A stretch of 64,000 nucleotides of DNA from Rhodospirillales bacterium (GTDB lineage Bacteria > Pseudomonadota > Alphaproteobacteria > Rhodospirillales > Casp-alpha2): NCBI GenBank assembly GCA_017644185.1, contig JAEPMA010000009.1, forward strand, positions 62,001 to 126,000. The letters run 5' to 3'. Made by a program: the position numbers and the translations under genes. The notes beneath the pieces are model-generated. The model did not search any database. It was not told the origin of the DNA and saw only the letters and a list, made by a program, of their open reading frames with translations. Positions within the stretch are counted from its first letter, which is position 1, and the number at the start of each line of letters is the position of its first letter. This document shows, in pieces, positions 1 to 64,000 of the stretch.

Positions 1-103
1 GCGCCGGCACCTTCATGCGCCCGGGATGACGGATGATTTGCCTATAGCGTCAATCAAGATCGAGTTCAGGATGACGACATGGGAAGCCATATTTCCCGCC
101 CCG

Positions 104-1558
104 TTACTTCGACAGCCGGAGCTCGGAAAGGTCGTTGGCGATTTCGCGGAACACGGCCCGGAGCGCCGCGTCGTCCGGCGCGTAGTGATAGAACGGTGAA
201 CCGGGGCCACTCGCGACTTCCTGCAGCAGCGACTGCAGCGCCGTCCCGTTATTGGCGAACTGGATCACGTAAAGCACGACGCCCGCGCTCTTGATGTTGG
301 TGGCGAGCAGCCTGAGGCGGTCATCCATCCCGTTGGCGCCCGCGCCCGAACCGGTGCCGAACACCTGCTTATATCCATCCCCGATGCCGCCGTGGTTCTC
401 CCCATCGGTCAACAGCACGATGGCGCGCTGCAGGTCGTAGTCCGGGTCGGCGACGGCTTCTGTGAACGGCGCATCCGGCATGAGGACCCGCCAGGCCCAC
501 CCCAACCCTTGGGGGATGTTGGTTGTTCCTTCCGGGTACTGAAGCTCGTCGATAGCGTCGATAATCGTTTGTTTCTGACTCTGAAGAGACGTGATGCCGT
601 GCTCCAGGCAAGGGGTGCATTCGCTCCAGCTGCTGGGCGACATCGAACAGGTCCCGCCCGAAACCGGCTCTCCTTCGGGGCCGATCGGCTCCCACGCCGG
701 CCAGTCGGCGCCGGGCATGACCTGTGGGCCCATGTAGATATCGGCGTCGTCGTCGGTAAAACCGTTGTCGATATAGCGGTTGTAGACACACCCCTTCCAG
801 TCCGAGGGCGGCGCGTATAGAAGCGGCACCGGCGAGTTGTTGACCTGATAGACGCTGCTTTGTGCAATCCCGGTGACCGGGTTGGTGAAACCGGCGACCG
901 GCACGCTGGTGGTCATCGCGGAATCGAACGTCGTCCCGTCGAGCATCACGTTGACCTTCGCATTCCAGGGGACGAGGCCGATGTTCAGAAGATCGTTGGT
1001 CCCGTTGTTCCCATATAAAATCTCGACCAAATCCGTCGCCGCATCGCGCGCGGCGGCAATACGGGTTGAAGACCCGCTGCTCGACCCCATGGACCCCGAC
1101 ATGTCGATGGCGATGACGACGTCGAGGGCCTGCATCTGGCGGGTGATCTCGGTGGTCGCCGAAACGGTCAGGGTGTCGAAACCGAGCACCCGCATCAGTG
1201 TCGTCGGGATATCCGCCGACGCCGTCAGGGTCAGACGTTCGTCCAACTCGTCGACGGAGATATGCGGGCCGGATACGCTCGCGTTCATGTAACCGGCGGG
1301 GAAGTTCGCGTTGAAGAACATGTTGATGTCGGCATCCCGACCGGGGGAGAAGAACTTGCGCCCGCCGGCGAGCCCGGCCGCATCGAGGGCCGACGACATC
1401 CTCGACTTCACCAGATAGGCCCTTGCCGCATCCGTCCCCATACCGACGAACGCAACCATCGGCACCGCGGCGAGCGCGAACAATACGATCGCCGCACCTT
1501 TTTCCTGCTTTGCAAACGCCTGGAATTTGCGGAAAACAGAGTGAAACCACGTTCTCAT
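104..1558 (-). CDS. TadG-like pilus-assembly protein with von Willebrand factor A domain
   Basis: The 484-residue protein starts at an ATG preceded by GAGGGGG. A short basic N-terminus is followed by one hydrophobic segment (about residues 20-45, GAAIVLFALAAVPMVAFVG), as in TadE/TadG pseudopilin-like proteins, then the TadG pattern of an Ala/Ser-rich helix. From about residue 145 there is a VWA domain with the MIDAS sequence DMSGSMGS and a later LLTDGENHG strand. Such proteins are anchored in the inner membrane and face the periplasm, and are thought to act in Flp pilus or surface assembly. No other tad gene is in the window, so the pilus link is inference. It is transcribed away from the RTX gene and shares a 224-bp AT-rich intergenic region with it. 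Confidence 0.8.
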   Translation of the reverse strand: MRTWFHSVFRKFQAFAKQEKGAAIVLFALAAVPMVAFVGMGTDAARAYLVKSRMSSALDAAGLAGGRKFFSPGRDADINMFFNANFPAGYMNASVSGPHISVDELDERLTLTASADIPTTLMRVLGFDTLTVSATTEITRQMQALDVVIAIDMSGSMGSSSGSSTRIAAARDAATDLVEILYGNNGTNDLLNIGLVPWNAKVNVMLDGTTFDSAMTTSVPVAGFTNPVTGIAQSSVYQVNNSPVPLLYAPPSDWKGCVYNRYIDNGFTDDDADIYMGPQVMPGADWPAWEPIGPEGEPVSGGTCSMSPSSWSECTPCLEHGITSLQSQKQTIIDAIDELQYPEGTTNIPQGLGWAWRVLMPDAPFTEAVADPDYDLQRAIVLLTDGENHGGIGDGYKQVFGTGSGAGANGMDDRLRLLATNIKSAGVVLYVIQFANNGTALQSLLQEVASGPGSPFYHYAPDDAALRAVFREIANDLSELRLSK

Positions 1559-1649
1559 GGCAGTCGCCCCCTCGTATTCAACGGGACAACTTGCCGCCGA
1601 TCAAATAATGACTGCAATTCTATTATTTGAGCACATTAATCGTGGTAAT

Positions 1650-1669
1650 TTGCATAAAATTTTATGCAA
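1650..1669. promoter_or_regulatory. 20-bp perfect palindrome between divergent genes
   Basis: The sequence TTGCATAAAA followed by TTTTATGCAA is a perfect 20-bp inverted repeat with no spacer. It lies in the AT-rich intergenic region between the divergent VWA gene and the RTX gene. Its position fits a dimeric regulator operator. No T-tract follows it, so a terminator is unlikely. The cognate regulator is unknown. Confidence 0.55.
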
Positions 1670-1782
1670 TTTATATCGCTTTTACAGACACTTACCGCTG
1701 AAATGAAAATTTAGGCATTCCACTCGTCACGCGCGATGATCGGCCCGTCGTCCAGTGCCGTGATCATCGTGGAGTGCCTTGC

Positions 1783-3735
1783 ATGGCCCTGTTGGAAAAC
1801 ATCATCAGCGGGGATCCCCTTGAGCTTGAGGGGGTGCTCGATCCGGCCGTTCCCGTAAGCGACGGCAGCGGAAGCGTGCAGCCCGCCTCATCGGATGAGC
1901 AGAACGCCACCACGCCCGAAACATCATCGGATGAGGTCGCTTTCACCGCCGCGGACGGCACCGTCGCCGATGCCGACCCGACCGAAACCGAAGACACCGA
2001 CGGGGCTTCCACGCCCGCATCCCTTATTGGAGGTTCGCTTGTATCCGAAGACGAAAACCAAACAGATCCGGACACGCCGTTATTTATCGATCCGTTGGCG
2101 GCCGATGGCGGTGAACGCATTCAGTCTGGCTTGGAGCCGGATACAACTGACGACGATGACGCCCGCGACGACGAGATCGAACTGATCGAGGCCCGCCTGG
2201 CTTCGGAGACGGATACCACCACGAACGCCGGAACCGCCCCGCCGCCCGGAAGCGACCCCGACCCTGATCCCGGTGTGGACGATCCGGCGGACCCGGAGAC
2301 CCCCACGGATACCCCTCTCAACCTCGTCGGGACGTCGGGCGCGGATACGCTCGAAGGCGGGTCCGGAAACGACACCCTCGACGGCGGGTTTGGTAACGAC
2401 ATCCTTCTGGGTGGGGCCGGCGACGACCGGCTTCTGGGCAATGTCGGCGACGACAGAATAGAGGGCGGCGACGGCGACGATTACGCGTTCGGGTCGTCCG
2501 GGGCGGATACCATCCTCGGCGGCAATGGTAATGACGAGCTGCGTGGCGGCTTCCACAACGACGTGCTCGAAGGCGGCGCGGGTAACGATTACCTCAATGG
2601 ATGGACCGGCAACGACACTTTATCCGGTGGTGACGGCAACGACACCATGGACGGTGGCGACGATCACGACCTCTATATCATCGATGGGGGTGCGCCGGGC
2701 GACACCGACATCATCACGGATTCGTCGGGTGAAGACGTCCTCTGGTTCGACGGCATCAACCCCTTCGAAGCGGTGAGTTCGGTCGAACAGATCGGCGACG
2801 ACCTGGTCTTCAACTACACAGGTGGTGGCAGCCTGACGGTGCAGAACTTTTACGGCGCGGGCGCGATTGAAATCCTGAGGTATGACGGCACCGACTACGC
2901 GACCAACGCCGACGCGACGAGCGCCCTCACCTTCGACGAATTCATCAACGGCACCGACGACCAGATTCTGAACGGCACCGCGGACGCCGACGTGATCACG
3001 GGGGGGAGCGGGAACGATCAGATTTCAGGTCTTGGCGGGAACGACAATCTGTCGGGCGCGGGCGGTGACGACGAGATCACCGGCGGTGACGGCGTCGACA
3101 CCCTTCATGGCGGCGAAGGTAATGACACCCTCTATGGGGCGGGTGACGGCGCGCTCGATTTCCACAGTGCCGACGTTCTCTACGGTGACGCGGGGATGGA
3201 CACGCTCTACGGCGGCGGCGGCAACGACATTCTATACGGGGGTGCCGATAACGACCGCATCCTCGGCGAGGCCGGCGACGATACGGGATACGGCGAGGAC
3301 GGCGACGACTACCTGTTCGGCGATTTCGGCAACGACACGTTGTCGGGCGGTGACGGCAACGACGAAATCCGGGGCGGCTTCAACAACGACGTCCTCAACG
3401 GCGATGCGGGCGACGATTTCCTGCACGGATATCACGGCAACGACCGGATGGATGGCGGCAGCGGCGCCGACCGGATGGAAGGCGGCGACGGCAACGACGT
3501 CTTCATCATGAAGCGCGGCAACGGCACCGACGTCATCAGCGACTTCACCGCGTTCAGCGCCGGGGCGGTCTATGCCGACACCGTTGATCTAAGCGACTTC
3601 GGGATCGCCAGCTTCAACGATCTGGTGATGTCGGAAATCGGCGGCGACACGACCATCGATCTGGGTGGCGGCGACAGCCTGACGTTTGAGAACGTCGGCA
3701 TTTCCGACCTTGGGGCCGACGACTTCACATTCTGA
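1783..3735 (+). CDS. RTX calcium-binding secreted protein (type I secretion substrate)
   Basis: The 650-residue product is predicted from the ATG at 1783, eight bases after GGAG; an in-frame GTG nine bases upstream has no spacing for this site. Residues 1 to about 180 are acidic and rich in Asp, Thr, Pro and Ser (disordered linker). Two blocks of glycine-rich nonapeptides of the GGxGxDxLx type follow (about residues 185-300 and 400-570), separated by a domain with few repeats. Such repeats bind Ca2+ outside the cell and fold into a beta-roll. There is no N-terminal signal peptide. The C-terminus ends in an acidic-aromatic DDFTF, typical of uncleaved type I secretion signals. The secretion ABC protein and adaptor genes follow directly. 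No catalytic domain was recognised, so an adhesin or S-layer-like role is as likely as a toxin. Confidence 0.88.
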   Translation: MALLENIISGDPLELEGVLDPAVPVSDGSGSVQPASSDEQNATTPETSSDEVAFTAADGTVADADPTETEDTDGASTPASLIGGSLVSEDENQTDPDTPLFIDPLAADGGERIQSGLEPDTTDDDDARDDEIELIEARLASETDTTTNAGTAPPPGSDPDPDPGVDDPADPETPTDTPLNLVGTSGADTLEGGSGNDTLDGGFGNDILLGGAGDDRLLGNVGDDRIEGGDGDDYAFGSSGADTILGGNGNDELRGGFHNDVLEGGAGNDYLNGWTGNDTLSGGDGNDTMDGGDDHDLYIIDGGAPGDTDIITDSSGEDVLWFDGINPFEAVSSVEQIGDDLVFNYTGGGSLTVQNFYGAGAIEILRYDGTDYATNADATSALTFDEFINGTDDQILNGTADADVITGGSGNDQISGLGGNDNLSGAGGDDEITGGDGVDTLHGGEGNDTLYGAGDGALDFHSADVLYGDAGMDTLYGGGGNDILYGGADNDRILGEAGDDTGYGEDGDDYLFGDFGNDTLSGGDGNDEIRGGFNNDVLNGDAGDDFLHGYHGNDRMDGGSGADRMEGGDGNDVFIMKRGNGTDVISDFTAFSAGAVYADTVDLSDFGIASFNDLVMSEIGGDTTIDLGGGDSLTFENVGISDLGADDFTF

Positions 3736-3761
3736 CAGTTTCGATTAGGGGGTCATAGAAA

Positions 3762-5495
3762 ATGAACAACACCACAACTTCGACGCGTCGGCCGTCATGG
3801 CCCGCCTTCATCAACGCATTAACAGCGACACGCGGGCAGATTGGGCATCTGCTCTGCTTCAGTTTCGCGATCAACCTTCTGGTGCTCGCCGTCCCGGTGT
3901 TCATGATCCAGGTCTTCGACCGGGTCTTGGCCAGCCACAGCTTTGAAACCCTGACCGCGCTCGCCATCGGGGCGGTGGCGGCGTTACTCGTGATGTCGGC
4001 GCTGGACCTCGTGCGGGGCCGCATTCTCGCCCGCGCGGCGATGAAGCTCGAAGACAGCGTCGGAGAGGATTTGCTCGCCAAGCACCGCCAGGCGCGGTTG
4101 GGCGACGTCGCGCGCCTAAGACAATTCATCGCCGGTCCGGTGATGGTCACCCTTCTGGATGCCCCGTGGATACCGGTGTTCCTCAGTATCGTCTTTCTTC
4201 TCCACCCGACGCTCGGCTGGATCGCGACATTGGGGGCGCTGATGCTGGGGCTTTTGGCGCTCGCCAGCGAACGCTGGATGCGAGGGTTGATCATCGAAAC
4301 CCGCGACGCCGAGAAAAAGGCCGCCCGCCTCGCCGGCACCCTCGCCCACGACGACGGCTCGGCCGCCGTGTTCGGCCTGGATCAACATCTGGGACGGCGC
4401 TGGAAGAAACAGCAGTCCAAAACGGCGCGCGAACGCCTGCGCCTTGCCGACCGCACCTACACCGTCGGCGTGATGGCGCGCTTCATCCGCCTCGCCATGC
4501 AGATCACGTTGATGGCGTCGGCCGCCGCCCTCGTGATCTCGTCGCAGATCACGCCGGGCGCGATGGTCGCCGCCAGCGTCATCGCCGCACGCGCGCTTGG
4601 TCCGTTCGAGCGCGCGCAGGACGCGTGGCGCACACTGGTCGAGGTGCGCGCGATCCTCGCCCGCCTGCTCTCGACCGAGGTCAAGAAGCAGAACCCGATT
4701 TCCGGCTTCCCCGCGCTGGAAGTCCCGGCTTTGGAGGTCAAAGGGGTGAGCATGCTCAAGGACGACGTCCGCGAAGCCGTGTTCTCGAACGTCAGCTTCA
4801 ACGCCAGGGGCGGCGAGATGATCGGCATCACGGGGCCTAGCGGGTCGGGCAAGACACTGTTGGCAAGGCTACTGGTCGGCCTCGACACACCCGCGCACGG
4901 GCGTGTCCTTCTGGATCACGACGACATCCGCAACATCACCCTCGACCGGGCCAGAAACGACATCGCATATCTGTCTCAGACCCCGGCGCTTCTGCCCGGC
5001 ACGATTTCGGAGAATATCTCGCGCTTCTCGACACCCGATGCCCCCGAGATCTATGCCGCCGCCCGCTTCGTCGGTGCCGAGGATGCGATCCTCGACCTGC
5101 CCTACGGATATATGACCGAGGTCGGGCCGGGGATGCCGCCCCTTCCGCAAGGGTTGGCGCAGAAGATCCTCATGGCCAGGACGATCTTCGCCGACCCGCG
5201 CCTGATCGTGCTGGATGAGCCTTATACCTTCCTCGACAACGCCGGGATCGAAAGACTGATCGGCACCCTGACGCACTATCGTGACTCGGGTTCGATCATA
5301 ATCGCGATCTCACAGCGCCCAAGCGTCCTCGCCCAGTGCGACCGTGTGATCGTCTTCGAGAACGGCAAGGCGCGCGTCGTCGACCGCCTGAAACAGCAGC
5401 CTTTGCGGTTGATGGAGGGGGATGAAGAGAAAGCCATCGTGCCCCGCCGCGCCACCCGCCGCAAAGCCGCCGCCCGGTCGGCCAGCCAGGAGTAA
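3762..5495 (+). CDS. Type I secretion ABC transporter protein (PrtD/HlyB-like) with degenerate ATPase motifs
   Basis: The 577-residue protein has an N-terminal transmembrane domain (about 30-300) and a C-terminal nucleotide-binding domain. It should form the inner-membrane motor that exports the RTX protein encoded 26 bp upstream. Walker A is intact (GPSGSGKT, K364), the Q-loop reads YLSQTPALLPGT, and Walker B is LIVLDEP (D485, E486). The ABC signature, normally LSGGQ, reads LPQGL (461-465), and the H-loop histidine is Gln518 (AISQRPS). Both were read codon by codon. Such changes usually impair ATP hydrolysis in a homodimer. A heterodimer with a second ABC protein encoded elsewhere is therefore possible. 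The membrane domain and gene context still support type I secretion. Confidence 0.85.
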   Translation: MNNTTTSTRRPSWPAFINALTATRGQIGHLLCFSFAINLLVLAVPVFMIQVFDRVLASHSFETLTALAIGAVAALLVMSALDLVRGRILARAAMKLEDSVGEDLLAKHRQARLGDVARLRQFIAGPVMVTLLDAPWIPVFLSIVFLLHPTLGWIATLGALMLGLLALASERWMRGLIIETRDAEKKAARLAGTLAHDDGSAAVFGLDQHLGRRWKKQQSKTARERLRLADRTYTVGVMARFIRLAMQITLMASAAALVISSQITPGAMVAASVIAARALGPFERAQDAWRTLVEVRAILARLLSTEVKKQNPISGFPALEVPALEVKGVSMLKDDVREAVFSNVSFNARGGEMIGITGPSGSGKTLLARLLVGLDTPAHGRVLLDHDDIRNITLDRARNDIAYLSQTPALLPGTISENISRFSTPDAPEIYAAARFVGAEDAILDLPYGYMTEVGPGMPPLPQGLAQKILMARTIFADPRLIVLDEPYTFLDNAGIERLIGTLTHYRDSGSIIIAISQRPSVLAQCDRVIVFENGKARVVDRLKQQPLRLMEGDEEKAIVPRRATRRKAAARSASQE

Positions 5496-5500
5496 CCGCC

Positions 5501-6952
5501 ATGATGACACCGGAAGAACTGAAGCGCGCCCTTGAAAAGATGCGCCAGCAGTTAAATCAGAATGTCGACTGGCGCCAGGCCGTCAGCTCGACCGCCCTCG
5601 TCTCACGTGAAACGCTCGAGGACGACGCACCTCCTGAAATGATTGAAGAAGAAGAAACCGACGCGCCGTCGATCTTCGCCACCCGGCGCTGGCAGTTCGC
5701 CGGCTGGGCCATTGTCGTCGTCTTCATCTTCGGTGGCCTCGCATGGGCCGAACTGACGCGCATCGACGCCGCCGCCGTCGCCGTCGGCACGGTGGGGGTC
5801 GAAAGCAACCGCAAGACGGTGGCGCACCTGGAGGGCGGGATCGTAAAGGCGATCCTCGTCGTCGAGGGCGAGCGGGTGCGTCAGGGTCAGGCCCTGCTCC
5901 GCATGGACAACACCCGGGCACGCGCAACACTGGATCTTTTAAGGGGCCGGATGAACGCCTTGATGGCCAAAAAGGCGAGACTGGAGGCCGAGCAGCGAAA
6001 TCTGCCGACCATCGAATTCCCGCCCGCCCTTCTCGATCTCAACATCGACGAAAAGCTGATGGATATCATGGATGGCGAGATGCAGGTGCTGGAAACGCGC
6101 GCCCGCAATCTCGACCGCCAGGACCGCATCTTGCGCGAGCGCATCGCCAAGCAGAACGCCGAAATCCGGGGCCTGAAAGCGAAGCGGGAGGCGACCGTCA
6201 AACGTCATGAACTTCTGAAAGACGAACACGAGATGTTCTCGGGTCTTTTGAAAGACGGCCTCGTCGCCAAGAACCGGGTCCTCGCCGTCGAGCGGGCGCG
6301 GGTCGACGCCGAAGGCGACATCCACGACCTTTCCGCCAAAATCGCCAAGGCGGGCGACGAGATCGCCAAGCTGGAAATGGAGCGCGCGTTGTTGACCGAG
6401 CGCCACCAGACCGAAATCGCCGCCGAGCATCAGGAAACCCGTGAACGGATCGCCGAACTGCACGAGAAAATCCGCGCCGCGACGGACATCCTAACCCGCA
6501 CCGACGTGGTCGCCCCCGAAGACGGCGTCGTCGTCGCCCTCAGGCACCACACACCGGGTGGGGTGATCCAGGCCGGCGAACCGGTGCTGGAACTGGTGCC
6601 CGACAACGACAGATACGTGATCGACGTGAAGATCGACCCGAACGACATCGACGTGGTCTATCCGGGCCAGGTCGCGCGGGTCCGGCTTTCCGCGTTCAAC
6701 GCGCGAGCGACGCCGATGATCGAGGGTAAGGTTGTTCAGGTTTCCCCCGACCGCCTCACCGATCCGCAGACAGGCGCGGGGTTCTTTTCCGGCCGCGTGA
6801 TCCCGAACGAGAGCGCGTATCGGGCCGACCGGCCGATGCTGTCGCCGGGCATGCAGGCGGAGGTGTTTCTGGTAACGGAACGCAGGTCGGTGCTGGATTA
6901 CCTGCTCGATCCCCTCGTCCGCGCCGCGTCGCGTGCCGGTCGGGAGACGTAA
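5501..6952 (+). CDS. HlyD-family type I secretion periplasmic adaptor
   Basis: The 483-residue membrane-fusion protein begins five bases after the ABC gene, with AGGAG before tandem ATG codons, so the two are co-translated. It has a cytoplasmic N-terminus (1-65), one transmembrane helix (about 66-87, FAGWAIVVVFIFGGLAW), a biotinyl-lipoyl-like half motif (about 95-130), a long alpha-helical coiled coil (about 140-330) and a beta-barrel region with the family-typical GGVIQAGEPVLELVPDND stretch. It bridges the inner-membrane ABC protein and an outer-membrane TolC channel. No tolC gene lies nearby, so a shared TolC elsewhere is expected. Confidence 0.92.
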   Translation: MMTPEELKRALEKMRQQLNQNVDWRQAVSSTALVSRETLEDDAPPEMIEEEETDAPSIFATRRWQFAGWAIVVVFIFGGLAWAELTRIDAAAVAVGTVGVESNRKTVAHLEGGIVKAILVVEGERVRQGQALLRMDNTRARATLDLLRGRMNALMAKKARLEAEQRNLPTIEFPPALLDLNIDEKLMDIMDGEMQVLETRARNLDRQDRILRERIAKQNAEIRGLKAKREATVKRHELLKDEHEMFSGLLKDGLVAKNRVLAVERARVDAEGDIHDLSAKIAKAGDEIAKLEMERALLTERHQTEIAAEHQETRERIAELHEKIRAATDILTRTDVVAPEDGVVVALRHHTPGGVIQAGEPVLELVPDNDRYVIDVKIDPNDIDVVYPGQVARVRLSAFNARATPMIEGKVVQVSPDRLTDPQTGAGFFSGRVIPNESAYRADRPMLSPGMQAEVFLVTERRSVLDYLLDPLVRAASRAGRET

Positions 6953-6966
6953 GTTAATTTCACCTT

Positions 6967-7056
6967 GTCACCCCCGCGAAAGCGGGGGACTGCATGACGG
7001 TTTGAACGCTTCCGCACCCCACAGCCGCATCGTCACCCTGAACTTGATCAGGGTCC
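6967..7056. repeat. Two intergenic palindromic repeat units (REP-like)
   Basis: The 6953-7139 gap holds two hairpin-forming units. The first is GTCA followed by CCCCCGC-GAAA-GCGGGGG (6967-6988). The second is GTCA followed by CCCTGA-ACTTGA-TCAGGG (7033-7053). Both types recur widely between genes in alphaproteobacteria. A partial relative of the second type (GATCGAGTTCAGGATGAC) lies at about 58-77. They may also serve as transcription ends for the hlyD-like gene and the converging repeat-protein gene. Confidence 0.7.
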
Positions 7057-7139
7057 ATACGACGGATTTGACGCAAACGGTGTCACCGGTATGGGTCCCA
7101 AATCGAGTTTGGAACGACGGCGATGTTATCCGATGCGGC

Positions 7140-7640
7140 TCACCGAACCGGTCTGATCCGGCCCGTCGCGCGATCGACGGCGAGCTTCTCGACCAGGGCC
7201 TTTTCCTTGGCCGTCACGACGTCGACGACGATCTCGTCGGCATTGTCATCGGCAACGTCCCCGACCGTCAGCCGGTCGTTGCCGAGCATCACCAGACGCG
7301 CCTGGACGAGGGCGCGGGCATCGTCGGCTTTAAGCTTAAGATCACGATCCTGTCCCCAGCCATACATCATGCCGGGACCGTGGCCCATGCCATAGCCCTG
7401 GCCCATCATACCAGGACCATAGCCCTGGCCCATCATACCAGGACCATAGCCCTGGCCCATCATGCCGGGGCCATAGCCCTGGCCCATCATACCGGGACCG
7501 TAGCCCTGCCCCATCATGCCGTACCCGCCACCGCGGCGATTATCGATTTCGTCGGCCGACACGGACACGGCGGCGCTCATGACGCCGGCGCACAGGATGG
7601 CGGCGAGAACACGGGATAAACGGATTGAACGGAAAGTCAT
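7140..7640 (-). CDS. Exported Met/Gly/Tyr-rich repeat protein, PepSY-like C-terminus
   Basis: The start is set at the ATG at 7640, seven bases after GGAGG; a longer reading frame upstream lacks a site. The product has 166 residues: a Sec signal peptide (1 to about 29, hydrophobic LAAILCAGVMSAAVSVSA), then five tandem nonapeptides of the form MMGQGYGPG, then a charged 70-residue tail ending in a strand pattern like PepSY domains (EIVVDVV and LAVDRATGRIRPV). Paired methionines in a periplasmic protein suggest soft-metal (Cu+) binding, but this is inference. The function is unknown. Confidence 0.6.
   Translation of the reverse strand: MTFRSIRLSRVLAAILCAGVMSAAVSVSADEIDNRRGGGYGMMGQGYGPGMMGQGYGPGMMGQGYGPGMMGQGYGPGMMGQGYGMGHGPGMMYGWGQDRDLKLKADDARALVQARLVMLGNDRLTVGDVADDNADEIVVDVVTAKEKALVEKLAVDRATGRIRPVR
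7383..7517 (-). repeat. Five tandem 27-bp repeats coding MMGQGYGP(G/M)G
   Basis: Copies begin at 7517, 7490, 7463, 7436 and 7409 (minus strand), exactly 27 bp apart. They differ only at third codon positions. This is a coding minisatellite likely to vary in copy number by slippage. It lies wholly inside the exported Met-rich protein gene. Confidence 0.85.
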
Positions 7641-7749
7641 CGTCATTCCTCCCATTGAGTGAGTGATTTCGGGAGGAACGTAGCCCGGGCGCCACGCCCC
7701 CGGCATTGATGTGCATCAATCAACTGCGGGTAGCCCCACACCGCCGCTC

Positions 7750-7775
7750 GTCACCCCCGCTTTCGCGGGAATGAC
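7750..7775. repeat. Single REP-like palindromic unit
   Basis: GTCA, then CCCGC-TTTC-GCGGG, then ATGAC, in the gap between the Met-rich protein gene and the next gene. It belongs to the same family as the units at 15953, 24081, 38291 and 51191. Confidence 0.65.
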
Positions 7776-7783
7776 AAGACGTA

Positions 7784-8374
7784 TCAGGACCCCAGCGGTT
7801 CCGGCGGCATGGACGGGAACATCGGATTGGCCGGCTGCGGCGCGGCCGTCTCGTCGCTCTGGTTCTCATCGGTGATGTCGGCTTCGGCATCCTCGGACGC
7901 CTCCCCCGCGACGGCTTCGTCCATCGGCTCGGCGACAATATCGTCTTCTTCGCCGAGCGGCTCGAGGTCGTTCCGCGTCCACCAGTACCAAAAGCCCTGC
8001 GAGCGCAGCCATTTTTCGAGGCGGTCGAGATTGGACCATTCACGGCCCGCACCGCGCGCCGAATAGATTCTGGCCAACTGTCCGTCGACATAGACAAGCA
8101 CGCCCCACGTATGCGGGTTCTTGGTCTGATCGCCGAATCCCCCGCCTGCCTGCTCGCGCCAGACACGATAAACCACCGCATACTCGCCGAGCCGCCCGAC
8201 CGCGCGCAGATACGGCAGGTCGGCCTGGGTGATGGTCATGGTGACCCCCAGCGCCAGGTCCTGCTGGGCTGCGTCCTGTGGAACCGGGTTTCCGACATCT
8301 TGCGGCATGGTGATAGGAACACCTTGTATCATGTTGTTGACACGCACGCTCAAATAACGTACATCATGATACAT
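7784..8374 (-). CDS. Conserved hypothetical protein, acidic C-terminal tail
   Basis: The protein has up to 196 residues. It has no signal peptide and no membrane segment. About residues 40-130 form a compact mixed domain with aromatic pairs (GFWYWW) and a likely core strand (WGVLVYVDGQLARIYS). Residues 140-196 are acidic and low in complexity, rich in Glu, Asp, Ala and Pro. The start is uncertain: ATG codons at 8374, 8332 and 8308 are in frame and none has a strong ribosome site. I do not recognise the family. It converges with nothing and stands alone between repeats and the VOC gene. Confidence 0.55.
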   Translation of the reverse strand: MYHDVRYLSVRVNNMIQGVPITMPQDVGNPVPQDAAQQDLALGVTMTITQADLPYLRAVGRLGEYAVVYRVWREQAGGGFGDQTKNPHTWGVLVYVDGQLARIYSARGAGREWSNLDRLEKWLRSQGFWYWWTRNDLEPLGEEDDIVAEPMDEAVAGEASEDAEADITDENQSDETAAPQPANPMFPSMPPEPLGS

Positions 8375-8497
8375 GCTGTTGACCGATTCCGCTAGTCCTT
8401 AATTCAGCGGGGCCACAGCAGAAGGTTTTCGGGGCCGATGCCCCCAGGATTCAACGGGGCACAGTCCCCATCCAAAACGAGAATTAGGAGTTTTGAC

Positions 8498-9052
8498 ATG
8501 GCTAAAAAAGTTGCTCCGGTGCCCAAAGGCTATCGCACCGTGACCCCGTCCCTGGTCGTCCGTGGCGCCGATGCCGCGCTCGGCTTTTACAACGAAGTGT
8601 TCGGCGCCGAAGTGCTTTCGCGCACCTACGCCGAAGACGACGTCACCGTCCTGCACGCTGAAATGAAGATCGGCAACTCGATCATCGTCGTTTCCGACGA
8701 ACTGCCGGCGTTCGGCATCTGGTCGCCGCTCGCGTTCGGTGGTTCCGCCGTTGCCCAGCACCTCTATGTCGCCAACGTCGACGAGATCTGGGAACGCGCC
8801 GTCGAAAACGGTTGCACGGTGCTGGTGCCGCTGGCCGACACGCACTATGGTGAACGCTTCGCCAAGGTTGTCGATCCGTTCGGTCACGTCTGGTCGATGT
8901 CGAAACGTATTCCGGCTCCGAAAGCCGAAGACATCAAGGCCCAGACCCAGGCCGAAGGTTTCTCGATCTACGAGCCCCAGGCTCAACGTGAAGAACAGCA
9001 GTACCCGACCGCCGATGCCGCCCACGTTGAGGGCGAGATCGCAGCGGCCTAA
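8498..9052 (+). CDS. VOC-family (glyoxalase/PhnB-like) protein
   Basis: The start is the ATG at 8498, preceded by AGGAG at good spacing; the 20 upstream codons are rejected. The 184-residue product begins with the PhnB-type phrase GYRTVTPSLVVRGADAALGFY and contains VVDPFGHVWSMSKR, where His and the following region supply the usual metal-site face. VOC proteins act on small molecules through a metal centre, but no substrate can be read here. The last about 45 residues form a Glu/Gln-rich tail beyond the fold. A strong terminator follows, so it is probably monocistronic. Confidence 0.8.
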   Translation: MAKKVAPVPKGYRTVTPSLVVRGADAALGFYNEVFGAEVLSRTYAEDDVTVLHAEMKIGNSIIVVSDELPAFGIWSPLAFGGSAVAQHLYVANVDEIWERAVENGCTVLVPLADTHYGERFAKVVDPFGHVWSMSKRIPAPKAEDIKAQTQAEGFSIYEPQAQREEQQYPTADAAHVEGEIAAA

Positions 9053-9067
9053 CGCTGATATCGGAGG

Positions 9068-9091
9068 GGGCGGCCGATCGGCCGCCCTTTT
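9068..9091 (+). terminator. Rho-independent terminator after the VOC gene
   Basis: A perfect 20-bp palindrome GGGCGGCCGA/TCGGCCGCCC (9068-9087) is followed by TTTT. It begins 15 bases after the VOC stop codon and ends 44 bases before the aminotransferase start, so the two genes are separately terminated. Confidence 0.85.
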
Positions 9092-9135
9092 CACCTCTGA
9101 GGTTTGTCCATTTTTTACACAGGGACTTGAAGGAA

Positions 9136-10440
9136 ATGACTGATAACAAATCGCTCAACGACCGTCGTCAGGCCGCCACGCCCCGGGGCGTCGGTGTCGC
9201 CACCGGCATTTACGCCGACCGCGCCGAAAACGCGGAACTGTGGGACGTCGAAGGCAAGCGCTACGTGGACTTCGCGGGCGGCATTGCCGTTCTCAACACC
9301 GGTCACCGCAACCCGACCGTGATGGCCGCCGTCCAGAAGCAGCTCGAGCGGTTTACCCACACGGCGTATCAGGTCGTTCCCTACGAGCCCTATGTCGAAC
9401 TTGCCGAAAAGCTGAACGAACTGGCGCCGGGCGACACCCCCAAAAAGACCCTGTTCGTGACCACGGGTGCCGAGGCCGTCGAAAACGCGGTCAAGATCGC
9501 GCGCGCCCACACGGGCCGCCCGGGCGTTGTCGCGTTCTCCGGCGGGTTCCACGGCCGCACCATGATGACCATGGGACTGACCGGGAAAGTCGACCCCTAC
9601 AAACGCGGTTTCGGCCCGATGCCGGCCGGCATTCACCACCTGCCGTTCCCGATGCCGATGCACGGCGTCTCGGTCCAGGACTCGATCGACGCGCTGCACC
9701 GCCTGTTCAAGGCCGATCTCGAACCCGAACAGGTCGCAGCGATTATCATCGAGCCGGTCCAGGGCGAAGGCGGTTTCTACATCGCCCCCATCGAACTGAT
9801 TAAGGAACTGCGCCGCGTCTGCGACGAACATGGCATCTGCCTGATCGCCGACGAAGTGCAGACCGGTTTCGCCCGCACGGGCCGCATCTTCGCCTCCGAA
9901 CACTGGGGTGTCGAGCCGGACATGATCACCACCGCGAAATCGCTCGCGGGCGGTTTCCCGCTCGCCGGCGTTGTCGGCAAGGCGGAAATCATGGACGCCC
10001 CCGCGCCGGGTGGTCTGGGCGGCACTTATGGGGGTAGCCCGATCGGCTGCGCCGCCGCGCTGGGTGTCATCAAGGTGATCGAGGAAGAGCAGCTTCTGGG
10101 CCGCGCCAACATTATCGGCCAGCGCATCGTCGAGCGTGTCAATCGCATCAAAGACCGCACAGACGTGCAGCCGATCGGTGACGTCCGCGGGCTGGGCGCG
10201 ATGGTCGCGTTCGAGATGGTGACGGAAAAAGGCACCGATAAACCGGACGCCGACGCCACCAAGACGCTCTGCGCCAAAGCGTTGGAAAAAGGCCTGATCC
10301 TGCTGTCGTGCGGCGTTTACGCCAACACGATCCGGATCCTGGTGCCGCTGACCGCTTCGGATGCCGTTATCGACGAGGGTCTCGACATCATCGAGAACTG
10401 CCTCGCCGAGATGGGCACGACCGCGGTCGCCGCGGAATAA
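9136..10440 (+). CDS. gabT: 4-aminobutyrate-type class III aminotransferase
   Basis: The 434-residue PLP enzyme transfers the omega-amino group of GABA or a similar omega-amino acid to 2-oxoglutarate, giving the semialdehyde. The PLP lysine is K268 in TTAKSLAGGFPL. LIADEVQTGFARTG carries the cofactor Asp, and the N-terminal GVGVATGIYADRAENAELWDVEG is typical of GabT. Start: ATG at 9136 after GAAGGAA; a TTG nine bases upstream is possible. It lies just before the nitrilase and decarboxylase genes, so it may process an omega-amino product of that cluster rather than GABA itself. No succinate-semialdehyde dehydrogenase gene is adjacent. Confidence 0.85.
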   Translation: MTDNKSLNDRRQAATPRGVGVATGIYADRAENAELWDVEGKRYVDFAGGIAVLNTGHRNPTVMAAVQKQLERFTHTAYQVVPYEPYVELAEKLNELAPGDTPKKTLFVTTGAEAVENAVKIARAHTGRPGVVAFSGGFHGRTMMTMGLTGKVDPYKRGFGPMPAGIHHLPFPMPMHGVSVQDSIDALHRLFKADLEPEQVAAIIIEPVQGEGGFYIAPIELIKELRRVCDEHGICLIADEVQTGFARTGRIFASEHWGVEPDMITTAKSLAGGFPLAGVVGKAEIMDAPAPGGLGGTYGGSPIGCAAALGVIKVIEEEQLLGRANIIGQRIVERVNRIKDRTDVQPIGDVRGLGAMVAFEMVTEKGTDKPDADATKTLCAKALEKGLILLSCGVYANTIRILVPLTASDAVIDEGLDIIENCLAEMGTTAVAAE

Positions 10441-10446
10441 GGCTTC

Positions 10447-10479
10447 GCCCGGCGGGTGCGGAATACGCCGCCGCCGGGC
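10447..10479 (+). terminator. GC hairpin after gabT, no T-tract
   Basis: GCCCGGCGG (10447-10455) pairs with CCGCCGGGC (10471-10479), beginning six bases after the gabT stop. It lacks a U-run, so it is only a possible terminator or an mRNA-stabilising hairpin before the nitrilase-family gene. Confidence 0.4.
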
Positions 10480-10552
10480 AGACCTTGACCGGAACACGCT
10501 TGCAAGCGACCATTGTAACGTATTGCGAAATAAACATAGAGGTCCCTATTAG

Positions 10553-11509
10553 ATGACCCCCTTCGCGATTGCCGGTGTGCAGATGCAAGTTTCGGCCAGC
10601 CATGAGAACGTGACCGCGATGTCGCATCGCGTCGATCACGTGATGGCGCGCTTTCCCTGGGTTCAGATGATCGTGTTCAGCGAGCTGGCGCCGTATGGCC
10701 CGCTGACCGGCAACCATCCCGAAAGCACAGAAGGGGCGCTTGAGGTCTTCCGCGAAGCCGCGCGCCGTCACAACGTCTGGCTTCTTCCGGGTTCTATGTT
10801 CGAACGCACCGAATACGGCCTTCAGAACGTCGCCTACGTCATCAATCCGCAGGGTGAGACCGTCGGCCGCTACGCCAAGATGTTCCCGTTCCAGCCGTAC
10901 GAAGCCGGTGTCGAGGGCGGGACAGAGTTCTGCGTCTTCGACGTGCCGGAAATCGGCCGCTTCGGGGTGTCGATCTGCTACGACATCTGGTTCCCGGAAA
11001 CCACGCGCACGCTCGTCTCGATGGGCGCCGAGGTGCTGCTGCACCCGGTCTTAACGGGGACCATCGACCGTGACATCGAACTTTCGATCGCGCGCTCGAC
11101 CGCGGCGATGTTCCAGACCTATGTCTTCGACATCAACGGCCTGGGCCCGGGCGGGACCGGACGCTCCTGCGTCGTCGATCCGTCGGGCACCATCCTCTAT
11201 CAGGCCGCCGGCCAGGAGGAAGTGATCCCGGTCGAGGTCGATTTCGACCTGGTGCGCCGCCAGCGCGCCGTGGGCCTTAGGGGCCTGGGGCAGACTTTGA
11301 AGAGTTTCCGCGACCGAAACGCCTATTTCGGGGTTTATGACCCGACCGTCGCCGATACCAGCTATCTTTACAGCCTGGGCGCGCTGGAAATGCCGCATCA
11401 GGGCTCGCAGGAGGGACTGAACGTCCCCCGCCCCGCCGACGTGAACGGCCACCGGGGCTATAACAACATTACGGTGCTCGACACCCATAAAAGCGCGAAA
11501 GACGCATAA
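10553..11509 (+). CDS. Carbon-nitrogen hydrolase (nitrilase superfamily amidase)
   Basis: The 318-residue enzyme has the Glu-Lys-Cys triad of the superfamily: E44 in VFSELAPYG, K109 in RYAKMFPF and C142 in SICYDIWFP. Members hydrolyse amides, N-carbamoyl groups or nitriles in the cytoplasm. No signal peptide is present. The closest functional guess from context is an amidase acting on an amide made by the ATP-grasp ligase or on an N-carbamoyl amine such as N-carbamoylputrescine, but the sequence alone does not decide. It is 26 bases upstream of the decarboxylase gene and probably shares its transcript. Confidence 0.85.
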   Translation: MTPFAIAGVQMQVSASHENVTAMSHRVDHVMARFPWVQMIVFSELAPYGPLTGNHPESTEGALEVFREAARRHNVWLLPGSMFERTEYGLQNVAYVINPQGETVGRYAKMFPFQPYEAGVEGGTEFCVFDVPEIGRFGVSICYDIWFPETTRTLVSMGAEVLLHPVLTGTIDRDIELSIARSTAAMFQTYVFDINGLGPGGTGRSCVVDPSGTILYQAAGQEEVIPVEVDFDLVRRQRAVGLRGLGQTLKSFRDRNAYFGVYDPTVADTSYLYSLGALEMPHQGSQEGLNVPRPADVNGHRGYNNITVLDTHKSAKDA

Positions 11510-11535
11510 AACAATGACGAACAGGGAGTTCAAAA

Positions 11536-14277
11536 ATGCCGGACGAGGGAGCGAAGACTAAGGGCGTATCGCTAGGCCGCTATTACAATGCCACCCAGTT
11601 CCGCGTCGATACGTGGAACAAGCTCAAGAATATCGTCCTTCGGCTTGCCGAAGGGCGGGAACGCCCCGACGACTATGCGCAGGCCAAGGCGCTGCTGGAC
11701 GAACTTGCGCCGTTCGAAACGTATTGGGCGTTTCCGGGCCACCACGATTTCAGGCAGCTCTACCATCTTCTGGACACCAAGGACGTCCGCACGCTGAGCC
11801 GCGCGGTGTCACGCATCGTCGGCGCGATGATGAGCAGCAGCTATCGCCGCAAGCACGTCAACCTCGGCCTTCACGGCGAGGATGAATATCTCGAGGAAGA
11901 GGAACTTGAGACGCTTGAGGAGCGGAGCCGCCGCCGCCCCTATTTCGAAGTGCTGTTCGTCGACGACCTGTCGCACGTGCAGCAGCATCAACAGGAAGAG
12001 GGTCTGCACGGCATGCGCCGCGAGGAAGACCCCTTCACTTACGAACCCGTGTTCGTGCCCAGCTTCGAGGACGCGGTCATCGCGGTCCTGTTCAACCACA
12101 ACATCCAGTCGGTGGTGATCCGCTTCGGCTTCCGTTTCAAATCGATCAACGATCTGCCGGTTTTGAACCGATATCTGAAGATGGCGCACATCGACAGCGT
12201 CGATGACCTGGAGCCGCAGGACTACGGGATCGTCCTGGCCGAGGTGATCGGCCGCATCCGCCCGGAACTGGACCTCTATCTGGTGACCGATCAGAGCGTC
12301 GAGGACGTGGCCGGCCGCGTCGGCGATTCATGCCGCCGCATCTTTTATAATCAGGAAGACTTCCTGGAACTGCACATGAACATCCTGAGGGGTGTCGACA
12401 GCCGCTTCCAGACCCCCTTCTTCACCGCGCTCAGGAATTACGCCAAGCAGCCGACCGGCGTGTTCCACGCGCTCCCCATCTCGCGCGGCAAGTCGATCAC
12501 GAAATCCAACTGGATCAGGGACATGGGCGAGTTCTATGGGATGAACATCTTCCTCGCGGAAACGTCGGCGACGTCGGGCGGGCTGGACTCCCTTCTTGAG
12601 CCGATCGGGCCTTTGAAAAAGGCGCAGGAGCTGACATCCCGGGCGTTCGGCTCGCGCAAGACCTTCTTCGCCACCAACGGCACGTCGACCTGTAACAAGA
12701 TCGTCGTGCAGGCCGTCGTCCGGCCGGGCGACATCGTTCTCGTCGACCGTGACTGCCACAAGTCGCACCATTACGGGATGGTGCTGGGCGGCGCGCACGT
12801 GGTCTATCTCGATAGTTATCCACTTAGTGAGTATTCGATGTACGGCGCCGTGCCGCTGCGCGAGATCAAGAAAGAACTGCTGGAACTGAAGGCCGCCGGC
12901 AAGCTGGACAAAGTCCGCATGCTTCTGTTGACGAACTGCACCTTCGACGGGCTGGTCTACAATGTCGAACGGGTGATGGAAGAGTGTTTGGCGATCAAAC
13001 CGGATCTCGTCTTCCTGTGGGATGAGGCGTGGTTCGGCTTCGCCCGGTTCGGGCCGACGTATCGTCAACGCACGGCGATGTATCAGGCCGGCAACCTCCG
13101 CGAAAAGTTCAAGGACCCGGATTATCGCGAGGCCTACGAAGCGCATAAGATCGAGCGCGAGGAAGCCGGCGACGATATCGAGAAACTTCTGGATATGCGC
13201 CTGATGCCCGATCCGGATACGTCCAGGGTCCGCGTGTACGCGACCCAGTCGACCCACAAGACCCTGACGGCCCTCAGGCAGGGCTCGATGATCCACGTCC
13301 ACGACCAGGACTTCGCATCGAAGACGGAGGAAGCCTTCCACGAAGCGTTCATGACCCACACCTCGACCTCGCCCAACTACCAGATTTTGGCGTCGCTCGA
13401 CGTCGGGCGCCGGCAGGTCGAACTCGAAGGCTTCGAGATGGTGCAGAAACAGGTCGAGATGGCCATGGTGCTGCGCCAGAAGGTCCGCACCCATCCGCTG
13501 CTGTCGAAGTTCTTCAAGATTCTCACCGTCGGCGACATGATCCCGGCGGAATACCGGCAATCGGGAATCGAGAGCTACTACGAGGCCGACAAAGGCTGGA
13601 ACGATATCTGGGAAGCATGGGCGGGTGATGAGTTCGCGCTCGATGCGACCCGCATCACGCTGCTGGTCGGTGAGACCGGCATGGACGGCGATACGTTCAA
13701 AAACGCCGAGTTGATGGATAAATACGGCATCCAGATCAACAAGACGTCGCGCAACACGGTCCTGTTCATGACCAACATCGGCACGACGCGTAGTTCGATC
13801 GCGTATCTGATCGAGGTGCTCGTCAAGATCGCCCACGAGATGGAAGAGAAGCTCGAGGACATGAATGCGCCGGAAAAGAAAGCGCACGAGAAAAAGGTCA
13901 ACGGCCTCCTGAACGAGTTGCCGCCATTACCCGACTTCTCGCGCTTCCACGACGCCTTCCGACCCGACCCCAAGGGGCACACCCGCGAGGGTGTGATGCG
14001 GGATGCGTACTTCCTTTCTTATGATGAGGACACCTGCGAGTACCTGACCCTCGAAGAGGGGATCGAAGAGGCGATGGCCGCGGGACGCGAGGTCGTCAGT
14101 GCGACCTTCATCATCCCCTACCCGCCGGGCTTCCCGATCCTGGTGCCGGGCCAGGTGGTCTCGAAAGAGATCATCGGGTTCTTCAAGGCGCTCGATGTGA
14201 AGGAAATCCACGGCTACCGCCCGGACCTGGGCTTACGCGTATTTACCGAGGACGCTTTGAAAGCGCGCCTCAAATAG
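11536..14277 (+). CDS. Large PLP-dependent Orn/Lys/Arg-type decarboxylase
   Basis: The 913-residue fold-type I PLP protein starts at ATG with GGGAG eight bases upstream. An N-terminal receiver-like domain (about 1-290) precedes the PLP domain: substrate/cofactor loop ATNGTSTCNK, aromatic-stacking His in DRDCHKSHHYG, cofactor Asp496 in DEAWFGFARFG and Schiff-base Lys575 in STHKTL. The C-terminal domain carries IIPYPPGFPILVPGQ, diagnostic of the Orn/Lys/Arg decarboxylase family. Such enzymes release CO2 from basic amino acids to give putrescine, cadaverine or agmatine. At about 910 residues it is longer than the approximately 710-755 residues of the E. coli inducible enzymes. The substrate is not determined. 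It lies between the amidase and ATP-grasp genes. Confidence 0.85.
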   Translation: MPDEGAKTKGVSLGRYYNATQFRVDTWNKLKNIVLRLAEGRERPDDYAQAKALLDELAPFETYWAFPGHHDFRQLYHLLDTKDVRTLSRAVSRIVGAMMSSSYRRKHVNLGLHGEDEYLEEEELETLEERSRRRPYFEVLFVDDLSHVQQHQQEEGLHGMRREEDPFTYEPVFVPSFEDAVIAVLFNHNIQSVVIRFGFRFKSINDLPVLNRYLKMAHIDSVDDLEPQDYGIVLAEVIGRIRPELDLYLVTDQSVEDVAGRVGDSCRRIFYNQEDFLELHMNILRGVDSRFQTPFFTALRNYAKQPTGVFHALPISRGKSITKSNWIRDMGEFYGMNIFLAETSATSGGLDSLLEPIGPLKKAQELTSRAFGSRKTFFATNGTSTCNKIVVQAVVRPGDIVLVDRDCHKSHHYGMVLGGAHVVYLDSYPLSEYSMYGAVPLREIKKELLELKAAGKLDKVRMLLLTNCTFDGLVYNVERVMEECLAIKPDLVFLWDEAWFGFARFGPTYRQRTAMYQAGNLREKFKDPDYREAYEAHKIEREEAGDDIEKLLDMRLMPDPDTSRVRVYATQSTHKTLTALRQGSMIHVHDQDFASKTEEAFHEAFMTHTSTSPNYQILASLDVGRRQVELEGFEMVQKQVEMAMVLRQKVRTHPLLSKFFKILTVGDMIPAEYRQSGIESYYEADKGWNDIWEAWAGDEFALDATRITLLVGETGMDGDTFKNAELMDKYGIQINKTSRNTVLFMTNIGTTRSSIAYLIEVLVKIAHEMEEKLEDMNAPEKKAHEKKVNGLLNELPPLPDFSRFHDAFRPDPKGHTREGVMRDAYFLSYDEDTCEYLTLEEGIEEAMAAGREVVSATFIIPYPPGFPILVPGQVVSKEIIGFFKALDVKEIHGYRPDLGLRVFTEDALKARLK

Positions 14278-14284
14278 TGCCATT

Positions 14285-14310
14285 GGCGGCGGCTCGACCC
14301 GCCGCCTTTT
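14285..14310 (+). terminator. Intercistronic rho-independent terminator or attenuator
   Basis: GGCGGCGG (14285-14292), loop CTCGAC, CCGCCGCC (14299-14306), then TTTT. It sits seven bases after the decarboxylase stop and 25 bases before the ATP-grasp start. It should reduce read-through, so the downstream ligase either has its own start or is made at a lower level. Confidence 0.75.
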
Positions 14311-14335
14311 AAAATTAAACAGGGAGACGATTATC

Positions 14336-15913
14336 ATGGCGACTAAGAAGAAAGCCGCAACCAAGAAGAAAGCGCCCGCAAAGAAGGCCGCTGCCAAGAA
14401 AGCCCCCGCAAAAAAGACTGCCGCCAAGAAGGCGCCCGCGAAAAAGGCTGCTGCACGCAAGCCGCGCCCCAAGAAGCTGAAGAACATTTCCGAGATCCGG
14501 CGGTTCTTCCACCGGAACGAAGATCCGATCTTCTTCATCAGCGCGACCAACTTCAATCTGTTGGGGATTGATGAATGGTGCCGTAACTTCAAATACATTT
14601 GCTACATCGACTGCTACGACGGGCGTCATCCGAACGTCTTCGTCCCGACCGAAGCGCCCCATCCCGAATTCGAGTCGATCGAGGACATCAACGCCTACCT
14701 GCTCGAGCACAAGGAAGTCATCGACTATGTGAAGTCGAAGGGCGGCAAGCCGAAAGCCGTGTTCCTGATGTTCGACGAGCGGGTCGAGAAAGTCTGCAAG
14801 GAGCTGGGCCTCGAGGTCTGGTTCCCGAAAGCGGCGCTCCGCGAAAAGATCGACCACAAGATCGAAACCGTGCGCATCGGCAACAAGGCGGGCGTGCCGT
14901 CGGTGCCGAACACGCTTGGTGTGATCAACAGCTACGACGATCTCAAGAAGCTCGCGAAGCCATTGGGTAACGATCTGGTCCTTCAGTCCGCGTTCGGTGA
15001 CAGCGGTCACACCACGTTCTTCATCAAGAGCGAAAAAGACTACCGCCGCCACGAGCACGACATCGTCGGCCAGGGCGAGATCAAGGTGATGAAGCGGATC
15101 AACTGCCGCGGTTCCGCGATCGAAGCCTGCGCAACATCAAAGGGCACCATCGTCGGCCCGCTGATGACCGAGCTTGTCGGCTTCAAGGAATTGACCCCAT
15201 ATCGCGGCGGCTGGTGCGGCAACGAAATCTTCCCCGAAGCGTTCGATCCGAAGATCCGCAAGAAAGCCCGCGAGTACACCTTCCAGTTCGGTAACCAACT
15301 GGTGAAAGAGGGTTATCGCGGCTATTTCGAGCTCGACTTCCTGATCGATCAGGACGACGGCAACATCTATCTGGGTGAGTGCAACCCACGCGTCACGGGT
15401 GCCAGCTCGATGACCAACCACGCGGCCTTCGCGCATGCCGACGCGCCGCTGTTCCTGTTCCACCTGCTGGAATTCTCGGGCGTGCCGTTCGACATCGACG
15501 TCAACGAGTTGAACAACCGCTGGGCCGATGCCGACAATATCGACAGCTGGTGCCAGATGGTGATTAAGCACACAGAAGACAATGTCGATATCATCACGGA
15601 AGCCCCCGAGTCGGGAATCTGGAGCCTGAACAAGGACGGCAGCGTCACCTACAACCGCTTCGACTATCACCGCCGCGCGGTCGAAAGCGAAGCCGAGGCG
15701 TTCTTCCTGCGCATCTCCGACAAGGGCGATTACCGCTACGAAGGCGCCGATCTGGGGATTCTGATTACCCGCGGGCGGGCGATGGATAACAAGTTCAAGC
15801 TGACCAAACGCGCCAAGCAGTGGATCGAGGGCATCAAGTCCCAGTACAAGGCGAAACCGCTGCCGAAAGCGCAACCGGTCGAGCTTGCGGACCCGGCGTT
15901 CAAGATTCTTTGA
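14336..15913 (+). CDS. ATP-grasp ligase with histone H1-like lysine-rich N-terminal tail
   Basis: Residues 1-50 contain 20 Lys and 2 Arg with Ala, Pro and Thr. KK pairs recur every five residues (16-17, 21-22, 26-27, 31-32, 36-37), as in histone H1-like bacterial proteins. From about residue 55 an ATP-grasp protein follows, with KSKGGKPKAVF, the SAFGDSGHTTF loop and the metal-binding strand GYFELDFLIDQDDGNIYLGECNPRVTGAS. Proteins of this type are often labelled biotin carboxylase but have no biotin partner here. A carboxylate-amine ligase is more likely. The start is clear (GGGAGA eight bases before ATG), so the tail is translated. Its neighbours, a diamine-producing decarboxylase and an amide-cleaving Ntn enzyme, support amide chemistry. 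Confidence 0.8.
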   Translation: MATKKKAATKKKAPAKKAAAKKAPAKKTAAKKAPAKKAAARKPRPKKLKNISEIRRFFHRNEDPIFFISATNFNLLGIDEWCRNFKYICYIDCYDGRHPNVFVPTEAPHPEFESIEDINAYLLEHKEVIDYVKSKGGKPKAVFLMFDERVEKVCKELGLEVWFPKAALREKIDHKIETVRIGNKAGVPSVPNTLGVINSYDDLKKLAKPLGNDLVLQSAFGDSGHTTFFIKSEKDYRRHEHDIVGQGEIKVMKRINCRGSAIEACATSKGTIVGPLMTELVGFKELTPYRGGWCGNEIFPEAFDPKIRKKAREYTFQFGNQLVKEGYRGYFELDFLIDQDDGNIYLGECNPRVTGASSMTNHAAFAHADAPLFLFHLLEFSGVPFDIDVNELNNRWADADNIDSWCQMVIKHTEDNVDIITEAPESGIWSLNKDGSVTYNRFDYHRRAVESEAEAFFLRISDKGDYRYEGADLGILITRGRAMDNKFKLTKRAKQWIEGIKSQYKAKPLPKAQPVELADPAFKIL

Positions 15914-15952
15914 GGAGCATGGACTCTGGACGCTCTCGCGCGTAATTAGATC

Positions 15953-16025
15953 GTCATTCCCGCGAAAGCGGGAACCCGGAAATGACGTGCCGGTGCCCCT
16001 GGGTCCCCGCCTTCGCGGGGATGAC
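15953..16025. repeat. Paired inverted REP-like units
   Basis: GTCATTCCCGC-GAAA-GCGGGAA and, about 30 bases on, GGTCCCCGCC-TTC-GCGGGGATGAC face each other. Together they fill most of the gap between the ATP-grasp and C45 genes. The two could fold as one long hairpin or two short ones. Confidence 0.75.
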
Positions 16026-16053
16026 AACACTGCCCGGCAACAAGGAACCGTTC

Positions 16054-17043
16054 ATGGATCTGGTCTTTGAGACCATAAGCGAGAAGCACGCGGGCGAGAA
16101 ATGGCAGTCGCGTTTCGACATGCTCTGGCCCGCTTACCAGCGTTGGTTTCTCTCCGACGGCATCGAGGCCCGCCAGACCTACCTGGCGGGCTATCGGGCC
16201 TTCAAGCAGTACATGCCAGAGATGGTGCCGACCTATGAAAAGCTCTGCGAGCTTGCAGGCGGCGACGACCTGTCGGCCCGGTTCCTGAGTTTCTACTGTC
16301 CGCCCGCATATCTATCGGGGTGTTCCCAGGCCGTCTGGCCCGGGGCCGAGCCGATGCTGGTCCGCAACTACGATTACGCCCCCGCCCTTTGCGACGGTTT
16401 GATCCTGCATTCGCGCTGGCACGACAGGTGGGTGTTGGGGATGGCGGACGGGTTGTTCGGCCTGGTTGATGGGATGAACGACCGGGGCCTTGCGGTATCG
16501 CTCACGTTCGGGGGCCGAACCATCGTCGGCGACGGGTTCGGGGTGCCGATCATCCTCCGCTACATCATGGAATTCTGCGACACGGTCAGTGACGCGACCG
16601 AAGCGCTGACCCGTATCCCATGCCACATGACCTACAACGTCACCGTGGTCGACAAACAGGGCCGGCACGCGACCGTCTATCTGTCGCCGGACCGGAAGGC
16701 CATCGTCACGGATCAAAGGGTCGCGACCAATCACCAGGAGCGTGTCGAATGGCACCGCCACGCCCGCGCCACAGCGACGGTCGAGCGCGAGCGCTTTCTG
16801 TTACAAAGATTGACCCTCCACGACGAACCCGCCGACCGCTTCATCGGTGCATTCCAGAAACCGCCCCTCTATTCGACCGCGTTCGGACGCGGCTTTGGCA
16901 CGGTCTACACCGCTGTCTACTGGCCAAAGAAAGGTCTCGCCGAATACCGTTGGCCGGGCGTTCATTGGACGCAGCGCCTCAAATCCCCGGTCGAGGGCCA
17001 GCGCCATATCCGTTTCCCGATGTCCGATCAGGCATTGGCGTAA
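16054..17043 (+). CDS. C45-family autoproteolytic acyltransferase/hydrolase (Ntn fold)
   Basis: The start is the ATG at 16054, after AAGGAA; the frame reads further upstream only through a repeat. The 329-residue protein carries the family site YLSGC-S at residues 87-91, with C90 as the presumed N-terminal nucleophile after self-cleavage, and the downstream VRNYDY and GMNDRGLAVSLTFGG motifs of the acyl-CoA:6-APA acyltransferase (AAT) relatives. Such enzymes make or break amide bonds on small acyl-amines. The residue before Cys is Gly, as needed for autocatalysis. No signal peptide was seen. It follows the ATP-grasp gene and may act on its product. Confidence 0.8.
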   Translation: MDLVFETISEKHAGEKWQSRFDMLWPAYQRWFLSDGIEARQTYLAGYRAFKQYMPEMVPTYEKLCELAGGDDLSARFLSFYCPPAYLSGCSQAVWPGAEPMLVRNYDYAPALCDGLILHSRWHDRWVLGMADGLFGLVDGMNDRGLAVSLTFGGRTIVGDGFGVPIILRYIMEFCDTVSDATEALTRIPCHMTYNVTVVDKQGRHATVYLSPDRKAIVTDQRVATNHQERVEWHRHARATATVERERFLLQRLTLHDEPADRFIGAFQKPPLYSTAFGRGFGTVYTAVYWPKKGLAEYRWPGVHWTQRLKSPVEGQRHIRFPMSDQALA

Positions 17044-17139
17044 GCATTTTTCGTTTAGCACGTCATAAAACTTTGATGATTTCCCCCGCGCCACCTTTTG
17101 TTATGGTGAAGGCTTGTTACGCATGAACGGGTTCGATCA

Positions 17140-17793
17140 TTGAAAAAAGTCTACAAAAAGATCTTCAAGGATTTCACGGCCAACGTTGTGCCGGTCGACT
17201 GCGGCGAGAAGTGCCGGCATCTGAACGAGGGCACACCTGTCTGCTGCGATATCGAGAACGCCGTCCCGATCATGGACAAGAGCGAATACAAACTGCTCAG
17301 GTCCCGCTCCAAACTCTGGCGCAAGTACCGGCCCCCCAACGAACATGGCGAGGAACTCGTTGAATCGCTGCACGAAGATTGCGTTGCGTGTGAGTGCAAG
17401 GGCGCCATGTTCTGCGAACGCGACAACCGCTCGCTATCGTGCCGCGCCTTTCCGTTCTTTCCGTATATTACGAAGAACGGCGACTTCATCGGGATGGCGA
17501 CCTACTGGACGTTCGAGGACCGGTGCTGGGTGATCAGCAACATGAAAAAAGTGACGCCCGAGTTCGTCACCGAATTCCATGGCGTCTATGAGCACCTGTT
17601 CGAGAACAAGCCCGACGAGTTCGAGGTCTATAAGGATTATTCGGCGACCATGCGGCGCGTGTTCTCGCGCTGGAAACGACCGATTTACATCGTCGACCGC
17701 GACCGCGACTTCCACGCCATCCTGCCCAAGGGTGCGGGGATGGAACCGGTCAAAAAACGCGACCTGCCGAAGTTCGGTCCTTACGCGGAATAG
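17140..17793 (+). CDS. YkgJ-type cysteine-cluster protein
   Basis: The 217-residue protein is read from a TTG start; no ATG is in frame nearby and the ribosome site is weak. Cys residues cluster early (C21, C25, C35, C36) and again near residues 85-105 (CVACEC, FC, SC), a pattern like the zinc/iron-chelating YkgJ family. The C-terminal half is mixed and ends basic. The role is unknown; YkgJ-like proteins have been proposed as metal-binding or redox-associated. It is 96 bases after the C45 gene and may or may not belong to that cluster. Confidence 0.65.
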   Translation: MKKVYKKIFKDFTANVVPVDCGEKCRHLNEGTPVCCDIENAVPIMDKSEYKLLRSRSKLWRKYRPPNEHGEELVESLHEDCVACECKGAMFCERDNRSLSCRAFPFFPYITKNGDFIGMATYWTFEDRCWVISNMKKVTPEFVTEFHGVYEHLFENKPDEFEVYKDYSATMRRVFSRWKRPIYIVDRDRDFHAILPKGAGMEPVKKRDLPKFGPYAE

Positions 17794-17795
17794 TT

Positions 17796-17892
17796 CCCCT
17801 CACCCGGCGCGCAAGCGCGCCACCCTCTCCCCAAGGAGAGGGATGATCGGACATTGGTCCCCTCTCCCTCGGGAGAGGGACAGGGTGAGGGG
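17796..17892. repeat. CCCCTCACCC / GGGTGAGGGG intergenic inverted repeat element
   Basis: The element opens with CCCCTCACCC, closes with GGGTGAGGGG, and contains inner inverted segments (GGCGCGC/GCGCGCC and CCTCTCCC/GGGAGAGG). A second copy is at 28274-28367. It separates two convergent genes and may act as a bidirectional transcription end. Confidence 0.8.
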
Positions 17893-17899
17893 GTGATGG

Positions 17900-19288
17900 T
17901 CAGGAAACGTCCGCGTAAACCGTATCCAGCGATTTCTTCACCGCAGACACGATCTCGTCGACCTCGCCTTCGGTAAGACAGAACGGCGGCGCGAAACCGA
18001 GGATATCGCCGTGCGGCATGGCCCGCGCGATGATCCCGTTTTCGAGCGCGGCAGCCGACATCTTGGCACCAACCTTAAGGCCCGGATCGAAAAAGGTTTT
18101 CGACTTCTTGTCCTGAACGAACTCGATGGCGGCCAGAAGGCCCTCACCACGGACTTCGCCGACCATCGGATGATCCTGGAAATTATCCCTGAGCGCCTTC
18201 TGGAAATAGGCGCCGGTCTTTCTCACGTTCCCGATCAGGTCGTCTTTTTCGATCACGTTCAGATTGGCGACGCCGGCAGCCGCACCGACCGGATGCGCGG
18301 AATACGTCCAGCCATGCCCGATGGGCCCGAGATCTTCCGAGCCCTGATCCAGAATACCGCAGACCTTCTCGCTCAGGATCGAACCCGACAACGGGGCGTA
18401 GGCGCTGGTCAGGCCCTTGGCGATGGTGATGATGTCGGGCTTCATTTTATAGTGCTCGGACCCGAACCATGAACCCAATCTGCCGAAGCCGGTCACGACC
18501 TCGTCGGCGATCAGCATGACGTCGTATTTATCGAGCACTTTCTGAATAGCCTGCCAGTAACCTTCGGGAGGCGGGATCAGCCCGCCCGTCCCCATGAACG
18601 GCTCGCCGATGAACGCGGCGACGGTGTCGGGACCTTCGTCCTGGATGAGTTGTTCGAGTTGTAACGCGCAGTAATCGGAGAACTCCAGTTCACTCATGCC
18701 GTCCTGGGCGTACTTCCAATAATGCGGGCATTGGGTGTGCAACACCCGGTCCAGCGGCAGATCGAACGCCATGTGGAACAGCGGCAGGCCGGTCAGACTG
18801 CCGGTCATCAACCCCGACCCGTGATAGCCCCTGTCGCGGGAAATGATCTTCTTCTTCTCGGGTCTGCCCAGAATGTTGTTCATGTACCAGACCAGCTTGA
18901 TGTTGGTCTCGTTCGCATCCGAACCGGACAAGCCGAAATAAACACGGCTCATGTTCTCAGGCGCGAGATCGACGACCTTGGCGGCCAGCCGGATCGAGTT
19001 CTCGGTGCCGTGGCCGACATACGCGTGATAGAACGCGAGCTTATGGGCTTGTTCTGAGATCGCATCGGCAACCTCGGTCCGGCCATAACCGATGTTCACG
19101 CAGTAAAGCCCGGCGAACGCGTCCAGGCTCTTCTTACCCGTGCGGTCGGTGATGTAGACCCCCTCGCCCGTTTCGATGACGCGCACCGGCGTCTTACCGG
19201 TGGCATGCCCCTTCACATCCGATGACGCGTGTAGAAAATGCGCCCGGTCAAGCGCTTCCAGTTCATCCATGTTGCGAAGTTCGTTCAT
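17900..19288 (-). CDS. Class III omega-aminotransferase
   Basis: The start is the ATG at 19288, nine bases after AGAGGA; 19 upstream codons lack a site. The 462-residue PLP enzyme has the cofactor Asp in LIADEVVTGFGRLG and the Schiff-base Lys in TIAKGLTSAYAPLSG. It resembles omega-amino acid or putrescine/taurine:pyruvate aminotransferases, which move a terminal amino group to pyruvate. The substrate cannot be fixed from sequence. Given the amine cluster upstream and the sulfonate genes at 36-40 kb, a diamine, beta-alanine or taurine are candidates. It is divergent from the SDR gene. Confidence 0.8.
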   Translation of the reverse strand: MNELRNMDELEALDRAHFLHASSDVKGHATGKTPVRVIETGEGVYITDRTGKKSLDAFAGLYCVNIGYGRTEVADAISEQAHKLAFYHAYVGHGTENSIRLAAKVVDLAPENMSRVYFGLSGSDANETNIKLVWYMNNILGRPEKKKIISRDRGYHGSGLMTGSLTGLPLFHMAFDLPLDRVLHTQCPHYWKYAQDGMSELEFSDYCALQLEQLIQDEGPDTVAAFIGEPFMGTGGLIPPPEGYWQAIQKVLDKYDVMLIADEVVTGFGRLGSWFGSEHYKMKPDIITIAKGLTSAYAPLSGSILSEKVCGILDQGSEDLGPIGHGWTYSAHPVGAAAGVANLNVIEKDDLIGNVRKTGAYFQKALRDNFQDHPMVGEVRGEGLLAAIEFVQDKKSKTFFDPGLKVGAKMSAAALENGIIARAMPHGDILGFAPPFCLTEGEVDEIVSAVKKSLDTVYADVS

Positions 19289-19444
19289 CTGAGAGTCCTC
19301 TGTAAAAAAAGCTAACGAGGCTTGATAGGGGGAATCACATCCCACTTACAACCCCCCTGCACGGGATATTTATCCGCCATCCCATCTATGGTTTATTGGA
19401 CTCAACGACACCCCACCTATGGCATATCAACGGAGAAAAAAATT

Positions 19445-20188
19445 ATGGGAGAGACACGCCGCACTGCCCTGATCACGGGGGCGGGACGCAATATCGGCCG
19501 CGCTTCGGCTTTGGCATTAGCGAAAAACGGCATCAACATCGTCGTCAACGGCTCCAGCAATCGGGCGAACTGCGACACAGTCGCCGAAGAAGTCAAAGCA
19601 CTCGGCGTCGATGCCCTGGTGGCCATGGGGGATGTCGGCAACCCGGACGATCTCGGCAACATCGCCGCCGCCGCTTTCGAGAAATTCGGACGCGTCGATA
19701 TTCTGGTCAATAACGCCGCCATCAGACCGAACAGCCCGTTCCTCGAAACAGATGAAGACGAGTGGGAACGCATTTTGAATATCGATTTCCACGCCGCGCG
19801 GCGGTTATCGAAGCTCTGCCTGCCCGGCATGATCGACGCGGGTTGGGGCCGGATCATCAACTTCGCCGGCATGAACGCCATTCACGGATATAACGGGCGT
19901 GCACCGGTCAGTGTCTCGAAGCATGCGGCGTGGGGTCTCACCAAATCGCTCGCGAAAGAGTTCGGTAAAAAGGGTATCACCACCAACATCATCTCTCCCG
20001 GCCCCATCGCCCCCGAAGAATCCGAACCCGAAATGCGCGAACATATCGAAAGCATGGTCGGACGCGTGCCGGTCGGACGGCTCGGCAAAAACGAGGAAAT
20101 CGGCGCCATGGTCGCACTTTTGGCGTCCGACGACGGCGCCTTCGTCAACGGTCAGCTCATCCAAGTGAACGGCGGCGCGGAAACGTAA
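19445..20188 (+). CDS. Atypical short-chain dehydrogenase lacking catalytic Tyr and Ser
   Basis: The 247-residue Rossmann protein starts at ATG after GGAG. The NAD(P) loop is TGAGRNIG (11-18), NNAA (89-92) is present and N112 is conserved. At the active site the usual YxxxK reads V155-S-V-S-K159, so Tyr is Val. The Ser expected 13 residues earlier is Gly142. The C-terminus (NGQLIQVNGG) is typical of FabG-like SDRs. The fold is certain, but a standard alcohol/ketone reductase mechanism is doubtful unless a neighbour such as Tyr149 substitutes. It might be a binding or regulatory SDR. Confidence 0.8.
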   Translation: MGETRRTALITGAGRNIGRASALALAKNGINIVVNGSSNRANCDTVAEEVKALGVDALVAMGDVGNPDDLGNIAAAAFEKFGRVDILVNNAAIRPNSPFLETDEDEWERILNIDFHAARRLSKLCLPGMIDAGWGRIINFAGMNAIHGYNGRAPVSVSKHAAWGLTKSLAKEFGKKGITTNIISPGPIAPEESEPEMREHIESMVGRVPVGRLGKNEEIGAMVALLASDDGAFVNGQLIQVNGGAET

Positions 20189-20200
20189 CCCCGCCCTTAT

Positions 20201-20240
20201 CCCAAACCAGCCCCGGTTTCGCGCCGGGGCTAGATTTGGG
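20201..20240. repeat. Long imperfect hairpin after the SDR gene
   Basis: CCCAAA (20201-20206) pairs with TTTGGG (20235-20240), and AGCCCCGG (20209-20216) pairs with CCGGGGCT (20224-20231) around a 7-base loop. There is no T-tract. It may be a REP-type unit or a factor-dependent end. The rest of the gap to 20426 shows nothing else clear. Confidence 0.5.
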
Positions 20241-20426
20241 CCCTCACTTGGTGCCGCATTGGACGCCTTTGGGGCGTTGACCGTGTGTCAGTGTATGCCT
20301 ACGACCGATACAACCTATGATTAGGTACAACGCCCACCCCATTCATCAATATCAGCAGTTGCGCGAGACAAAAATTCCTGTAAACAATCCAGTTAATGCG
20401 GGGGCATTACGATAGTGGGTTAGACT

Positions 20427-20855
20427 ATGAACTTCGTGAGTCCCCTGAAGCTCCCGGTAGCATTCGAAACCGGCATTTCCTCCATCGACCAGGAACACAA
20501 AGGGCTGATCGCCTATCTGAACGGCTACCTCGCGTCGTGCGAACACAGCACGATCTCGAACTTCGATGAATTGTTTACGGCCTTCATCAGCGAACTGGAA
20601 CATCACTTCGAAAGTGAAGAGATGATCATGCAGGAAGCCGGATACCCGGGACTTGAGAAGCACGCCCGCCACCACCAGCACTGCCTGGATGAACTTCGAA
20701 GACTGTTGGAACGATGCCGTAGTCGCGGCTATGCGGGGACAGGTGACGTGATCACCTTCTTTCAGAAGATCATCGACGACGTATCGAAGGCCGATCTCAG
20801 GTTCGTCGATTACCTGATGGCGGAAGACAAGATGACCGAGTTCAAGGCGCGCTAA
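20427..20855 (+). CDS. Bacteriohemerythrin with one iron-ligand His replaced by Asp
   Basis: The 142-residue four-helix diiron protein has ligands that align as H24 (DQEHKGL), H60 and E64 (HFESEE), H79 and H83 (HARHH), and D123 (KADLRF). The remaining His, normally in a WLxxHIxxxD stretch, is D118 in IIDDVSKAD. Bacteriohemerythrins bind O2 at the non-heme diiron centre for storage or sensing in the cytoplasm. A His-to-Asp change would leave a centre with more carboxylate ligands. No sensor domain is fused. It is convergent with sdaA (6 bases apart). Confidence 0.85.
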   Translation: MNFVSPLKLPVAFETGISSIDQEHKGLIAYLNGYLASCEHSTISNFDELFTAFISELEHHFESEEMIMQEAGYPGLEKHARHHQHCLDELRRLLERCRSRGYAGTGDVITFFQKIIDDVSKADLRFVDYLMAEDKMTEFKAR

Positions 20856-20861
20856 GACGCT

Positions 20862-22244
20862 TCAGCATTCGGTGATATTGACGGCCAAGCCGCCCTGCGA
20901 CGTTTCCTTATACTTCGAGAGCATGTCGACGCCCGTCTGGCGCATCGTCTCGATGGCGCTGTCGAGCGGCACGAAGTGCGTGCCGTCACCCCTAAGCGCC
21001 AGCGATGCCGCATTGACCGCTTTCACCGCGCCCATCGCGTTGCGCTCGATGCACGGCACCTGAACCAATCCGCCGACCGGATCGCACGTCATCCCCAAGT
21101 GATGTTCGATCGCGATCTCGGCGGCGTTCTCGATCTGCGCGTTGGTGCCGCCCAAAACAGCACATAAACCCGCCGCCGCCATCGCCGCCGCCGAGCCGAC
21201 TTCGCCCTGGCAGCCGACTTCCGCCCCCGAGATCGAGGCCTTGGTCTTGATGATCCCGCCGATCGCGGCGGCGGTTAACAGAAAGTCGTCGACCGTGTCT
21301 TCGCTCGCGTCGGGACAGAACTCAAGATAGTAGCGGATCGTCGCCGGGATCACGCCCGCGGCCCCGTTCGTCGGCGCGGTCACGATGCGCCCGCCGGCCG
21401 CGTTCTCTTCATTCACCGCGATGGCATAGAGGCTGATCCAGTCCATCACCGAATGCGCGTACTTCACGTTACGGGTGGTGTCGGCTTCGAGGGCGTCGGA
21501 AATCTGCCGGGCCCGGCGTTTGACCTTAAGACCGCCCGGCAGCTGACCGTCGGTTGCGATGCCCCGGTCCATGCAGTCTTTCATCACCAACCAGATGGTA
21601 TCCAGGCGTTCTCGGACGTCGGCTTCCGAATGCTGGGAGATTTCGTTCTCGAACTTCATTTCGGCGATCGTCTTACCGGCAGTCTCCCCCATCTTCAGCA
21701 TTTCAGCGGCGTCGCGAAACGGATACGGGACGTCCGGGTATTCCCCACCCGACGATGCGAAGTCCGCGAACTCCGATTTGGTGACGACGAAACCGCCGCC
21801 CACCGAGAAATAGGTGTCGCTCAGGATCGGGTTGCCGCTTTCGTCGTACGCCGTCACCAGCATTCCGTTGGTGTGCTCTTCAAGGGGATCGTCGAAGTCG
21901 AAAATAACGTCGCGGTCGAAATCGAAATTAAGCCCCTTGAGCGGCCCGCGCGACAGCGACTTCGTTTCGATCACCCCGTCGACCAGTTTGTTCACGTCGG
22001 CGGGGTCGATCCTGTCCGGTTTCTCGCCCAGAAGCCCCAGCACGACCGCACGGTCAGTACCATGCCCCTTGCCGGTGTAGGCGAGTGACCCATAGAGCGT
22101 GACCACAACACGGGAGACGGACGTTTCGTTCCCCGATGCCGAGAGATCGGCCAGAAAACGGCCCATCGCCACCATCGGCCCCACGGTATGCGAACTCGAC
22201 GGTCCAATGCCGACTTTGAAAAGATCGAAAACACTTAAAAACAT
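20862..22244 (-). CDS. sdaA: L-serine ammonia-lyase, iron-sulfur type
   Basis: The 460-residue single-chain enzyme converts L-serine to pyruvate and ammonia using a [4Fe-4S] cluster. The N-terminal [13 protein letters not shown] motif and the C-terminal Cys residues in [18 protein letters not shown] and [11 protein letters not shown] are the family hallmarks. The start is supported by AGAGG seven bases before ATG. Both the beta and alpha domains are in one chain, as in E. coli SdaA. It is monocistronic by position, divergent from the fumarase genes. Confidence 0.93.
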
Positions 22245-22374
22245 AAATTGCCTCTTTTGAAATTCGCTGGACGGTAGCCGAGGGTGTTAATCCGGGCAAG
22301 CAGCGTATCGACGCGAATTATCGATCAACCGACGTCACTTCGGCAAATTCCGAGACAATTTCCCGCCTACGTGA

Positions 22375-22402
22375 TTGGACACCCTGCCGGGCGGTCTGAT
22401 AC
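22375..22402 (+). promoter_or_regulatory. Candidate promoter of the fumarase operon
   Basis: TTGGAC (22375-22380), a 16-bp spacer, then TGATAC (22397-22402), 50 bases upstream of the alpha-subunit start. Match and spacing are fair for a housekeeping promoter; there is no experimental support. Confidence 0.4.
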
Positions 22403-22452
22403 CTTTCGACTACGGCGGCATCGCTCGCCGCTTATCTACGGAGGAAGCTCAG

Positions 22453-23418
22453 ATGATACCGATGTCCGTCGTCAGGAAGACGGCGCGCGAGCTCATGGAC
22501 AGGGCGGCTATCGAGATCCCGGACGATTATCTGACGGGATTGAAAAAGGCCGCGGACAACGAAGACGGTGACCTGTCGTCGTTCGTCCTCCACGCCATGC
22601 TTGAGAACTATGAAGCCGCGAAAGAGGACCGCCGCGCCATGTGCGCCGACACCGGCGTGCCGCGCTGGTATGTGAAGATGGGCAACGAGGCGACGCTCGA
22701 GGGTGGCCCCGTCGCACTCGAAGAAGCCCTCAGGGGCGCCACGGCGGAAGCGACCGACGGCGTACCGCTGAGGCCCAACCGGGTGCACCCCCTCTGGCGC
22801 ACCGATCACAACAACAACGTTGGTTTGAACGCACCGGAAATCGAATATTCGTTCGAACCGGGCGGCGACTGGATCGACCTGACGACCGTCCACAAGGGCG
22901 GGTTGTTCGGGACGGATTACCGCATGCTGTTCCCGGGCGACGGGATCGAGGGGATCAAACGCTTCTATCTCGACTGCCTGATGGCGTTTGGAAAGCGCGG
23001 CCTCGCCTGTCAGCCGGCCATCATCGGCGTGGGCTTGGGCGGGTCGAAGGATATCTGCTCGGTGCTTGGCAAGCAGGCGGCGTGTTTGAGGACCGTCGGC
23101 GACCGCAACCCGGACCCGCGGACGGCGGAACTCGAGCTTGAACTTATGGAGCTCGGTAACTCCATCGGCATGGGCGCCATGGGTTTCGTCGGCAAGTCGA
23201 TGGTCATAGATTGCCATATCGAATGCGGCTACACGCACACCGGCGGCATGCCGATGAGCGTGCACGCCTTCTGCCTGTCGTCCAGGCGCGCGGTGGCGCG
23301 CGTATACGGCGACGGCCGGGTCGAGTTTCGTACCGACCCGAACTGGTTTACCCCTTACATGAGACGGGAGACGGTCGGATGGGAACCGGAAGCGGAAAGC
23401 TTAAGACAGTCAGTCTGA
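22453..23418 (+). CDS. Class I fumarate hydratase-type hydro-lyase, alpha subunit
   Basis: The 321-residue protein starts at ATG 22453, seven bases after GGAGG. It carries the [4Fe-4S] ligands in MCADTGVPRW, KDICSVLG and the CHIECGYTHTGGMP stretch. It is the N-terminal half of class I fumarases encoded as two chains, like TtdA of tartrate dehydratase or archaeal/alphaproteobacterial fumarase alpha. It catalyses reversible dehydration of malate to fumarate, or of tartrate. Substrate choice is not visible. Its 3' end overlaps the beta gene by 40 bases. Confidence 0.87.
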   Translation: MIPMSVVRKTARELMDRAAIEIPDDYLTGLKKAADNEDGDLSSFVLHAMLENYEAAKEDRRAMCADTGVPRWYVKMGNEATLEGGPVALEEALRGATAEATDGVPLRPNRVHPLWRTDHNNNVGLNAPEIEYSFEPGGDWIDLTTVHKGGLFGTDYRMLFPGDGIEGIKRFYLDCLMAFGKRGLACQPAIIGVGLGGSKDICSVLGKQAACLRTVGDRNPDPRTAELELELMELGNSIGMGAMGFVGKSMVIDCHIECGYTHTGGMPMSVHAFCLSSRRAVARVYGDGRVEFRTDPNWFTPYMRRETVGWEPEAESLRQSV

Positions 23419-24059
23419 ACCTCCCGGTTACGACCGAGGATCTGAAGGACATCGAGATCGGCACCGTGGTCTATCTGAACGGTGTCGTCTACACGGCGCG
23501 CGAAGGCGTTTATAAAAAGGTGATCGAGGACGGCGAACAGCTCCCCGCGCACCTGCACGAAACGTCCAACGCCAACTTCCACTGCTCGCCCGCCGCGACA
23601 CGTAACGCGGACGGGACGTACAACGTCGGTGCGATGACGGGCACCGCATCGTTCCGGTTCTCGAAATGGCTGGAAGACTGGTTCCGCATCTCGAAGGCCA
23701 AGATCATCATCGGCAAGGGCGGTATGTCGTCGGCGGACTACAAAAAATACTTCGTCCCCAACGGTGCGATCTACCTGACCACGGTCGGTTATGGCACCGG
23801 TGCGTTACTGGGCCGGGGGATCAAGGGCATCAGGGATGTTCACTGGTTCGACGAACTGGGTGTCGCACAGGCCATGTGGATGGTCGAGGTCGAGAACTTC
23901 GGCCCGTTCATTGCCGACAGCGACCTTGAAGGGAATTCCCTGTTCGAACGTGAGAACGCGAAAATCCGCGAGGGTGTCGACAAGCTCTATGAAGGGACGA
24001 AGGAACCGGCGCTGCATCGTTACGGCGAGAGCAATAACCGCGGCGACGAGGTGATCTGA
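23379..24059 (+). CDS. Class I fumarate hydratase-type hydro-lyase, beta subunit
   Basis: The 226-residue protein begins inside the end of the alpha gene in another frame, with GGGAG about eight bases before ATG, indicating coupled translation. SKAKIIIGKGGMSS and the tail GDEVI are typical of the swivelling C-terminal domain of class I fumarases and TtdB. It completes the active site of the iron-sulfur hydro-lyase. The nearby TcuAB-like genes make a tri- or dicarboxylate catabolic setting possible. Confidence 0.87.
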   Translation: MGTGSGKLKTVSLNLPVTTEDLKDIEIGTVVYLNGVVYTAREGVYKKVIEDGEQLPAHLHETSNANFHCSPAATRNADGTYNVGAMTGTASFRFSKWLEDWFRISKAKIIIGKGGMSSADYKKYFVPNGAIYLTTVGYGTGALLGRGIKGIRDVHWFDELGVAQAMWMVEVENFGPFIADSDLEGNSLFERENAKIREGVDKLYEGTKEPALHRYGESNNRGDEVI

Positions 24060-24080
24060 AGACCGCGTTACTTCTCCATC

Positions 24081-24153
24081 GTCATCCCCGCGAACGCGGG
24101 GATCCAGGGCAACCGATCGGCAATTGCTGGGTTCCCGCGTTCGCGGGAATGAC
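24081..24153. repeat. Paired inverted REP-like units
   Basis: GTCATCCCCGC-GAAC-GCGGGGATCC and GGGTTCCCGCG-TT-CGCGGGAATGAC face each other with about 26 bases between. They fill the gap between convergent genes, so they may end both transcripts. Confidence 0.75.
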
Positions 24154-24164
24154 AAGGTTGTTTT

Positions 24165-24788
24165 TCAATACTCCCGGCCCGGGCGGGCTTTATAGCTGGG
24201 CAGCGACAGCGCCTTGGCGATGCCGAACGCGCGCAGGATAAAGCCGGCGGCAAAGCCCGCGCATGCCGAGATTTCGAACGGCAGCTCCGCCAGCGTCAGC
24301 ACCACGTGCACCGTCGCCGCCAGCGCGGCGCAGGTTGCATAGACCTCTTTTTTCAGGATCAGGGGCGTTTCGCCGCAGATCACATCCCTGAGCAGCCCCC
24401 CAAATGTCGCCGTCATCATCCCCATCACGATGGCGACGAGCGGCCCCGCGCCCGACAACAGCGCCAGTTCCGCGCCCATGACCCCGTATAGTGCAATCCC
24501 GAGGGCATCCGCCCATAACAAGACCGGATAGCGGCGCTGAACCTTGTGCGCGGTGAAGAAGACCAGGAGCGCGATCGCAAGACATATCCAGATCGCCCGG
24601 GGATCCGAAATCCAGAATACCGGACGATCCAGCAACAGATCGCGCAACGTACCACCACCAACGCCCGTCAGGCTGGCCATCAGCCCGAAACCGATCAGGT
24701 CCATCTCTTTCCGGCTCGCAACCAGCGCGCCAGACGCCGCGAAGACGATCACGCCCATGATGTCGAGTACGATAATAAGTGTGTGCAT
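24165..24788 (-). CDS. TRIC/UPF0126-family membrane protein
   Basis: The 207-residue integral membrane protein has about seven hydrophobic helices and an internal duplication. Each half has a kinked helix with a Gly-rich motif followed by an Arg (GVGGGTLRDLL and TATFGGLLRDVI), the signature of the trimeric intracellular cation channel fold in bacteria (YicG/YadS-like). It probably conducts monovalent cations or small solutes across the inner membrane; a substrate is not established from sequence. It is between repeats and tcuB, likely on its own transcript. Confidence 0.82.
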   Translation of the reverse strand: MHTLIIVLDIMGVIVFAASGALVASRKEMDLIGFGLMASLTGVGGGTLRDLLLDRPVFWISDPRAIWICLAIALLVFFTAHKVQRRYPVLLWADALGIALYGVMGAELALLSGAGPLVAIVMGMMTATFGGLLRDVICGETPLILKKEVYATCAALAATVHVVLTLAELPFEISACAGFAAGFILRAFGIAKALSLPSYKARPGREY

Positions 24789-24890
24789 ATGTCCCGGCGC
24801 CCCCGAACGTCAGCCTGAATTCAATTCGGGATTCATCATACCCGTGAAATCGTTGCCGGTCTTTATGCGTCCCGAAACAAGCCCCCGAGG

Positions 24891-25985
24891 CTATTCCCGG
24901 CGTTCATGCGCGAACTTGATGAGCGCACCCAGACGATAGACGGCGTGCGCCATCTTCCCATAAGGGAACGTCACGAACATCGCCAGCACGATCCCAAGAT
25001 GCACGGCCAAGAGCGTGCCCATCGCCGCGGTCTCACGCAGCGCCAGAAGCGCAAGTCCGGTGATACCGGTCAAGATCAGCAGCCACAAAAAGGCGATGTC
25101 CATCCCCGTCCTTTTCGTGTCCTGGGGGGCGGTGTCGGCGGTCTTTTTCATCATCAACAGGCCGATCGGCCCGATCACGATGCCGATGCCGCCCACCGTC
25201 CCCAATATCACGGGGATCGAGAAGTAGTCATAAGGCGCTTCCCAGCCGAACACATAGTGATAGACCGTCGCCACGCTGGTCGCGGCGAAGCACAGAATAA
25301 AGCCCCACATGGTCATCTGGTGGGCGTGCCTGCGGCCCATCGAGAAATTGTCGTTGGGATAGTTACAGCCGTGCCCACCACCGGCCATATATTTCATCTG
25401 ACCGGCGTCCTTGAACGCCTGGATCAACGCCGAGGGATTTAACAGCTCGCCCGGTTTCCCGCCGATGTCGCGCCAGAATTTGACGAGCCCGACGATAAAC
25501 GCGACGCCCGCGAATAAAAATGGCGCGGAGGCCAGATAAACGATCACATCATGCGGGATCACCTGATAGAACGCGCCCGTCCCCGTGTGCACCCCCGTGA
25601 CCACGTCGGCCCCTTGCACGACAAAGACGCCCACCGTCACCGCGATGGTCAGAACTAAAGTGATCAGGGCGATCCATTTGGCATTGCCCTCGAACAACCC
25701 CTTGAACATGCCGGGCCAGGCGTAATCACGATAGGTCTCGCCACGCAATTCGGCGAACGCCTTCGGGACGTTGACCATGAACTCGTGAGGTGGGGTGTAC
25801 TGACACGCGTAATAGCAGCCCTGGCAGCCATGGCAGAGGTTTGCCAGATACGTCACGTCGCCGTCCGAAAACGTCAGACGTTTGTTCATCGCCGGGAACA
25901 CGGCGCAATAACCTTCGCAGTATCTACACGCGTTGCAGATCTGCATGACGCGTTTGGCTTCTTTCAAAGTCTCAGTTGCGGGCAT
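24891..25985 (-). CDS. tcuB: TcuB-like iron-sulfur/membrane electron-transfer protein
   Basis: The 364-residue protein starts at ATG 25985, overlapping the end of tcuA by 14 bases. Two cysteine clusters, CNACRYCEGYC and CHGCQGCYYAC, should bind 4Fe-4S clusters. They are followed by about six membrane helices with His residues that may bind heme. TcuB reoxidises the flavin of TcuA and passes electrons to the quinone pool in tricarballylate use. Direct coupling to tcuA supports this, though the actual substrate may be another tricarboxylate. Confidence 0.85.
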   Translation of the reverse strand: MPATETLKEAKRVMQICNACRYCEGYCAVFPAMNKRLTFSDGDVTYLANLCHGCQGCYYACQYTPPHEFMVNVPKAFAELRGETYRDYAWPGMFKGLFEGNAKWIALITLVLTIAVTVGVFVVQGADVVTGVHTGTGAFYQVIPHDVIVYLASAPFLFAGVAFIVGLVKFWRDIGGKPGELLNPSALIQAFKDAGQMKYMAGGGHGCNYPNDNFSMGRRHAHQMTMWGFILCFAATSVATVYHYVFGWEAPYDYFSIPVILGTVGGIGIVIGPIGLLMMKKTADTAPQDTKRTGMDIAFLWLLILTGITGLALLALRETAAMGTLLAVHLGIVLAMFVTFPYGKMAHAVYRLGALIKFAHERRE

Positions 25986-27375
25986 GACGCGCGGCCTCCT
26001 CGCCTGCGATGCGGCCGAACACGTTGCCGATCGCCATTCCGGTGCCACCGGCATAGCCTTGACCGAGAATATTCCCGGCCATGATCTCGCCCGCCGCCCA
26101 GATGTTCTCGGCGGGCTTGCCGTCATTCATGAAGACTTGGGCCTGACGGTTCACCTCAAGGCCCAGATACGTAAACGTGATCCCCATCCGGACCGGGTAT
26201 CCGTAATAAGGGGGCGTGTCGATCTTGCGGGCCCAGTTGGATTTCTTGGGCTCCACACCCTCCGTGTGGCAGCCGTCCGGCTCGGTCGCGTTGAATTCGC
26301 CCGGGATGACGGCGCTGTTAAAGTCTTCGATGGTCTTTTCCATGGTTTCGGCGTCGACACCCAACTGTTCGGCGAGACCGGATAATGTGTCTGACTGGAA
26401 CGGCTCATAAACCGTCGGCATGAACAGGCCCATCGATTTGCTGTCGATGACCGCATAGGCGACCTGATCGGGTTGTTTCGCGACAAGCCGCCCCCAGATC
26501 GCATAGCGCTTGGGCCAGATATCCTCGCCCTCGTCATAGAACCGCTCACCGTTCTTGTTCACGACGACCGAGAAGATCACGCAGTCGATCCGCGTCGAAA
26601 TCCCGCCGTCGAACTTGGGGGCGCGGCCGTCGATGGCGACGGCGTGGCACTGGTCGGGCGCGCCGATCGGCTTGGCGCCGTTATCGAGCATCGATCTGAG
26701 CACTTTCCCCGTGTTCATCGGCGAGCCGCGCACGAGAAAGTTATCGGCGATCTCGCCCCAGCCTTCCTTCAGCCATTCGATGTTCGCTTCGAACCCGCCC
26801 GACGCGAGTACGACGGTCCGGGCTTCGACCCGGTGCAGTTCGCCCCCTTGGCGCACCATTGCGGCGGTGAAACGCGCGCCATCCATCTCGATCTTTTCGA
26901 CTTCGGCTTCGTAAACGATGTCGATCCCGGCTTTCTCGGCCGCCTTGAAATAGGCGTTCATCATGCCCTTGCCGCCACCCAGAAAAAACGCGTTGGTGCG
27001 CGCAAGCCCGAGCGTTCCCGATAACGGCGGCTGGAACTTGATGCCCTGAGAAAGCATCCAGTCGACGCAATCATCCGACGCGTCGATCATGAAGCGCATC
27101 AGGTCTTCGTTGGTGTTCCCATCCGTGACCCGCATCAAATCCTTGAAATATTCATCGGCATCGTAGCGCCCGGTGACGTAGTCCGTCGCCGCATTGTGGC
27201 TGTAGCGGATGTTGCGGACATGCCGGCTGTTGCCGCCGCGCAAATCCTTGTTGGCGCTCTCGATCATCAGCACCGAGGCGCCCCTGGCCCGGGCCGTCAA
27301 AGCCGCTGACATGGCCGCATTCCCGGCCCCGAGAACGAGCACATCGTGCGGTCGGGTAAACTCTTCTGGCGGCAA
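25972..27375 (-). CDS. tcuA: TcuA-like FAD-dependent tricarballylate dehydrogenase
   Basis: The flavoprotein of 467 residues is read from a TTG at 27375, seven bases after GGAG; this gives the length usual for TcuA. An ATG at 27429 would add 18 residues but has no site. The N-terminal FAD fold is DVLVLGAGNAAMSAAL, with RGASVLMIE, and the C-terminal GYAGGTGMAIGNVFGRIAGEEAA closes the flavin site. In Salmonella TcuA oxidises tricarballylate to cis-aconitate. Succinate dehydrogenase/fumarate reductase relatives share the fold. It is divergent from the class II aldolase gene. Confidence 0.85.
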   Translation of the reverse strand: MPPEEFTRPHDVLVLGAGNAAMSAALTARARGASVLMIESANKDLRGGNSRHVRNIRYSHNAATDYVTGRYDADEYFKDLMRVTDGNTNEDLMRFMIDASDDCVDWMLSQGIKFQPPLSGTLGLARTNAFFLGGGKGMMNAYFKAAEKAGIDIVYEAEVEKIEMDGARFTAAMVRQGGELHRVEARTVVLASGGFEANIEWLKEGWGEIADNFLVRGSPMNTGKVLRSMLDNGAKPIGAPDQCHAVAIDGRAPKFDGGISTRIDCVIFSVVVNKNGERFYDEGEDIWPKRYAIWGRLVAKQPDQVAYAVIDSKSMGLFMPTVYEPFQSDTLSGLAEQLGVDAETMEKTIEDFNSAVIPGEFNATEPDGCHTEGVEPKKSNWARKIDTPPYYGYPVRMGITFTYLGLEVNRQAQVFMNDGKPAENIWAAGEIMAGNILGQGYAGGTGMAIGNVFGRIAGEEAARHARN

Positions 27376-27490
27376 AACGTAACTCCGTGGCCGGACCGGC
27401 CGATTTGAATAGACAGTGACAGCAAACATAGCCGCCGATAGCATACGCTTCAAAATAAATAAGCCGAGTGGGACATTTAGGGAGCCATCC

Positions 27491-28264
27491 ATGAGCACCG
27501 CCACCGAATTCAAGCAGAAAATCAGCGATGCGGAGTGGCAGACGCGGGTCGATCTGGCCGCGTGTTTCCGCCTCGTGCACATGTACGGCTGGTCGGACCT
27601 GCTGGCGACCCACCTGTCGGCACGCGTTCCCGACGCCGACGACCAGTTCCTGATCAATCCGTTCGGATTGATGTTCGAGGAAATGACCGCATCCTCGCTC
27701 GTCAAGGTGGACGAGGACGGGAACGAGCTATCCCCCTCGGAATTGGGGATCAACCCCGCCGGGTTCGTCATTCATTCGGCGGTGCATATGGCGAGGCCCG
27801 AAGTCGCCTGCGTCATCCACACCCACACACAGGCGGGTGTGGGGGTCGCAACGCAGAAGAACGGGCTTCTTCCCCTCACCCAGCAGGCGCTGGCCGTCAT
27901 CGCGCACACCGGCTATCACGATTACGAAGGGATTGCCTTCGACCTTTCCGAGCGCGACCGCCTCGCCCGCGATCTTAAAGACAACAAGGTGCTGATTTTA
28001 AGGAATCACGGCTTGCTGACGGTGGGGAATACAGTCGCCGAAGCCTTCATGTGGATGTACCGGGCCGAACGGGCGTGCCGGTTCCAGCTCAAGTTCCAGC
28101 AGGCGGGTGTCGCGCCGACGGAAATCTCGGAAGAGATGCAGCAGGTCACCATCGAGCGGAACAGGAAAGCGAATTCGAAAGACGGCTATCGCCCGATCGG
28201 CGTCAACGAATGGCCGGCGCTTTTACGGAAGCTCGATCGGGAAAACCCGGGTTACGACGTTTAA
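27491..28264 (+). CDS. Class II aldolase/adducin-family protein
   Basis: The 257-residue protein starts at ATG 27491 with GGGAG six bases upstream. The zinc ligands are visible as HTHTQ (VIHTHTQAGVG) and a downstream His in RNHGLLTVG, and a Glu lies in the intervening segment. The family includes fuculose- and ribulose-phosphate aldolases, epimerases and adducin-like decarboxylases. This subgroup with ACFRLVHMYGWSDLLATHLSAR is common in proteobacteria without an assigned substrate. Position opposite tcuA suggests a role in carboxylate catabolism but does not prove it. Confidence 0.82.
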   Translation: MSTATEFKQKISDAEWQTRVDLAACFRLVHMYGWSDLLATHLSARVPDADDQFLINPFGLMFEEMTASSLVKVDEDGNELSPSELGINPAGFVIHSAVHMARPEVACVIHTHTQAGVGVATQKNGLLPLTQQALAVIAHTGYHDYEGIAFDLSERDRLARDLKDNKVLILRNHGLLTVGNTVAEAFMWMYRAERACRFQLKFQQAGVAPTEISEEMQQVTIERNRKANSKDGYRPIGVNEWPALLRKLDRENPGYDV

Positions 28265-28273
28265 AGACGATTG

Positions 28274-28367
28274 CCCCCTCACCCGGCGCTGCGCGCCACC
28301 CTCTCCCGAGGGAGAGGGGTGTTTCGTCGGGGTCCCTTCTCCCTTGGGAGAAGGACAGGATGAGGGG
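28274..28367. repeat. Second CCCCTCACCC / GATGAGGGG intergenic element
   Basis: It has the same plan as 17796-17892: CCCCTCACCC, an inner GGCGCTGCGCGCC hairpin, CCCTCTCCC/GGGAGAGGG and a closing GGATGAGGGG. It again lies between convergent genes. Confidence 0.8.
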
Positions 28368-28374
28368 CAGCAAT

Positions 28375-28953
28375 CTATTCGAAAGCCGGTTCGACGCCGG
28401 ACGGCAGGCCAACCTCGAACGCGTTCAGAATGTGCGAAATCGTGGCGTAGTACCCGGCAAGGAACACCAGTTCCGTAACCCCCTGCTCGCCCAATAGATC
28501 GAGCGCCTTTTTATAAAGATCGTCCGAAACCCGGTTCTTCGACTGAAGATCGGACACGAATTGATAGACCGTCGCTTCCGCCGGGTCGGCAGGGATTTCG
28601 CCCGCCATCACGGCATCGATGGTTTCTTGGGAGAGCCCCTCTTTTTTACCCACGTTGACATGCGCCCACCATTCGTATTCGGCCTCAAAATGACGGCCGA
28701 CGGTGATGATCGCAAGCTCGCGGAGTGTCGCCGGAATAATCGTCTCGTATCTCAGCTTACCGCCTAACTGCTGCAGAAGATTGCCCATTTCGGGGGAATA
28801 CAGCATGGCGTTGAAGGGACCGCGAAGCGCCCCCTCCTCGTTCAGCATTTCCGCCGGATTTCCCTTGGCGCGGGGGCCGCCGGTAATGCCGTCGAACACC
28901 AGTTTCTGCGCTTCGCTCATCGTGTCCGCGGGGACGGGGCCTAGTCTGCTCAT
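28375..28953 (-). CDS. Carboxymuconolactone decarboxylase-family protein
   Basis: The 192-residue all-helical protein has the CMD/AhpD fold pattern TLRELAIITVGRHFEAEYEWWAH and a second helix pair. It lacks the CxxC of AhpD peroxidases, so it is closer to the gamma-carboxymuconolactone decarboxylase side. Its start overlaps the stop of the upstream old yellow enzyme gene (ATGA), so the two are translationally coupled. A joint role in degrading an unsaturated cyclic or aromatic compound is plausible but not demonstrated. Confidence 0.82.
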   Translation of the reverse strand: MSRLGPVPADTMSEAQKLVFDGITGGPRAKGNPAEMLNEEGALRGPFNAMLYSPEMGNLLQQLGGKLRYETIIPATLRELAIITVGRHFEAEYEWWAHVNVGKKEGLSQETIDAVMAGEIPADPAEATVYQFVSDLQSKNRVSDDLYKKALDLLGEQGVTELVFLAGYYATISHILNAFEVGLPSGVEPAFE

Positions 28954-30092
28954 TTCTCACCTGCCGCTTTCTTGACGTTCTCCGGATTGGGCGGGTTGCC
29001 CGGCACCGGTTCGCCGGCCATCGCCGGATGCGAGCGCTGGTACTGCGGCGGGAAAGCCGCATGCGCGCGCAGCGTTTCCGCCGCGTGCCACGCCCAGCGC
29101 GGATCGTAGAGCATCCCCCTGGCCAGCGCCACCATGTCCGCCTGCCCCGTCTTGACGATGTGTTCGGCCTGGATCGGGTCGGTGATCTTGCCCACCGCCA
29201 TCGTCGCGAGACCGGTTTCGCGGCGGATATCGGCGGCGAAGTGGGTCTGGTAACCGGGCCCGACGGGAATCTGCTGATGGGGTGAGTTGCCCCCCGACGA
29301 CACATCGATGAAGTCGCAGTCGCGCTTCTTCAGTTCCTTCGCATAGGCGATGCTGCCGGTTAAATCCCATCCCCCCTCGACCCAGTCGGTCGCGGAAATA
29401 CGCACACCCATCGGGATATCGTCAGGAACGACCGCCCGGACCGCATCGAAGACCTCGAGGGGGAATTTCATCCGGCCCTCTAAAGATCCCCCGTACGCGT
29501 CGTTACGGCGGTTGGAGATCGGCGACAGGAACTGATGCATCAGATAGCCGTGCGCGTTGTGGATTTCGATGCATTTGAAACCGAGGCGGACGGAGCGTTT
29601 CGCGGCTTCGACGAAGCTGGTGCGGACCCGCTCCAGCGTTTCGTCGGTCATCGCTTCCGGGACGTGCCACCCATCGGCGTAGGGCTCGGCGGACGGCCCA
29701 ACCGTCTGCCAGGCGCCGTTACTCTGGTCGAGCGGCTTCCCCCCGTTCCACGGGACGTCGACGCTCGCCTTACGGCCGGCGTGCGCGAGCTGAATACCGA
29801 CGGGCGTATTTCCGTATGACGTCGCGAAGTCGAGGACGCGTTTGAGCGCGGCTTCGTTCTCGTCCGACCATAAACCGACGCAGCCTGGCGTGATGCGGCC
29901 TTCGGGTTCGGTGCCCGTCGCTTCGACGAACAGCAGCCCGTTGCCGCCGACCGCGAACTGGCCCAGATGCATCAGGTGCCAGTCGTTGGCGTTGCCGTCA
30001 TGGGCCGAATACTGGCACATCGGCGCAACGACGATGCGGTTGGGCATTTCCAGCCCGCGCAGGTTGATGGGCGTAAAAAGAACGCTGCTCAT
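28950..30092 (-). CDS. Old yellow enzyme, YqjM-type NADH:flavin oxidoreductase
   Basis: The 380-residue FMN barrel starts at ATG 30092 after GGGGGGA. APMCQYSAHDG carries the YqjM-type Cys that tunes the flavin. HNAHGYLMHQFLSPISNRR and YGGSLEGR are family signatures. It reduces activated C=C bonds with NAD(P)H. It is coupled with the CMD-family gene. The physiological substrate is unknown. Confidence 0.9.
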   Translation of the reverse strand: MSSVLFTPINLRGLEMPNRIVVAPMCQYSAHDGNANDWHLMHLGQFAVGGNGLLFVEATGTEPEGRITPGCVGLWSDENEAALKRVLDFATSYGNTPVGIQLAHAGRKASVDVPWNGGKPLDQSNGAWQTVGPSAEPYADGWHVPEAMTDETLERVRTSFVEAAKRSVRLGFKCIEIHNAHGYLMHQFLSPISNRRNDAYGGSLEGRMKFPLEVFDAVRAVVPDDIPMGVRISATDWVEGGWDLTGSIAYAKELKKRDCDFIDVSSGGNSPHQQIPVGPGYQTHFAADIRRETGLATMAVGKITDPIQAEHIVKTGQADMVALARGMLYDPRWAWHAAETLRAHAAFPPQYQRSHPAMAGEPVPGNPPNPENVKKAAGEK

Positions 30093-30195
30093 GTGATCCC
30101 CCCGGGAATTGACGTCTAGGTGTGCTGCCTTAATGTTGGCATGCAGCACCCACCCGTCAATACGCTCTGCGCGCCCCCGGGACGATCATTGAGCT

Positions 30196-31731
30196 TCAAG
30201 CGGCTTTGGACTTGCCGACGGCGGCCGTCTGTTCGTTGGCGGCGGGCGGCAGGACCGGCTGGCCATTGGCCGCGCGTTCCTCGATCAGGGCCTTATGGAG
30301 GACCTTCACCGCGTCGTCATAGCTTTCGTCGGCGAAGATGAACTGGATGTCGACGCCCCGGCCCGATGCATGGGTCGCCAGCAGGTCGAGATTGCTCTCA
30401 CTGATGGCGGCGACCGCATCGCCGATGATCGCCTTGTCGCGCATGTTGGCGCCGATGGCGGATACGATATCGACCTTCCGGGTCTGGATGACCGCTTCCG
30501 GCTGACGCTTCTGGATCACCTCGATGACGCGGCGCACCTGTTTCAAAGGTGCCTCGACATAAAACGTCATGGTGTTAGCGTTGAGGCTCCAGCTCACCAG
30601 TGGCAGCTTGAAGCGGCGGAAAGCCGCGACAGCTTCCTCGCCGGCACCCGGAATGCCGACCATATCCTGATCGAAAACCTCGACCTCGATGGCATTCTCA
30701 AGCCCGGTGACGATCTCGATGCGCGGATCGTCCGGCACCCAATCCTCGTCGATGACGGTGCCCGGGTGATCGGGCTCGAAGGTGTTGACGATGCGGAGCG
30801 GGATCCCCTTCTGACGCAGGCCCTTGGCGGCGCGCGGGTGGATCGCCTCCATACCCATGTTCGACAGCTGGTCGGCGACATCGTAATTGGTGCGGCCGAT
30901 CGGCTGTACCTTGTCGATACCGACGATCTTCGGATCCGCGCTGGATAAATGGAATTCCTTGTGGATCACCGCTTCGCGGGCGCCGGTGACGCATGCGACG
31001 GCGGAGAACGTCACTTCCGAGTAGCCGCGCCCGAACACCCCCATAAGACCATCGCCCGCCTGGGTGTAACCGGTCACGATCGGCAGTGTCTTGGAAACGT
31101 CGATATCCGCGAAGCCTTCGCCGATGCGATCTTCGAGGCTCATGCTCTCGCTTTCGCGCCAGCCGGACAGGTCGACGAATTCCGCTTCAACGCCGCGGCG
31201 GCGCAACAGCAACATGGTATTGTGCGCGCTGTGCGCTTCGCCGATGCCGCTGATCATTTCACGCACGGTCATCAGGTGTTCTTCGAGTTTGAAGTGCCCG
31301 TAACCGCAGATGCGCTGCAGATCAATCAGGCAGTTGCGCACGCCCTCGACCCGCTCCTGCACGAAGCGGTCGGCGAGTTTGCGGTCCGACTCGTCGTCGA
31401 ACGCATCGGCGTTGATCTCGAGCATGTGGTTGAGCACCTTCGACAGCGCATCGCCCCACGCCCAATCGTTGTCGGACCCGGCATAGAGTGCGTAGACACC
31501 CGGCTCGCCGGTCTTCTTGTTTTCGAGCAGCATATCGGTGATGCCGCCGTAAGCCGAGACGACGAAGATCCGGTTATAAAGGTCGTCGCCGCTGCGCCCA
31601 CCGATCAGAATGTTGTCGAATACCGACTGGATATCCGACATCGATGTGCCGCCGATCTTGTGAACGGTGTGCGTGTTCACAGCTTTATCCTCCCCGGAAA
31701 CCTGGGGCTCGGCTTGTTTACTGTCGGTCAT
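30196..31731 (-). CDS. ask_ect: Ectoine-operon aspartate kinase
   Basis: The 511-residue enzyme starts at ATG 31731 after GAAGGAAA. It phosphorylates L-aspartate, feeding aspartate semialdehyde to EctB. The N-terminal HKIGGTSMSD is the amino-acid-kinase loop, and two ACT-like segments lie C-terminal (LVSWSLNANTMTFYVEA and LLATHASGRGVDIQFI). This divergent subfamily is found only with ect genes and is considered insensitive to the usual lysine/threonine feedback. It is last in ectA-ectB-ectC-ask, 26 bases after ectC. Confidence 0.93.
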   Translation of the reverse strand: MTDSKQAEPQVSGEDKAVNTHTVHKIGGTSMSDIQSVFDNILIGGRSGDDLYNRIFVVSAYGGITDMLLENKKTGEPGVYALYAGSDNDWAWGDALSKVLNHMLEINADAFDDESDRKLADRFVQERVEGVRNCLIDLQRICGYGHFKLEEHLMTVREMISGIGEAHSAHNTMLLLRRRGVEAEFVDLSGWRESESMSLEDRIGEGFADIDVSKTLPIVTGYTQAGDGLMGVFGRGYSEVTFSAVACVTGAREAVIHKEFHLSSADPKIVGIDKVQPIGRTNYDVADQLSNMGMEAIHPRAAKGLRQKGIPLRIVNTFEPDHPGTVIDEDWVPDDPRIEIVTGLENAIEVEVFDQDMVGIPGAGEEAVAAFRRFKLPLVSWSLNANTMTFYVEAPLKQVRRVIEVIQKRQPEAVIQTRKVDIVSAIGANMRDKAIIGDAVAAISESNLDLLATHASGRGVDIQFIFADESYDDAVKVLHKALIEERAANGQPVLPPAANEQTAAVGKSKAA

Positions 31732-31757
31732 GGAACTGTTTCCTTCTGGCGGCGCCG

Positions 31758-32162
31758 TCACGCGTCGACGAGCGCTTCTTCGTTAAGTTTGTAGGCGCCA
31801 TCCTCGTCATGGACTTCGCGGCCGTTGAGCGGCGGATTGAAGGCACAGGCCAGGTGCATGTCCTCGGTCCCGCCGCGCAGGATGTGCTGGTCGTTTTTAT
31901 CGAGGATATAAACCGTACCCGGCTCGATCTTGTACACCTTCCCGTCGGCGACGGTTTCAACCTCGCCGTTACCCGACATGCAGTAGACGGTTTCGAGATG
32001 GTTCTTGTACCAGATCGGCGTCTCGGTCCCGGCGTAGATGGTGGTGATGTGGAACGAGAACCCCATCCCGTCATCGGCCAGCGACAGGCGGACGCTCTGC
32101 CAGTTGTCGGTTTTGACTGTGCGCTTGGTGCCTTCGCATTCTTTGAGGGTGCGAACGATCAT
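31758..32162 (-). CDS. ectC: L-ectoine synthase
   Basis: The 134-residue cupin closes N-gamma-acetyldiaminobutyrate to ectoine. It opens with the family start MIVRTL, then [29 protein letters not shown], with Glu and Tyr metal/substrate residues, and [11 protein letters not shown] with the His ligand. GGAGGT lies eight bases before ATG. Length and motifs match known EctC. No ectD hydroxylase follows, so hydroxyectoine production is not indicated here. Confidence 0.97.
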
Positions 32163-32199
32163 TGTGACTTACCTCCAGGGTGTCTTGTATCAGGCTCGT

Positions 32200-33477
32200 T
32201 TACTCGGCGGCCGCGGGCGCTTTGGCGCCGGCGATCGCGGCGTCGAACGCCTGACCGAGAATGTCGAGGGCGCGTTTCAATTCGTCCTCGGTGATGGTCA
32301 GCGATGCCAGGCACTTCACGACCTCGTCGTGTGCGCCGGACGTTTCGATCACGAGACCGCGCTTGAACGATTCGGCGACGATTTCGTCGGCGAGTTCACC
32401 CGACGTGACGACGATGCCCCGCATCATTCCACGTCCGCGCAACTCGACGACGTGCGAGCCGTGTTTCGACTGGATCGCTTCGAAGCCTTCGCGCAGCATC
32501 TCGCCCTTCTTGCGGACGGATTCGGCGAACTTGTCGTCCTTCCAGAACTTCTCAAGCGCGGCAGTCGCGGTTATGAAGGCGTGGTTGTTACCACGGAACG
32601 TACCGTTGTGCTCACCCGGCTTCCAGGTGTCGAGCTTACGGTCGATCAACGTCACCGCAAACGGCAGGCCGAAACCGGAAAGCGATTTCGAAAGCGTCAC
32701 GATGTCGGGCTTGATGCCGGCCGGCTCGAAGCTGAAGAACGTGCCGGTGCGACCGCAGCCGGCCTGGATATCATCAACGATCAGCAGGACGTCATGCTTG
32801 CGGCATACTTTTTCGAGGTTCTGCAGCCATTCCATGCTGGCGGCGGTAAGACCGCCCTCGCCCTGCACGCACTCGACGATGACCGCAGCCGGATGGTCGA
32901 CGCCGCTCGACGGATCGCCGAGGGCTTTGTCGAGATACTTGGTGCTGTCGACGTTATGGCCGAGGTAGCCGTCATACGGCATGGGGGTGGTGCCGACCAT
33001 ATCGACACCGGCGGCGCCCCGGTGATGTTGGTTCCCGGTCGCGGCCAACGCGCCCATGCTGACACCGTGGAAGCCGTTGGTGAACGAGATGATGTTGCTG
33101 CGTCCGGTCACTTTACGCGCCAGCTTCATCGCCGCTTCGACGGCGTTGGTGCCGGTCGGGCCGGTGAACTGAAGTACGTAGTCCATATCCCGCGGCTTGA
33201 GGATGATGTCCTCGAACGCGGTCAGGAACTTCTCTTTCGCGCGGGTATGCATATCCAGCCCATGCGTGATGCCGCCGGAATGGATGTACTCGACCAGCGC
33301 ATCGCGCATATCGGGATCGTTGTGGCCATAGTTCAGGCTGCCGGCCCCGGCCAGAAAGTCGATGTACTCCGTACCGTCTTCACTCGTCAGGATCGCCCCC
33401 TGAGCCTTGTCGAAAGTGACAGGGAACGAGCGCGCATAGCTCTGAACCTGGGATTCGCGTCGTTCGAAAATAGACAT
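32200..33477 (-). CDS. ectB: Diaminobutyrate--2-oxoglutarate transaminase
   Basis: The 425-residue class III aminotransferase makes L-2,4-diaminobutyrate from aspartate semialdehyde and glutamate. The cofactor region LLIVDDIQAGCGRTG and the Schiff-base Lys in IVTLSKSLSGFGLPFA are intact, and the start MSIFERRESQVQSYAR is typical of EctB. It is the second gene of the ectoine operon, with a 129-base gap after ectA that shows no clear element. Confidence 0.96.
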   Translation of the reverse strand: MSIFERRESQVQSYARSFPVTFDKAQGAILTSEDGTEYIDFLAGAGSLNYGHNDPDMRDALVEYIHSGGITHGLDMHTRAKEKFLTAFEDIILKPRDMDYVLQFTGPTGTNAVEAAMKLARKVTGRSNIISFTNGFHGVSMGALAATGNQHHRGAAGVDMVGTTPMPYDGYLGHNVDSTKYLDKALGDPSSGVDHPAAVIVECVQGEGGLTAASMEWLQNLEKVCRKHDVLLIVDDIQAGCGRTGTFFSFEPAGIKPDIVTLSKSLSGFGLPFAVTLIDRKLDTWKPGEHNGTFRGNNHAFITATAALEKFWKDDKFAESVRKKGEMLREGFEAIQSKHGSHVVELRGRGMMRGIVVTSGELADEIVAESFKRGLVIETSGAHDEVVKCLASLTITEDELKRALDILGQAFDAAIAGAKAPAAAE

Positions 33478-33606
33478 AATCTGTAGACCTCGCTTTTTGC
33501 TATCGTCTGTGAAAGTCGGTTGTCTCTAGGTTGTGCATCGCCGGGCCTCGCCCAGGGACGCCTTCTAAAGACAGAATTTGCGGAAAATTTGGCGTCGATC
33601 AGGCGA

Positions 33607-34158
33607 TCAGGCGGCACTCATCAGTGCGGGCATCAAATCGGCCCGCTTGAATGGTCCGATGTTCCAGAGCACCTCGGATTTCTGCTGACCGTCGAAATGC
33701 TCTTCCTTGTCGAACAGAACATCTTGCTCGATATCGGCGCCGAGTTCCCGGGCGACGGACTTGAACACGCCGTGCGATGCCTTGTTGTCAGGCGTAATCG
33801 TGGTCTTGATGTGACGCACGTCGCGCGATGCCGGGCGGCGCAGAATGTCGATGATCATGCGCTTGGCCAGCTTGAGACCGCGCGCCTTCGGAGACACCGC
33901 CACCTGCCACACGAACAGGCTGTTGTCTTCTTCGGGAACGATGTAGCCCGAAACAAAGCCGACCGGCTCCCCATCGAGCTCTGCGAGCGAGCAGGTCTCG
34001 GAAAAGTGCGAACACTGCAACAGATTGCAGTAGACCGAGTTCTCATCGAGCGGCTTGCACTGCTCCACGAGATCGTTCACGGCCACCCCGTCTTCGGGGG
34101 TCGGGCGTCTCAGGATCAGGTCGCGGTCGTTGCGGTCAAGTCGTTCGGAAATCGTCAT
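33607..34158 (-). CDS. ectA: Diaminobutyrate acetyltransferase
   Basis: The 183-residue GNAT enzyme acetylates 2,4-diaminobutyrate at the gamma-amino group. The acetyl-CoA loop is VSPKARGLKLAKRM, and LRRPTPEDGVAVNDLV and VFKSVARELG are family phrases. The start is set at ATG 34158 (MTISERL), after AGAGGA; the frame extends 20 codons upstream without a ribosome site and through the candidate operator. First gene of the ectoine operon, about 50 bases after the predicted transcription start. Confidence 0.94.
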   Translation of the reverse strand: MTISERLDRNDRDLILRRPTPEDGVAVNDLVEQCKPLDENSVYCNLLQCSHFSETCSLAELDGEPVGFVSGYIVPEEDNSLFVWQVAVSPKARGLKLAKRMIIDILRRPASRDVRHIKTTITPDNKASHGVFKSVARELGADIEQDVLFDKEEHFDGQQKSEVLWNIGPFKRADLMPALMSAA

Positions 34159-34180
34159 GGTTCTTGCTGTTCCTCTTATA

Positions 34181-34199
34181 TATATCAATAACCGATATA
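34181..34199. promoter_or_regulatory. Candidate EctR operator: TATATC-N7-GATATA
   Basis: A perfect 6-bp inverted repeat TATATC/GATATA with a 7-base spacer lies just downstream of the predicted ectA start point and 22 bases upstream of the ectA ATG. It is within reach of a MarR dimer such as the divergent EctR-like protein. It could instead form a weak AU hairpin in the leader. Confidence 0.5.
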
Positions 34200-34213
34200 A
34201 TTTTGTTGCGGGG

Positions 34214-34242
34214 TACATAGCCTCTCACCCCTAAGGCGTCAA
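34214..34242 (-). promoter_or_regulatory. ectABC-ask promoter
   Basis: On the minus strand TTGACG (34242-34237), a 17-bp spacer and TATGTA (34219-34214) form a near-consensus sigma-70 promoter. The expected start point is near 34207, leaving a leader of about 49 bases before ectA. Confidence 0.7.
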
Positions 34243-34372
34243 CCGGGTGGCGGTAAATTCGTTGAATAATTTAAAAAATTCATGTTTCCGCAACATTATG
34301 ATAAGAATGCGCCAAGATACGACAATAAAAATCCATTGATTATCGATGGATTTGGGCCTATCTCGGAGGACC

Positions 34373-34927
34373 ATGGAAGGTGGCATGTCATATCTGGGAT
34401 ATGTATCGTTATCCGGACGTGAGGATGACGGCCCGGGAGCTGCGGATATGGACAAACTTAATGAGGCTTTGATCTCAATCCGCCGGATTCTCCGCGCGAC
34501 CGAACTCCACGGGAAAGCGCTTCGAATCGCGACCGGTCTCAAAACATCCCAACTCCTGGTGCTGCAGGCTTTAGAAGAAGAGCCTGAACTCACTGTTGGT
34601 GAAATCACCGATCGCGTGCACATGGCACAGGCATCGGTGACCACGCTCGTCGCGAGATTAGAAGAACTCGGCCTCGTCACCCGGACCCGCGGCACGTCCG
34701 ACAAGCGCAAGGTTTTCGTGACACTGACCGATGCCGGTCACGATATGCTGGAGCAGGCACCGGAAGCCCTGCATCAGCGCTTCGCCGAAAAATTCGAACC
34801 CCTCGATACCTGGGAACAGACGATGCTGGTGGCGTCCCTTCAACGGGTCGCAGCGATGCTGGACGCGTCCGATATCGACGCCGCACCGATCCTTCAGCTT
34901 GGTCCCGCCGGTCATACCGACGAATAA
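34373..34927 (+). CDS. ectR: MarR-family regulator of the ectoine operon (EctR-like)
   Basis: The 184-residue winged-helix protein is divergent from ectA, as EctR1 is in methylotrophic halophiles. The MarR core covers about residues 30-155: TSQLLVLQALEEEPELTVGEITDRVHMAQASVTTLVARLEELGLV holds the recognition helix, and RGTSDKRKVFVTLT the wing with its conserved Asp-Lys-Arg. ATG 34373 follows GGAGG closely; ATG 34385 is an alternative. It probably represses ectABC at low salt by binding near the -10 region; that function is inferred from context. Confidence 0.85.
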   Translation: MEGGMSYLGYVSLSGREDDGPGAADMDKLNEALISIRRILRATELHGKALRIATGLKTSQLLVLQALEEEPELTVGEITDRVHMAQASVTTLVARLEELGLVTRTRGTSDKRKVFVTLTDAGHDMLEQAPEALHQRFAEKFEPLDTWEQTMLVASLQRVAAMLDASDIDAAPILQLGPAGHTDE

Positions 34928-34931
34928 CCGG

Positions 34932-36104
34932 TTACGCCGGCAGCTTGCCCGTATAGCCGTTCCGTTTCAAATGAGCGATCATCGCCGGCGACAGGATACC
35001 GCGCCCATGCGCCAGCTGGTGCAGGTTCATGTCCCCACCCCAATTGACCTCGATCGCGACCGGTCCCCGGTTCGTCAACGCGATATCCCATGACTGGGTC
35101 CGAAGGCCGGGTAACGCCATCGCGGCGCGGCGGCACATCTCGCTCGCCGCGTGCCATTCAGGCAGCTTAAACCCAATCAGTTCGGTTTCCGTCACCGGAT
35201 GGTGCGTGAGCTCTCTGAGTGCCGGTCCCGTGCCCGTCACGACGCGTGTGATCTGGCCCGTTTCCTTATCCAGCGCGCCCAGCATGTTGCCGTCGCGCCA
35301 ATAGTTATCGGCAATATTCCCGTCTGTCGGAATCTTCATCACCGCGCTTTCGATCACCGGGCCGTCTTCACCCAATAAAACCAGGAAGCGCACCGTCCCC
35401 ACGGTGCCGCCCATCGCCTCCTGCAGGTCCGGATGCGGGTTGATGGTGCGCTGTAAGATATACCCCTCCCCGCTCATTTTCTGCATGTAGGCGGCGATCT
35501 CTTTTACCGGGACCTGACCGGCGCCGCGCACGTGCGCCCAGCTGTTGCCGCCATCCGTCATCGCCAACGCACCGACGCTGTACATCCCATCGATGGGCTT
35601 GGCGAAGATCGGGTAGCTGCCCGGCAGCTCGAGCAACGCTTCCAACGCTTCGATGCGGGTGATCAATTGCGGGTGATCGCGTTTACCCGTCGGGTCGAAC
35701 ACCGCCACAGTATGCGGTACCGGCACACCGGCGCCGTGCATGACGGTTAGAAAGTGCAGTTTGTCGAGCGCGGCCGCGAACCATTTCGGATCGCAGCACT
35801 GAATGTGCATTTTCGCCTGGGCGGCCTTACCCACGAACCGCTGGGTCGCATCGGCGCCCCGCTCACCTGCATAAAGGCCGTAATAAAAATACTCGCTCGC
35901 CGACAGTTTTCCGGGTCCGTTCAGGCAGCCCCAGAAATCCCTCAGCCACGACGTCCCGGACCCGGTTTCGCGGGTCGCGTGCCTGATGGCTTCGGTAAGG
36001 GGCAGCTCCGGGGGCCGGTCGAGCTCGGCGCGGCGGGCCAGATCGTGGTCGGCATCGAATGAGAAGGGCTGGACGTCTTCTTCGGACGCGTTTTGGTCAA
36101 GCAT
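34932..36104 (-). CDS. ATP-grasp protein (sugar-transfer-associated type)
   Basis: The 390-residue protein starts at ATG 36104 with GGAGA six bases upstream. Residues about 110-380 form an ATP-grasp fold: LPGSYPIFAKPIDGMYSVGA (nucleotide Lys), GEGYILQRTI, and the metal strand GPVAIEVNWGGDMNLHQLAHGRGI. This pattern resembles the sugar-transfer-associated ATP-grasp group (PF14397-like). It should ligate a carboxylate to a nucleophile, but no substrate can be named. It is convergent with ectR, four bases apart, and not obviously linked to either neighbour operon. Confidence 0.72.
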   Translation of the reverse strand: MLDQNASEEDVQPFSFDADHDLARRAELDRPPELPLTEAIRHATRETGSGTSWLRDFWGCLNGPGKLSASEYFYYGLYAGERGADATQRFVGKAAQAKMHIQCCDPKWFAAALDKLHFLTVMHGAGVPVPHTVAVFDPTGKRDHPQLITRIEALEALLELPGSYPIFAKPIDGMYSVGALAMTDGGNSWAHVRGAGQVPVKEIAAYMQKMSGEGYILQRTINPHPDLQEAMGGTVGTVRFLVLLGEDGPVIESAVMKIPTDGNIADNYWRDGNMLGALDKETGQITRVVTGTGPALRELTHHPVTETELIGFKLPEWHAASEMCRRAAMALPGLRTQSWDIALTNRGPVAIEVNWGGDMNLHQLAHGRGILSPAMIAHLKRNGYTGKLPA

Positions 36105-36248
36105 GCAGGTCTCCATCACGACTTAACACCACCTGAGGGGAAGTGTAAGCGCAATGGAGCCCCGGGCCTGTGTCCTAGGTCACATCACAGAACCTAATTT
36201 TTTTAACGCACAGAGCGACTTAGATCTAATAGCCGCTATTTATGCGGG

Positions 36249-37124
36249 TTATTTGAAGGCCTCGTTCAAAGCATCGCCGACATGCACCGGGGTCGACAAC
36301 ACGTTGACGCCCGCCGCTTCGAGTGCGGTCTTCTTGGACGCGTACGTGCCCTTGTCGCCCATCACGATGGCGCCGGCATGGCCCATCTTCTTACCCGGCG
36401 GCGCGGCGCCCCCGGCGATGAAGGCGATCACGGGCTTCTTCATGGTTTTCGCGTATTCGGCCGCGTCCTCTTCCATGGCGCCGCCGATCTCACCCACCAT
36501 GACGACCGCTTCGGTGCCCGGGAAGTTATCGAGCGCTTCCAGCGCATCGCGGGTCGTCGTCCCGATCACCGGGTCGCCGCCGATGCCGACGAACGCGGTC
36601 TGGCCGTATCCCGCCGTGACGATGTTCTGACACATGAGCGTCCCCAGAGAACCGGAACGCGAGAGAACCCCGACCGTGCCCTTTTTGAAGATGCGCTCGT
36701 TGAACGCCGGCATGAAGCCCATGAACGTTTCACCCACCGTGACGCCGCCCGCGGTGTTGGGGCCGACGACGCGGGTGCCCGCCTCTTTCGCCGCCGCCAT
36801 CACATACATCACGTCGTGGACCGGCACATGCTCGGTGAGGCACAGGATCATCTTGGCCCCACCCTCGATCGCGTCCAACGCCGCCGCCTTAACCCCCAAG
36901 GGCGGGATGAACAAGAGGGTTGCGTCGAAACCGGTGTCTTTCTGGGCGTCGACGGCGGACGCATGCACCGGCACACCGCAGTGTTCGGTGCCGGCCTTTT
37001 TCGGGTTCACACCACCGACCACGGTGGCGCCGTATTCCTGCATGCGTTCGGTCCAGAAGGTGCCCTGCTTGCCGGTGATCCCCTGAACAAGGATGCGTGT
37101 CTCTTTACGTGGGATAATCATCAT
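36249..37124 (-). CDS. ADP-forming acyl-CoA ligase alpha subunit (SucD-like; probable sulfoacetate-CoA ligase)
   Basis: The 291-residue protein has the CoA-binding Rossmann start ILVQGITGKQGTFWTERM and the phospho-histidine segment KKMGHAGAIVMGDKGT. This is the succinyl-CoA synthetase alpha fold. It overlaps the beta gene by four bases (ATGA). Pairing with an acylating aldehyde dehydrogenase instead of TCA-cycle genes argues against the housekeeping enzyme. Sulfoacetyl-CoA ligase (SauD type) is the best guess; malate-CoA ligase is less likely, since no malyl-CoA lyase is present. Confidence 0.78.
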   Translation of the reverse strand: MMIIPRKETRILVQGITGKQGTFWTERMQEYGATVVGGVNPKKAGTEHCGVPVHASAVDAQKDTGFDATLLFIPPLGVKAAALDAIEGGAKMILCLTEHVPVHDVMYVMAAAKEAGTRVVGPNTAGGVTVGETFMGFMPAFNERIFKKGTVGVLSRSGSLGTLMCQNIVTAGYGQTAFVGIGGDPVIGTTTRDALEALDNFPGTEAVVMVGEIGGAMEEDAAEYAKTMKKPVIAFIAGGAAPPGKKMGHAGAIVMGDKGTYASKKTALEAAGVNVLSTPVHVGDALNEAFK

Positions 37125-38254
37125 GCACCCCCTTTCGCGGCGTCGACGGCGGCCTTGCAGGCCGCGCTCATGTTGGGGAGCGGGTCCATATTCAGCTTAT
37201 CCTTCAACATCCGGATCGCCTCTTCGTCGCCGGTGCCGGCGATGGAAAAGAAGACGGGGATGTCGGGCTTGAGTTCCTCCCAAGCACCGAGGAGCCCTTC
37301 CATCATCACGTCGCAGCGCGCGAACGCGCCGCAGAAATTGACGACCAGGCTTTTGATGCCGGGTTTGGCGAGCACCATTTCAAGCGCGAACCTGGCCTTG
37401 GTATAGGCTTCGCCCCCGATCTCGCAGAAATTGGCGGGCGCGCCGCCGTGGTGGCGGACGACGTCCATGGTGGTCATGGTGAGCCCGGCACCGTTGGCCA
37501 GCACGCAAACATCGCCGTCCAGTTCGATGTATTTGATCCCCGCGCTCTCTCCACGCGCTTCGAGCTCGGTCAATTTCTCCGGCGCGCCGTTCTTGGCCAG
37601 CTCTTCCTGGCGCTTGATGGCGCTGTCGTCGAGGGTGAACTTGCAATCCAGCGCCACGACGGAGCCGTCGCCGGTAACAATGAGGGGGTTGATCTCGAGC
37701 AGTTCGGCGTCATTCACCATATAGGCGTCATAGAGCTTCACCAGCGTATCGGCGACACCCGCCTCGGCGCCTTCCAGATCGACACCCGACAGTAATGTGT
37801 TCGCGTCTTCGAGGCTGAAGCCTTTTCGGATATCGACCGCGTGCGTCTTCAGCTTTTCGGGGGTTTCGGCGGCGATCTCCTCGATATCCATGCCGCCCTC
37901 GGTCGAGAACATGACCATCGGCCCCTTCGAAACCGGGTCGTTTAGGACGGCCGCATAATATTCGCGGCGAATGTCGGATTTCTCCTCGATCAACACCTTC
38001 TCGACGGTGTGAATGCCGATGGTCATCCCCAGGATCGCTTCGGCGTGGGCTTTCGCCTCGTCGGGCGTGTCGGCAAGCTTGATACCGCCCGCCTTACCCC
38101 GCTTGCCCGTCGGGACCTGCGCCTTGACGACGCAGCCGCCGAGTTTCGCTGCCGCTTCCCCCGCCGCATCGGCGTGATAGACCAGAATGCTTTGAGGCAC
38201 CTTGATCCCGCTCTGCGCCAACAGCGGCTTCGCCGCGTATTCTTCGAAGTTCAT
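37121..38254 (-). CDS. ADP-forming acyl-CoA ligase beta subunit (SucC-like; probable sulfoacetate-CoA ligase)
   Basis: The 377-residue ATP-grasp subunit starts at ATG 38254 after AAGGGA; the frame reads upstream only into a repeat. GKRGKAGGIKL, EEKSDIRREYY, STEGGMDIEEIA and ANGAGLTMTTMDVV are succinyl-CoA synthetase beta motifs. The normally conserved PANFLDVGGG reads PANFCEIGGE, a change at the substrate/phosphate site that sets it apart from the housekeeping enzyme. It joins CoA to a carboxylate at the expense of ATP, or runs in reverse. It is third-to-last in the sulfonate group, after a repeat. Confidence 0.78.
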   Translation of the reverse strand: MNFEEYAAKPLLAQSGIKVPQSILVYHADAAGEAAAKLGGCVVKAQVPTGKRGKAGGIKLADTPDEAKAHAEAILGMTIGIHTVEKVLIEEKSDIRREYYAAVLNDPVSKGPMVMFSTEGGMDIEEIAAETPEKLKTHAVDIRKGFSLEDANTLLSGVDLEGAEAGVADTLVKLYDAYMVNDAELLEINPLIVTGDGSVVALDCKFTLDDSAIKRQEELAKNGAPEKLTELEARGESAGIKYIELDGDVCVLANGAGLTMTTMDVVRHHGGAPANFCEIGGEAYTKARFALEMVLAKPGIKSLVVNFCGAFARCDVMMEGLLGAWEELKPDIPVFFSIAGTGDEEAIRMLKDKLNMDPLPNMSAACKAAVDAAKGGA

Positions 38255-38290
38255 TCGGATGTTTCCCTTGGTGGTCCTTGATTTCATCTC

Positions 38291-38350
38291 GTCATCCCCG
38301 CGAAAGCGGGGACCCATATTCGACGAGATCCCCGCCTGCGCGGGGATGAC
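38291..38350. repeat. Paired inverted REP-like units inside the sulfonate operon
   Basis: GTCATCCCCGC-GAAA-GCGGGGACC and GATCCCCGCC-TGC-GCGGGGATGAC sit between the aldehyde dehydrogenase and the CoA-ligase beta gene, on the same transcript direction. They may stabilise or partially terminate the operon message. Confidence 0.7.
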
Positions 38351-38369
38351 GCTCAGGCAAGCCTTCGCG

Positions 38370-39800
38370 TCACTTCCCGAATTTTTCCCAGTAGCTGCCG
38401 AACAGCTCTTCTTCGGAGGGTTTGTCTTCGGGGATTGTTTTCACGAGATGCGTGATGTTGATGAAGTGGGTGTAGTTGAGGTTGTCGGAGATCGAGTTCC
38501 CGGCCCACGTCCCCCCACCCATCGAGAGCGTGAAGTTCAGGCCGTTGTTGTAGCCGCCGCCATTACCAAACGTGTGCGCCTGGTTGACGAGAACGCGGAC
38601 CACGTCGATCTCTTCGGCGAGGCGCGTCGCGTGCGCGGCCTCTTTCGTGTGGATCCCCACCGAGTGCCCCTTCCCGCAGACATCGAGAATAACGTTCAAC
38701 TGACGGACCACGTCGTCCATGTCCTTGGCGCGGTAAACCGTCAGCACGAGGGACAGTTTCTCGTCGATGAACGGGCTTTCCGGGTTGGTGTCGCCCTCTT
38801 CCACCATAAAGAACTTGTTGCCCTTGGCCTGATCGCCCAGACCGAACACGTCGGCCAGCACGTCGGCGTCCTTGGCGATGACATGACGGTTGAGGTGCCC
38901 GTCGACCCACAGATTGTCTTCGACCTTCTGTTTTTCTTCGGCCGTGCAGAGATAACCGCCGGCGCGCTTCAAAGCTTCCATCGCTTCGTCATAAACGCTG
39001 TCGAGGATGATCACCGAGTTCTCGGACGAACAAGACGTCGCGTTGTCGAAGATCTTCGACATGGTGATCTTTTCCGCCGCGTCGTCGAAATCCGCACTCT
39101 CGTCGATGACGACGGGGACGTTGCCCGCCCCCACCCCGATCGCCGGGGTGCCCGACGAATAGGCGCGCTTCACGTTGTTTTGGGAACCGGTCACGATCAC
39201 CAGGTCGCACTGGTTCATCAGTTCCTGGGTCAGCTGCTTGTTGACCGGCGCCGGAAGAACCTGAACCAAGTCCGCGGGAAGGCCGATCTTTTCCAGTTCG
39301 GCGCGCATGTAGTTGACGGTCTTGGTCGTCGTGCCCAGACCCGCGGGCGACGGCGCGATGATCACCGCGTTGCGGCCCTTGATCGCGAACATCGCTTTGT
39401 TGACGGGGGTCGCGGCGGGGTTCGTCGACGGCGTTACCGCACCGACGACACCGACCGGCTTCGCGTATTTGACGAGACCCTTTTCGGGAATTTCCTCGAT
39501 CACACCGACCGACTTCACCCGCGACAGATCGCGCAAGCACCCGAACGTCTTGCGGGTGTTCTTGATGATCTTGCTTTCGACATTCCCAAGACCGGTATCT
39601 TCGACCGCAAGCTCCGCCAGCTCGCGGGCGCGGCCCGGCTCGTAGATTGCCCAGGCGAGCGCCGTCACCGCTTCATCCACGCGCGCCTGATCGGCATTGG
39701 CGAACTGGGCCATGGCGGCGCGCCCCTTGGCGATCAGTCCACGGATGATTTCCTTTTCGGGGCCTTGGTCAGGCGCTTTGGCGGCAGCTTGGGTGCTCAT
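38370..39800 (-). CDS. sauS: Acylating sulfoacetaldehyde dehydrogenase
   Basis: The 476-residue aldehyde dehydrogenase of the CoA-acylating branch has the catalytic Cys in the TSCSSENSVI stretch and the cofactor loop in GVGAGNVPVVIDESAD. KYAKPVGVVGAVTPSTNPAATPVNK is typical of acylating enzymes. The overall pattern is that of SauS-like proteins that interconvert sulfoacetaldehyde and sulfoacetyl-CoA with NAD(P). AGGAAACG precedes the ATG. It is followed by the CoA-ligase pair on the same strand, which could activate sulfoacetate. No sulfoacetaldehyde acetyltransferase (xsc) or sulfonate transporter is in the window. Confidence 0.8.
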   Translation of the reverse strand: MSTQAAAKAPDQGPEKEIIRGLIAKGRAAMAQFANADQARVDEAVTALAWAIYEPGRARELAELAVEDTGLGNVESKIIKNTRKTFGCLRDLSRVKSVGVIEEIPEKGLVKYAKPVGVVGAVTPSTNPAATPVNKAMFAIKGRNAVIIAPSPAGLGTTTKTVNYMRAELEKIGLPADLVQVLPAPVNKQLTQELMNQCDLVIVTGSQNNVKRAYSSGTPAIGVGAGNVPVVIDESADFDDAAEKITMSKIFDNATSCSSENSVIILDSVYDEAMEALKRAGGYLCTAEEKQKVEDNLWVDGHLNRHVIAKDADVLADVFGLGDQAKGNKFFMVEEGDTNPESPFIDEKLSLVLTVYRAKDMDDVVRQLNVILDVCGKGHSVGIHTKEAAHATRLAEEIDVVRVLVNQAHTFGNGGGYNNGLNFTLSMGGGTWAGNSISDNLNYTHFINITHLVKTIPEDKPSEEELFGSYWEKFGK

Positions 39801-39856
39801 GACGTTTCCTCACGTTTGCTTTGGGCATGATTTTTCTGGAACCGAATTGAGTATAG

Positions 39857-39884
39857 ATCATACCCAGCGGAACGAGAAAATCAA
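39857..39884 (-). promoter_or_regulatory. Promoter of the sauS operon
   Basis: On the minus strand TTGATT (39884-39879), a 16-bp spacer and TATGAT (39862-39857). The leader to the sauS ATG is about 50 bases. A short inverted repeat CCCA-AAAAA-TGGG at 39905-39917 lies upstream and could be a regulator site. Confidence 0.55.
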
Positions 39885-39928
39885 CAGATAATGAGATTTA
39901 TCGTCCCAAAAAATGGGATAGTGACACT

Positions 39929-40873
39929 TTAGGCGCCGATAATCGGATGCGCGGGCCGAAAAGCGGCTGAAAGCAAGGTCAATCCAACGAAAAGAATCAG
40001 CAAACCGCCGGCCAAAGCCGCCAGATCGGCCGCCCACCCGGCCTTCGATCCTTCCATCCACGAAAGCCTCGAGACCACATTCCGCGCTGTCACCGCGAAC
40101 GCTGCCAACATCGAGACGGCGAGCGCGGTGCCCGCCGACATGGCCAGCACGGCAGCGATGCCGGCCCACGAAAGACCGGCGACGCGCGCGAACACGAGTA
40201 CGATCACCGCCCCGCTGCAGGGGCGGATACCGACCGATACGATCACCCCCAACGCGGACTTAAGATCACGCACCTGGGCCGCATCGTTTGCCGTCGGCAT
40301 GTGCGCGTGGCCGCACCCATGATCGTGGGTGTGATCGTGATGATGATGGCCGTGCCCGCCCGACATACGATTTTTCAGACTTCGCGCCGCCCGCAACAGC
40401 AGATACCCGCCCAACAGCGCCACCAACGCGAAGCTGGCCCGCTCGCTCCATAACACGGCGCCCTGCGCATCGCGCGGGACCCAGCCGGCGAGCGCCACCA
40501 GCCCATAGACAATCACGACGGCCACAAGCCCCTGCATGAACGCGGCACCGGCCGCGAGCCACATGCCGATACGGATCGTTTGTTTGTGGGACAACAGATA
40601 GCTGCTGACCACCGCTTTGCCGTGTCCGGGCCCGGCGGCGTGGAATAGTCCGTAAAGAAAGCTCGCGGCGATCAGCGGCCAGACCAGCCTCCAATCACCA
40701 CCCGCCGCCGCCAGATCGCGGAGATATCCGGTGAGTTCACGATGAAAGGCACGTTGCTCGTTGATGACCCAGACCGTGAAGCGGTCGACCCATCCGATAT
40801 CGCCCGAAGCCGCCCACGCGGCCACCGGTATCGCAATCACCATAATTGCCGCGAGAACGCCGATCAGCCGCAT
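39929..40873 (-). CDS. zevB: ZevB-like metal transport permease (NicO/RcnA superfamily)
   Basis: The 314-residue protein has a signal-like first helix and about six membrane helices. GLFHAAGPGHGKAVV carries the family's metal-binding His motif, and SVGIRPCSGAVIVLVFA the second conserved segment. A cytoplasmic or periplasmic loop is very His-rich (HGHHHHDHTHDHGCGHAH). NicO members move Ni2+ or Co2+, but ZevB with a DUF1007 partner was linked to zinc use in Haemophilus. Placement last in znuC-znuB-zur-zevA-zevB supports zinc. It overlaps zevA by ten bases. Confidence 0.8.
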   Translation of the reverse strand: MRLIGVLAAIMVIAIPVAAWAASGDIGWVDRFTVWVINEQRAFHRELTGYLRDLAAAGGDWRLVWPLIAASFLYGLFHAAGPGHGKAVVSSYLLSHKQTIRIGMWLAAGAAFMQGLVAVVIVYGLVALAGWVPRDAQGAVLWSERASFALVALLGGYLLLRAARSLKNRMSGGHGHHHHDHTHDHGCGHAHMPTANDAAQVRDLKSALGVIVSVGIRPCSGAVIVLVFARVAGLSWAGIAAVLAMSAGTALAVSMLAAFAVTARNVVSRLSWMEGSKAGWAADLAALAGGLLILFVGLTLLSAAFRPAHPIIGA

Positions 40874-41508
40874 GTCACGTAGACGGTCTCGGCAAAGAAT
40901 AACCCCAGCGTATCGCCGGCCGATTGGGTCCGATCGAGCGATGCCGCAAGGGCCACCTGTTCTGGGTTCGGGTTGGGTTGTCTGATCTCTGCCTTGCAGT
41001 TCTTCGGTGCGGCGTCGAGGGTCACGGCGTCTTCGGCCTCGGCATGCACCATCTCGATGTAATAGGTCGGATCGAAGATCGCGTAACGGAACGGCAGATC
41101 ATTCGCCGTCACCGGCTCGGCGAGCGGCAATACGAACGACATCTGCAGCCGGTTTCCCGAGACACCGGTCGCCAAATCGCTCGGCTCACCGGTCTCGATC
41201 CGAACATCGCCCGACCACGCACGCGAGAAATAATCGTAATCCTTGAGGTTCTTCATGTTCTCGGCGAGCACCTCTTCGAGCGCCGCCTGATCGGGTTTGC
41301 CGTCCTTGTTCATATCGGCACCGGAGATCACGAAAGCCGAGTAATAGTCGTCGAACAGCCAATACTGATGAAGCGCCTGGACCCGCCCTTCGTCGTCGAA
41401 CAGAACCTGAACCTTTACGTCCGCCCAGACGTGGGGATGCGCCATCACGGGTTTGGAATCGACCGCCGCGATAACGATAAGACACGCCAGTGCGGCTATC
41501 CTGATCAT
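40864..41508 (-). CDS. zevA: ZevA-like DUF1007 periplasmic protein
   Basis: The 214-residue exported protein has a signal peptide (1 to about 23, ending PVMA) and a mature N-terminus HPHVWADVKVQVLFDDEGRV, the DUF1007 hallmark with His residues at the very start that could bind metal. It is the usual partner of the NicO-type permease ZevB. Its ATG overlaps the zur stop (ATGA), so expression is tied to the zinc operon. A zinc-delivery role is inferred from ZevAB and from this placement. Confidence 0.82.
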   Translation of the reverse strand: MIRIAALACLIVIAAVDSKPVMAHPHVWADVKVQVLFDDEGRVQALHQYWLFDDYYSAFVISGADMNKDGKPDQAALEEVLAENMKNLKDYDYFSRAWSGDVRIETGEPSDLATGVSGNRLQMSFVLPLAEPVTANDLPFRYAIFDPTYYIEMVHAEAEDAVTLDAAPKNCKAEIRQPNPNPEQVALAASLDRTQSAGDTLGLFFAETVYVTCG

Positions 41509-41936
41509 TTCGCGCGCGCGCCCTGACGTTCCTGGCAGGGGGCGCAGTGGCCCCTGAGTTCGACCACCGTGCGCTCCGTCACAAAACCGCTGTCACCGGT
41601 GATTGCGCCGATGGTCTTGGCCGCTTTGGGGACGGGAATCTCGGAAACGTCGCCGCAATCGTCGCAGATCGCGAAGGCGACGGCTTCCGAATGGCCATGA
41701 TCGTGATCTTTCTGGTGACTGTGCGCGCAGGCGATGAAGGCATTCATGCTCTCGATCCTGTGCACGTGGCCCGTCTCCATCAACCGCTCCAGCGCCCGGT
41801 AAACCTGAACCGGGGCGCGGATACCGCTTTCCCGGACGTCGTCGAGGATGTCGTAGGCAGTCATCGCGCGGCCGGATTTCTCGAGGGCTTCGAGCACGCT
41901 GGCCTGGTTCGTCGTCAGTTTCGGTGTTTCGATCAT
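41505..41936 (-). CDS. zur: Zur, Fur-family zinc uptake repressor
   Basis: The 143-residue protein starts at ATG 41936, overlapping the znuB stop. The N-terminal winged helix includes TAYDILDDVRESGIRAPVQVYRALERL. The C-terminal metal-binding part has HSHQKDHDHGHSEAVAFAICDDCGDV and a second Cys pair in HCAPCQ, giving the structural Zn site and a His-rich regulatory site. It should repress znuA and znuCB-zur-zevAB through the box at 43571 when zinc is sufficient. Confidence 0.9.
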   Translation of the reverse strand: MIETPKLTTNQASVLEALEKSGRAMTAYDILDDVRESGIRAPVQVYRALERLMETGHVHRIESMNAFIACAHSHQKDHDHGHSEAVAFAICDDCGDVSEIPVPKAAKTIGAITGDSGFVTERTVVELRGHCAPCQERQGARAK

Positions 41937-42740
41937 CGAATATTCCCCACACGTGCCGGGCCTCGCTTGAGCCCGGTCGGAATGAGACTCAACAGGAAAA
42001 TAAGCGCAGCCGCACAAACGATGCTGGGACCGGACGGCGTATCGAAAGCGAGCGAACCACTAAGCCCGGCGACTACCGCCACGACACCCGACACCGCCGC
42101 GAACAGTGCCATCATCTCTGGACCACGGGCGAACCTTCTTGCCGTTGCCGCGGGGATGATCAGCAGCGAGGTGATCAGCAGAATGCCGACGACCTTCATC
42201 GCGATCGCGATCACCGCCGCCATCAAAAGCATGAAGGTGATCCGCGCGCGTTCGGGGTGCAATCCTTCCGCCGCCGCGAGTTCGACACTGACGGTGCCCG
42301 CCAGCAGCGGCCGCCAGATCATGACCAGAATACCCAGGACCACCGCCCCACCTCCGTAGATCAGGATGATGTCCGCCCATGACACCGCCAGAATATCCCC
42401 GAACAGGAACGCCATCAGATCGATCCGGAGCCACGTCATCATCGCGACGATGACGATCCCCAACGCCAACGTCGAATGGGACAGGATTCCCAACAACGCA
42501 TCGGAAGAAAGCGGTGCGCGCCGCTGTAAAACGATCAGGGCCAATGCGCCCAACGCCGCGATCAGGAACACCGAGCCCGTGATAGAAACATCCATCAATA
42601 CCGCGAGGGCAACCCCCAGCAACGCCGAATGCGCCATCGTATCGCCGAAGTACGCCATCCTGCGCCAGACGATGAAGCACCCGAGCGGCCCGGCGATGAT
42701 CGCCACGCCAACCCCCGCCAGCAAGGCGCGGATCAGAAAT

Positions 42741-42754
<14 letters not shown>
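41933..42754 (-). CDS. znuB: ZnuB zinc ABC transporter permease
   Basis: The 273-residue permease has eight or nine membrane helices. The start is ATG 42754, seven bases after GGAG and inside the end of znuC. LGCFIVWRRMAYFGDTMAHSALLGVALA and the later LLITSLLIIPAATARRFAR are typical of the ABC-3 (ZnuB/TroC) family. It pairs with ZnuC (ATPase) and ZnuA (binding protein). Confidence 0.94.
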
Positions 42755-43568
<814 letters not shown>

Positions 43569-43570
43569 GA

Positions 43571-43585
43571 TGTTATATTATTACA
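43571..43585. promoter_or_regulatory. Zur box between znuC and znuA
   Basis: TGTTATA-T-TATTACA is a palindrome with six of seven paired positions, matching the TGTTATA/TATAACA type of proteobacterial Zur site. It covers the znuA -10 and lies three bases from the znuC start, so one bound Zur dimer would shut both promoters. Confidence 0.78.
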
Positions 43586-43621
43586 AAATCACTGATCCGA
43601 CACAACATCGAATACAAGCTT

Positions 43622-44614
43622 ATGGTAATGCATAAACTGCATGCGGCTCTTTTCTGCGCCGCCGCCCTCGCCCTCGGGTTGCTGGCCTCCCCCACAAAGG
43701 CCGAACCGCTCCGGGTCGTTGTCTCTATCAAGCCGTTACATTCCCTGGTTTCGATGGTGTTGGACGGGATCGCCGAGCCCTATCTCATCGTAAAGGGCGC
43801 CAGCTCGCCGCATGGCCATGCCCTCAGACCGTCCGACGCCAAGGCGCTCGCCGACGCCCACGCGGTGTTCTGGATCGGTCCTAACCTAGAGACATTCATG
43901 GTCAAACCCCTGGAGAGTTTGCCGGTCTCCGCCCGCGTCGTCGCCCTGATGGACCGAGGCGCCCACTCCGGGCATGTTCATTCGGGGGTTAAGGACGCTG
44001 CCAACAAAGGGACGGACGCCCACACACACGAATACAAAGATAGTACAGATCGAGCTCATGAGCATGGGCACGAGCATGAGCATGAGCATGGGGACGTCGA
44101 CCCGCACATTTGGCTGTCCCCGCAGCACGCGGTCGAAATCATCGAGCACGTAGCGGCGACGGTGAGCGATATCGTGCCGGCCGCCGCAGACCGGGTTTCG
44201 GCCAACCGTGATCGGGCCATCGAAGAACTGATCGACGTCGATGCCGAAGTCCGCCGCCTGATAAAGCCGATGCACGACGAATACCTGGTAACGCTGCATG
44301 AAGCCTATACCCACTTCACCAATCATTACGGCTTGAGGGATTTCATCGCACTGTCGGTCACGCCCGAACACAAACCGACACCCGGGCGTATCAGCGAAGT
44401 GCGCCGAATGATCAACGAATACTTCGTGCGGTGCGTGTTCGCCGAGCCGCAATTTCCGGACACGTACGTCCGCCTTCTGACCGAAGGGACCAGGGCCCAA
44501 GCGGATGTCATCGATCCCTTAGGTGCCCGGCTTCGACCCGGTCCGGATCTCTACCCTCAATTGATACGGCTTATGGGGTTCGCAATCAGGGGGTGTTACG
44601 AAGAGACGTCATAA
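43622..44614 (+). CDS. znuA: ZnuA zinc-binding periplasmic protein
   Basis: The 330-residue protein has a signal peptide (to about residue 28, ending TKA) and the cluster 9 binding-protein fold. Zn ligands are expected in GASSPHGHALRPS, DPHIWLSP and HEAYTHFTNHYG. A His/Glu-rich loop (HEHGHEHEHEHGD) of variable kind lies in the middle, typical of ZnuA. It captures Zn2+ for ZnuBC. The ATG at 43622 is used; ATG 43628 is possible. Its end overlaps the convergent GFA gene by six bases. Confidence 0.94.
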   Translation: MVMHKLHAALFCAAALALGLLASPTKAEPLRVVVSIKPLHSLVSMVLDGIAEPYLIVKGASSPHGHALRPSDAKALADAHAVFWIGPNLETFMVKPLESLPVSARVVALMDRGAHSGHVHSGVKDAANKGTDAHTHEYKDSTDRAHEHGHEHEHEHGDVDPHIWLSPQHAVEIIEHVAATVSDIVPAAADRVSANRDRAIEELIDVDAEVRRLIKPMHDEYLVTLHEAYTHFTNHYGLRDFIALSVTPEHKPTPGRISEVRRMINEYFVRCVFAEPQFPDTYVRLLTEGTRAQADVIDPLGARLRPGPDLYPQLIRLMGFAIRGCYEETS

Positions 44615-45016
44615 ACGCTCGCCACCCTCTTCGTACGCCGGCAGACCGTCATTGAATTCGTAATAATCGCCCGCACTTCCCTTGAAGATGTGGAATGCGA
44701 GTTTGAGACCGGTCGGCGCATCCAGCGTACCGGCCATGATCGATGTCGCCTCCCCATCGACGGGACGCCAGAACAGATTACTGCCGCATCTATTACAAAA
44801 GCCCCGCTCGGCCGCGTCGGAAGACCTGAACCAGGTCAGCGTGTCATCGTTGATCATGGTCAGGTCGCTGTTTTTGGCCTTGGTCGCGGCAACGAAATGA
44901 CCGGACGTCTTGCGGCACTGATTACAGTGACACGCAACGACCGGCCGGAGGAATTCGGCAACGCGGTATTCGACGCCACCACACAGGCAGCTTCCGGTGA
45001 CGTGAGCGTCTGGCAT
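44609..45016 (-). CDS. GFA/CENP-V-fold zinc protein
   Basis: The 135-residue protein has the zinc-binding cysteines of the glutathione-dependent formaldehyde-activating fold: GSCLCGGVEY, CHCNQCRKTSGH and FCNRCGSNLFW. Members bind glutathione or related thiols, and many are of unknown function. The neighbour downstream of the CmcJ-type gene is 17 bases away on the same strand, so they may be co-expressed. Confidence 0.87.
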   Translation of the reverse strand: MPDAHVTGSCLCGGVEYRVAEFLRPVVACHCNQCRKTSGHFVAATKAKNSDLTMINDDTLTWFRSSDAAERGFCNRCGSNLFWRPVDGEATSIMAGTLDAPTGLKLAFHIFKGSAGDYYEFNDGLPAYEEGGERL

Positions 45017-45032
45017 GACAGCCCCTCCAGGA

Positions 45033-45869
45033 TCAGCCGGGAACGCGGGCGAAAGTGCGCACCTCGATCGAGCGGCGCGGCGGCGCCCCCACGGGCGTTT
45101 CGGGATGCACGAACGCCGAGTGCGGCGTAAAGCGGGCGCGTCCGTCTTTGAGGGTATCGTACCCCTTGATCAGGATCGCTTCGCGGGTCGTCATTTCCGG
45201 GAAGTAGAACCAGCGCTGGCCGTCCCGGTGGGCAACGCTATAGATCTGGCCGACGCGGCCGTTCTGCCGCTCGTTGGTGATCGAAGTCTCGATCAGGTCG
45301 CTGACTTCGGTGCTCGACGCGTCGAGCAACGCCAGCGGCATTTGCAGGACAGGTTCCGCAATCGGCCGCCAGACGTTGATCTGGACGATCCGATCCTTTT
45401 CCCATTCATCGGCGCGTTCATCGCCGATCATGTCGCGGAGCCGCTTCGGGCCCGACGTCTCGGTATAGTCGTTGTGCGCGTGGCTGGCGGGCCGGCGATA
45501 GCTCGTATCCGGGTCGGTGACGCGGATGGTGTGGTCGAAGATCTCGACTTCAGCGGCACCAGTGGCGTCGGCGACGATCTTCTTGATCTCGGGGTAGTAG
45601 ACCCGTTCGACCGCGGCGTTGTCCTCGAAATTTCCGACGGCACTCGTCCCGGTGACGAAGGCGAACCCCTCTTTGTCGATATCGAAGGTGTCGGCGATGT
45701 CGCGGCCGCTGGCGATCAACACTTCGCGGTGATCGAGACCGCCGCGGCGGACCGTGCCCTCATCGCTTTTCGGAATGAAGACGGAAGGTGCCTCGCCCGA
45801 CGGATCGGCAAACAGCAACTCGGCGCGGACGTGGCGTTGGTCGTCGACTTGTCGCAGGGTCTCGGTCAT
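45033..45869 (-). CDS. CmcJ/NvfI-family Fe/2-oxoglutarate-type oxygenase
   Basis: The 278-residue protein starts at ATG 45869, after GGGAGA. The HNDYTE stretch (about residues 135-140) matches the HxD pair of the family, and RIVQINVWRPIAEPVLQMPLALLD is a strong family phrase. RWFYFPEMTTREAILIKGYDT carries further conserved residues. Relatives carry out hydroxylation or methoxylation steps, such as CmcJ in cephamycin synthesis, but most bacterial copies have no known substrate. It is divergent from the sox regulator gene, with 264 bases between. Confidence 0.78.
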   Translation of the reverse strand: MTETLRQVDDQRHVRAELLFADPSGEAPSVFIPKSDEGTVRRGGLDHREVLIASGRDIADTFDIDKEGFAFVTGTSAVGNFEDNAAVERVYYPEIKKIVADATGAAEVEIFDHTIRVTDPDTSYRRPASHAHNDYTETSGPKRLRDMIGDERADEWEKDRIVQINVWRPIAEPVLQMPLALLDASSTEVSDLIETSITNERQNGRVGQIYSVAHRDGQRWFYFPEMTTREAILIKGYDTLKDGRARFTPHSAFVHPETPVGAPPRRSIEVRTFARVPG

Positions 45870-46022
45870 GGCGTTTCTCCCAACAAGGGTCTGATTGAGG
45901 CTCAATGTGGATGAATGCAGCTTTTCAGGCAACAGTTAATATCAATATCGCGAGTGTTGTTCTATGGTGGAATAAATATATTACCATGTTTAGATGTGGT
46001 AATTTTCTTTTTACGAAGCAAC

Positions 46023-46042
46023 ATATCACCAGCTTGGAATAT
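46023..46042. promoter_or_regulatory. SqrR-type box upstream of the sox regulator: ATATCA-N8-GAATAT
   Basis: ATATCA, eight bases, GAATAT: an inverted repeat with 4 of 6 paired positions in the left arm. It is about 90 bases upstream of the regulator gene and fits autoregulation. The rest of the 45870-46133 region is AT-rich; TATAGT at about 46070 may be a -10. Confidence 0.45.
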
Positions 46043-46133
46043 GACTGGTCAAAGCTGCAGAAAACCATTATAGTGCGTTGCAACAATCGATTCGCACGAG
46101 CTGTCACCGTCAGCTCGATAAGGGAACGTATAC

Positions 46134-46484
46134 ATGGTCGATCAAGCGATGCTCGCCGGCGCCACCGAGGCAGCCGACTTCCTCAAAGCCCTCGGGAACG
46201 AAAACAGACTGCTGATTCTGTGCCATTTGAGCGAGGGGGAAATGTCGGTTTCGGAACTGGAATCGGCGTTGGGCCTGCGTCAGCCGACGCTGTCGCAACA
46301 GCTTGCCCGGCTGCGCGCCGACGATCTGGTCGATACCCGCCGCGACGGCAAGACGATCTATTACTCCCTCGCGTCGGAGGAAGTCCGCAAAATTCTGGAC
46401 GTCATGTACAATCTGTTCTGTTCCGCGGAAGCCAAGGCAGCACGCGAGAAAATGGCTGCGGCACGTAACAGCGCCGCAGCCTGA
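46134..46484 (+). CDS. ArsR-family persulfide-sensing repressor (SqrR/BigR/SoxR type)
   Basis: The 116-residue winged-helix repressor has Cys30 (LLILCHLSEGE) and Cys96 (YNLFCSAEA). The spacing of 66 residues equals that of the sensing pair Cys41/Cys107 of Rhodobacter SqrR, which forms a polysulfide bridge with sulfide-derived persulfides. The recognition helix lies in LGLRQPTLSQQLARLRADDLV and the wing in RRDGKTIYYSL. Metal-ligand motifs of ArsR/SmtB are absent. It is at the edge of the sox cluster, convergent with soxD, and should derepress sox genes when thiosulfate or sulfide is present. Confidence 0.88.
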   Translation: MVDQAMLAGATEAADFLKALGNENRLLILCHLSEGEMSVSELESALGLRQPTLSQQLARLRADDLVDTRRDGKTIYYSLASEEVRKILDVMYNLFCSAEAKAAREKMAAARNSAAA

Positions 46485-46512
46485 TACTGAGTTTACTTAG
46501 GGAAACCGAAGG

Positions 46513-47583
46513 CTACTTGGCCGCCTCTTTCATATAGGCGATCAGGTCGCGCACGTCCTCTTCCTTGCGGATCCCGCCGAACGCCATGCGGGTGCTGGCT
46601 TTTTCCTTACCGATAACGCTCCCCAGATAGCCCTTCGGATCGGCAATGAACTTGGCGAGAGAGTCGTCATCCCACACCAGGCCGTTGTCGCCGGCTTTCT
46701 GGAAGTCCTTCGAATACTTGAACCCGTCGAAGCTCGCCGCGGTGCGGCCGAAGACGCCGTGCAGGCTCGGCCCGACACGGTTTTTCGGACTGTCGATCAC
46801 GTGGCAGGCCTTGCACTTGTTGAACACCGAACGCCCGGCATCGGCATCGCCCGCCGGCGCGGCGGCAACTTCCTCTTTCTTCGGTTCGGCTTCGGTAGAA
46901 GACTGACTGGCCGGTGCCGAACCGCCTTCACCCATATCGCCACCGCCGGTTTCGGGGGTCACGTCGAGAACGGTGGCGCGGCCGAGAACCTTGATCTCGG
47001 TCTTGCAGTCCTTCATGCACGCCGTCCCCCCCTCGGGTTGCGCGTCGGGACGCGGGTCCATAAAGAAGTTGGCTTGGTTCGGCATCTCGATCGTGCCGAT
47101 GTTGTCCTGCGTGACCGCAAAATCTTCATCGATCACGTCGTTCATGAACAGGAGATACGCCGTGAGGGCGTATGTCTCGTCGTCGGTCAGGCTCTGCGCA
47201 TCCCCGAAAGGCATCGCGCGCTTGATATAGTCGAACACCGTCGACGCGTAGGGCCAGTAACTGCCGATGGTTTTCTCGGGCCGCATGTCCTTGAGCGTCC
47301 CATGCCCGCCGATCAGGACCGGGTAGCGTCCGCCCCCTTCCCCGAATTCGCCGTGACACGAGGCGCACTTGACCAGATAGACCCGTTCGCCCTCACCCGC
47401 CGTGCCGTGCCCTTCGGGAGCGCCCTGACCGTCGGGCCGGACGTCGATGTCCCAGCTCTTGATTTCGTCCGGTGTCGGCATGCGGCCGATGCCGTCGTAT
47501 TTACGATCCGCGGCCGAAAGCGGGCCCGACGCGATGAAGCTCAGCACCAGCGCGGCGCCAACGGTTTTAAGCAAGACGGACAT
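46513..47583 (-). CDS. soxD: SoxD diheme cytochrome c, sulfur dehydrogenase subunit
   Basis: The 356-residue exported cytochrome has a signal peptide (to about residue 24), a first heme site CASCH (about residue 74) in a SoxD-like domain, a Pro/Glu/Ala-rich linker, and a second heme CKACH in a cytochrome c550-like C-terminal domain. It accepts six electrons from SoxC during oxidation of the SoxY-bound sulfane sulfur. Its start lies inside soxC (17-base overlap), so the two are coupled. Confidence 0.94.
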
Positions 47584-48856
47584 TTTCCACCTCGCCGGTT
47601 TTGTTCACCAACCACGTCTGAATGGCATTGTTGTGATAGATGGAATTGATGCCGCGCACTTTTTGTAGCGCGGTCATCTGCGGCTGGACATATCCCGTGT
47701 CGTCGATGGCGCGGCTCTGCATGTAGACCTCGCTGCCGTCCCATTCCCAGCCGTCGAGATAGAACCGGGTCAGGCACTTCGGCATGACCGGCCCTTCGAT
47801 CCGGGCCTCTTTCCAGTTCTTACCCCCGTCGAGTGACACATCGACCCGCTTGACCGAGCCGCGCCCGGACCACGCCAGGCCGGAGATCACGTTCGGACCT
47901 TTCTGGGTCAAAGGGTTCTCCGGGCATGGGCTGGTGATCACGGACTTGCAGTCCATTTCCCACGTGAACCGGCGCGCCCGCCCATCGGGCATCAGGTCGG
48001 TGTATTTGGAGGTTTCCTCGCGCGCCTGCCAACTCTCGTCGCCGACCTCGATCCGGCGCAGCCACTTCACCCACATATTGCCTTCGAAACCGGGGACGAC
48101 GAGACGTAATGGATAGCCTTGCTCGGCGCGCAATTTTTCGCCGTTCATCGCGAAAGCGACCATGCAGTCGTCGAGTGCCTTTTCGATCGGCACCGAGCGG
48201 TTCATCCCCGCGCTGTCCCCGCCTTCGACCATCAGCCACTTGGCCTTGGTGCTGACGCCCGCCTCTTCCAGAAGCAGCTTGAGAGAAACGCCGGTGTACT
48301 GCACGCAGTGGATCATGCCGTGGGTGAACTGCACGCCGTTGAGCTGCGCGTTGCGCCACTCCATACCGCCGTTGGCGGCGCATTCGAGGAAGTAGAACCT
48401 GGAGATGCGCGGCAGACGGAGCAAATCCTCCATGGTGAACAGCAACGGGCGGTCGACCATGCCGTGGATCATCAGTTTGTGTTCTGCCGGATCGACATCG
48501 GCGGCACCACCGTGATGACGTTCGAAACAGATGCCGTTGGGGGTCACGATACCCTCGAGCGCGTAAAGCGGGGTGAAGTTGACCGACGATTCCCGCGTCG
48601 CCGTCAGCCATTCGACGCTGCGGCGGATCACCGAGGATTCGTGATGTGTCGGCTTCCCATAGGGCGCGTCGTCGACACTTGCACCGAGCTGACGGCTCCA
48701 GTCCGGGATATCCAGCCCGGCGGCCGTCGCCCCCTTTGCCGCCCCAAGCGCGCCCGTGGCGGCCAATGCGGAGCCCGCAAGCCCGGCCTGCAGGAATCGT
48801 CGGCGCGGCATCGCCGCCCCACTATCCTTTATTTCGATGGTCTTCTTTTCACCCAT
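47567..48856 (-). CDS. soxC: SoxC sulfane dehydrogenase, molybdenum subunit
   Basis: The 429-residue enzyme has a twin-arginine signal ([20 protein letters not shown]) and a sulfite-oxidase-fold molybdopterin domain with the Mo-ligand Cys in [17 protein letters not shown] dimerisation domain follows. With SoxD it oxidises the SoxY-Cys-persulfide to the sulfone level, so thiosulfate can be fully converted to sulfate without sulfur globules. It has GGGAGGGG before the start, a leader hairpin and a TATAAT promoter within a shared inverted repeat. Confidence 0.95.
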
Positions 48857-48870
48857 GACAATGCCCCTCC

Positions 48871-48888
48871 CGGTTGCGTGCGCAACCG
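48871..48888 (-). promoter_or_regulatory. Leader hairpin before the soxC ribosome site
   Basis: CGGTTGCG-TG-CGCAACCG is a perfect 8-bp inverted repeat with a 2-base centre. It is in the 5' leader of soxC directly upstream of the Shine-Dalgarno sequence. It could protect the message or modulate translation. Confidence 0.5.
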
Positions 48889-48895
48889 CTTATTA

Positions 48896-48942
48896 AACAT
48901 ATTCGTTAATTTCATTATATAAAATGTGAATATGTTGTCCAG
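48896..48942 (-). promoter_or_regulatory. soxC promoter inside AACATATTC-N23-GAATATGTT inverted repeat
   Basis: The minus-strand -10 is TATAAT (48919-48914), with TGGACA (48941-48936) 16 bp upstream. Perfect 9-bp arms AACATATTC (48896-48904) and GAATATGTT (48928-48936) flank the -10 with a 23-base spacer. The same arm core and the same spacer recur at soxX, which argues for a shared operator. Confidence 0.7.
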
Positions 48943-48993
48943 AGGCGGATCGCCGAATTCAGCGATTTTCTTGGCGGGGCCAACCCGGCCGGA

Positions 48994-49590
48994 TCAGCCC
49001 GATTTCTGGGCCCGGACGTACTCGTGGAACTTCTGCGTCTCGTAGGCCTTTTCCTCGACGTACTTGAACATCGCCAAGAAGTGCTGCGGTTTGAAGTACC
49101 CTGGGATGCGCGCGACTTCGTTCTCTTTACCCGTGCGCCCTTCGGCTAACGAAGGATCGTCGGTGAAGAACTGGATCGTCGGCGTGAACTTGACCTGCCA
49201 CTTGCGCGCCATGTCGCGCTCCGACAACTCCTCGCCGTCGAAATCGGTAACAATACGAGACCCGATGATATTGAGCTGCAGGATCGTGAAGTTGGATTTG
49301 ATGTAGTCGAGGATCTCGGGCTGGGCGAGATTGACCCGGTGCGTCTCCTTACAGTACGGGCAACCCTTCAGCTCCCAGAACACCGCGAAACGCTTGCCGT
49401 TCTTGGACGCGTCAGCCAGATCCTCGTTCATGATCAGGAACGATTCCAGGAACCACGGCTGGATGATCAGGCCGTCGTCGTTGTATTTCAGCTCGGTCTC
49501 GGCCAGCGCCGGAAACGGCAGCATCGCCGAGGCGGCGGCAGCCAAACCCAACTGTTGAAATCGGCGGCGCGAAATCGGATTGTCTTGCAC
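48994..49590 (-). CDS. soxW: SoxW periplasmic thioredoxin
   Basis: The 198-residue exported protein has a Tat-like signal (SRRRFQQLGLAAAASAML) and a thioredoxin fold with active site GCPYC-K. It reduces periplasmic thiols, keeping SoxY active, with electrons supplied through SoxV (CcdA-like). FTPTIQFF carries the cis-Pro segment. It is a separate unit, divergent from the unknown gene at 49693 with a candidate SqrR box between. Confidence 0.9.
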   Translation of the reverse strand: MQDNPISRRRFQQLGLAAAASAMLPFPALAETELKYNDDGLIIQPWFLESFLIMNEDLADASKNGKRFAVFWELKGCPYCKETHRVNLAQPEILDYIKSNFTILQLNIIGSRIVTDFDGEELSERDMARKWQVKFTPTIQFFTDDPSLAEGRTGKENEVARIPGYFKPQHFLAMFKYVEEKAYETQKFHEYVRAQKSG

Positions 49591-49606
49591 GGGAGGCCTC
49601 TAACGT

Positions 49607-49622
49607 ATTCCAATCACCGAAT
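49607..49622. promoter_or_regulatory. SqrR-type box ATTC-N8-GAAT between soxW and an unknown gene
   Basis: ATTC-CAATCACC-GAAT exactly fits the ATTC-N8-GAAT form that, from memory, is reported for SqrR. It lies 17 bases upstream of the soxW start codon and 71 bases upstream of the divergent gene, so it could control both. Confidence 0.55.
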
Positions 49623-49692
49623 GTGTAGTTTACGCTGAGATACGATCCCAGCCAAGACGGCAATTTCGAAATCCTATAGAAAGAACCTCAAG

Positions 49693-50418
49693 ATGCGACG
49701 TCTCACCACGGTCATAACACTGCTTCTGGCATTCGGCACGGGCTTTGCGCACGCCGCCGATCAGGATGCGTTCAACAAGTCGGTGAGTGAGGCCTATGCC
49801 GGTTATCGCGCGGCGACGAGCTATCTTCGGACGGGGAATGCCGGGCTTGCGTCTCTTGAACTGGCGACGGCGCTGGAAAGTTGGGGCAGCGTCGTGCTGA
49901 CGAATTCAGACGCGCCGCCCAAACCCTACATGAACGATCCGAAGTTCGTTCCCACCCTAAGTTCGATCAACAAGACGCTCGAGGTCGCTTTGAAACAGGC
50001 CGAGGACGGTGACGCCGAAACGGCGCTCGACACCCTGGGGCCGGTCCGTGATCAGATCTATGACCTACGCAAGCGAAACGGCGTCAGGCTCTATGCCGAC
50101 TGTATCACCGAGCTCAACCGCGCCATCGTCCCCCTCTATGAACGCCGGCACAACCCGCCCGACCTGGGGAGCGCCTATATCCGCCAGCAGGTGACGGACG
50201 AGAGCAAGACCTATGAAAGTCTCCTGACGGATTGCCGTGCAATGGCCCCCGAAAAATATAAGGGCGATGCCGAATTCAAACGGCTGTTCGATGGCACACT
50301 CAACTCGATACAGTCCATGTACCCAGCCATCGAAAGCCAAGACCCGGGACGTGTCGTCAACGTGCTGCGCGAGCTTCGGTCTTTCGACCGGATCATCTAC
50401 TTCCGCTTCGGTGGGTAA
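49693..50418 (+). CDS. Unknown exported alpha-helical protein of the sox cluster
   Basis: The 241-residue protein has a clear Sec signal peptide (1-21, ending AHA). The mature part is predicted as a helical bundle with tetratricopeptide-like rhythm (LRTGNAGLASLELATALESW and ALKQAEDGDAETALDTLG). Only two Cys (about residues 137 and 180) and no CxxCH occur, so it is not a cytochrome c. It lies between soxW and soxV, convergent with soxV by three bases, and shares a regulatory box with soxW. I do not recognise the family. A Sox-associated accessory role is an inference from position alone. Confidence 0.7.
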   Translation: MRRLTTVITLLLAFGTGFAHAADQDAFNKSVSEAYAGYRAATSYLRTGNAGLASLELATALESWGSVVLTNSDAPPKPYMNDPKFVPTLSSINKTLEVALKQAEDGDAETALDTLGPVRDQIYDLRKRNGVRLYADCITELNRAIVPLYERRHNPPDLGSAYIRQQVTDESKTYESLLTDCRAMAPEKYKGDAEFKRLFDGTLNSIQSMYPAIESQDPGRVVNVLRELRSFDRIIYFRFGG

Positions 50419-50421
50419 CGA

Positions 50422-51165
50422 TCAGCCGACCTTGCCGAGCGCCGGGAACGCTTCCAAAAGCCAGTACGCGATATCGGCGATCGAGCCCGTCAGGAACAGC
50501 ACCCCGGTGATGATCAGAAACACCCCGATCACCTTTTCGATGGTGCCCATGTGCTTGCGGATACCCGGCATGACGCGCAGGAACGGGTTGATCCCCAAGG
50601 CCGCGATCAGGAACGGAATGCCGATCCCGGCAGCGTAACTCCCCAGAAGCGCCGTACCACGAACGACGGAGTCCTCGCTGCCCGCCACCATCAGGATCGC
50701 CGCGAGCACCGGACCGACGCACGGCGTCCACCCGAAGGCGAACGCGAGCCCCATGAGAAACGCACCGAACAGCCCGACAGGTTTGGCCGGTCCCTGAAAA
50801 CGCGCTTCGCGGTACAAAAGCGGGATTTTGACGATCCCCAAAAAGTGCACGCCCATGACGATGATCAATACCCCGGCGATGCGGCTGACCCAGAGCATGT
50901 TTTCCGCCAGCAACTGGCCCAGGAACGACGCCGTCGCACCGAACAGGATAAATACCAGCGAGAACCCGATAACGAACGTCAGCGCCGCCAGGAACACGCG
51001 GCGGTTGGCACCGGGCGGCGGTCCCTTTTCGTCCGTCATCTCCGACAGACTGACCCCACCGATGAAACACAGATAAGGTGGCACCAGAGGTAAGATGCAC
51101 GGTGACAGGAAACTCAGCAGGCCGGCCAGAAAGGCACCGGCAAATCCGACATCAAACCCTGGCAT
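50422..51165 (-). CDS. soxV: SoxV, CcdA-type thiol transporter
   Basis: The 247-residue membrane protein has six helices and the two conserved cysteines in SPCILPLVPPY and GWTPCVGPV, the CcdA/DsbD-beta signature. It carries reducing equivalents from cytoplasmic thioredoxin to periplasmic SoxW and related proteins. Naming as SoxV rather than general CcdA rests on the sox setting. It is downstream of soxB on the same strand, after a repeat pair. Confidence 0.88.
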   Translation of the reverse strand: MPGFDVGFAGAFLAGLLSFLSPCILPLVPPYLCFIGGVSLSEMTDEKGPPPGANRRVFLAALTFVIGFSLVFILFGATASFLGQLLAENMLWVSRIAGVLIIVMGVHFLGIVKIPLLYREARFQGPAKPVGLFGAFLMGLAFAFGWTPCVGPVLAAILMVAGSEDSVVRGTALLGSYAAGIGIPFLIAALGINPFLRVMPGIRKHMGTIEKVIGVFLIITGVLFLTGSIADIAYWLLEAFPALGKVG

Positions 51166-51190
51166 CTAGCGCTCCTGCAAAACTCTAATT

Positions 51191-51260
51191 GTCATCCCCG
51201 CAAAAGCGGGGACCCAAACCGAATATCTTCATACTGGGTTCCCGCTTGCGCGGGAATGAC
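51191..51260. repeat. Paired inverted REP-like units between soxB and soxV
   Basis: GTCATCCCCGC-AAAA-GCGGGGACC and GGTTCCCGC-TTGC-GCGGGAATGAC face each other. They break the soxXYZAB-soxV transcript and may lower soxV expression. Confidence 0.7.
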
Positions 51261-51286
51261 GATGGTGTGTGCATGACTGAAACCGG

Positions 51287-52975
51287 TCACACACCCCGAA
51301 CCTTGACGTTCTGGTTCTCGGGCACGGTGATGGTCTTCTTTTTCTCGATGTAACCGGCGACCAGGTCGTAGGCAGGCGGACCCTCGGTGCCTTCATTGAC
51401 CGACGCCCAGCCGGCAACGACATAATCGCGATTGGGATCGATCGGCTTGCCGTCCTTGACGGTCGTCATATCGGAAATGCGCGAACCGATCTCCTTGTCG
51501 ACGTCGATGGTGTAGCTCATCCCCCCAACGCGGACCATATCCCCGCCCTGTTGATAGTACGGGTCCTTGTTGAACAGGTTGTCGGCGACGTCTTCGAGGA
51601 TCTCCTTGATGAACGAGCCCTTCATTTCGGTCCGGTAGACGTTCGGATACGTGATCGAGGTATGGTGATGGACGTGCTCCATCGTGATTTCCTGACCCGG
51701 CAACAAAGAAGACCCCCACCTGAAGCCCGGCGACAAGGCGATCTCGGCATCGCGCTCTTCCAGCAACGCCTGACAGATCAGATCGTCGAAGGTGCCGTTG
51801 AAGTTGCCGCGCCGGTAAAGCGTGGTGTCGGTGACGCCCAGCACTTTTTCGAGCTCGTCCTTATATGGCGCGCGGATGTTGTCGATCAGGGCCGTCATTT
51901 CGGCGTCGGGTTGGATGACATCCGAGAACACCGGCATCAGTTTGAAGCGGTAGCCCGCGACTTTCTTATCCTTCACATCGAGGTCGAGGCGCGACAGAAA
52001 CTTCCCATGGCTGCCCGATGCAACGAGGATCGTATTGTTGACGATCTCGACTTTCGGAAGTGCGTCATGGGTGTGACCGGTCAACACGACGTCAATGCCC
52101 TCGACCTGGCTGGCCAGCTTACGGTCCACATCGAAGCCGTTGTGCGACAGCAGAACCACGAGATCCGCCCCTTCGGCACGCGCTTTCTCGACGTGCTTGC
52201 GGACGGTCTTCTCGTTAATACCGAACGACCAGTCCGGGATCATGTAGCGCGGGTTGGCGACGGGCGTGTACGGGAACGCCTGCCCGACAACGGCGATCTT
52301 CACGCCGCCGCGTTCGAACCATGCAGTGGATTCGAAAACAGGTTCCTGCCATTCGGTGTCGGTGACGTTGCCGGCGAGGAACGGAAACTCGAGCATGTCC
52401 TTGAGTTCCTGAACGCGGTCCTGACCGTAGGTGAATTCCCAGTGCGCCGTCATCGCATCCAGACCCATGGCGTTCTGGATCTTGACCATGTCCTCGCCCT
52501 GGGTTTCCAGCGACGTCAGCGATCCCTGCCAAGTGTCGCCGCCATCGAGAAACAGCGTGTTGTTCGGACGCTCGGCGCGCACCGCCTTGACCAGGGTCAT
52601 CATCCGGTCGACGCCGCCGACGCGGCCATATTCCTTGGCGAGCGCGGTGAAATCCTGGCTCGACAACGCATAGGCTTCGGGCGTCCCGGGTTTGATCCCG
52701 TAATGACCGAGGAAGTCCTTCCCCGTGATGTGCGGCGGCAACCCCTCGACCTCGCCCACCCCGATGTTGACCGAGGGTTCGCGGAAATAGATCGGCGTAA
52801 GCTGGGCGTGCATATCGGTGAAATGCAGCAGCGTCACCTGGCCCATCGACTGGAAATCGAGAATGCTGGCCTGGTCAATCTTCTGCTGCGCCATGGCGCG
52901 GCTGAAGGGCATGGCGGAACCGGCAACGGCGGCCGTGGCGGCGGCAAGGTGGAAGAATTCGCGACGGGATATCAC
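51287..52975 (-). CDS. soxB: SoxB thiosulfohydrolase
   Basis: The 562-residue periplasmic enzyme with a Tat-type signal (SRREFFHLAAATAAVAG) releases sulfate from the SoxY-bound S-sulfonate group. It belongs to the 5'-nucleotidase-like dimanganese hydrolases. HFTDMHAQLTPIYFREPSVNIG holds the first metal ligands and DVVLTGHTHD the His pair. Family length is about 560-570. It is last of the soxX-Y-Z-A-B run. Confidence 0.96.
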   Translation of the reverse strand: MISRREFFHLAAATAAVAGSAMPFSRAMAQQKIDQASILDFQSMGQVTLLHFTDMHAQLTPIYFREPSVNIGVGEVEGLPPHITGKDFLGHYGIKPGTPEAYALSSQDFTALAKEYGRVGGVDRMMTLVKAVRAERPNNTLFLDGGDTWQGSLTSLETQGEDMVKIQNAMGLDAMTAHWEFTYGQDRVQELKDMLEFPFLAGNVTDTEWQEPVFESTAWFERGGVKIAVVGQAFPYTPVANPRYMIPDWSFGINEKTVRKHVEKARAEGADLVVLLSHNGFDVDRKLASQVEGIDVVLTGHTHDALPKVEIVNNTILVASGSHGKFLSRLDLDVKDKKVAGYRFKLMPVFSDVIQPDAEMTALIDNIRAPYKDELEKVLGVTDTTLYRRGNFNGTFDDLICQALLEERDAEIALSPGFRWGSSLLPGQEITMEHVHHHTSITYPNVYRTEMKGSFIKEILEDVADNLFNKDPYYQQGGDMVRVGGMSYTIDVDKEIGSRISDMTTVKDGKPIDPNRDYVVAGWASVNEGTEGPPAYDLVAGYIEKKKTITVPENQNVKVRGV

Positions 52976-53061
52976 GGCGCAGACCCTCTGTTCTGAAAAT
53001 GACGAAAAGAAAGAGTGACCGGAGGGACGCGGACGCCCCTCCGATCAGGTTGAGGCTTAAA

Positions 53062-53871
53062 TCAGTTGCGCACCGAGGGCGCTTCGATCGGTAGCCCACG
53101 CCCACGCCATTTGACGTAAAGCTCAAGCGCCAGATACTCGTCGGCACCGTAACCGAACCGATCAGCGCGGACCTGCGAGTTACAACCGCGGAACCGGCGA
53201 TGCAGCGAGCCGACCTTTTGCCATTTCAGACGATAGGTCGGGAACCCGTTGCTCTGCCCCTGCGACAGTGTGTTGGCACGGATAATCCCGCCCGCATTGT
53301 CTTCGTGGCAGTGCTTACAGGCCATGTCGAGCTGACCGCGGCGCTCGTAATAAAACGCCTTGCCCTTCTCGAACCACTCGGCGGCGGGGCCGTCGATCTT
53401 GACGTTGACCGGCATACCCAGCGATTGGTTGTTGATGAACGAGGTCATCGAAAGCATTTCCTTCGATTCCCACTTGTAAGGTTCGGCCTGCATATTCTTT
53501 TCGAGACACGTATTGATCTGCGTCTCGACATTCTGCAGCTTCTTCGCCTTCTCATCGTAGACCGGATAGCGTGCGGCGACGCCCTTCATGGTTTCGGCCG
53601 CTTCACCGTGACAGCTTGCGCAGGATTTACCCGCTTTACCGTTGGTTTCGGTCCATAGTTCGGCGCCCTGCTCGACCCAGATCATACCCGGGTTCTGGAA
53701 GCTGTCGACCTGCATGGCCCGGCTTTCGTCGGTCATGTAGGTATAACCGCTACGACGGTCGTCGACCTGATAGGGCCCCCAGTCCGTGGCATTGGCCGAA
53801 GTGGCGAACACGCCGATACACACGGCGCAGGCCGTGGCGATCAGCGTGATTCGGTTCCAGTTCGTTTTCAT
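53062..53871 (-). CDS. soxA: SoxA diheme cytochrome c
   Basis: The 269-residue exported protein has heme sites CASCH (about residue 83) and CKHCH (about 184), and an active-site Cys in RGCNSQVRA (about 230) that carries the persulfide ligand. With SoxX it conjugates thiosulfate to SoxY. Two CxxCH motifs make it the diheme form, as in Paracoccus and other alphaproteobacteria. Signal peptide to about residue 28. Confidence 0.95.
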   Translation of the reverse strand: MKTNWNRITLIATACAVCIGVFATSANATDWGPYQVDDRRSGYTYMTDESRAMQVDSFQNPGMIWVEQGAELWTETNGKAGKSCASCHGEAAETMKGVAARYPVYDEKAKKLQNVETQINTCLEKNMQAEPYKWESKEMLSMTSFINNQSLGMPVNVKIDGPAAEWFEKGKAFYYERRGQLDMACKHCHEDNAGGIIRANTLSQGQSNGFPTYRLKWQKVGSLHRRFRGCNSQVRADRFGYGADEYLALELYVKWRGRGLPIEAPSVRN

Positions 53872-53903
53872 GAGTGTTGCCTCCCGTTTTTCTGGTTTAC
53901 CGA

Positions 53904-54233
53904 TCAGCCGACGGTGATCTTGGACGTTTTCTCGTAGATCGATCCGTCGTCGTCAGTCCATTTGAAGGCAAACTCACCGCTTTCCTCGACCTTGGCGAAG
54001 AAAGACATGTACGGGTTCGCCGAAATGGCGGGGTGCCAGTCGGCGGTGAACACCGGCTTGCCGTTGAAGGTCACTTCCATCTTGTTGATGATGCTTCTGG
54101 GAATCAGCTTGCCGTCCTTACCTTTACGGCGGCCCGATTCCATATTGTGCGAGATCAGCGTCTTGATCTCGACCACGTCGCCTTTCGCAGCCTTTTTCGG
54201 GACACGAACGCGGGGTTTCACACCTTTAGCCAT
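53904..54233 (-). CDS. soxZ: SoxZ carrier partner
   Basis: The 109-residue immunoglobulin-like protein has no signal peptide of its own and is exported with SoxY. The start MAKGVKPRVRVPKKAAKG and the segment KTLISHNMESGRRKG are typical of SoxZ. It forms the SoxYZ heterodimer that carries the substrate through the cycle. It lies 21 bases after soxY. Confidence 0.95.
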   Translation of the reverse strand: MAKGVKPRVRVPKKAAKGDVVEIKTLISHNMESGRRKGKDGKLIPRSIINKMEVTFNGKPVFTADWHPAISANPYMSFFAKVEESGEFAFKWTDDDGSIYEKTSKITVG

Positions 54234-54254
54234 GATACTCTCCTTTATCTCGCG

Positions 54255-54737
54255 TCAGCCGCCGCAGCCGCCGATGGTGACTTTGACTTCCTGTTGCGCT
54301 CTGAAAACGCTGCCGTCGCTCATTTCCGCGACTGCAACGATGTTCTGGGTGCCGGCGAGGCGGATACGCGTTGCCGCCGAGGCCTTGCCGCTCATCGGCG
54401 TGAAGTGCAGCGAAGCCACATCGGGTGCCGGGTTGCCGTCGGCAAACAGGTGAACCGTCTTGACGTAATTGTCGGCGGTCATCGGGCTGTCGACGCTGAC
54501 GCCGACCGGCACGGTGTTACCGTTTTCGGCGATCTGCGGCAGTTCGAGGGTGATCTTGCCCTCGGCCGGTTTCTTGTCACCGATCAGTTTCATGACCGCT
54601 TCATCGACCATCTTCTGATCGGCGTTCGCGGTGCCGCTTTTCAGGACGACACCACCGGCGGCAACAATCGTCGCCCCGGCCGCCAGCAACAGCGCCTCGC
54701 GGCGCGTCATTGCTGAGAGTGCTTGTTTCGTGGACAT
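54255..54737 (-). CDS. soxY: SoxY sulfur carrier protein
   Basis: The 160-residue protein has a twin-arginine-like signal (TRREALLLAAGATIVAAGG) and the essential C-terminal swinging arm GGCGG, whose Cys binds the sulfur intermediates. The preceding KVTIGGCGG matches all known SoxY. It is exported in complex with SoxZ. Confidence 0.96.
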   Translation of the reverse strand: MSTKQALSAMTRREALLLAAGATIVAAGGVVLKSGTANADQKMVDEAVMKLIGDKKPAEGKITLELPQIAENGNTVPVGVSVDSPMTADNYVKTVHLFADGNPAPDVASLHFTPMSGKASAATRIRLAGTQNIVAVAEMSDGSVFRAQQEVKVTIGGCGG

Positions 54738-54759
54738 GTTTGTTCCTCTTGCTTCGTGC

Positions 54760-55212
54760 TTATTTGAGGGTCTTCAGATAGGCCACCACGTCCTCGACCT
54801 CTTGTGCGGTCAGGATCGGTTTGCCTTTGAATTTATCCGACACCAGATGAAGCCCTTCCGTACGGTAGAACCCCGGCATAATGGTGTCCGGGTTGATCTC
54901 CTTGGCGTTGACCACCTGAAGACGCAGCTGCGGTTCTTCGTAGCGTTCCGCAACACCGTCCAATGACGGGCCGATCTCACCGTGGAATGGATGGGCCGAC
55001 AGTTTCGTCACCTGATGACAGGCCAGGCAGTTGCCGAGCTTGCGGTTAACGAAGGCCTTCTCCCCCGCCTCGGGGTCGCCAGCCTTACCGGTCAAGGATT
55101 TAGGTATTCCGTATTCGACGACTTTGTACTTAACAAGGTCGCCAGCATAGGCCGAACCCGCCAGCAGAACTGCAGCGGCAACGGCCGGTATCAATGATTT
55201 GAAACTTGGCAT
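54760..55212 (-). CDS. soxX: SoxX monoheme cytochrome c
   Basis: The 150-residue exported cytochrome has a signal peptide (1 to about 23) and a single heme site CLACH in NRKLGNCLACHQVTK. C-terminal PGFYRTEGLHLV carries the axial region. It receives two electrons from SoxA during thiosulfate conjugation. It is the first gene of soxXYZAB, with a repeat-flanked promoter upstream. Confidence 0.94.
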   Translation of the reverse strand: MPSFKSLIPAVAAAVLLAGSAYAGDLVKYKVVEYGIPKSLTGKAGDPEAGEKAFVNRKLGNCLACHQVTKLSAHPFHGEIGPSLDGVAERYEEPQLRLQVVNAKEINPDTIMPGFYRTEGLHLVSDKFKGKPILTAQEVEDVVAYLKTLK

Positions 55213-55323
55213 AGGGCTATCGCCTCCCGTAAATGTGCCTCATTCAGGAGCGATCTTTCCCCTTGCTTACGGAACCGTCGTGCACTGCCCGTGCAATAAC
55301 GATCGTCGCTCCCCTGTCATAAT

Positions 55324-55366
55324 CATATTCAAAAAATATTATATATCAACATTGAATATGAATATG
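55324..55366 (-). promoter_or_regulatory. soxX promoter region with CATATTC-N23-GAATATG operator
   Basis: CATATTC (55324-55330) and GAATATG (55354-55360) are separated by exactly 23 bases, as at soxC. The second arm is duplicated in tandem (55360-55366). The minus-strand TATAAT (55343-55338) sits between the arms. There is no good -35, so an activator or the duplicated arm may matter. Confidence 0.68.
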
Positions 55367-55378
55367 TCTCACCCACCT

Positions 55379-55762
55379 TTAGTTTGGACAGGGTTCGGGG
55401 AGTTTGACAAGTTCCCGTGCCAAAAGCGGCCAGAAAAATTCCTCGCCCGGATAACCGACCAGCCTGGATATTTCCTTGCCGTTATCAACGACAACGAATG
55501 TCGGGGTGAAAACGATGGGGGAAATATCGGTCAGGTCCGCGGGAAGCGGCTCGTCGATATCAACGCGGCGCAGCGGTGCGCAGGCCGCTTCCGGCGTATT
55601 CGGATACACCGGCCCGATCTCCGCATGCCATCGCAGGCACCACGGACAGCTCTTGGTTTCGAACATGACCAGCTCCGCGCTATCGGCCGCCAACGTCCAA
55701 AACGCCAGCATCAGCGCGATTGCGAAACCCGGCCATCGGGATAGGATCGATTTCATGCCCAT
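55379..55762 (-). CDS. soxS: SoxS periplasmic thiol-disulfide protein
   Basis: The 127-residue exported protein has a hydrophobic signal (about 10-28) and a small thioredoxin fold with CPWC in FETKSCPWCLRWH. SoxS reactivates SoxYZ by reduction of its Cys. Length and motif match. It ends 166 bases before soxX and is divergent from soxF. A weak ribosome site makes the start (ATG 55762 or 55756) uncertain by two residues. Confidence 0.85.
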   Translation of the reverse strand: MGMKSILSRWPGFAIALMLAFWTLAADSAELVMFETKSCPWCLRWHAEIGPVYPNTPEAACAPLRRVDIDEPLPADLTDISPIVFTPTFVVVDNGKEISRLVGYPGEEFFWPLLARELVKLPEPCPN

Positions 55763-55828
55763 GCTGCGGATATATCAGTTTATTGATCCGGCGCCACAAG
55801 TCCGGCGACGAAGTGTATCGGAAATGAC

Positions 55829-57112
55829 ATGACCAAGTTGTCTCTCAATCGACGTGACATGATGCTCACCGGGGCCGCGTTCGTCGCGGCCGCCGGCCCG
55901 GCGTTGGCGGGGGGCGGCCCCGCGCTGGCGTCGGATAAATTGCGCATTGCGGTCATTGGAGGCGGTTTCGGCGGTGCGGCGGCAGCGCGCGCGACGAAGG
56001 CGGCTTTCCCCAACGCCCAGGTAACGCTGCTGACCGATCAGGCGAGTTTCTGGATGTGTCCCGGCAGCAACTCGGTAATCGCCGGTCACACCGCCCTCGC
56101 ATCGATCGAGGTCGGCTACGACGTGATCAAGACCCACGGGATCGAGGTCGCCCATGATCCCGCCACCGGGATCGACGCGGACAAGCACGAGGTGGCCACA
56201 CAAAGCGGCCGCAAGATCGGTTACGACAAACTGATCCTGTCGCCGGGTGTGGCGCTCGACTACGGCTCTATCGAGGGCATATCCCACGATACCGTTGATC
56301 GTGTGCCCCACGCCTGGAAGGCCGGCCCGCAAACGGATCTTCTGCGGCGCCAGTTGCAGGCGATACCGGATGACGGCCTGTTCGTGATGACTATGCCGCC
56401 GGCCCCTTACCGCTGCCCCCCGGCCCCCGCCGAGCGCGCGTGTCTGGTCGCCGATTATCTCAAGAAACACAAACCCGGTGCGCGGCTGCTGATCCTCGAC
56501 GCCAAGGACGAGTTCCCGTTTCAGGATCTCTTCACCGAAGCCTGGGACGCGCTCTATCCCAACATTATCGAATACCGCTCCATCGCCGACGATGGCGTGG
56601 TGCGCGAGGTCGATCCGGAAACACTGACCGCGTTCACGGACTTCGAAGAGATCAAGGCGGACGTGCTCAACGTCATTCCCCCACAAACTGCGGGCAAGAT
56701 CGCTATCGACGCCGGGGCGGCGGACGAAACCGGATGGTGCCCGGTGGATATTCGCACGTTCGCCTCGACCCTTTTGCCGGATGTCTATGTTATCGGCGAT
56801 GCCGCGTTCGCCGATCCGCTCCCCAAGGCGGGATCGACCGCCGCCAGTCAGGCGCGCGTTGCAATCTCGGCCATCGCCGCCGAATTGGCGGGCGATCCTG
56901 TCCCCACGCCGTCTTGGATTGCCAACTGTTACTCCCTCGCCGCCCCCGACTACGGCGTGCGCCTGGGTGCCACCTACATATTCGAAGACGACCACGTGGT
57001 ACGCGACACCACCAACTTCTCCGAACTCGGCGCGCCGATGGATGAGCGCCAGGCCGACGCCGAGTTCACGGAAGCCTGGCTCAAACAGATCAAGCACGAG
57101 ATCTGGGGCTGA
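55829..57112 (+). CDS. soxF: SoxF, FCSD-type flavoprotein sulfide dehydrogenase subunit
   Basis: The 427-residue FAD protein has a twin-arginine signal (NRRDMMLTGAAFVAAAGPALA), the dinucleotide loop VIGGGFGGAAAA and the redox/FAD-linking Cys region FWMCPGSNSV. VYVIGDAAFADPLPKAGSTAASQARV is the FAD-binding end of the family. In Paracoccus SoxF has sulfide dehydrogenase activity and helps reactivate Sox proteins. The partner cytochrome SoxE is not adjacent, so it may act alone or with another cytochrome. Confidence 0.92.
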   Translation: MTKLSLNRRDMMLTGAAFVAAAGPALAGGGPALASDKLRIAVIGGGFGGAAAARATKAAFPNAQVTLLTDQASFWMCPGSNSVIAGHTALASIEVGYDVIKTHGIEVAHDPATGIDADKHEVATQSGRKIGYDKLILSPGVALDYGSIEGISHDTVDRVPHAWKAGPQTDLLRRQLQAIPDDGLFVMTMPPAPYRCPPAPAERACLVADYLKKHKPGARLLILDAKDEFPFQDLFTEAWDALYPNIIEYRSIADDGVVREVDPETLTAFTDFEEIKADVLNVIPPQTAGKIAIDAGAADETGWCPVDIRTFASTLLPDVYVIGDAAFADPLPKAGSTAASQARVAISAIAAELAGDPVPTPSWIANCYSLAAPDYGVRLGATYIFEDDHVVRDTTNFSELGAPMDERQADAEFTEAWLKQIKHEIWG

Positions 57113-57114
57113 TC

Positions 57115-58065
57115 TCATTCGAATTCCATCTGCACGAAGACCCGCCCGGCGTTGCGTGTCGCCAGTTCGTCGAACGTATCCAGATGTTTGTACGGTGACT
57201 GATCGACGTAATACGCCTTTTCGAGCGTGCCGCCGTTTTCCAGATGCTCGGCGATCTTACCCCTTAAATAGACCAGGTAATCGTGCGTGTAGCGGCGGAC
57301 CTGCGCCATGTTGGTCGGGTGGCCGTGGCCGGGAATGACGTACGTCGCCTTTAAAGCTTCGAAAGGCCCTTCCCAGGTTTCGACCCAGGCCTTGGTGCCG
57401 GTCTCGTCGAAAATCGGTAGAAGGCGTTCGTGAAATGCCATGTCGCCGGCGATGACCAGGGACTGTTCGGGTAGCCAAACCTGAATATCGCCGGGGCTAT
57501 GGGCGGGGCCGAGGTGAAGGACTTCGATCCGGAAGTCGCCCATCTCGATCACTTTCTTATCCTCGAACGTTTCGGTCGGCCCCTGGATTTTGGTCCCCTC
57601 GGCACGATCCTTGAGGCGCGCCTTGGCGCTGTCGAGGATCTGCCGGGCGCGGTCGTCGAACTCGTGCTTGGCGTCGACGTGAGCGAGGATCGGGACGTCA
57701 TGCTCGATCCAATAGCTGTTACCCAGCATGGCATGGCCCTGCCCGTTCTCGTTGATGACCAGCTTCACCGGCTGGTCGGTGATCTTCTTGATCTCGTCGT
57801 GGAGCGCCTTGGCCAGAAGATAAGCGCCCCCACCGTTGACGACGATGACGCCGTCGCCCGTGACGATGAAACTCAGGTTATTGTTGTGGCCGCAGTTGTC
57901 GTACGTCGGTGGCGAGGTTGCACCGATCGCCGACCAGACGTGCGGGATCACCTCGACCGGTTTCGAATACAGCATCGAGCCCGGGTACTGGTCCGGGATG
58001 TCCTGACTGGCGAGAGCTGTGCTTGCCAGTGAAACGGCAAACAGAAACGAGATAAGCGTGCGCAT
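57115..58065 (-). CDS. soxH: SoxH-like metallo-beta-lactamase-fold protein with altered metal motif
   Basis: The 316-residue exported protein has a signal peptide (1-19) and an MBL fold. The usual HxHxDH motif aligns with the segment NENGQGHAMLGN, so the first three ligand positions read Asn, Gln and His and the fourth Ala. The later ligands appear kept: LGPAHSPGD, VIAGD and PGHGHP. This fits one metal site at most. Its place beside soxF matches soxH of Paracoccus, whose function is not essential for thiosulfate oxidation and not well known. It is convergent with soxF, two bases apart. Confidence 0.8.
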   Translation of the reverse strand: MRTLISFLFAVSLASTALASQDIPDQYPGSMLYSKPVEVIPHVWSAIGATSPPTYDNCGHNNNLSFIVTGDGVIVVNGGGAYLLAKALHDEIKKITDQPVKLVINENGQGHAMLGNSYWIEHDVPILAHVDAKHEFDDRARQILDSAKARLKDRAEGTKIQGPTETFEDKKVIEMGDFRIEVLHLGPAHSPGDIQVWLPEQSLVIAGDMAFHERLLPIFDETGTKAWVETWEGPFEALKATYVIPGHGHPTNMAQVRRYTHDYLVYLRGKIAEHLENGGTLEKAYYVDQSPYKHLDTFDELATRNAGRVFVQMEFE

Positions 58066-58129
58066 GTTGTCCTCCCCTTATCGGGAGTATGACGCAACAC
58101 TTAAGAAAAATCGAATATGAAAATCGGGC

Positions 58130-59212
58130 TTATTCAGCCGGCTGGACCTTGGCCGGGCGCGCGCCGAATTCACGGCGCACGAGGATGTCGCCGATCCCCG
58201 CCCCGACGACGATCGAGACCACCGCCAGGATCGAGCCCACCGAGAGCGTGCTGAGACCGGAAAGCCCCTCACCCACCGTGCAGCCCAGGGCGAGGATGCC
58301 GCCGAAGCCCATCAGCGCGCCACCAAGGGTGTAGCGCAACAACTGGTGCGGGGTCTCAAACCCCTGCAGTTCCCATTCCCCACGGCTGACAGCGATGGCG
58401 AACGACCCGAGGATGACCCCCCCGACGGCGACAATCCCGAAATCGGCAGAGGCGCCGGTGTAGGTCATCAGATACTGGATGGCATTCCCGACCGGCGCGG
58501 TGAAGGTCAGCGATTCCGTCCGCACCGGTTCGAACTCGTCGAAGCCGATGACCCCGGTGACGTACCAACCCGCCGCGATCAACGCGCCGACACCCAAGCC
58601 GGTCAGTGCAGGCCAGGTGCGGTTATCGATCCCGTTACGGACCAACATAATCACCGCCACGGCAATCAGAAGGCCCGCAACCACAAGCGGCAGGAATTCC
58701 GAGCCGCCCGACAACGCGGCGAGGGATTGTGAGTCGTAACCGAGCGCGGAAAGATCAATCGTCCCGATCGCTTCGAGCGACGTGCGCGGGACCGCGAGGA
58801 TACCGCGGAGCGTCATGTAAGCGACGATCCCCAGCACCGACAGCACGACCGCCGAGCGGAGGTTCCCACTCGCCAGAAGGACCATGTGCCGGGCACCGCA
58901 GCCGCGCGCCAGGATCATGCCGATCCCAAACAGCACCCCACCGACGATCAGCGTCAGCCACATCAGGCTCGACGACAGATAAACGCTTCCCGAAAGGTCG
59001 ACGACCCCGGACCAGACCATGATCTGTGTCGCGGCAACCGCCGTCGCGATGGCGACCGCCCAGGCACGCACCTGAAAACCGACCCGCCGCGCCAGCAGCT
59101 CAAGCACCGCCGAGCGGAAGCAAAAGGCGCTCAGCCTTGCAATCGCACCGAAGCCGGCGCCGACAACAAGGGCGCCGATCAAAAGGGCTGTGCGGGGTTC
59201 GAGTTCACTCAT
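58130..59212 (-). CDS. soxT: SoxT, YeeE/YedE-type thiosulfate or sulfur transporter
   Basis: The 360-residue membrane protein has about nine helices with YeeE-type conserved cysteines in SAFCFRSAV, ARGCGARHMV and ALGCTVGEGLSG. These line the thiosulfate path in YeeE of Spirochaeta. Position upstream of soxH on the same strand and in the sox region supports SoxT, proposed to import sulfur compounds for assimilation or for sensing by the cytoplasmic repressor. A candidate SqrR box lies 40 bases upstream. Confidence 0.88.
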   Translation of the reverse strand: MSELEPRTALLIGALVVGAGFGAIARLSAFCFRSAVLELLARRVGFQVRAWAVAIATAVAATQIMVWSGVVDLSGSVYLSSSLMWLTLIVGGVLFGIGMILARGCGARHMVLLASGNLRSAVVLSVLGIVAYMTLRGILAVPRTSLEAIGTIDLSALGYDSQSLAALSGGSEFLPLVVAGLLIAVAVIMLVRNGIDNRTWPALTGLGVGALIAAGWYVTGVIGFDEFEPVRTESLTFTAPVGNAIQYLMTYTGASADFGIVAVGGVILGSFAIAVSRGEWELQGFETPHQLLRYTLGGALMGFGGILALGCTVGEGLSGLSTLSVGSILAVVSIVVGAGIGDILVRREFGARPAKVQPAE

Positions 59213-59251
59213 AGTCTCTCTCTCATTCGTTCGGTGCAGTTTCTACAAAAT

Positions 59252-59271
59252 ATATTCATAAAATGCAATAT
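59252..59271. promoter_or_regulatory. SqrR-type box upstream of soxT: ATATTC-N8-CAATAT
   Basis: ATATTC (59252-59257), eight bases, CAATAT (59266-59271) is an inverted repeat with five of six positions paired. It lies 40 bases upstream of soxT in an AT-rich stretch that also contains CATATG at 59283 and AACATATTT at 59304. Confidence 0.45.
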
Positions 59272-59390
59272 AAAACTCTTTCCATATGTGAAATACACTT
59301 TTTAACATATTTTTTGTGTTGTTATATCTTGATCCTGCGCCCGGCAGCGCCATGTTTATAAAAGCCGCTGAAACCCGGGATGCCCGCCAC

Positions 59391-60233
59391 ATGACCGAAA
59401 CCCTCCCCGAAGTTGCCGTCCGCGATGCCCCTCCTGAAATTGCCGCGATCTATGACCGCATCATGGAAACCACGGGGGTCGGGTCACCGGCGCTGATCTA
59501 CCGGCACTTCGCGGTTTATCCGGGGTTATTGGAATGGGTGTGGGAAACGGTCGGCCCGGAACTGGAGAGCGGCCGCGCCCTGGCCCACGCCCTGGATGCC
59601 GTCCGCGCCACGAACGTGGTGCCCCTTCCCCCCGTCAGTCAGGCCGAAATGCGCTCAACGGGTGTCGATGAAGACGGTCAGGACATGATCGGCGCGATGC
59701 TGACGACCTACAACCGCATGAACCCGGTCAATCTAAGCCTGATCACCGCGATCCGCGATCTGATCGACCCGGCGGCCGAGACCGCTGAGACCCCGTCTCC
59801 CCTGCCGGAGATCCCGATCGCGCCCACGTTGACACCCGTCAAGCTGCCCGCCCCCATCGATCTGAATGCGATGCCGGTGCATGTCCGTGAGACGGTGCTG
59901 GCGTTATCCGCCGCGATCCCGAGCCCGGGCACGCAGGTGATCCCGACGCTTTACCGCCATCTCGCGATCTGGCCGGATTTCCTGATGCATCTGGCGCCGG
60001 GGTTGTTGGCGGCGATGCGCAAAGGCGAGGTCGAGGCGCGGATGAACGATCTGAACGCGAACATGCGCCCGTTGATCGATGACGTCGCTAGTCGCGCCAA
60101 GGGGGCCGCGCCCGCGCCGCTGGAAGACCCGGCGGCAATGGTCCGCACCCTCAACTCGTTTCTTTATACAATCCCACAGCTCGTCGTGGTCGGCACCGCG
60201 CTCAGGGCAGCGCTGCCGATTTACGACGCGTGA
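59391..60233 (+). CDS. DehI-like duplicated helical protein
   Basis: The 280-residue protein reads from the ATG at 59391 (MTETLPEVAV); GTG 59316 and ATG 59352 are alternative starts with no better site. It has two similar all-helical halves (GSPALIYRHFAVYPGLLEWVW and GTQVIPTLYRHLAIWPDFLMH) joined by a Pro-rich linker, as in group I haloacid dehalogenases (DehI family). The aspartate and other catalytic residues of DehI cannot be confirmed by eye, so dehalogenation is only a family label. It converges with the next gene (13-base overlap). Confidence 0.65.
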   Translation: MTETLPEVAVRDAPPEIAAIYDRIMETTGVGSPALIYRHFAVYPGLLEWVWETVGPELESGRALAHALDAVRATNVVPLPPVSQAEMRSTGVDEDGQDMIGAMLTTYNRMNPVNLSLITAIRDLIDPAAETAETPSPLPEIPIAPTLTPVKLPAPIDLNAMPVHVRETVLALSAAIPSPGTQVIPTLYRHLAIWPDFLMHLAPGLLAAMRKGEVEARMNDLNANMRPLIDDVASRAKGAAPAPLEDPAAMVRTLNSFLYTIPQLVVVGTALRAALPIYDA

Positions 60234-61846
60234 CCGGTCACGTTGTCGATCTTGGCCTGAGATACACTATCGACGCGCCGGAACGTCTCGGCGGACGCAC
60301 GTTGCCAGTGGATGGCGTATTCCGCCGGGCAATCGTCCCTGAGCAGTTGCCCCGGTTCGAGAGACAGCATCGACGTCCCACTCAAGTGCGGTTCGCGGAA
60401 GTTGATCATGTTGAGCGTGATCTCGTCGGGTCTGGTCAGTCCCATCGCCCCCAGCATCTCGGCGAACCCCAGCAAGGTGTTGCCGTGGAAATTGGCGACG
60501 CGCCTTGCCTTGTCGCCGACATGAAGTCCCGACTGACGCATCTGATCCTGGGTCGCGACCCCCGTCGGGCAGCGGTTTGTGTGACACGCGCGGGCCTGGA
60601 TGCAGCCGATCGAGAACATGAAACCGCGTGCCGAGTTGCACCAGTCCGCACCCAAGGCGAACGCGCGCGCCATATCGGCACCCGAGACGATCTTGCCGCT
60701 GGCGCCGATCTTGATCCGGTCACGAATACCCGCGCCGATCAGGGTCATGTTGACGAAGTGAAGACCATCCCGAAGCGGCAGACCGAGACTGTTCGAGAAC
60801 TCGACCGGCGCCGCGCCTGTGCCCCCCTCTTTCCCGTCGACGACGATGAAGTCCGGATAGCAGTCGCGTTCCAGCATCGCCTTGACGATGGCCATGAACT
60901 CGCGGCGATGCCCGACGCAGAGCTTAAACCCCACCGGCTTGCCGTCCGACAGGTCGCGGAGTTGCTGAATGAAATCGACAAGCCCCAGGGGCGTCGAAAA
61001 AGCGGAATGCGCGGCGGGCGAGATACAGTCGACGCCGACCGGCACGCCCCGCGCCTCGGCGATCTCTTCCGACACCTTCGCGCCCGGCAGCATACCGCCG
61101 TGACCGGGCTTGGCGCCCTGCGACAGCTTGATCTCGATCATCTTGATCTGCTCGTCGGCGGCTTTCTCTTTGAAAGTGTCGGCACAGAAGTGACCGTCTT
61201 TCGTCCGGCAGCCGAAGTATCCGGACCCGATCTCCCAGATGATGTCGCCGTTGTTCTCGCGGTGGTACTTGGATATCCCGCCCTCGCCCGTATCGTGCGC
61301 AAAGCCGCCCATCGCCGCCCCCCGGTTCAAAGCCGCGATGGCGTTGGCGCTCAGGGCGCCGAAGCTCATCGCCGAGACGTTAAAGAGGGAACAACTGTAG
61401 GGTTTCTTGCACGCCTCCCCACCGATGGTGATGCGGAGCGATTTCGGATCGACGTGCTCGGGCAGCATCGAGTGAGAGAAAAATGTATAGCCGGTGCTGT
61501 AGACGTCCTGTTGCGTCCCGAAGGGAATGGTCTGCAGTTCGTTCTTGGCGCGCTGATAAACCAGAGAGCGCTGCTCGCGGTTGAACGGAAACGCGTCCGC
61601 ATCGCTTTCGATCAGATATTGGCGGATTTCGGGGCGGATCCCCTCGAACAGCCAGCGCATGTGAGAGATGATCGGATAGTTGCGCCAGAGCGTGTGGCGC
61701 TCCTGTAGAAGATCGTAGATCCCCAGCAGCGTCAGCGGCCCGGTGACGGCCAATACCCACCAGCCGAAACCGACGCCGAAAACCAAAAGCAGGATGCCGA
61801 TCCCGGCACCGATACCGACGCCGTAAAATGCGAAAAACCTCCCCAT
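60221..61846 (-). CDS. FMN-binding glutamate synthase-family protein
   Basis: The 541-residue protein starts at ATG 61846, eight bases after GGGGAG. Two N-terminal membrane helices (about 3-45) are followed by the FMN/iron-sulfur barrel of glutamate synthase: AMSFGALSANAIAALNRGA, DGKEGGTGAAP and the 3Fe-4S cysteines in SIGCIQARACHTNRCPTGVATQ. It lacks the glutaminase domain, like archaeal-type or YerD-type GltB. Its electron donor and amine source are unknown; it may reductively aminate 2-oxoglutarate at the membrane. Confidence 0.87.
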   Translation of the reverse strand: MGRFFAFYGVGIGAGIGILLLVFGVGFGWWVLAVTGPLTLLGIYDLLQERHTLWRNYPIISHMRWLFEGIRPEIRQYLIESDADAFPFNREQRSLVYQRAKNELQTIPFGTQQDVYSTGYTFFSHSMLPEHVDPKSLRITIGGEACKKPYSCSLFNVSAMSFGALSANAIAALNRGAAMGGFAHDTGEGGISKYHRENNGDIIWEIGSGYFGCRTKDGHFCADTFKEKAADEQIKMIEIKLSQGAKPGHGGMLPGAKVSEEIAEARGVPVGVDCISPAAHSAFSTPLGLVDFIQQLRDLSDGKPVGFKLCVGHRREFMAIVKAMLERDCYPDFIVVDGKEGGTGAAPVEFSNSLGLPLRDGLHFVNMTLIGAGIRDRIKIGASGKIVSGADMARAFALGADWCNSARGFMFSIGCIQARACHTNRCPTGVATQDQMRQSGLHVGDKARRVANFHGNTLLGFAEMLGAMGLTRPDEITLNMINFREPHLSGTSMLSLEPGQLLRDDCPAEYAIHWQRASAETFRRVDSVSQAKIDNVTGHAS

Positions 61847-61948
61847 GGATGGTGCTCCCCTCTCCCCTGCCATGAACGTTCGCGATGTCCGACGTCAACC
61901 GGTCATCACGCGCACCTTATTTCATATGGGGAAAGCGGTGAAGAATTC

Positions 61949-63529
61949 CTAAAAGCCGGCGGCCCTGCCGTCGGAGCGCGGGTCGGTCGCGCCTTCGAAC
62001 AATCCGCTTTCATGACGGCAGACCGCGCCCGCATGGCCCATGGTCGAGGTGAAATCTTCCATTACGTCGACGTTATGGCCTGCATTTTTCAGCGCATCAA
62101 TGAGCGCCGGATCGAAGCGGCTCTCCAGTTTAAGGGTCGTGCTCTCTTCCCCCCAGGTGCGGCCCAAAAGCCAGCGCGGCTGGGTAATCGCGTGCTGTAA
62201 CGGCTGGCCGAACATCACGTATCGGCTGAAGACGGCAGCCTGGGTCTGCGGCTGACCTTCCCCGCCCATGGTCCCATAACTCAAAACACGGCCGTCATTC
62301 AGTCTGGCCATCGCCGGGTTAAGGGTGTGGAACGGGCGCTTGCGCGGCGCGAGAACGTTCGGATGCGATTGATCGAGCGTGAAGCCATTGCCCCGGTTCT
62401 GGAACACCACGCCCGTTTCCGGGTTGGTCACCCCTGAACCGAACTCCCAATAGACGCTCTGGATGAACGACACGGCCTGCCCGTTCTTGTCGATACATCC
62501 CATCCAGATCGTGTCACCCGGCTTCGTCGGCTGCGGCCATTCGAGGGCATGTTTCAGATCAATATTATTTACAAGACCGTCCAGAAAATCATTCTTCAGC
62601 CAATCGTTCGGATCGGCGGTCATGAATGCCGGATCGGTGACGTGCGCATTTCTGAGAATAAACGCCTGCTTCGACGCTTCGACCAGACCGTGCACGTGGT
62701 CGAACCCTTCCGCATCCCTGACACCCAACCTTTCGAACAACGCCAGGATCATCAGCGCGCTCACGCCCTGTGTGGGTGGCGGCATGTTGTAGACCGTTCC
62801 CGACGACAGCTCGGCGGAAAGCGCCTTCACCTGACGCGCTTCATATTCCGAGAAATCGTCAAACCTAAGGGGGCTGCCGACGCTCTCCAGATATGCCGCG
62901 TTACTTCTGGCCGTTTCGCCCCGATAGAAATCGTCGAGCCCCTTGTCGGCGAGCCTTTTCAAGGTGTCTGCCAAAGCCGGGAACTTGATGATCTCGTTGA
63001 CCAATGGCGGTTCGCCACCCGGAAGGTATGTCTGGGCGAAACCAGGCGCATCCTTCAACTCGTCAAACTTCTCCCGGCTCAGGTCTTCCTGCCCCTTCGT
63101 TACGGGGACGCCGTTCGTCGCGTGTGTGATGGCATCTTCCAAAAGCCTTTCGAGCGGCATCCCCGCGCCGCCGATCTCCAGCGCCATTTTCCAACCGGCG
63201 ATCGTCCCCGCGACGTTGAGCGCCGCCAAAGGACCCCGCGCCGGGATCGCATTCAGCCCCTGACTCTTATAATAATCCGGCGTCGCCATGGCTGCCGACC
63301 AACCCGCCGCGTCGACCCCGACCGGCGCCTGGCCCGGCTGGGCGATCAGCCAAAACCCGTCACCCCCGACACCGTTCATGTGCGGATAAACGACGGCGAT
63401 CGCGGCGGCTGCCGCAACCATGGCTTCGGTGGCGTTGCCGCCGTCACGCAGAACCCGAAGCCCGGCTTCGGTCGCGAGGTGATGTGGCGCGGTCATCATG
63501 CCGCCGAGCGCAGTCGCGGTGTGGAGCAT
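61949..63529 (-). CDS. Gamma-glutamyltransferase-family Ntn hydrolase
   Basis: The 526-residue protein has the N-terminal GGMMTAPHHLATEAGLRVLRDGGNATEAMVAAA phrase and HMNGVGGDGFWL of the family. The self-cleavage/nucleophile Thr is likely in KPGDTIWMGCIDKNGQAVSFIQS. No signal peptide is present, so it is cytoplasmic, as in many GGT-like enzymes acting on amides such as glutaryl-7-ACA or isopropylamide substrates rather than glutathione. It is divergent from the DUF1028 gene, which is another Ntn-like amidase family, suggesting joint amide or peptide turnover. Confidence 0.85.
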   Translation of the reverse strand: MLHTATALGGMMTAPHHLATEAGLRVLRDGGNATEAMVAAAAAIAVVYPHMNGVGGDGFWLIAQPGQAPVGVDAAGWSAAMATPDYYKSQGLNAIPARGPLAALNVAGTIAGWKMALEIGGAGMPLERLLEDAITHATNGVPVTKGQEDLSREKFDELKDAPGFAQTYLPGGEPPLVNEIIKFPALADTLKRLADKGLDDFYRGETARSNAAYLESVGSPLRFDDFSEYEARQVKALSAELSSGTVYNMPPPTQGVSALMILALFERLGVRDAEGFDHVHGLVEASKQAFILRNAHVTDPAFMTADPNDWLKNDFLDGLVNNIDLKHALEWPQPTKPGDTIWMGCIDKNGQAVSFIQSVYWEFGSGVTNPETGVVFQNRGNGFTLDQSHPNVLAPRKRPFHTLNPAMARLNDGRVLSYGTMGGEGQPQTQAAVFSRYVMFGQPLQHAITQPRWLLGRTWGEESTTLKLESRFDPALIDALKNAGHNVDVMEDFTSTMGHAGAVCRHESGLFEGATDPRSDGRAAGF

Positions 63530-63694
63530 CTTGCCTCCCGGAAATGGTGAAGCATCATCTTTAGCAGCGAAGCCCTGGTTATCAAGGTGTGATCAACCTT
63601 ACACACGCATCCACAATGTCTCGATATCATGCTTTACGAAGGGGGCACGATTGGTTGATCCTATAACGGGTCCGGAATAATCAGGGGGCAGTTC

Positions 63695-64000
63695 ATGACG
63701 TTTTCCATCGTCGCCAGATGCCGCAACACCGGCATGTTCGGGGTCGCCGTCACATCGTCGTCACCCGCGGTCGCCGCCAGGTGCGCGTTCGCGGAAGCGG
63801 GTGTCGGGGCGGTCGCATCGCAGAACATCACCGACCCCTCGCTCGGCAAGCGCGGGCTTGGCCTGTTGCGCGCCGAAGCCGACGCGCTGGAAACCATCGA
63901 AACGCTTCTGAGCAGCACCGAGCATATGGACTATCGTCAGGTCATGGTCATCGACCGTTCCGGCGACGCAGCCATTCATTCGGGCAAGCACACCCTTGGC
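63695..64000 (+). CDS. DUF1028-family Ntn-like protein, 5' part
   Basis: The open frame begins at ATG 63695, after GGGGG, and runs off the window end after 102 codons. The N-terminus MTFSIVARCRNTGMFGVAVTSSS and the segment GVGAVASQNITDPSLGKRGL are typical of DUF1028, a family related to Ntn hydrolases and often next to amidases or peptidases. The function is not established. It is divergent from the GGT-family gene by 165 bases with no clear promoter motif seen. Confidence 0.8.
   Translation, partial: MTFSIVARCRNTGMFGVAVTSSSPAVAARCAFAEAGVGAVASQNITDPSLGKRGLGLLRAEADALETIETLLSSTEHMDYRQVMVIDRSGDAAIHSGKHTLG

What the first reader, a model, noticed from the sequence alone, without database searches (positions are those of the whole stretch)
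9136..17043. Unrecognised amine/amide pathway: aminotransferase, amidase, decarboxylase, ATP-grasp ligase, C45 Ntn enzyme
Five consecutive same-strand genes combine diamine formation (Orn/Lys/Arg decarboxylase), ATP-dependent amide ligation (ATP-grasp), amide cleavage or acyl transfer (C45 enzyme and nitrilase-family amidase) and omega-amino acid deamination (GabT-like). The logic recalls the gamma-glutamyl-putrescine route, but with entirely different enzyme families. It could be a new polyamine or basic-amino-acid conversion pathway, or the synthesis of an amide product.
Basis: inference. Interest (0 to 1): 0.78.

Follow-up and report, generated by a model that had tools for sequence, protein, structure and literature searches.

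The report
Conserved GABA-linked amide enzyme cassette
A four-enzyme gene cassette of unknown function, kept together in many bacteria, probably makes the small amino acid GABA and joins it into (or frees it from) an amide; its decarboxylase may have switched from basic to acidic amino acids.

Summary
The five genes are there. They are the local form of a conserved cassette: nitrilase-type amidase (Nit), 913-aa Orn/Lys/Arg-fold decarboxylase (OKR), ATP-grasp enzyme (PRK06524) and C45 Ntn enzyme. In 110 loci chosen through the ATP-grasp gene, C45 is in 109; 79 of 85 loci with all four keep the order Nit-OKR-Grasp-C45 on one strand. Of 289 genomes of the class, 7 hold both Grasp and OKR (8 each). 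GabT is optional.

Context points to glutamate/GABA more than diamines. All 32 linked TAXI binding proteins keep Y45, S75, Q93 and E125 of the glutamate binder VcGluP. In a genome without OKR, and on two related plasmids, arginine-to-GABA genes accompany Grasp and C45. All 72 cassette OKR rows have Asn where CadA/SpeF have a substrate-binding Glu. But 37 of 80 long loci have neither TRAP nor GabT.

Best reading: OKR makes GABA, the ATP-grasp enzyme puts it into an amide, C45/Nit cleave or remodel it; the partner is unknown.

The parts
8498..9052 (+). VOC/glyoxalase-family protein, optional upstream member (ORF 8438-9052; start inferred at ATG 8498)
   Evidence: PF00903; upstream of GabT or Nit in the close clade; 14 of 110 loci, 12 at >=45% identity
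9136..10440 (+). GabT-like class III aminotransferase (GABA:2-oxoglutarate type), optional member
   Evidence: TIGR00700 606 bits, cut-off 507; 36 of 110 loci at >=50% identity
10553..11509 (+). Nit: nitrilase-superfamily amidase with E44-K109-E117-C142, member in most loci
   Evidence: PF00795; the four residues fall in columns >=97% conserved over 89 rows (their catalytic role is family knowledge); 88 of 110 loci
11536..14277 (+). OKR: 913-aa PLP decarboxylase of the Rv2531c subfamily; proposed acidic amino acid (glutamate) alpha-decarboxylase
   Evidence: PF01276; K575, H408, D496, W499 in 72 of 72 rows, N735 and R739 in 72 of 72; 103 of 110 loci
14336..15913 (+). Grasp: ATP-grasp enzyme (PRK06524), with a lysine/alanine-rich N-terminal tail
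   Evidence: NF005096 770 bits, cut-off 684; 322 stretches encoding a relative, best 80 kept
16054..17043 (+). C45: autoproteolytic Ntn acyltransferase/hydrolase, presumed nucleophile C114 of the ORF numbering
   Evidence: NF040521 181 bits, cut-off 85; C114, D131, N250 in columns >=97% conserved over 107 rows; 109 of 110 loci
15952..16026 (.). palindromic intergenic repeat between Grasp and C45 (extent approximate)
   Evidence: sequence read directly
17900..19345 (-). class III aminotransferase PRK07482, possible accessory: homologues (57-59%) follow OKR in two ectoine-type loci
   Evidence: NF005684 802 bits, cut-off 687; L131, L132; only 3 of 110 loci at >=45% identity

Best explanation
The cassette is a GABA-centred amide module. 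Step 1 (inferred): the OKR-fold enzyme alpha-decarboxylates L-glutamate, or a close acidic/neutral relative, to GABA; in about a third of the loci seen the glutamate would come in through a TAXI-TRAP transporter. Step 2 (inferred): the ATP-grasp enzyme uses ATP to form an amide with GABA as one partner; the other partner is unknown. Step 3 (inferred): the C45 Ntn enzyme cleaves that amide or moves its acyl group, and Nit hydrolyses a small amide. Step 4 (family-level assignment): GabT, where present, turns GABA into succinate semialdehyde. In at least one genome GABA would instead be made from arginine through 2-ketoarginine and 4-guanidinobutyrate. Shown: gene content, conservation, order, conserved catalytic-type residues and module exchange. 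No chemistry is shown.
For: (1) Same-strand order Nit-OKR-Grasp-C45 within 10 kb in 79 of 85 loci holding all four; Grasp and C45 both present in 109 of 110, less than 300 bp apart in 104. (2) Co-occurrence in whole genomes: Grasp in 8, OKR in 8, both in 7 of 289 genomes of the class, the window's own included (Fisher p 2e-12, kinship not corrected). (3) The L044 TAXI protein is identical to VcGluP (8S4J) at 172 of 295 residues; Y45, S75, Q93, E125 are conserved in 32 of 32 linked TAXI proteins. VcGluP binds L-glutamate with a Kd of 0.065 uM (PMC11574862, passages), and a TAXI transporter serves Na+-dependent glutamate growth in C. sphaeroides (PMC12632250, section 10; sequences not compared). 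TRAP genes are upstream on the same strand in 32 of 33 loci that have them. (4) GabT at >=50% in 36 of 110 loci; PuuR-like regulator in 25 of 110. (5) No OKR match in genome G745, where Nit-Grasp-C45 adjoin permease, SpeB, AruI, ALDH, DadA and racemase genes; the same set on two related plasmids, AruI of L114 over its cut-off (737 vs 500). (6) CadA E526/SpeF E532 -> N735 and CadA P530/AdiA D575 -> R739 in 72 of 72 cassette rows. (7) Two OKR paralogues with the same N and R lie beside aspT antiporters. (8) No GadB over cut-off in 22 of 23 Grasp-bearing genomes examined.
Against: I know of no enzyme activity for PRK06524, this C45 group or this OKR subfamily. AdiA also lacks the E526 residue (T571 there), so its loss does not exclude arginine. 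R739 is Ile in Rv2531c (alignment) and His in L150. Agmatinase-family genes lie near the cassette in L146 and L154, which do have OKR. Two loci sit inside ectoine catabolic clusters, which lead to aspartate, not GABA. TAXI genes occur in only 32 of 110 loci, and 37 of the 80 loci of 19 kb or more have neither a TRAP permease nor GabT. Y45 and Q93 are common among TAXI proteins in general (78% and 54%, PMC11574862). One of the two plasmids with the arginine gene set also carries OKR elsewhere. The GadB base rate in these lineages was not measured. The ligase's partner is unknown.
Confidence: 0.45

Rival explanations
1. Basic amino acid route: OKR is an arginine decarboxylase making agmatine, and the ATP-grasp/C45 pair acylates and deacylates agmatine or a guanidino product on its way to GABA.
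For: PF01276 family membership; [quoted passage not shown] agmatinase-family genes over the TIGR01230 cut-off in L114, L143, L146, L154 and 5 of 110 loci in all; both OKR and the AruI gene set could start from arginine; arginase and ornithine cyclodeaminase genes within 10 kb of an OKR in L140.
Against: N735/R739 in 72 of 72 rows, where CadA and SpeF have Glu at the first and AdiA has Asp at the second position; glutamate-type TAXI transporters; OKR paralogues beside aspT antiporters; an agmatinase-family gene in only 5 of 110 loci.
Confidence: 0.25
2. Ligase first: the ATP-grasp enzyme joins the gamma-carboxylate of glutamate to an amine, OKR decarboxylates that gamma-glutamyl amide (or glutamine itself) to a GABA amide, and Nit/C45 release GABA. 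Similar in logic to glutamyl activation and decarboxylation in butirosin biosynthesis (recalled, not looked up).
For: Distant cassettes in L136, L137 and L150 show OKR-Grasp-C45 without Nit, so decarboxylation and ligation belong together; Asn at position 735 could suit an amide; VcGluP, the TAXI relative, also binds glutamine (PMC11574862).
Against: G745 keeps Nit, Grasp and C45 without an OKR match, which this order of steps does not explain.
Confidence: 0.15
3. Ectoine/aspartate branch: OKR decarboxylates 2,4-diaminobutyrate or aspartate (to 1,3-diaminopropane or beta-alanine), and the cassette diverts ectoine breakdown.
For: Nit-Grasp-C45-OKR sits between an Lrp regulator and SSADH/PRK07482 aminotransferase genes, with doeA, doeB, eutB, eutC homologues around, in L131 and L132; paralogues beside aspT; ectB near an OKR in L142, with a transposase gene between.
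Against: Only 2 of 110 loci have doeA; the window's genome has no DoeA over the cut-off (487 vs 613 bits); GabT and PuuR-like neighbours fit GABA better.
Confidence: 0.1

Closest known systems
Gamma-glutamyl-putrescine (Puu) pathway of E. coli (outline recalled)
   Same: ATP-driven amide formation, amide hydrolysis, GABA transaminase and, in some loci, a PuuR-like regulator
   Different: None of the five proteins is placed in a PuuA, PuuB, PuuC or PuuD family; ATP-grasp and Ntn C45 instead; own decarboxylase; GabT and regulator optional
Rv2531c, probable amino acid decarboxylase (PDB 9N0N/9N0O/9N0P)
   Same: Same subfamily over the whole length (E about 1e-260); shares Asn at the CadA E526 position
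   Different: R739 is Ile there; its gene context was not examined here; activity unknown (PMC12910592)
CadA, AdiA, SpeF (group III basic amino acid decarboxylases)
   Same: PLP lysine, His, Asp and Trp of the active site conserved
   Different: Long N-terminal region; E526/E532 -> N735; D575 (AdiA) -> R739
Biotin carboxylase / pyruvate carboxylase ATP-grasp domain
   Same: Fold (Foldseek TM about 0.5 on the query length) and the E-N-R motif
   Different: About 15% identity; the segment after the motif is TGASS; no biotin carrier domain matched in the five cassette proteins; the annotation 'biotin carboxylase' is probably wrong
Arginine racemase/dehydrogenase and AruI route to 4-guanidinobutyrate
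   Same: Present beside Grasp-C45 in L114, L141, L143
   Different: OKR is not in these loci; the route's genes are not in the window's cassette

Membership tests
Basic amino acid (Orn/Lys/Arg) decarboxylases | PLP-binding Lys, His, Asp, Trp | tested here: met
   K575, H408, D496, W499 in 72 of 72 rows
Basic amino acid (Orn/Lys/Arg) decarboxylases | Acidic residue for the distal amine (CadA E526, SpeF E532) | tested here: not met
   N735 in 72 of 72; the role of E526 is postulated in PMC5607190 (passage); AdiA has Thr there, so this bears on Lys/Orn more than on Arg
Basic amino acid (Orn/Lys/Arg) decarboxylases | Activity on Arg, Orn or Lys | not testable with these tools
   no assay
Biotin carboxylase | NCBIfam acetyl-CoA carboxylase biotin carboxylase model over its cut-off | tested here: not met
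   accC TIGR00514 27 bits against 626; only PRK06524 over its cut-off
Biotin carboxylase | Residues after the ENR motif (QVEH, recalled) | tested here: not met
   T354-G355-A356-S357 follow R352-V353; T354, G355 and S357 invariant in 40 rows; the alignment to 7kct ends at T354 against Q
GABA transaminase (GabT) | TIGR00700 over its cut-off | tested here: met
   606 bits against 507
C45 autoproteolytic acyltransferase/hydrolase | NF040521 over its cut-off and conserved nucleophile Cys | tested here: met
   181 bits against 85; C114 in a column >=97% conserved over 107 rows; autoproteolysis itself not tested
N-carbamoylputrescine amidase | TIGR03381 over its cut-off | tested here: not met
   69.5 bits against 410
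Gamma-glutamyl-putrescine pathway | PuuA, PuuB, PuuC, PuuD families among the five genes | tested here: not met
   no such family over a cut-off in the rows shown for the five proteins (for GabT only 25 of 70 NCBIfam rows are shown); the rest of the window was not searched for them
Gamma-glutamyl-putrescine pathway | PuuR regulator | tested here: inconclusive
   linked regulators occur in 25 of 110 loci; the one scored gives 145 bits against a cut-off of 211; the window was not searched for one

The most novel reading that the evidence does not exclude
OKR is (to my knowledge) the first group III-fold PLP decarboxylase specific for an acidic amino acid, which would also suggest a substrate class for the orphan Rv2531c subfamily. 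It feeds a new ATP-driven GABA-conjugation cycle: an uncharacterised ATP-grasp ligase family makes a GABA amide, possibly a compatible solute or nitrogen store, which a C45 Ntn enzyme remodels or cleaves. Bacteria can swap glutamate for arginine as the GABA source.
Probability: 0.3. Interest if true: 0.85.

Novelty: new variant of a known kind. Interest (0 to 1): 0.6.

Why it matters
322 stretches of genome records encode a relative of this ATP-grasp gene; in plasmid records it is labelled biotin carboxylase in 16 of 32 hits. My paper searches (listings only, open-licence library) showed no paper that I recognised as describing the unit. If the reading holds, it gives a second protein fold for glutamate-to-GABA conversion, a testable substrate for an orphan decarboxylase subfamily with solved structures, a new amide ligase family, and a new GABA-amide metabolite. 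It also warns against reading polyamine formation from the Orn/Lys/Arg decarboxylase domain alone.

Tried and rejected
Rejected: real biotin carboxylase. Rejected: chance clustering. Not carried further: the ectoine link as general explanation (2 of 110 loci). The Foldseek search of the ATP-grasp model (pLDDT 74) returned mainly biotin carboxylase relatives, with PurK-type and other ATP-grasp enzymes among the 50 rows shown, at TM about 0.5; it did not identify a substrate. The OKR model was poor (pLDDT 66, pTM 0.54) and was not used. Promoter and terminator scan: 3 and 10 sites against 3.0 and 10.2 in shuffles, so no operon limits could be read. Pfam gave no shared function for genes after the distant cassettes. 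The pairing of Grasp with Nit as a glutamine-dependent amidotransferase was considered and not tested.

Limits of the counts: the 110 loci were all fetched through Grasp, 80 of them the best of 322, and some are the same genome reached twice (L128/L046, L133/L102, L155/L068, L156/L103 have identical Grasp). They are not independent. Only 80 loci are 19 kb or longer, so absence near contig ends is uncertain. The 72 OKR rows also include near relatives; 10 further rows (three E. coli enzymes, paralogues, distant forms and others) were in the alignment but not in that count.
Full report
What is there. The window lies in a 4.16 Mb genome of 32 contigs. The C45 ORF probably starts at ATG 16054, because its first 24 codons overlap a palindromic repeat. 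A VOC-family gene (ORF 8438-9052) precedes and a cysteine-rich protein (17140-17793, no Pfam or NCBIfam match at E 0.001) follows on the same strand. Residues of catalytic type are conserved: OKR K575, H408, D496, W499; Nit E44, K109, E117, C142 and C45 C114 (the roles of these residues are recalled from family knowledge).

Conservation. A scan of genome contigs with the ATP-grasp protein gave 322 stretches that encode a relative, of which the best 80 were kept. With plasmid and genome-search loci the set is 110, all chosen through Grasp. C45 is present in 109, OKR in 103, Nit in 88. Of 85 loci with all four, 79 have the order Nit-OKR-Grasp-C45 on one strand within 10 kb; three have Nit-Grasp-C45-OKR, three others differ. 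In whole genomes, 289 of the class (the window's own included) hold Grasp in 8 (E <= 1e-60) and the OKR subfamily in 8 (E <= 1e-40), both in 7. G977 has only a partial Grasp; G965 has only OKR (54% identical). Fisher p is 2e-12, not corrected for kinship. In Paracoccus marinaquae (L094) OKR is not beside the other genes in the 21 kb held but is present elsewhere in that genome, which argues for a functional tie beyond linkage.

Variable neighbours. In the clade of the window the cassette is mostly preceded by VOC and GabT genes. In Rhodobacterales and others it is often preceded by a TAXI binding protein, a TRAP permease and a small Usp protein (TAXI in 32, permease in 33 of 110), upstream on the same strand in 32 of 33. 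GabT (>=50% identity) is in 36 of 110 loci, together with TRAP in 16. A PuuR-like XRE-cupin regulator is in 25 of 110 (145 bits against a cut-off of 211 for the one tested). Against a simple glutamate/GABA story, 37 of the 80 loci of 19 kb or more have neither TRAP nor GabT.

What is transported. The L044 TAXI protein is identical to VcGluP (8S4J) at 172 of 295 residues. Across 32 linked TAXI proteins Y45, S75, Q93 and E125 are all kept; M201 is Thr in 30 and Gln in 2, D157 is Gln in 31. In VcGluP, Y45A and Q93A cut glutamate affinity 213- and 990-fold; it also binds glutamine and pyroglutamate more weakly (PMC11574862, passages). The equivalent of M201 is Thr187 in the Thermus glutamate/glutamine protein (same passages). 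A C. sphaeroides TAXI transporter is needed for sodium-dependent growth on glutamate (PMC12632250, section 10); I did not compare its sequence. So a glutamate-type ligand is likely for the linked transporter.

What the decarboxylase may use. Aligned with E. coli CadA, AdiA and SpeF, all 72 cassette rows have Asn at CadA E526 (SpeF E532) and Arg at CadA P530 (AdiA D575). E526 has been postulated as the substrate-binding residue of lysine decarboxylase (PMC5607190, passage). This speaks against lysine and ornithine. For arginine it is weaker, since AdiA has Thr at the first position. Two paralogues beside aspT antiporters have the same Asn and Arg, which recalls decarboxylase-antiporter pairs for acidic amino acids (family knowledge). 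Rv2531c shares the Asn but has Ile instead of Arg. Canonical GadB is missing over the cut-off in 22 of 23 Grasp-bearing genomes, the window's included; the base rate is unknown.

Exchange of the GABA source. In G745 (completeness estimate 100%) there is no OKR match at E <= 1e-30, and Nit-Grasp-C45 adjoin permease, agmatinase-family, AruI, ALDH, DadA and racemase genes. The same set surrounds Grasp-C45 on two related plasmids, with a different nitrilase-family gene. One of these plasmids has OKR elsewhere; for both, only the plasmid was searched. AruI of L114 passes its model's cut-off (737 against 500) and four agmatinase-family proteins pass TIGR01230. Read together, these genes would take arginine to 4-guanidinobutyrate and then GABA. 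The metabolite most easily shared between this variant and a glutamate decarboxylase is GABA. If instead both start from arginine, the first rival holds. L146 and L154, with both OKR and an agmatinase-family gene, leave that open.

The ligase. PRK06524 is named biotin carboxylase, but the other biotin carboxylase models score far under their cut-offs. The AlphaFold model (pLDDT 74) matches that fold at TM about 0.5 and about 15% identity, and the residues after the shared E-N-R motif differ. An amide-forming ATP-grasp ligase is the more likely role (inference). Its partner substrate is the main unknown.

Ectoine clusters. In L131 and L132 the four genes lie inside clusters with doeA, doeB, Lrp, SSADH, PRK07482, eutB and eutC genes, with an aminotransferase 57-59% identical to the one at 17900-19345 of the window. 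This is the clearest result that the GABA reading does not explain; it may mean a link to osmolyte metabolism. The window's genome has no DoeA over the cut-off.

Verdict. A real, conserved metabolic cassette for which my paper searches (listings, open-licence library only) showed no account that I recognised. GABA-centred amide chemistry is the best-supported reading at about 0.45; the basic-amino-acid reading keeps about 0.25.

Noticed in passing
window 14336-14476; also L033, L036: The ATP-grasp protein carries a lysine/alanine-rich, histone H1-like N-terminal tail of about 45 residues, also in L033 and longer in L036; many other relatives start near residue 40 (ORFs of 483-507 aa). H1-type models match weakly, under their cut-offs.
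   Followed up: partly
window 15952-16026; similar peptide traces in ORFs at 6933 and 7720: Palindromic intergenic repeat that ORF callers extend into coding frames.
   Followed up: no
L138 and L139 (plasmids of Ensifer and Rhodobacter): A paralogue of the same decarboxylase subfamily (about 48% identical) lies beside two aspT-type antiporter genes in each: a possible acid-stress or energy-conserving decarboxylase-antiporter unit.
   Followed up: partly
L115, L116 (Rhizobium leguminosarum plasmids): OKR-Grasp-C45 occurs within 12 kb of nifA and electron-transfer flavoprotein genes (L115) or near a RiPP cluster (L116); C45 looks truncated next to transposase genes in L115.
   Followed up: no
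window 1774-6952: Large protein with repeated GGxGxD-type motifs followed by an ABC transporter and an HlyD-like protein: looks like a type I secretion substrate with its exporter (from the translated sequence; no family search).
   Followed up: no
window 17140-17793: Cysteine-rich 217-aa protein with no Pfam or NCBIfam match, found in only 1 of 110 loci, the close relative L033.
   Followed up: partly
L113, L088, L085, L129: An FMN-binding glutamate synthase-family gene near the cassette in 4 of 110 loci.
   Followed up: no
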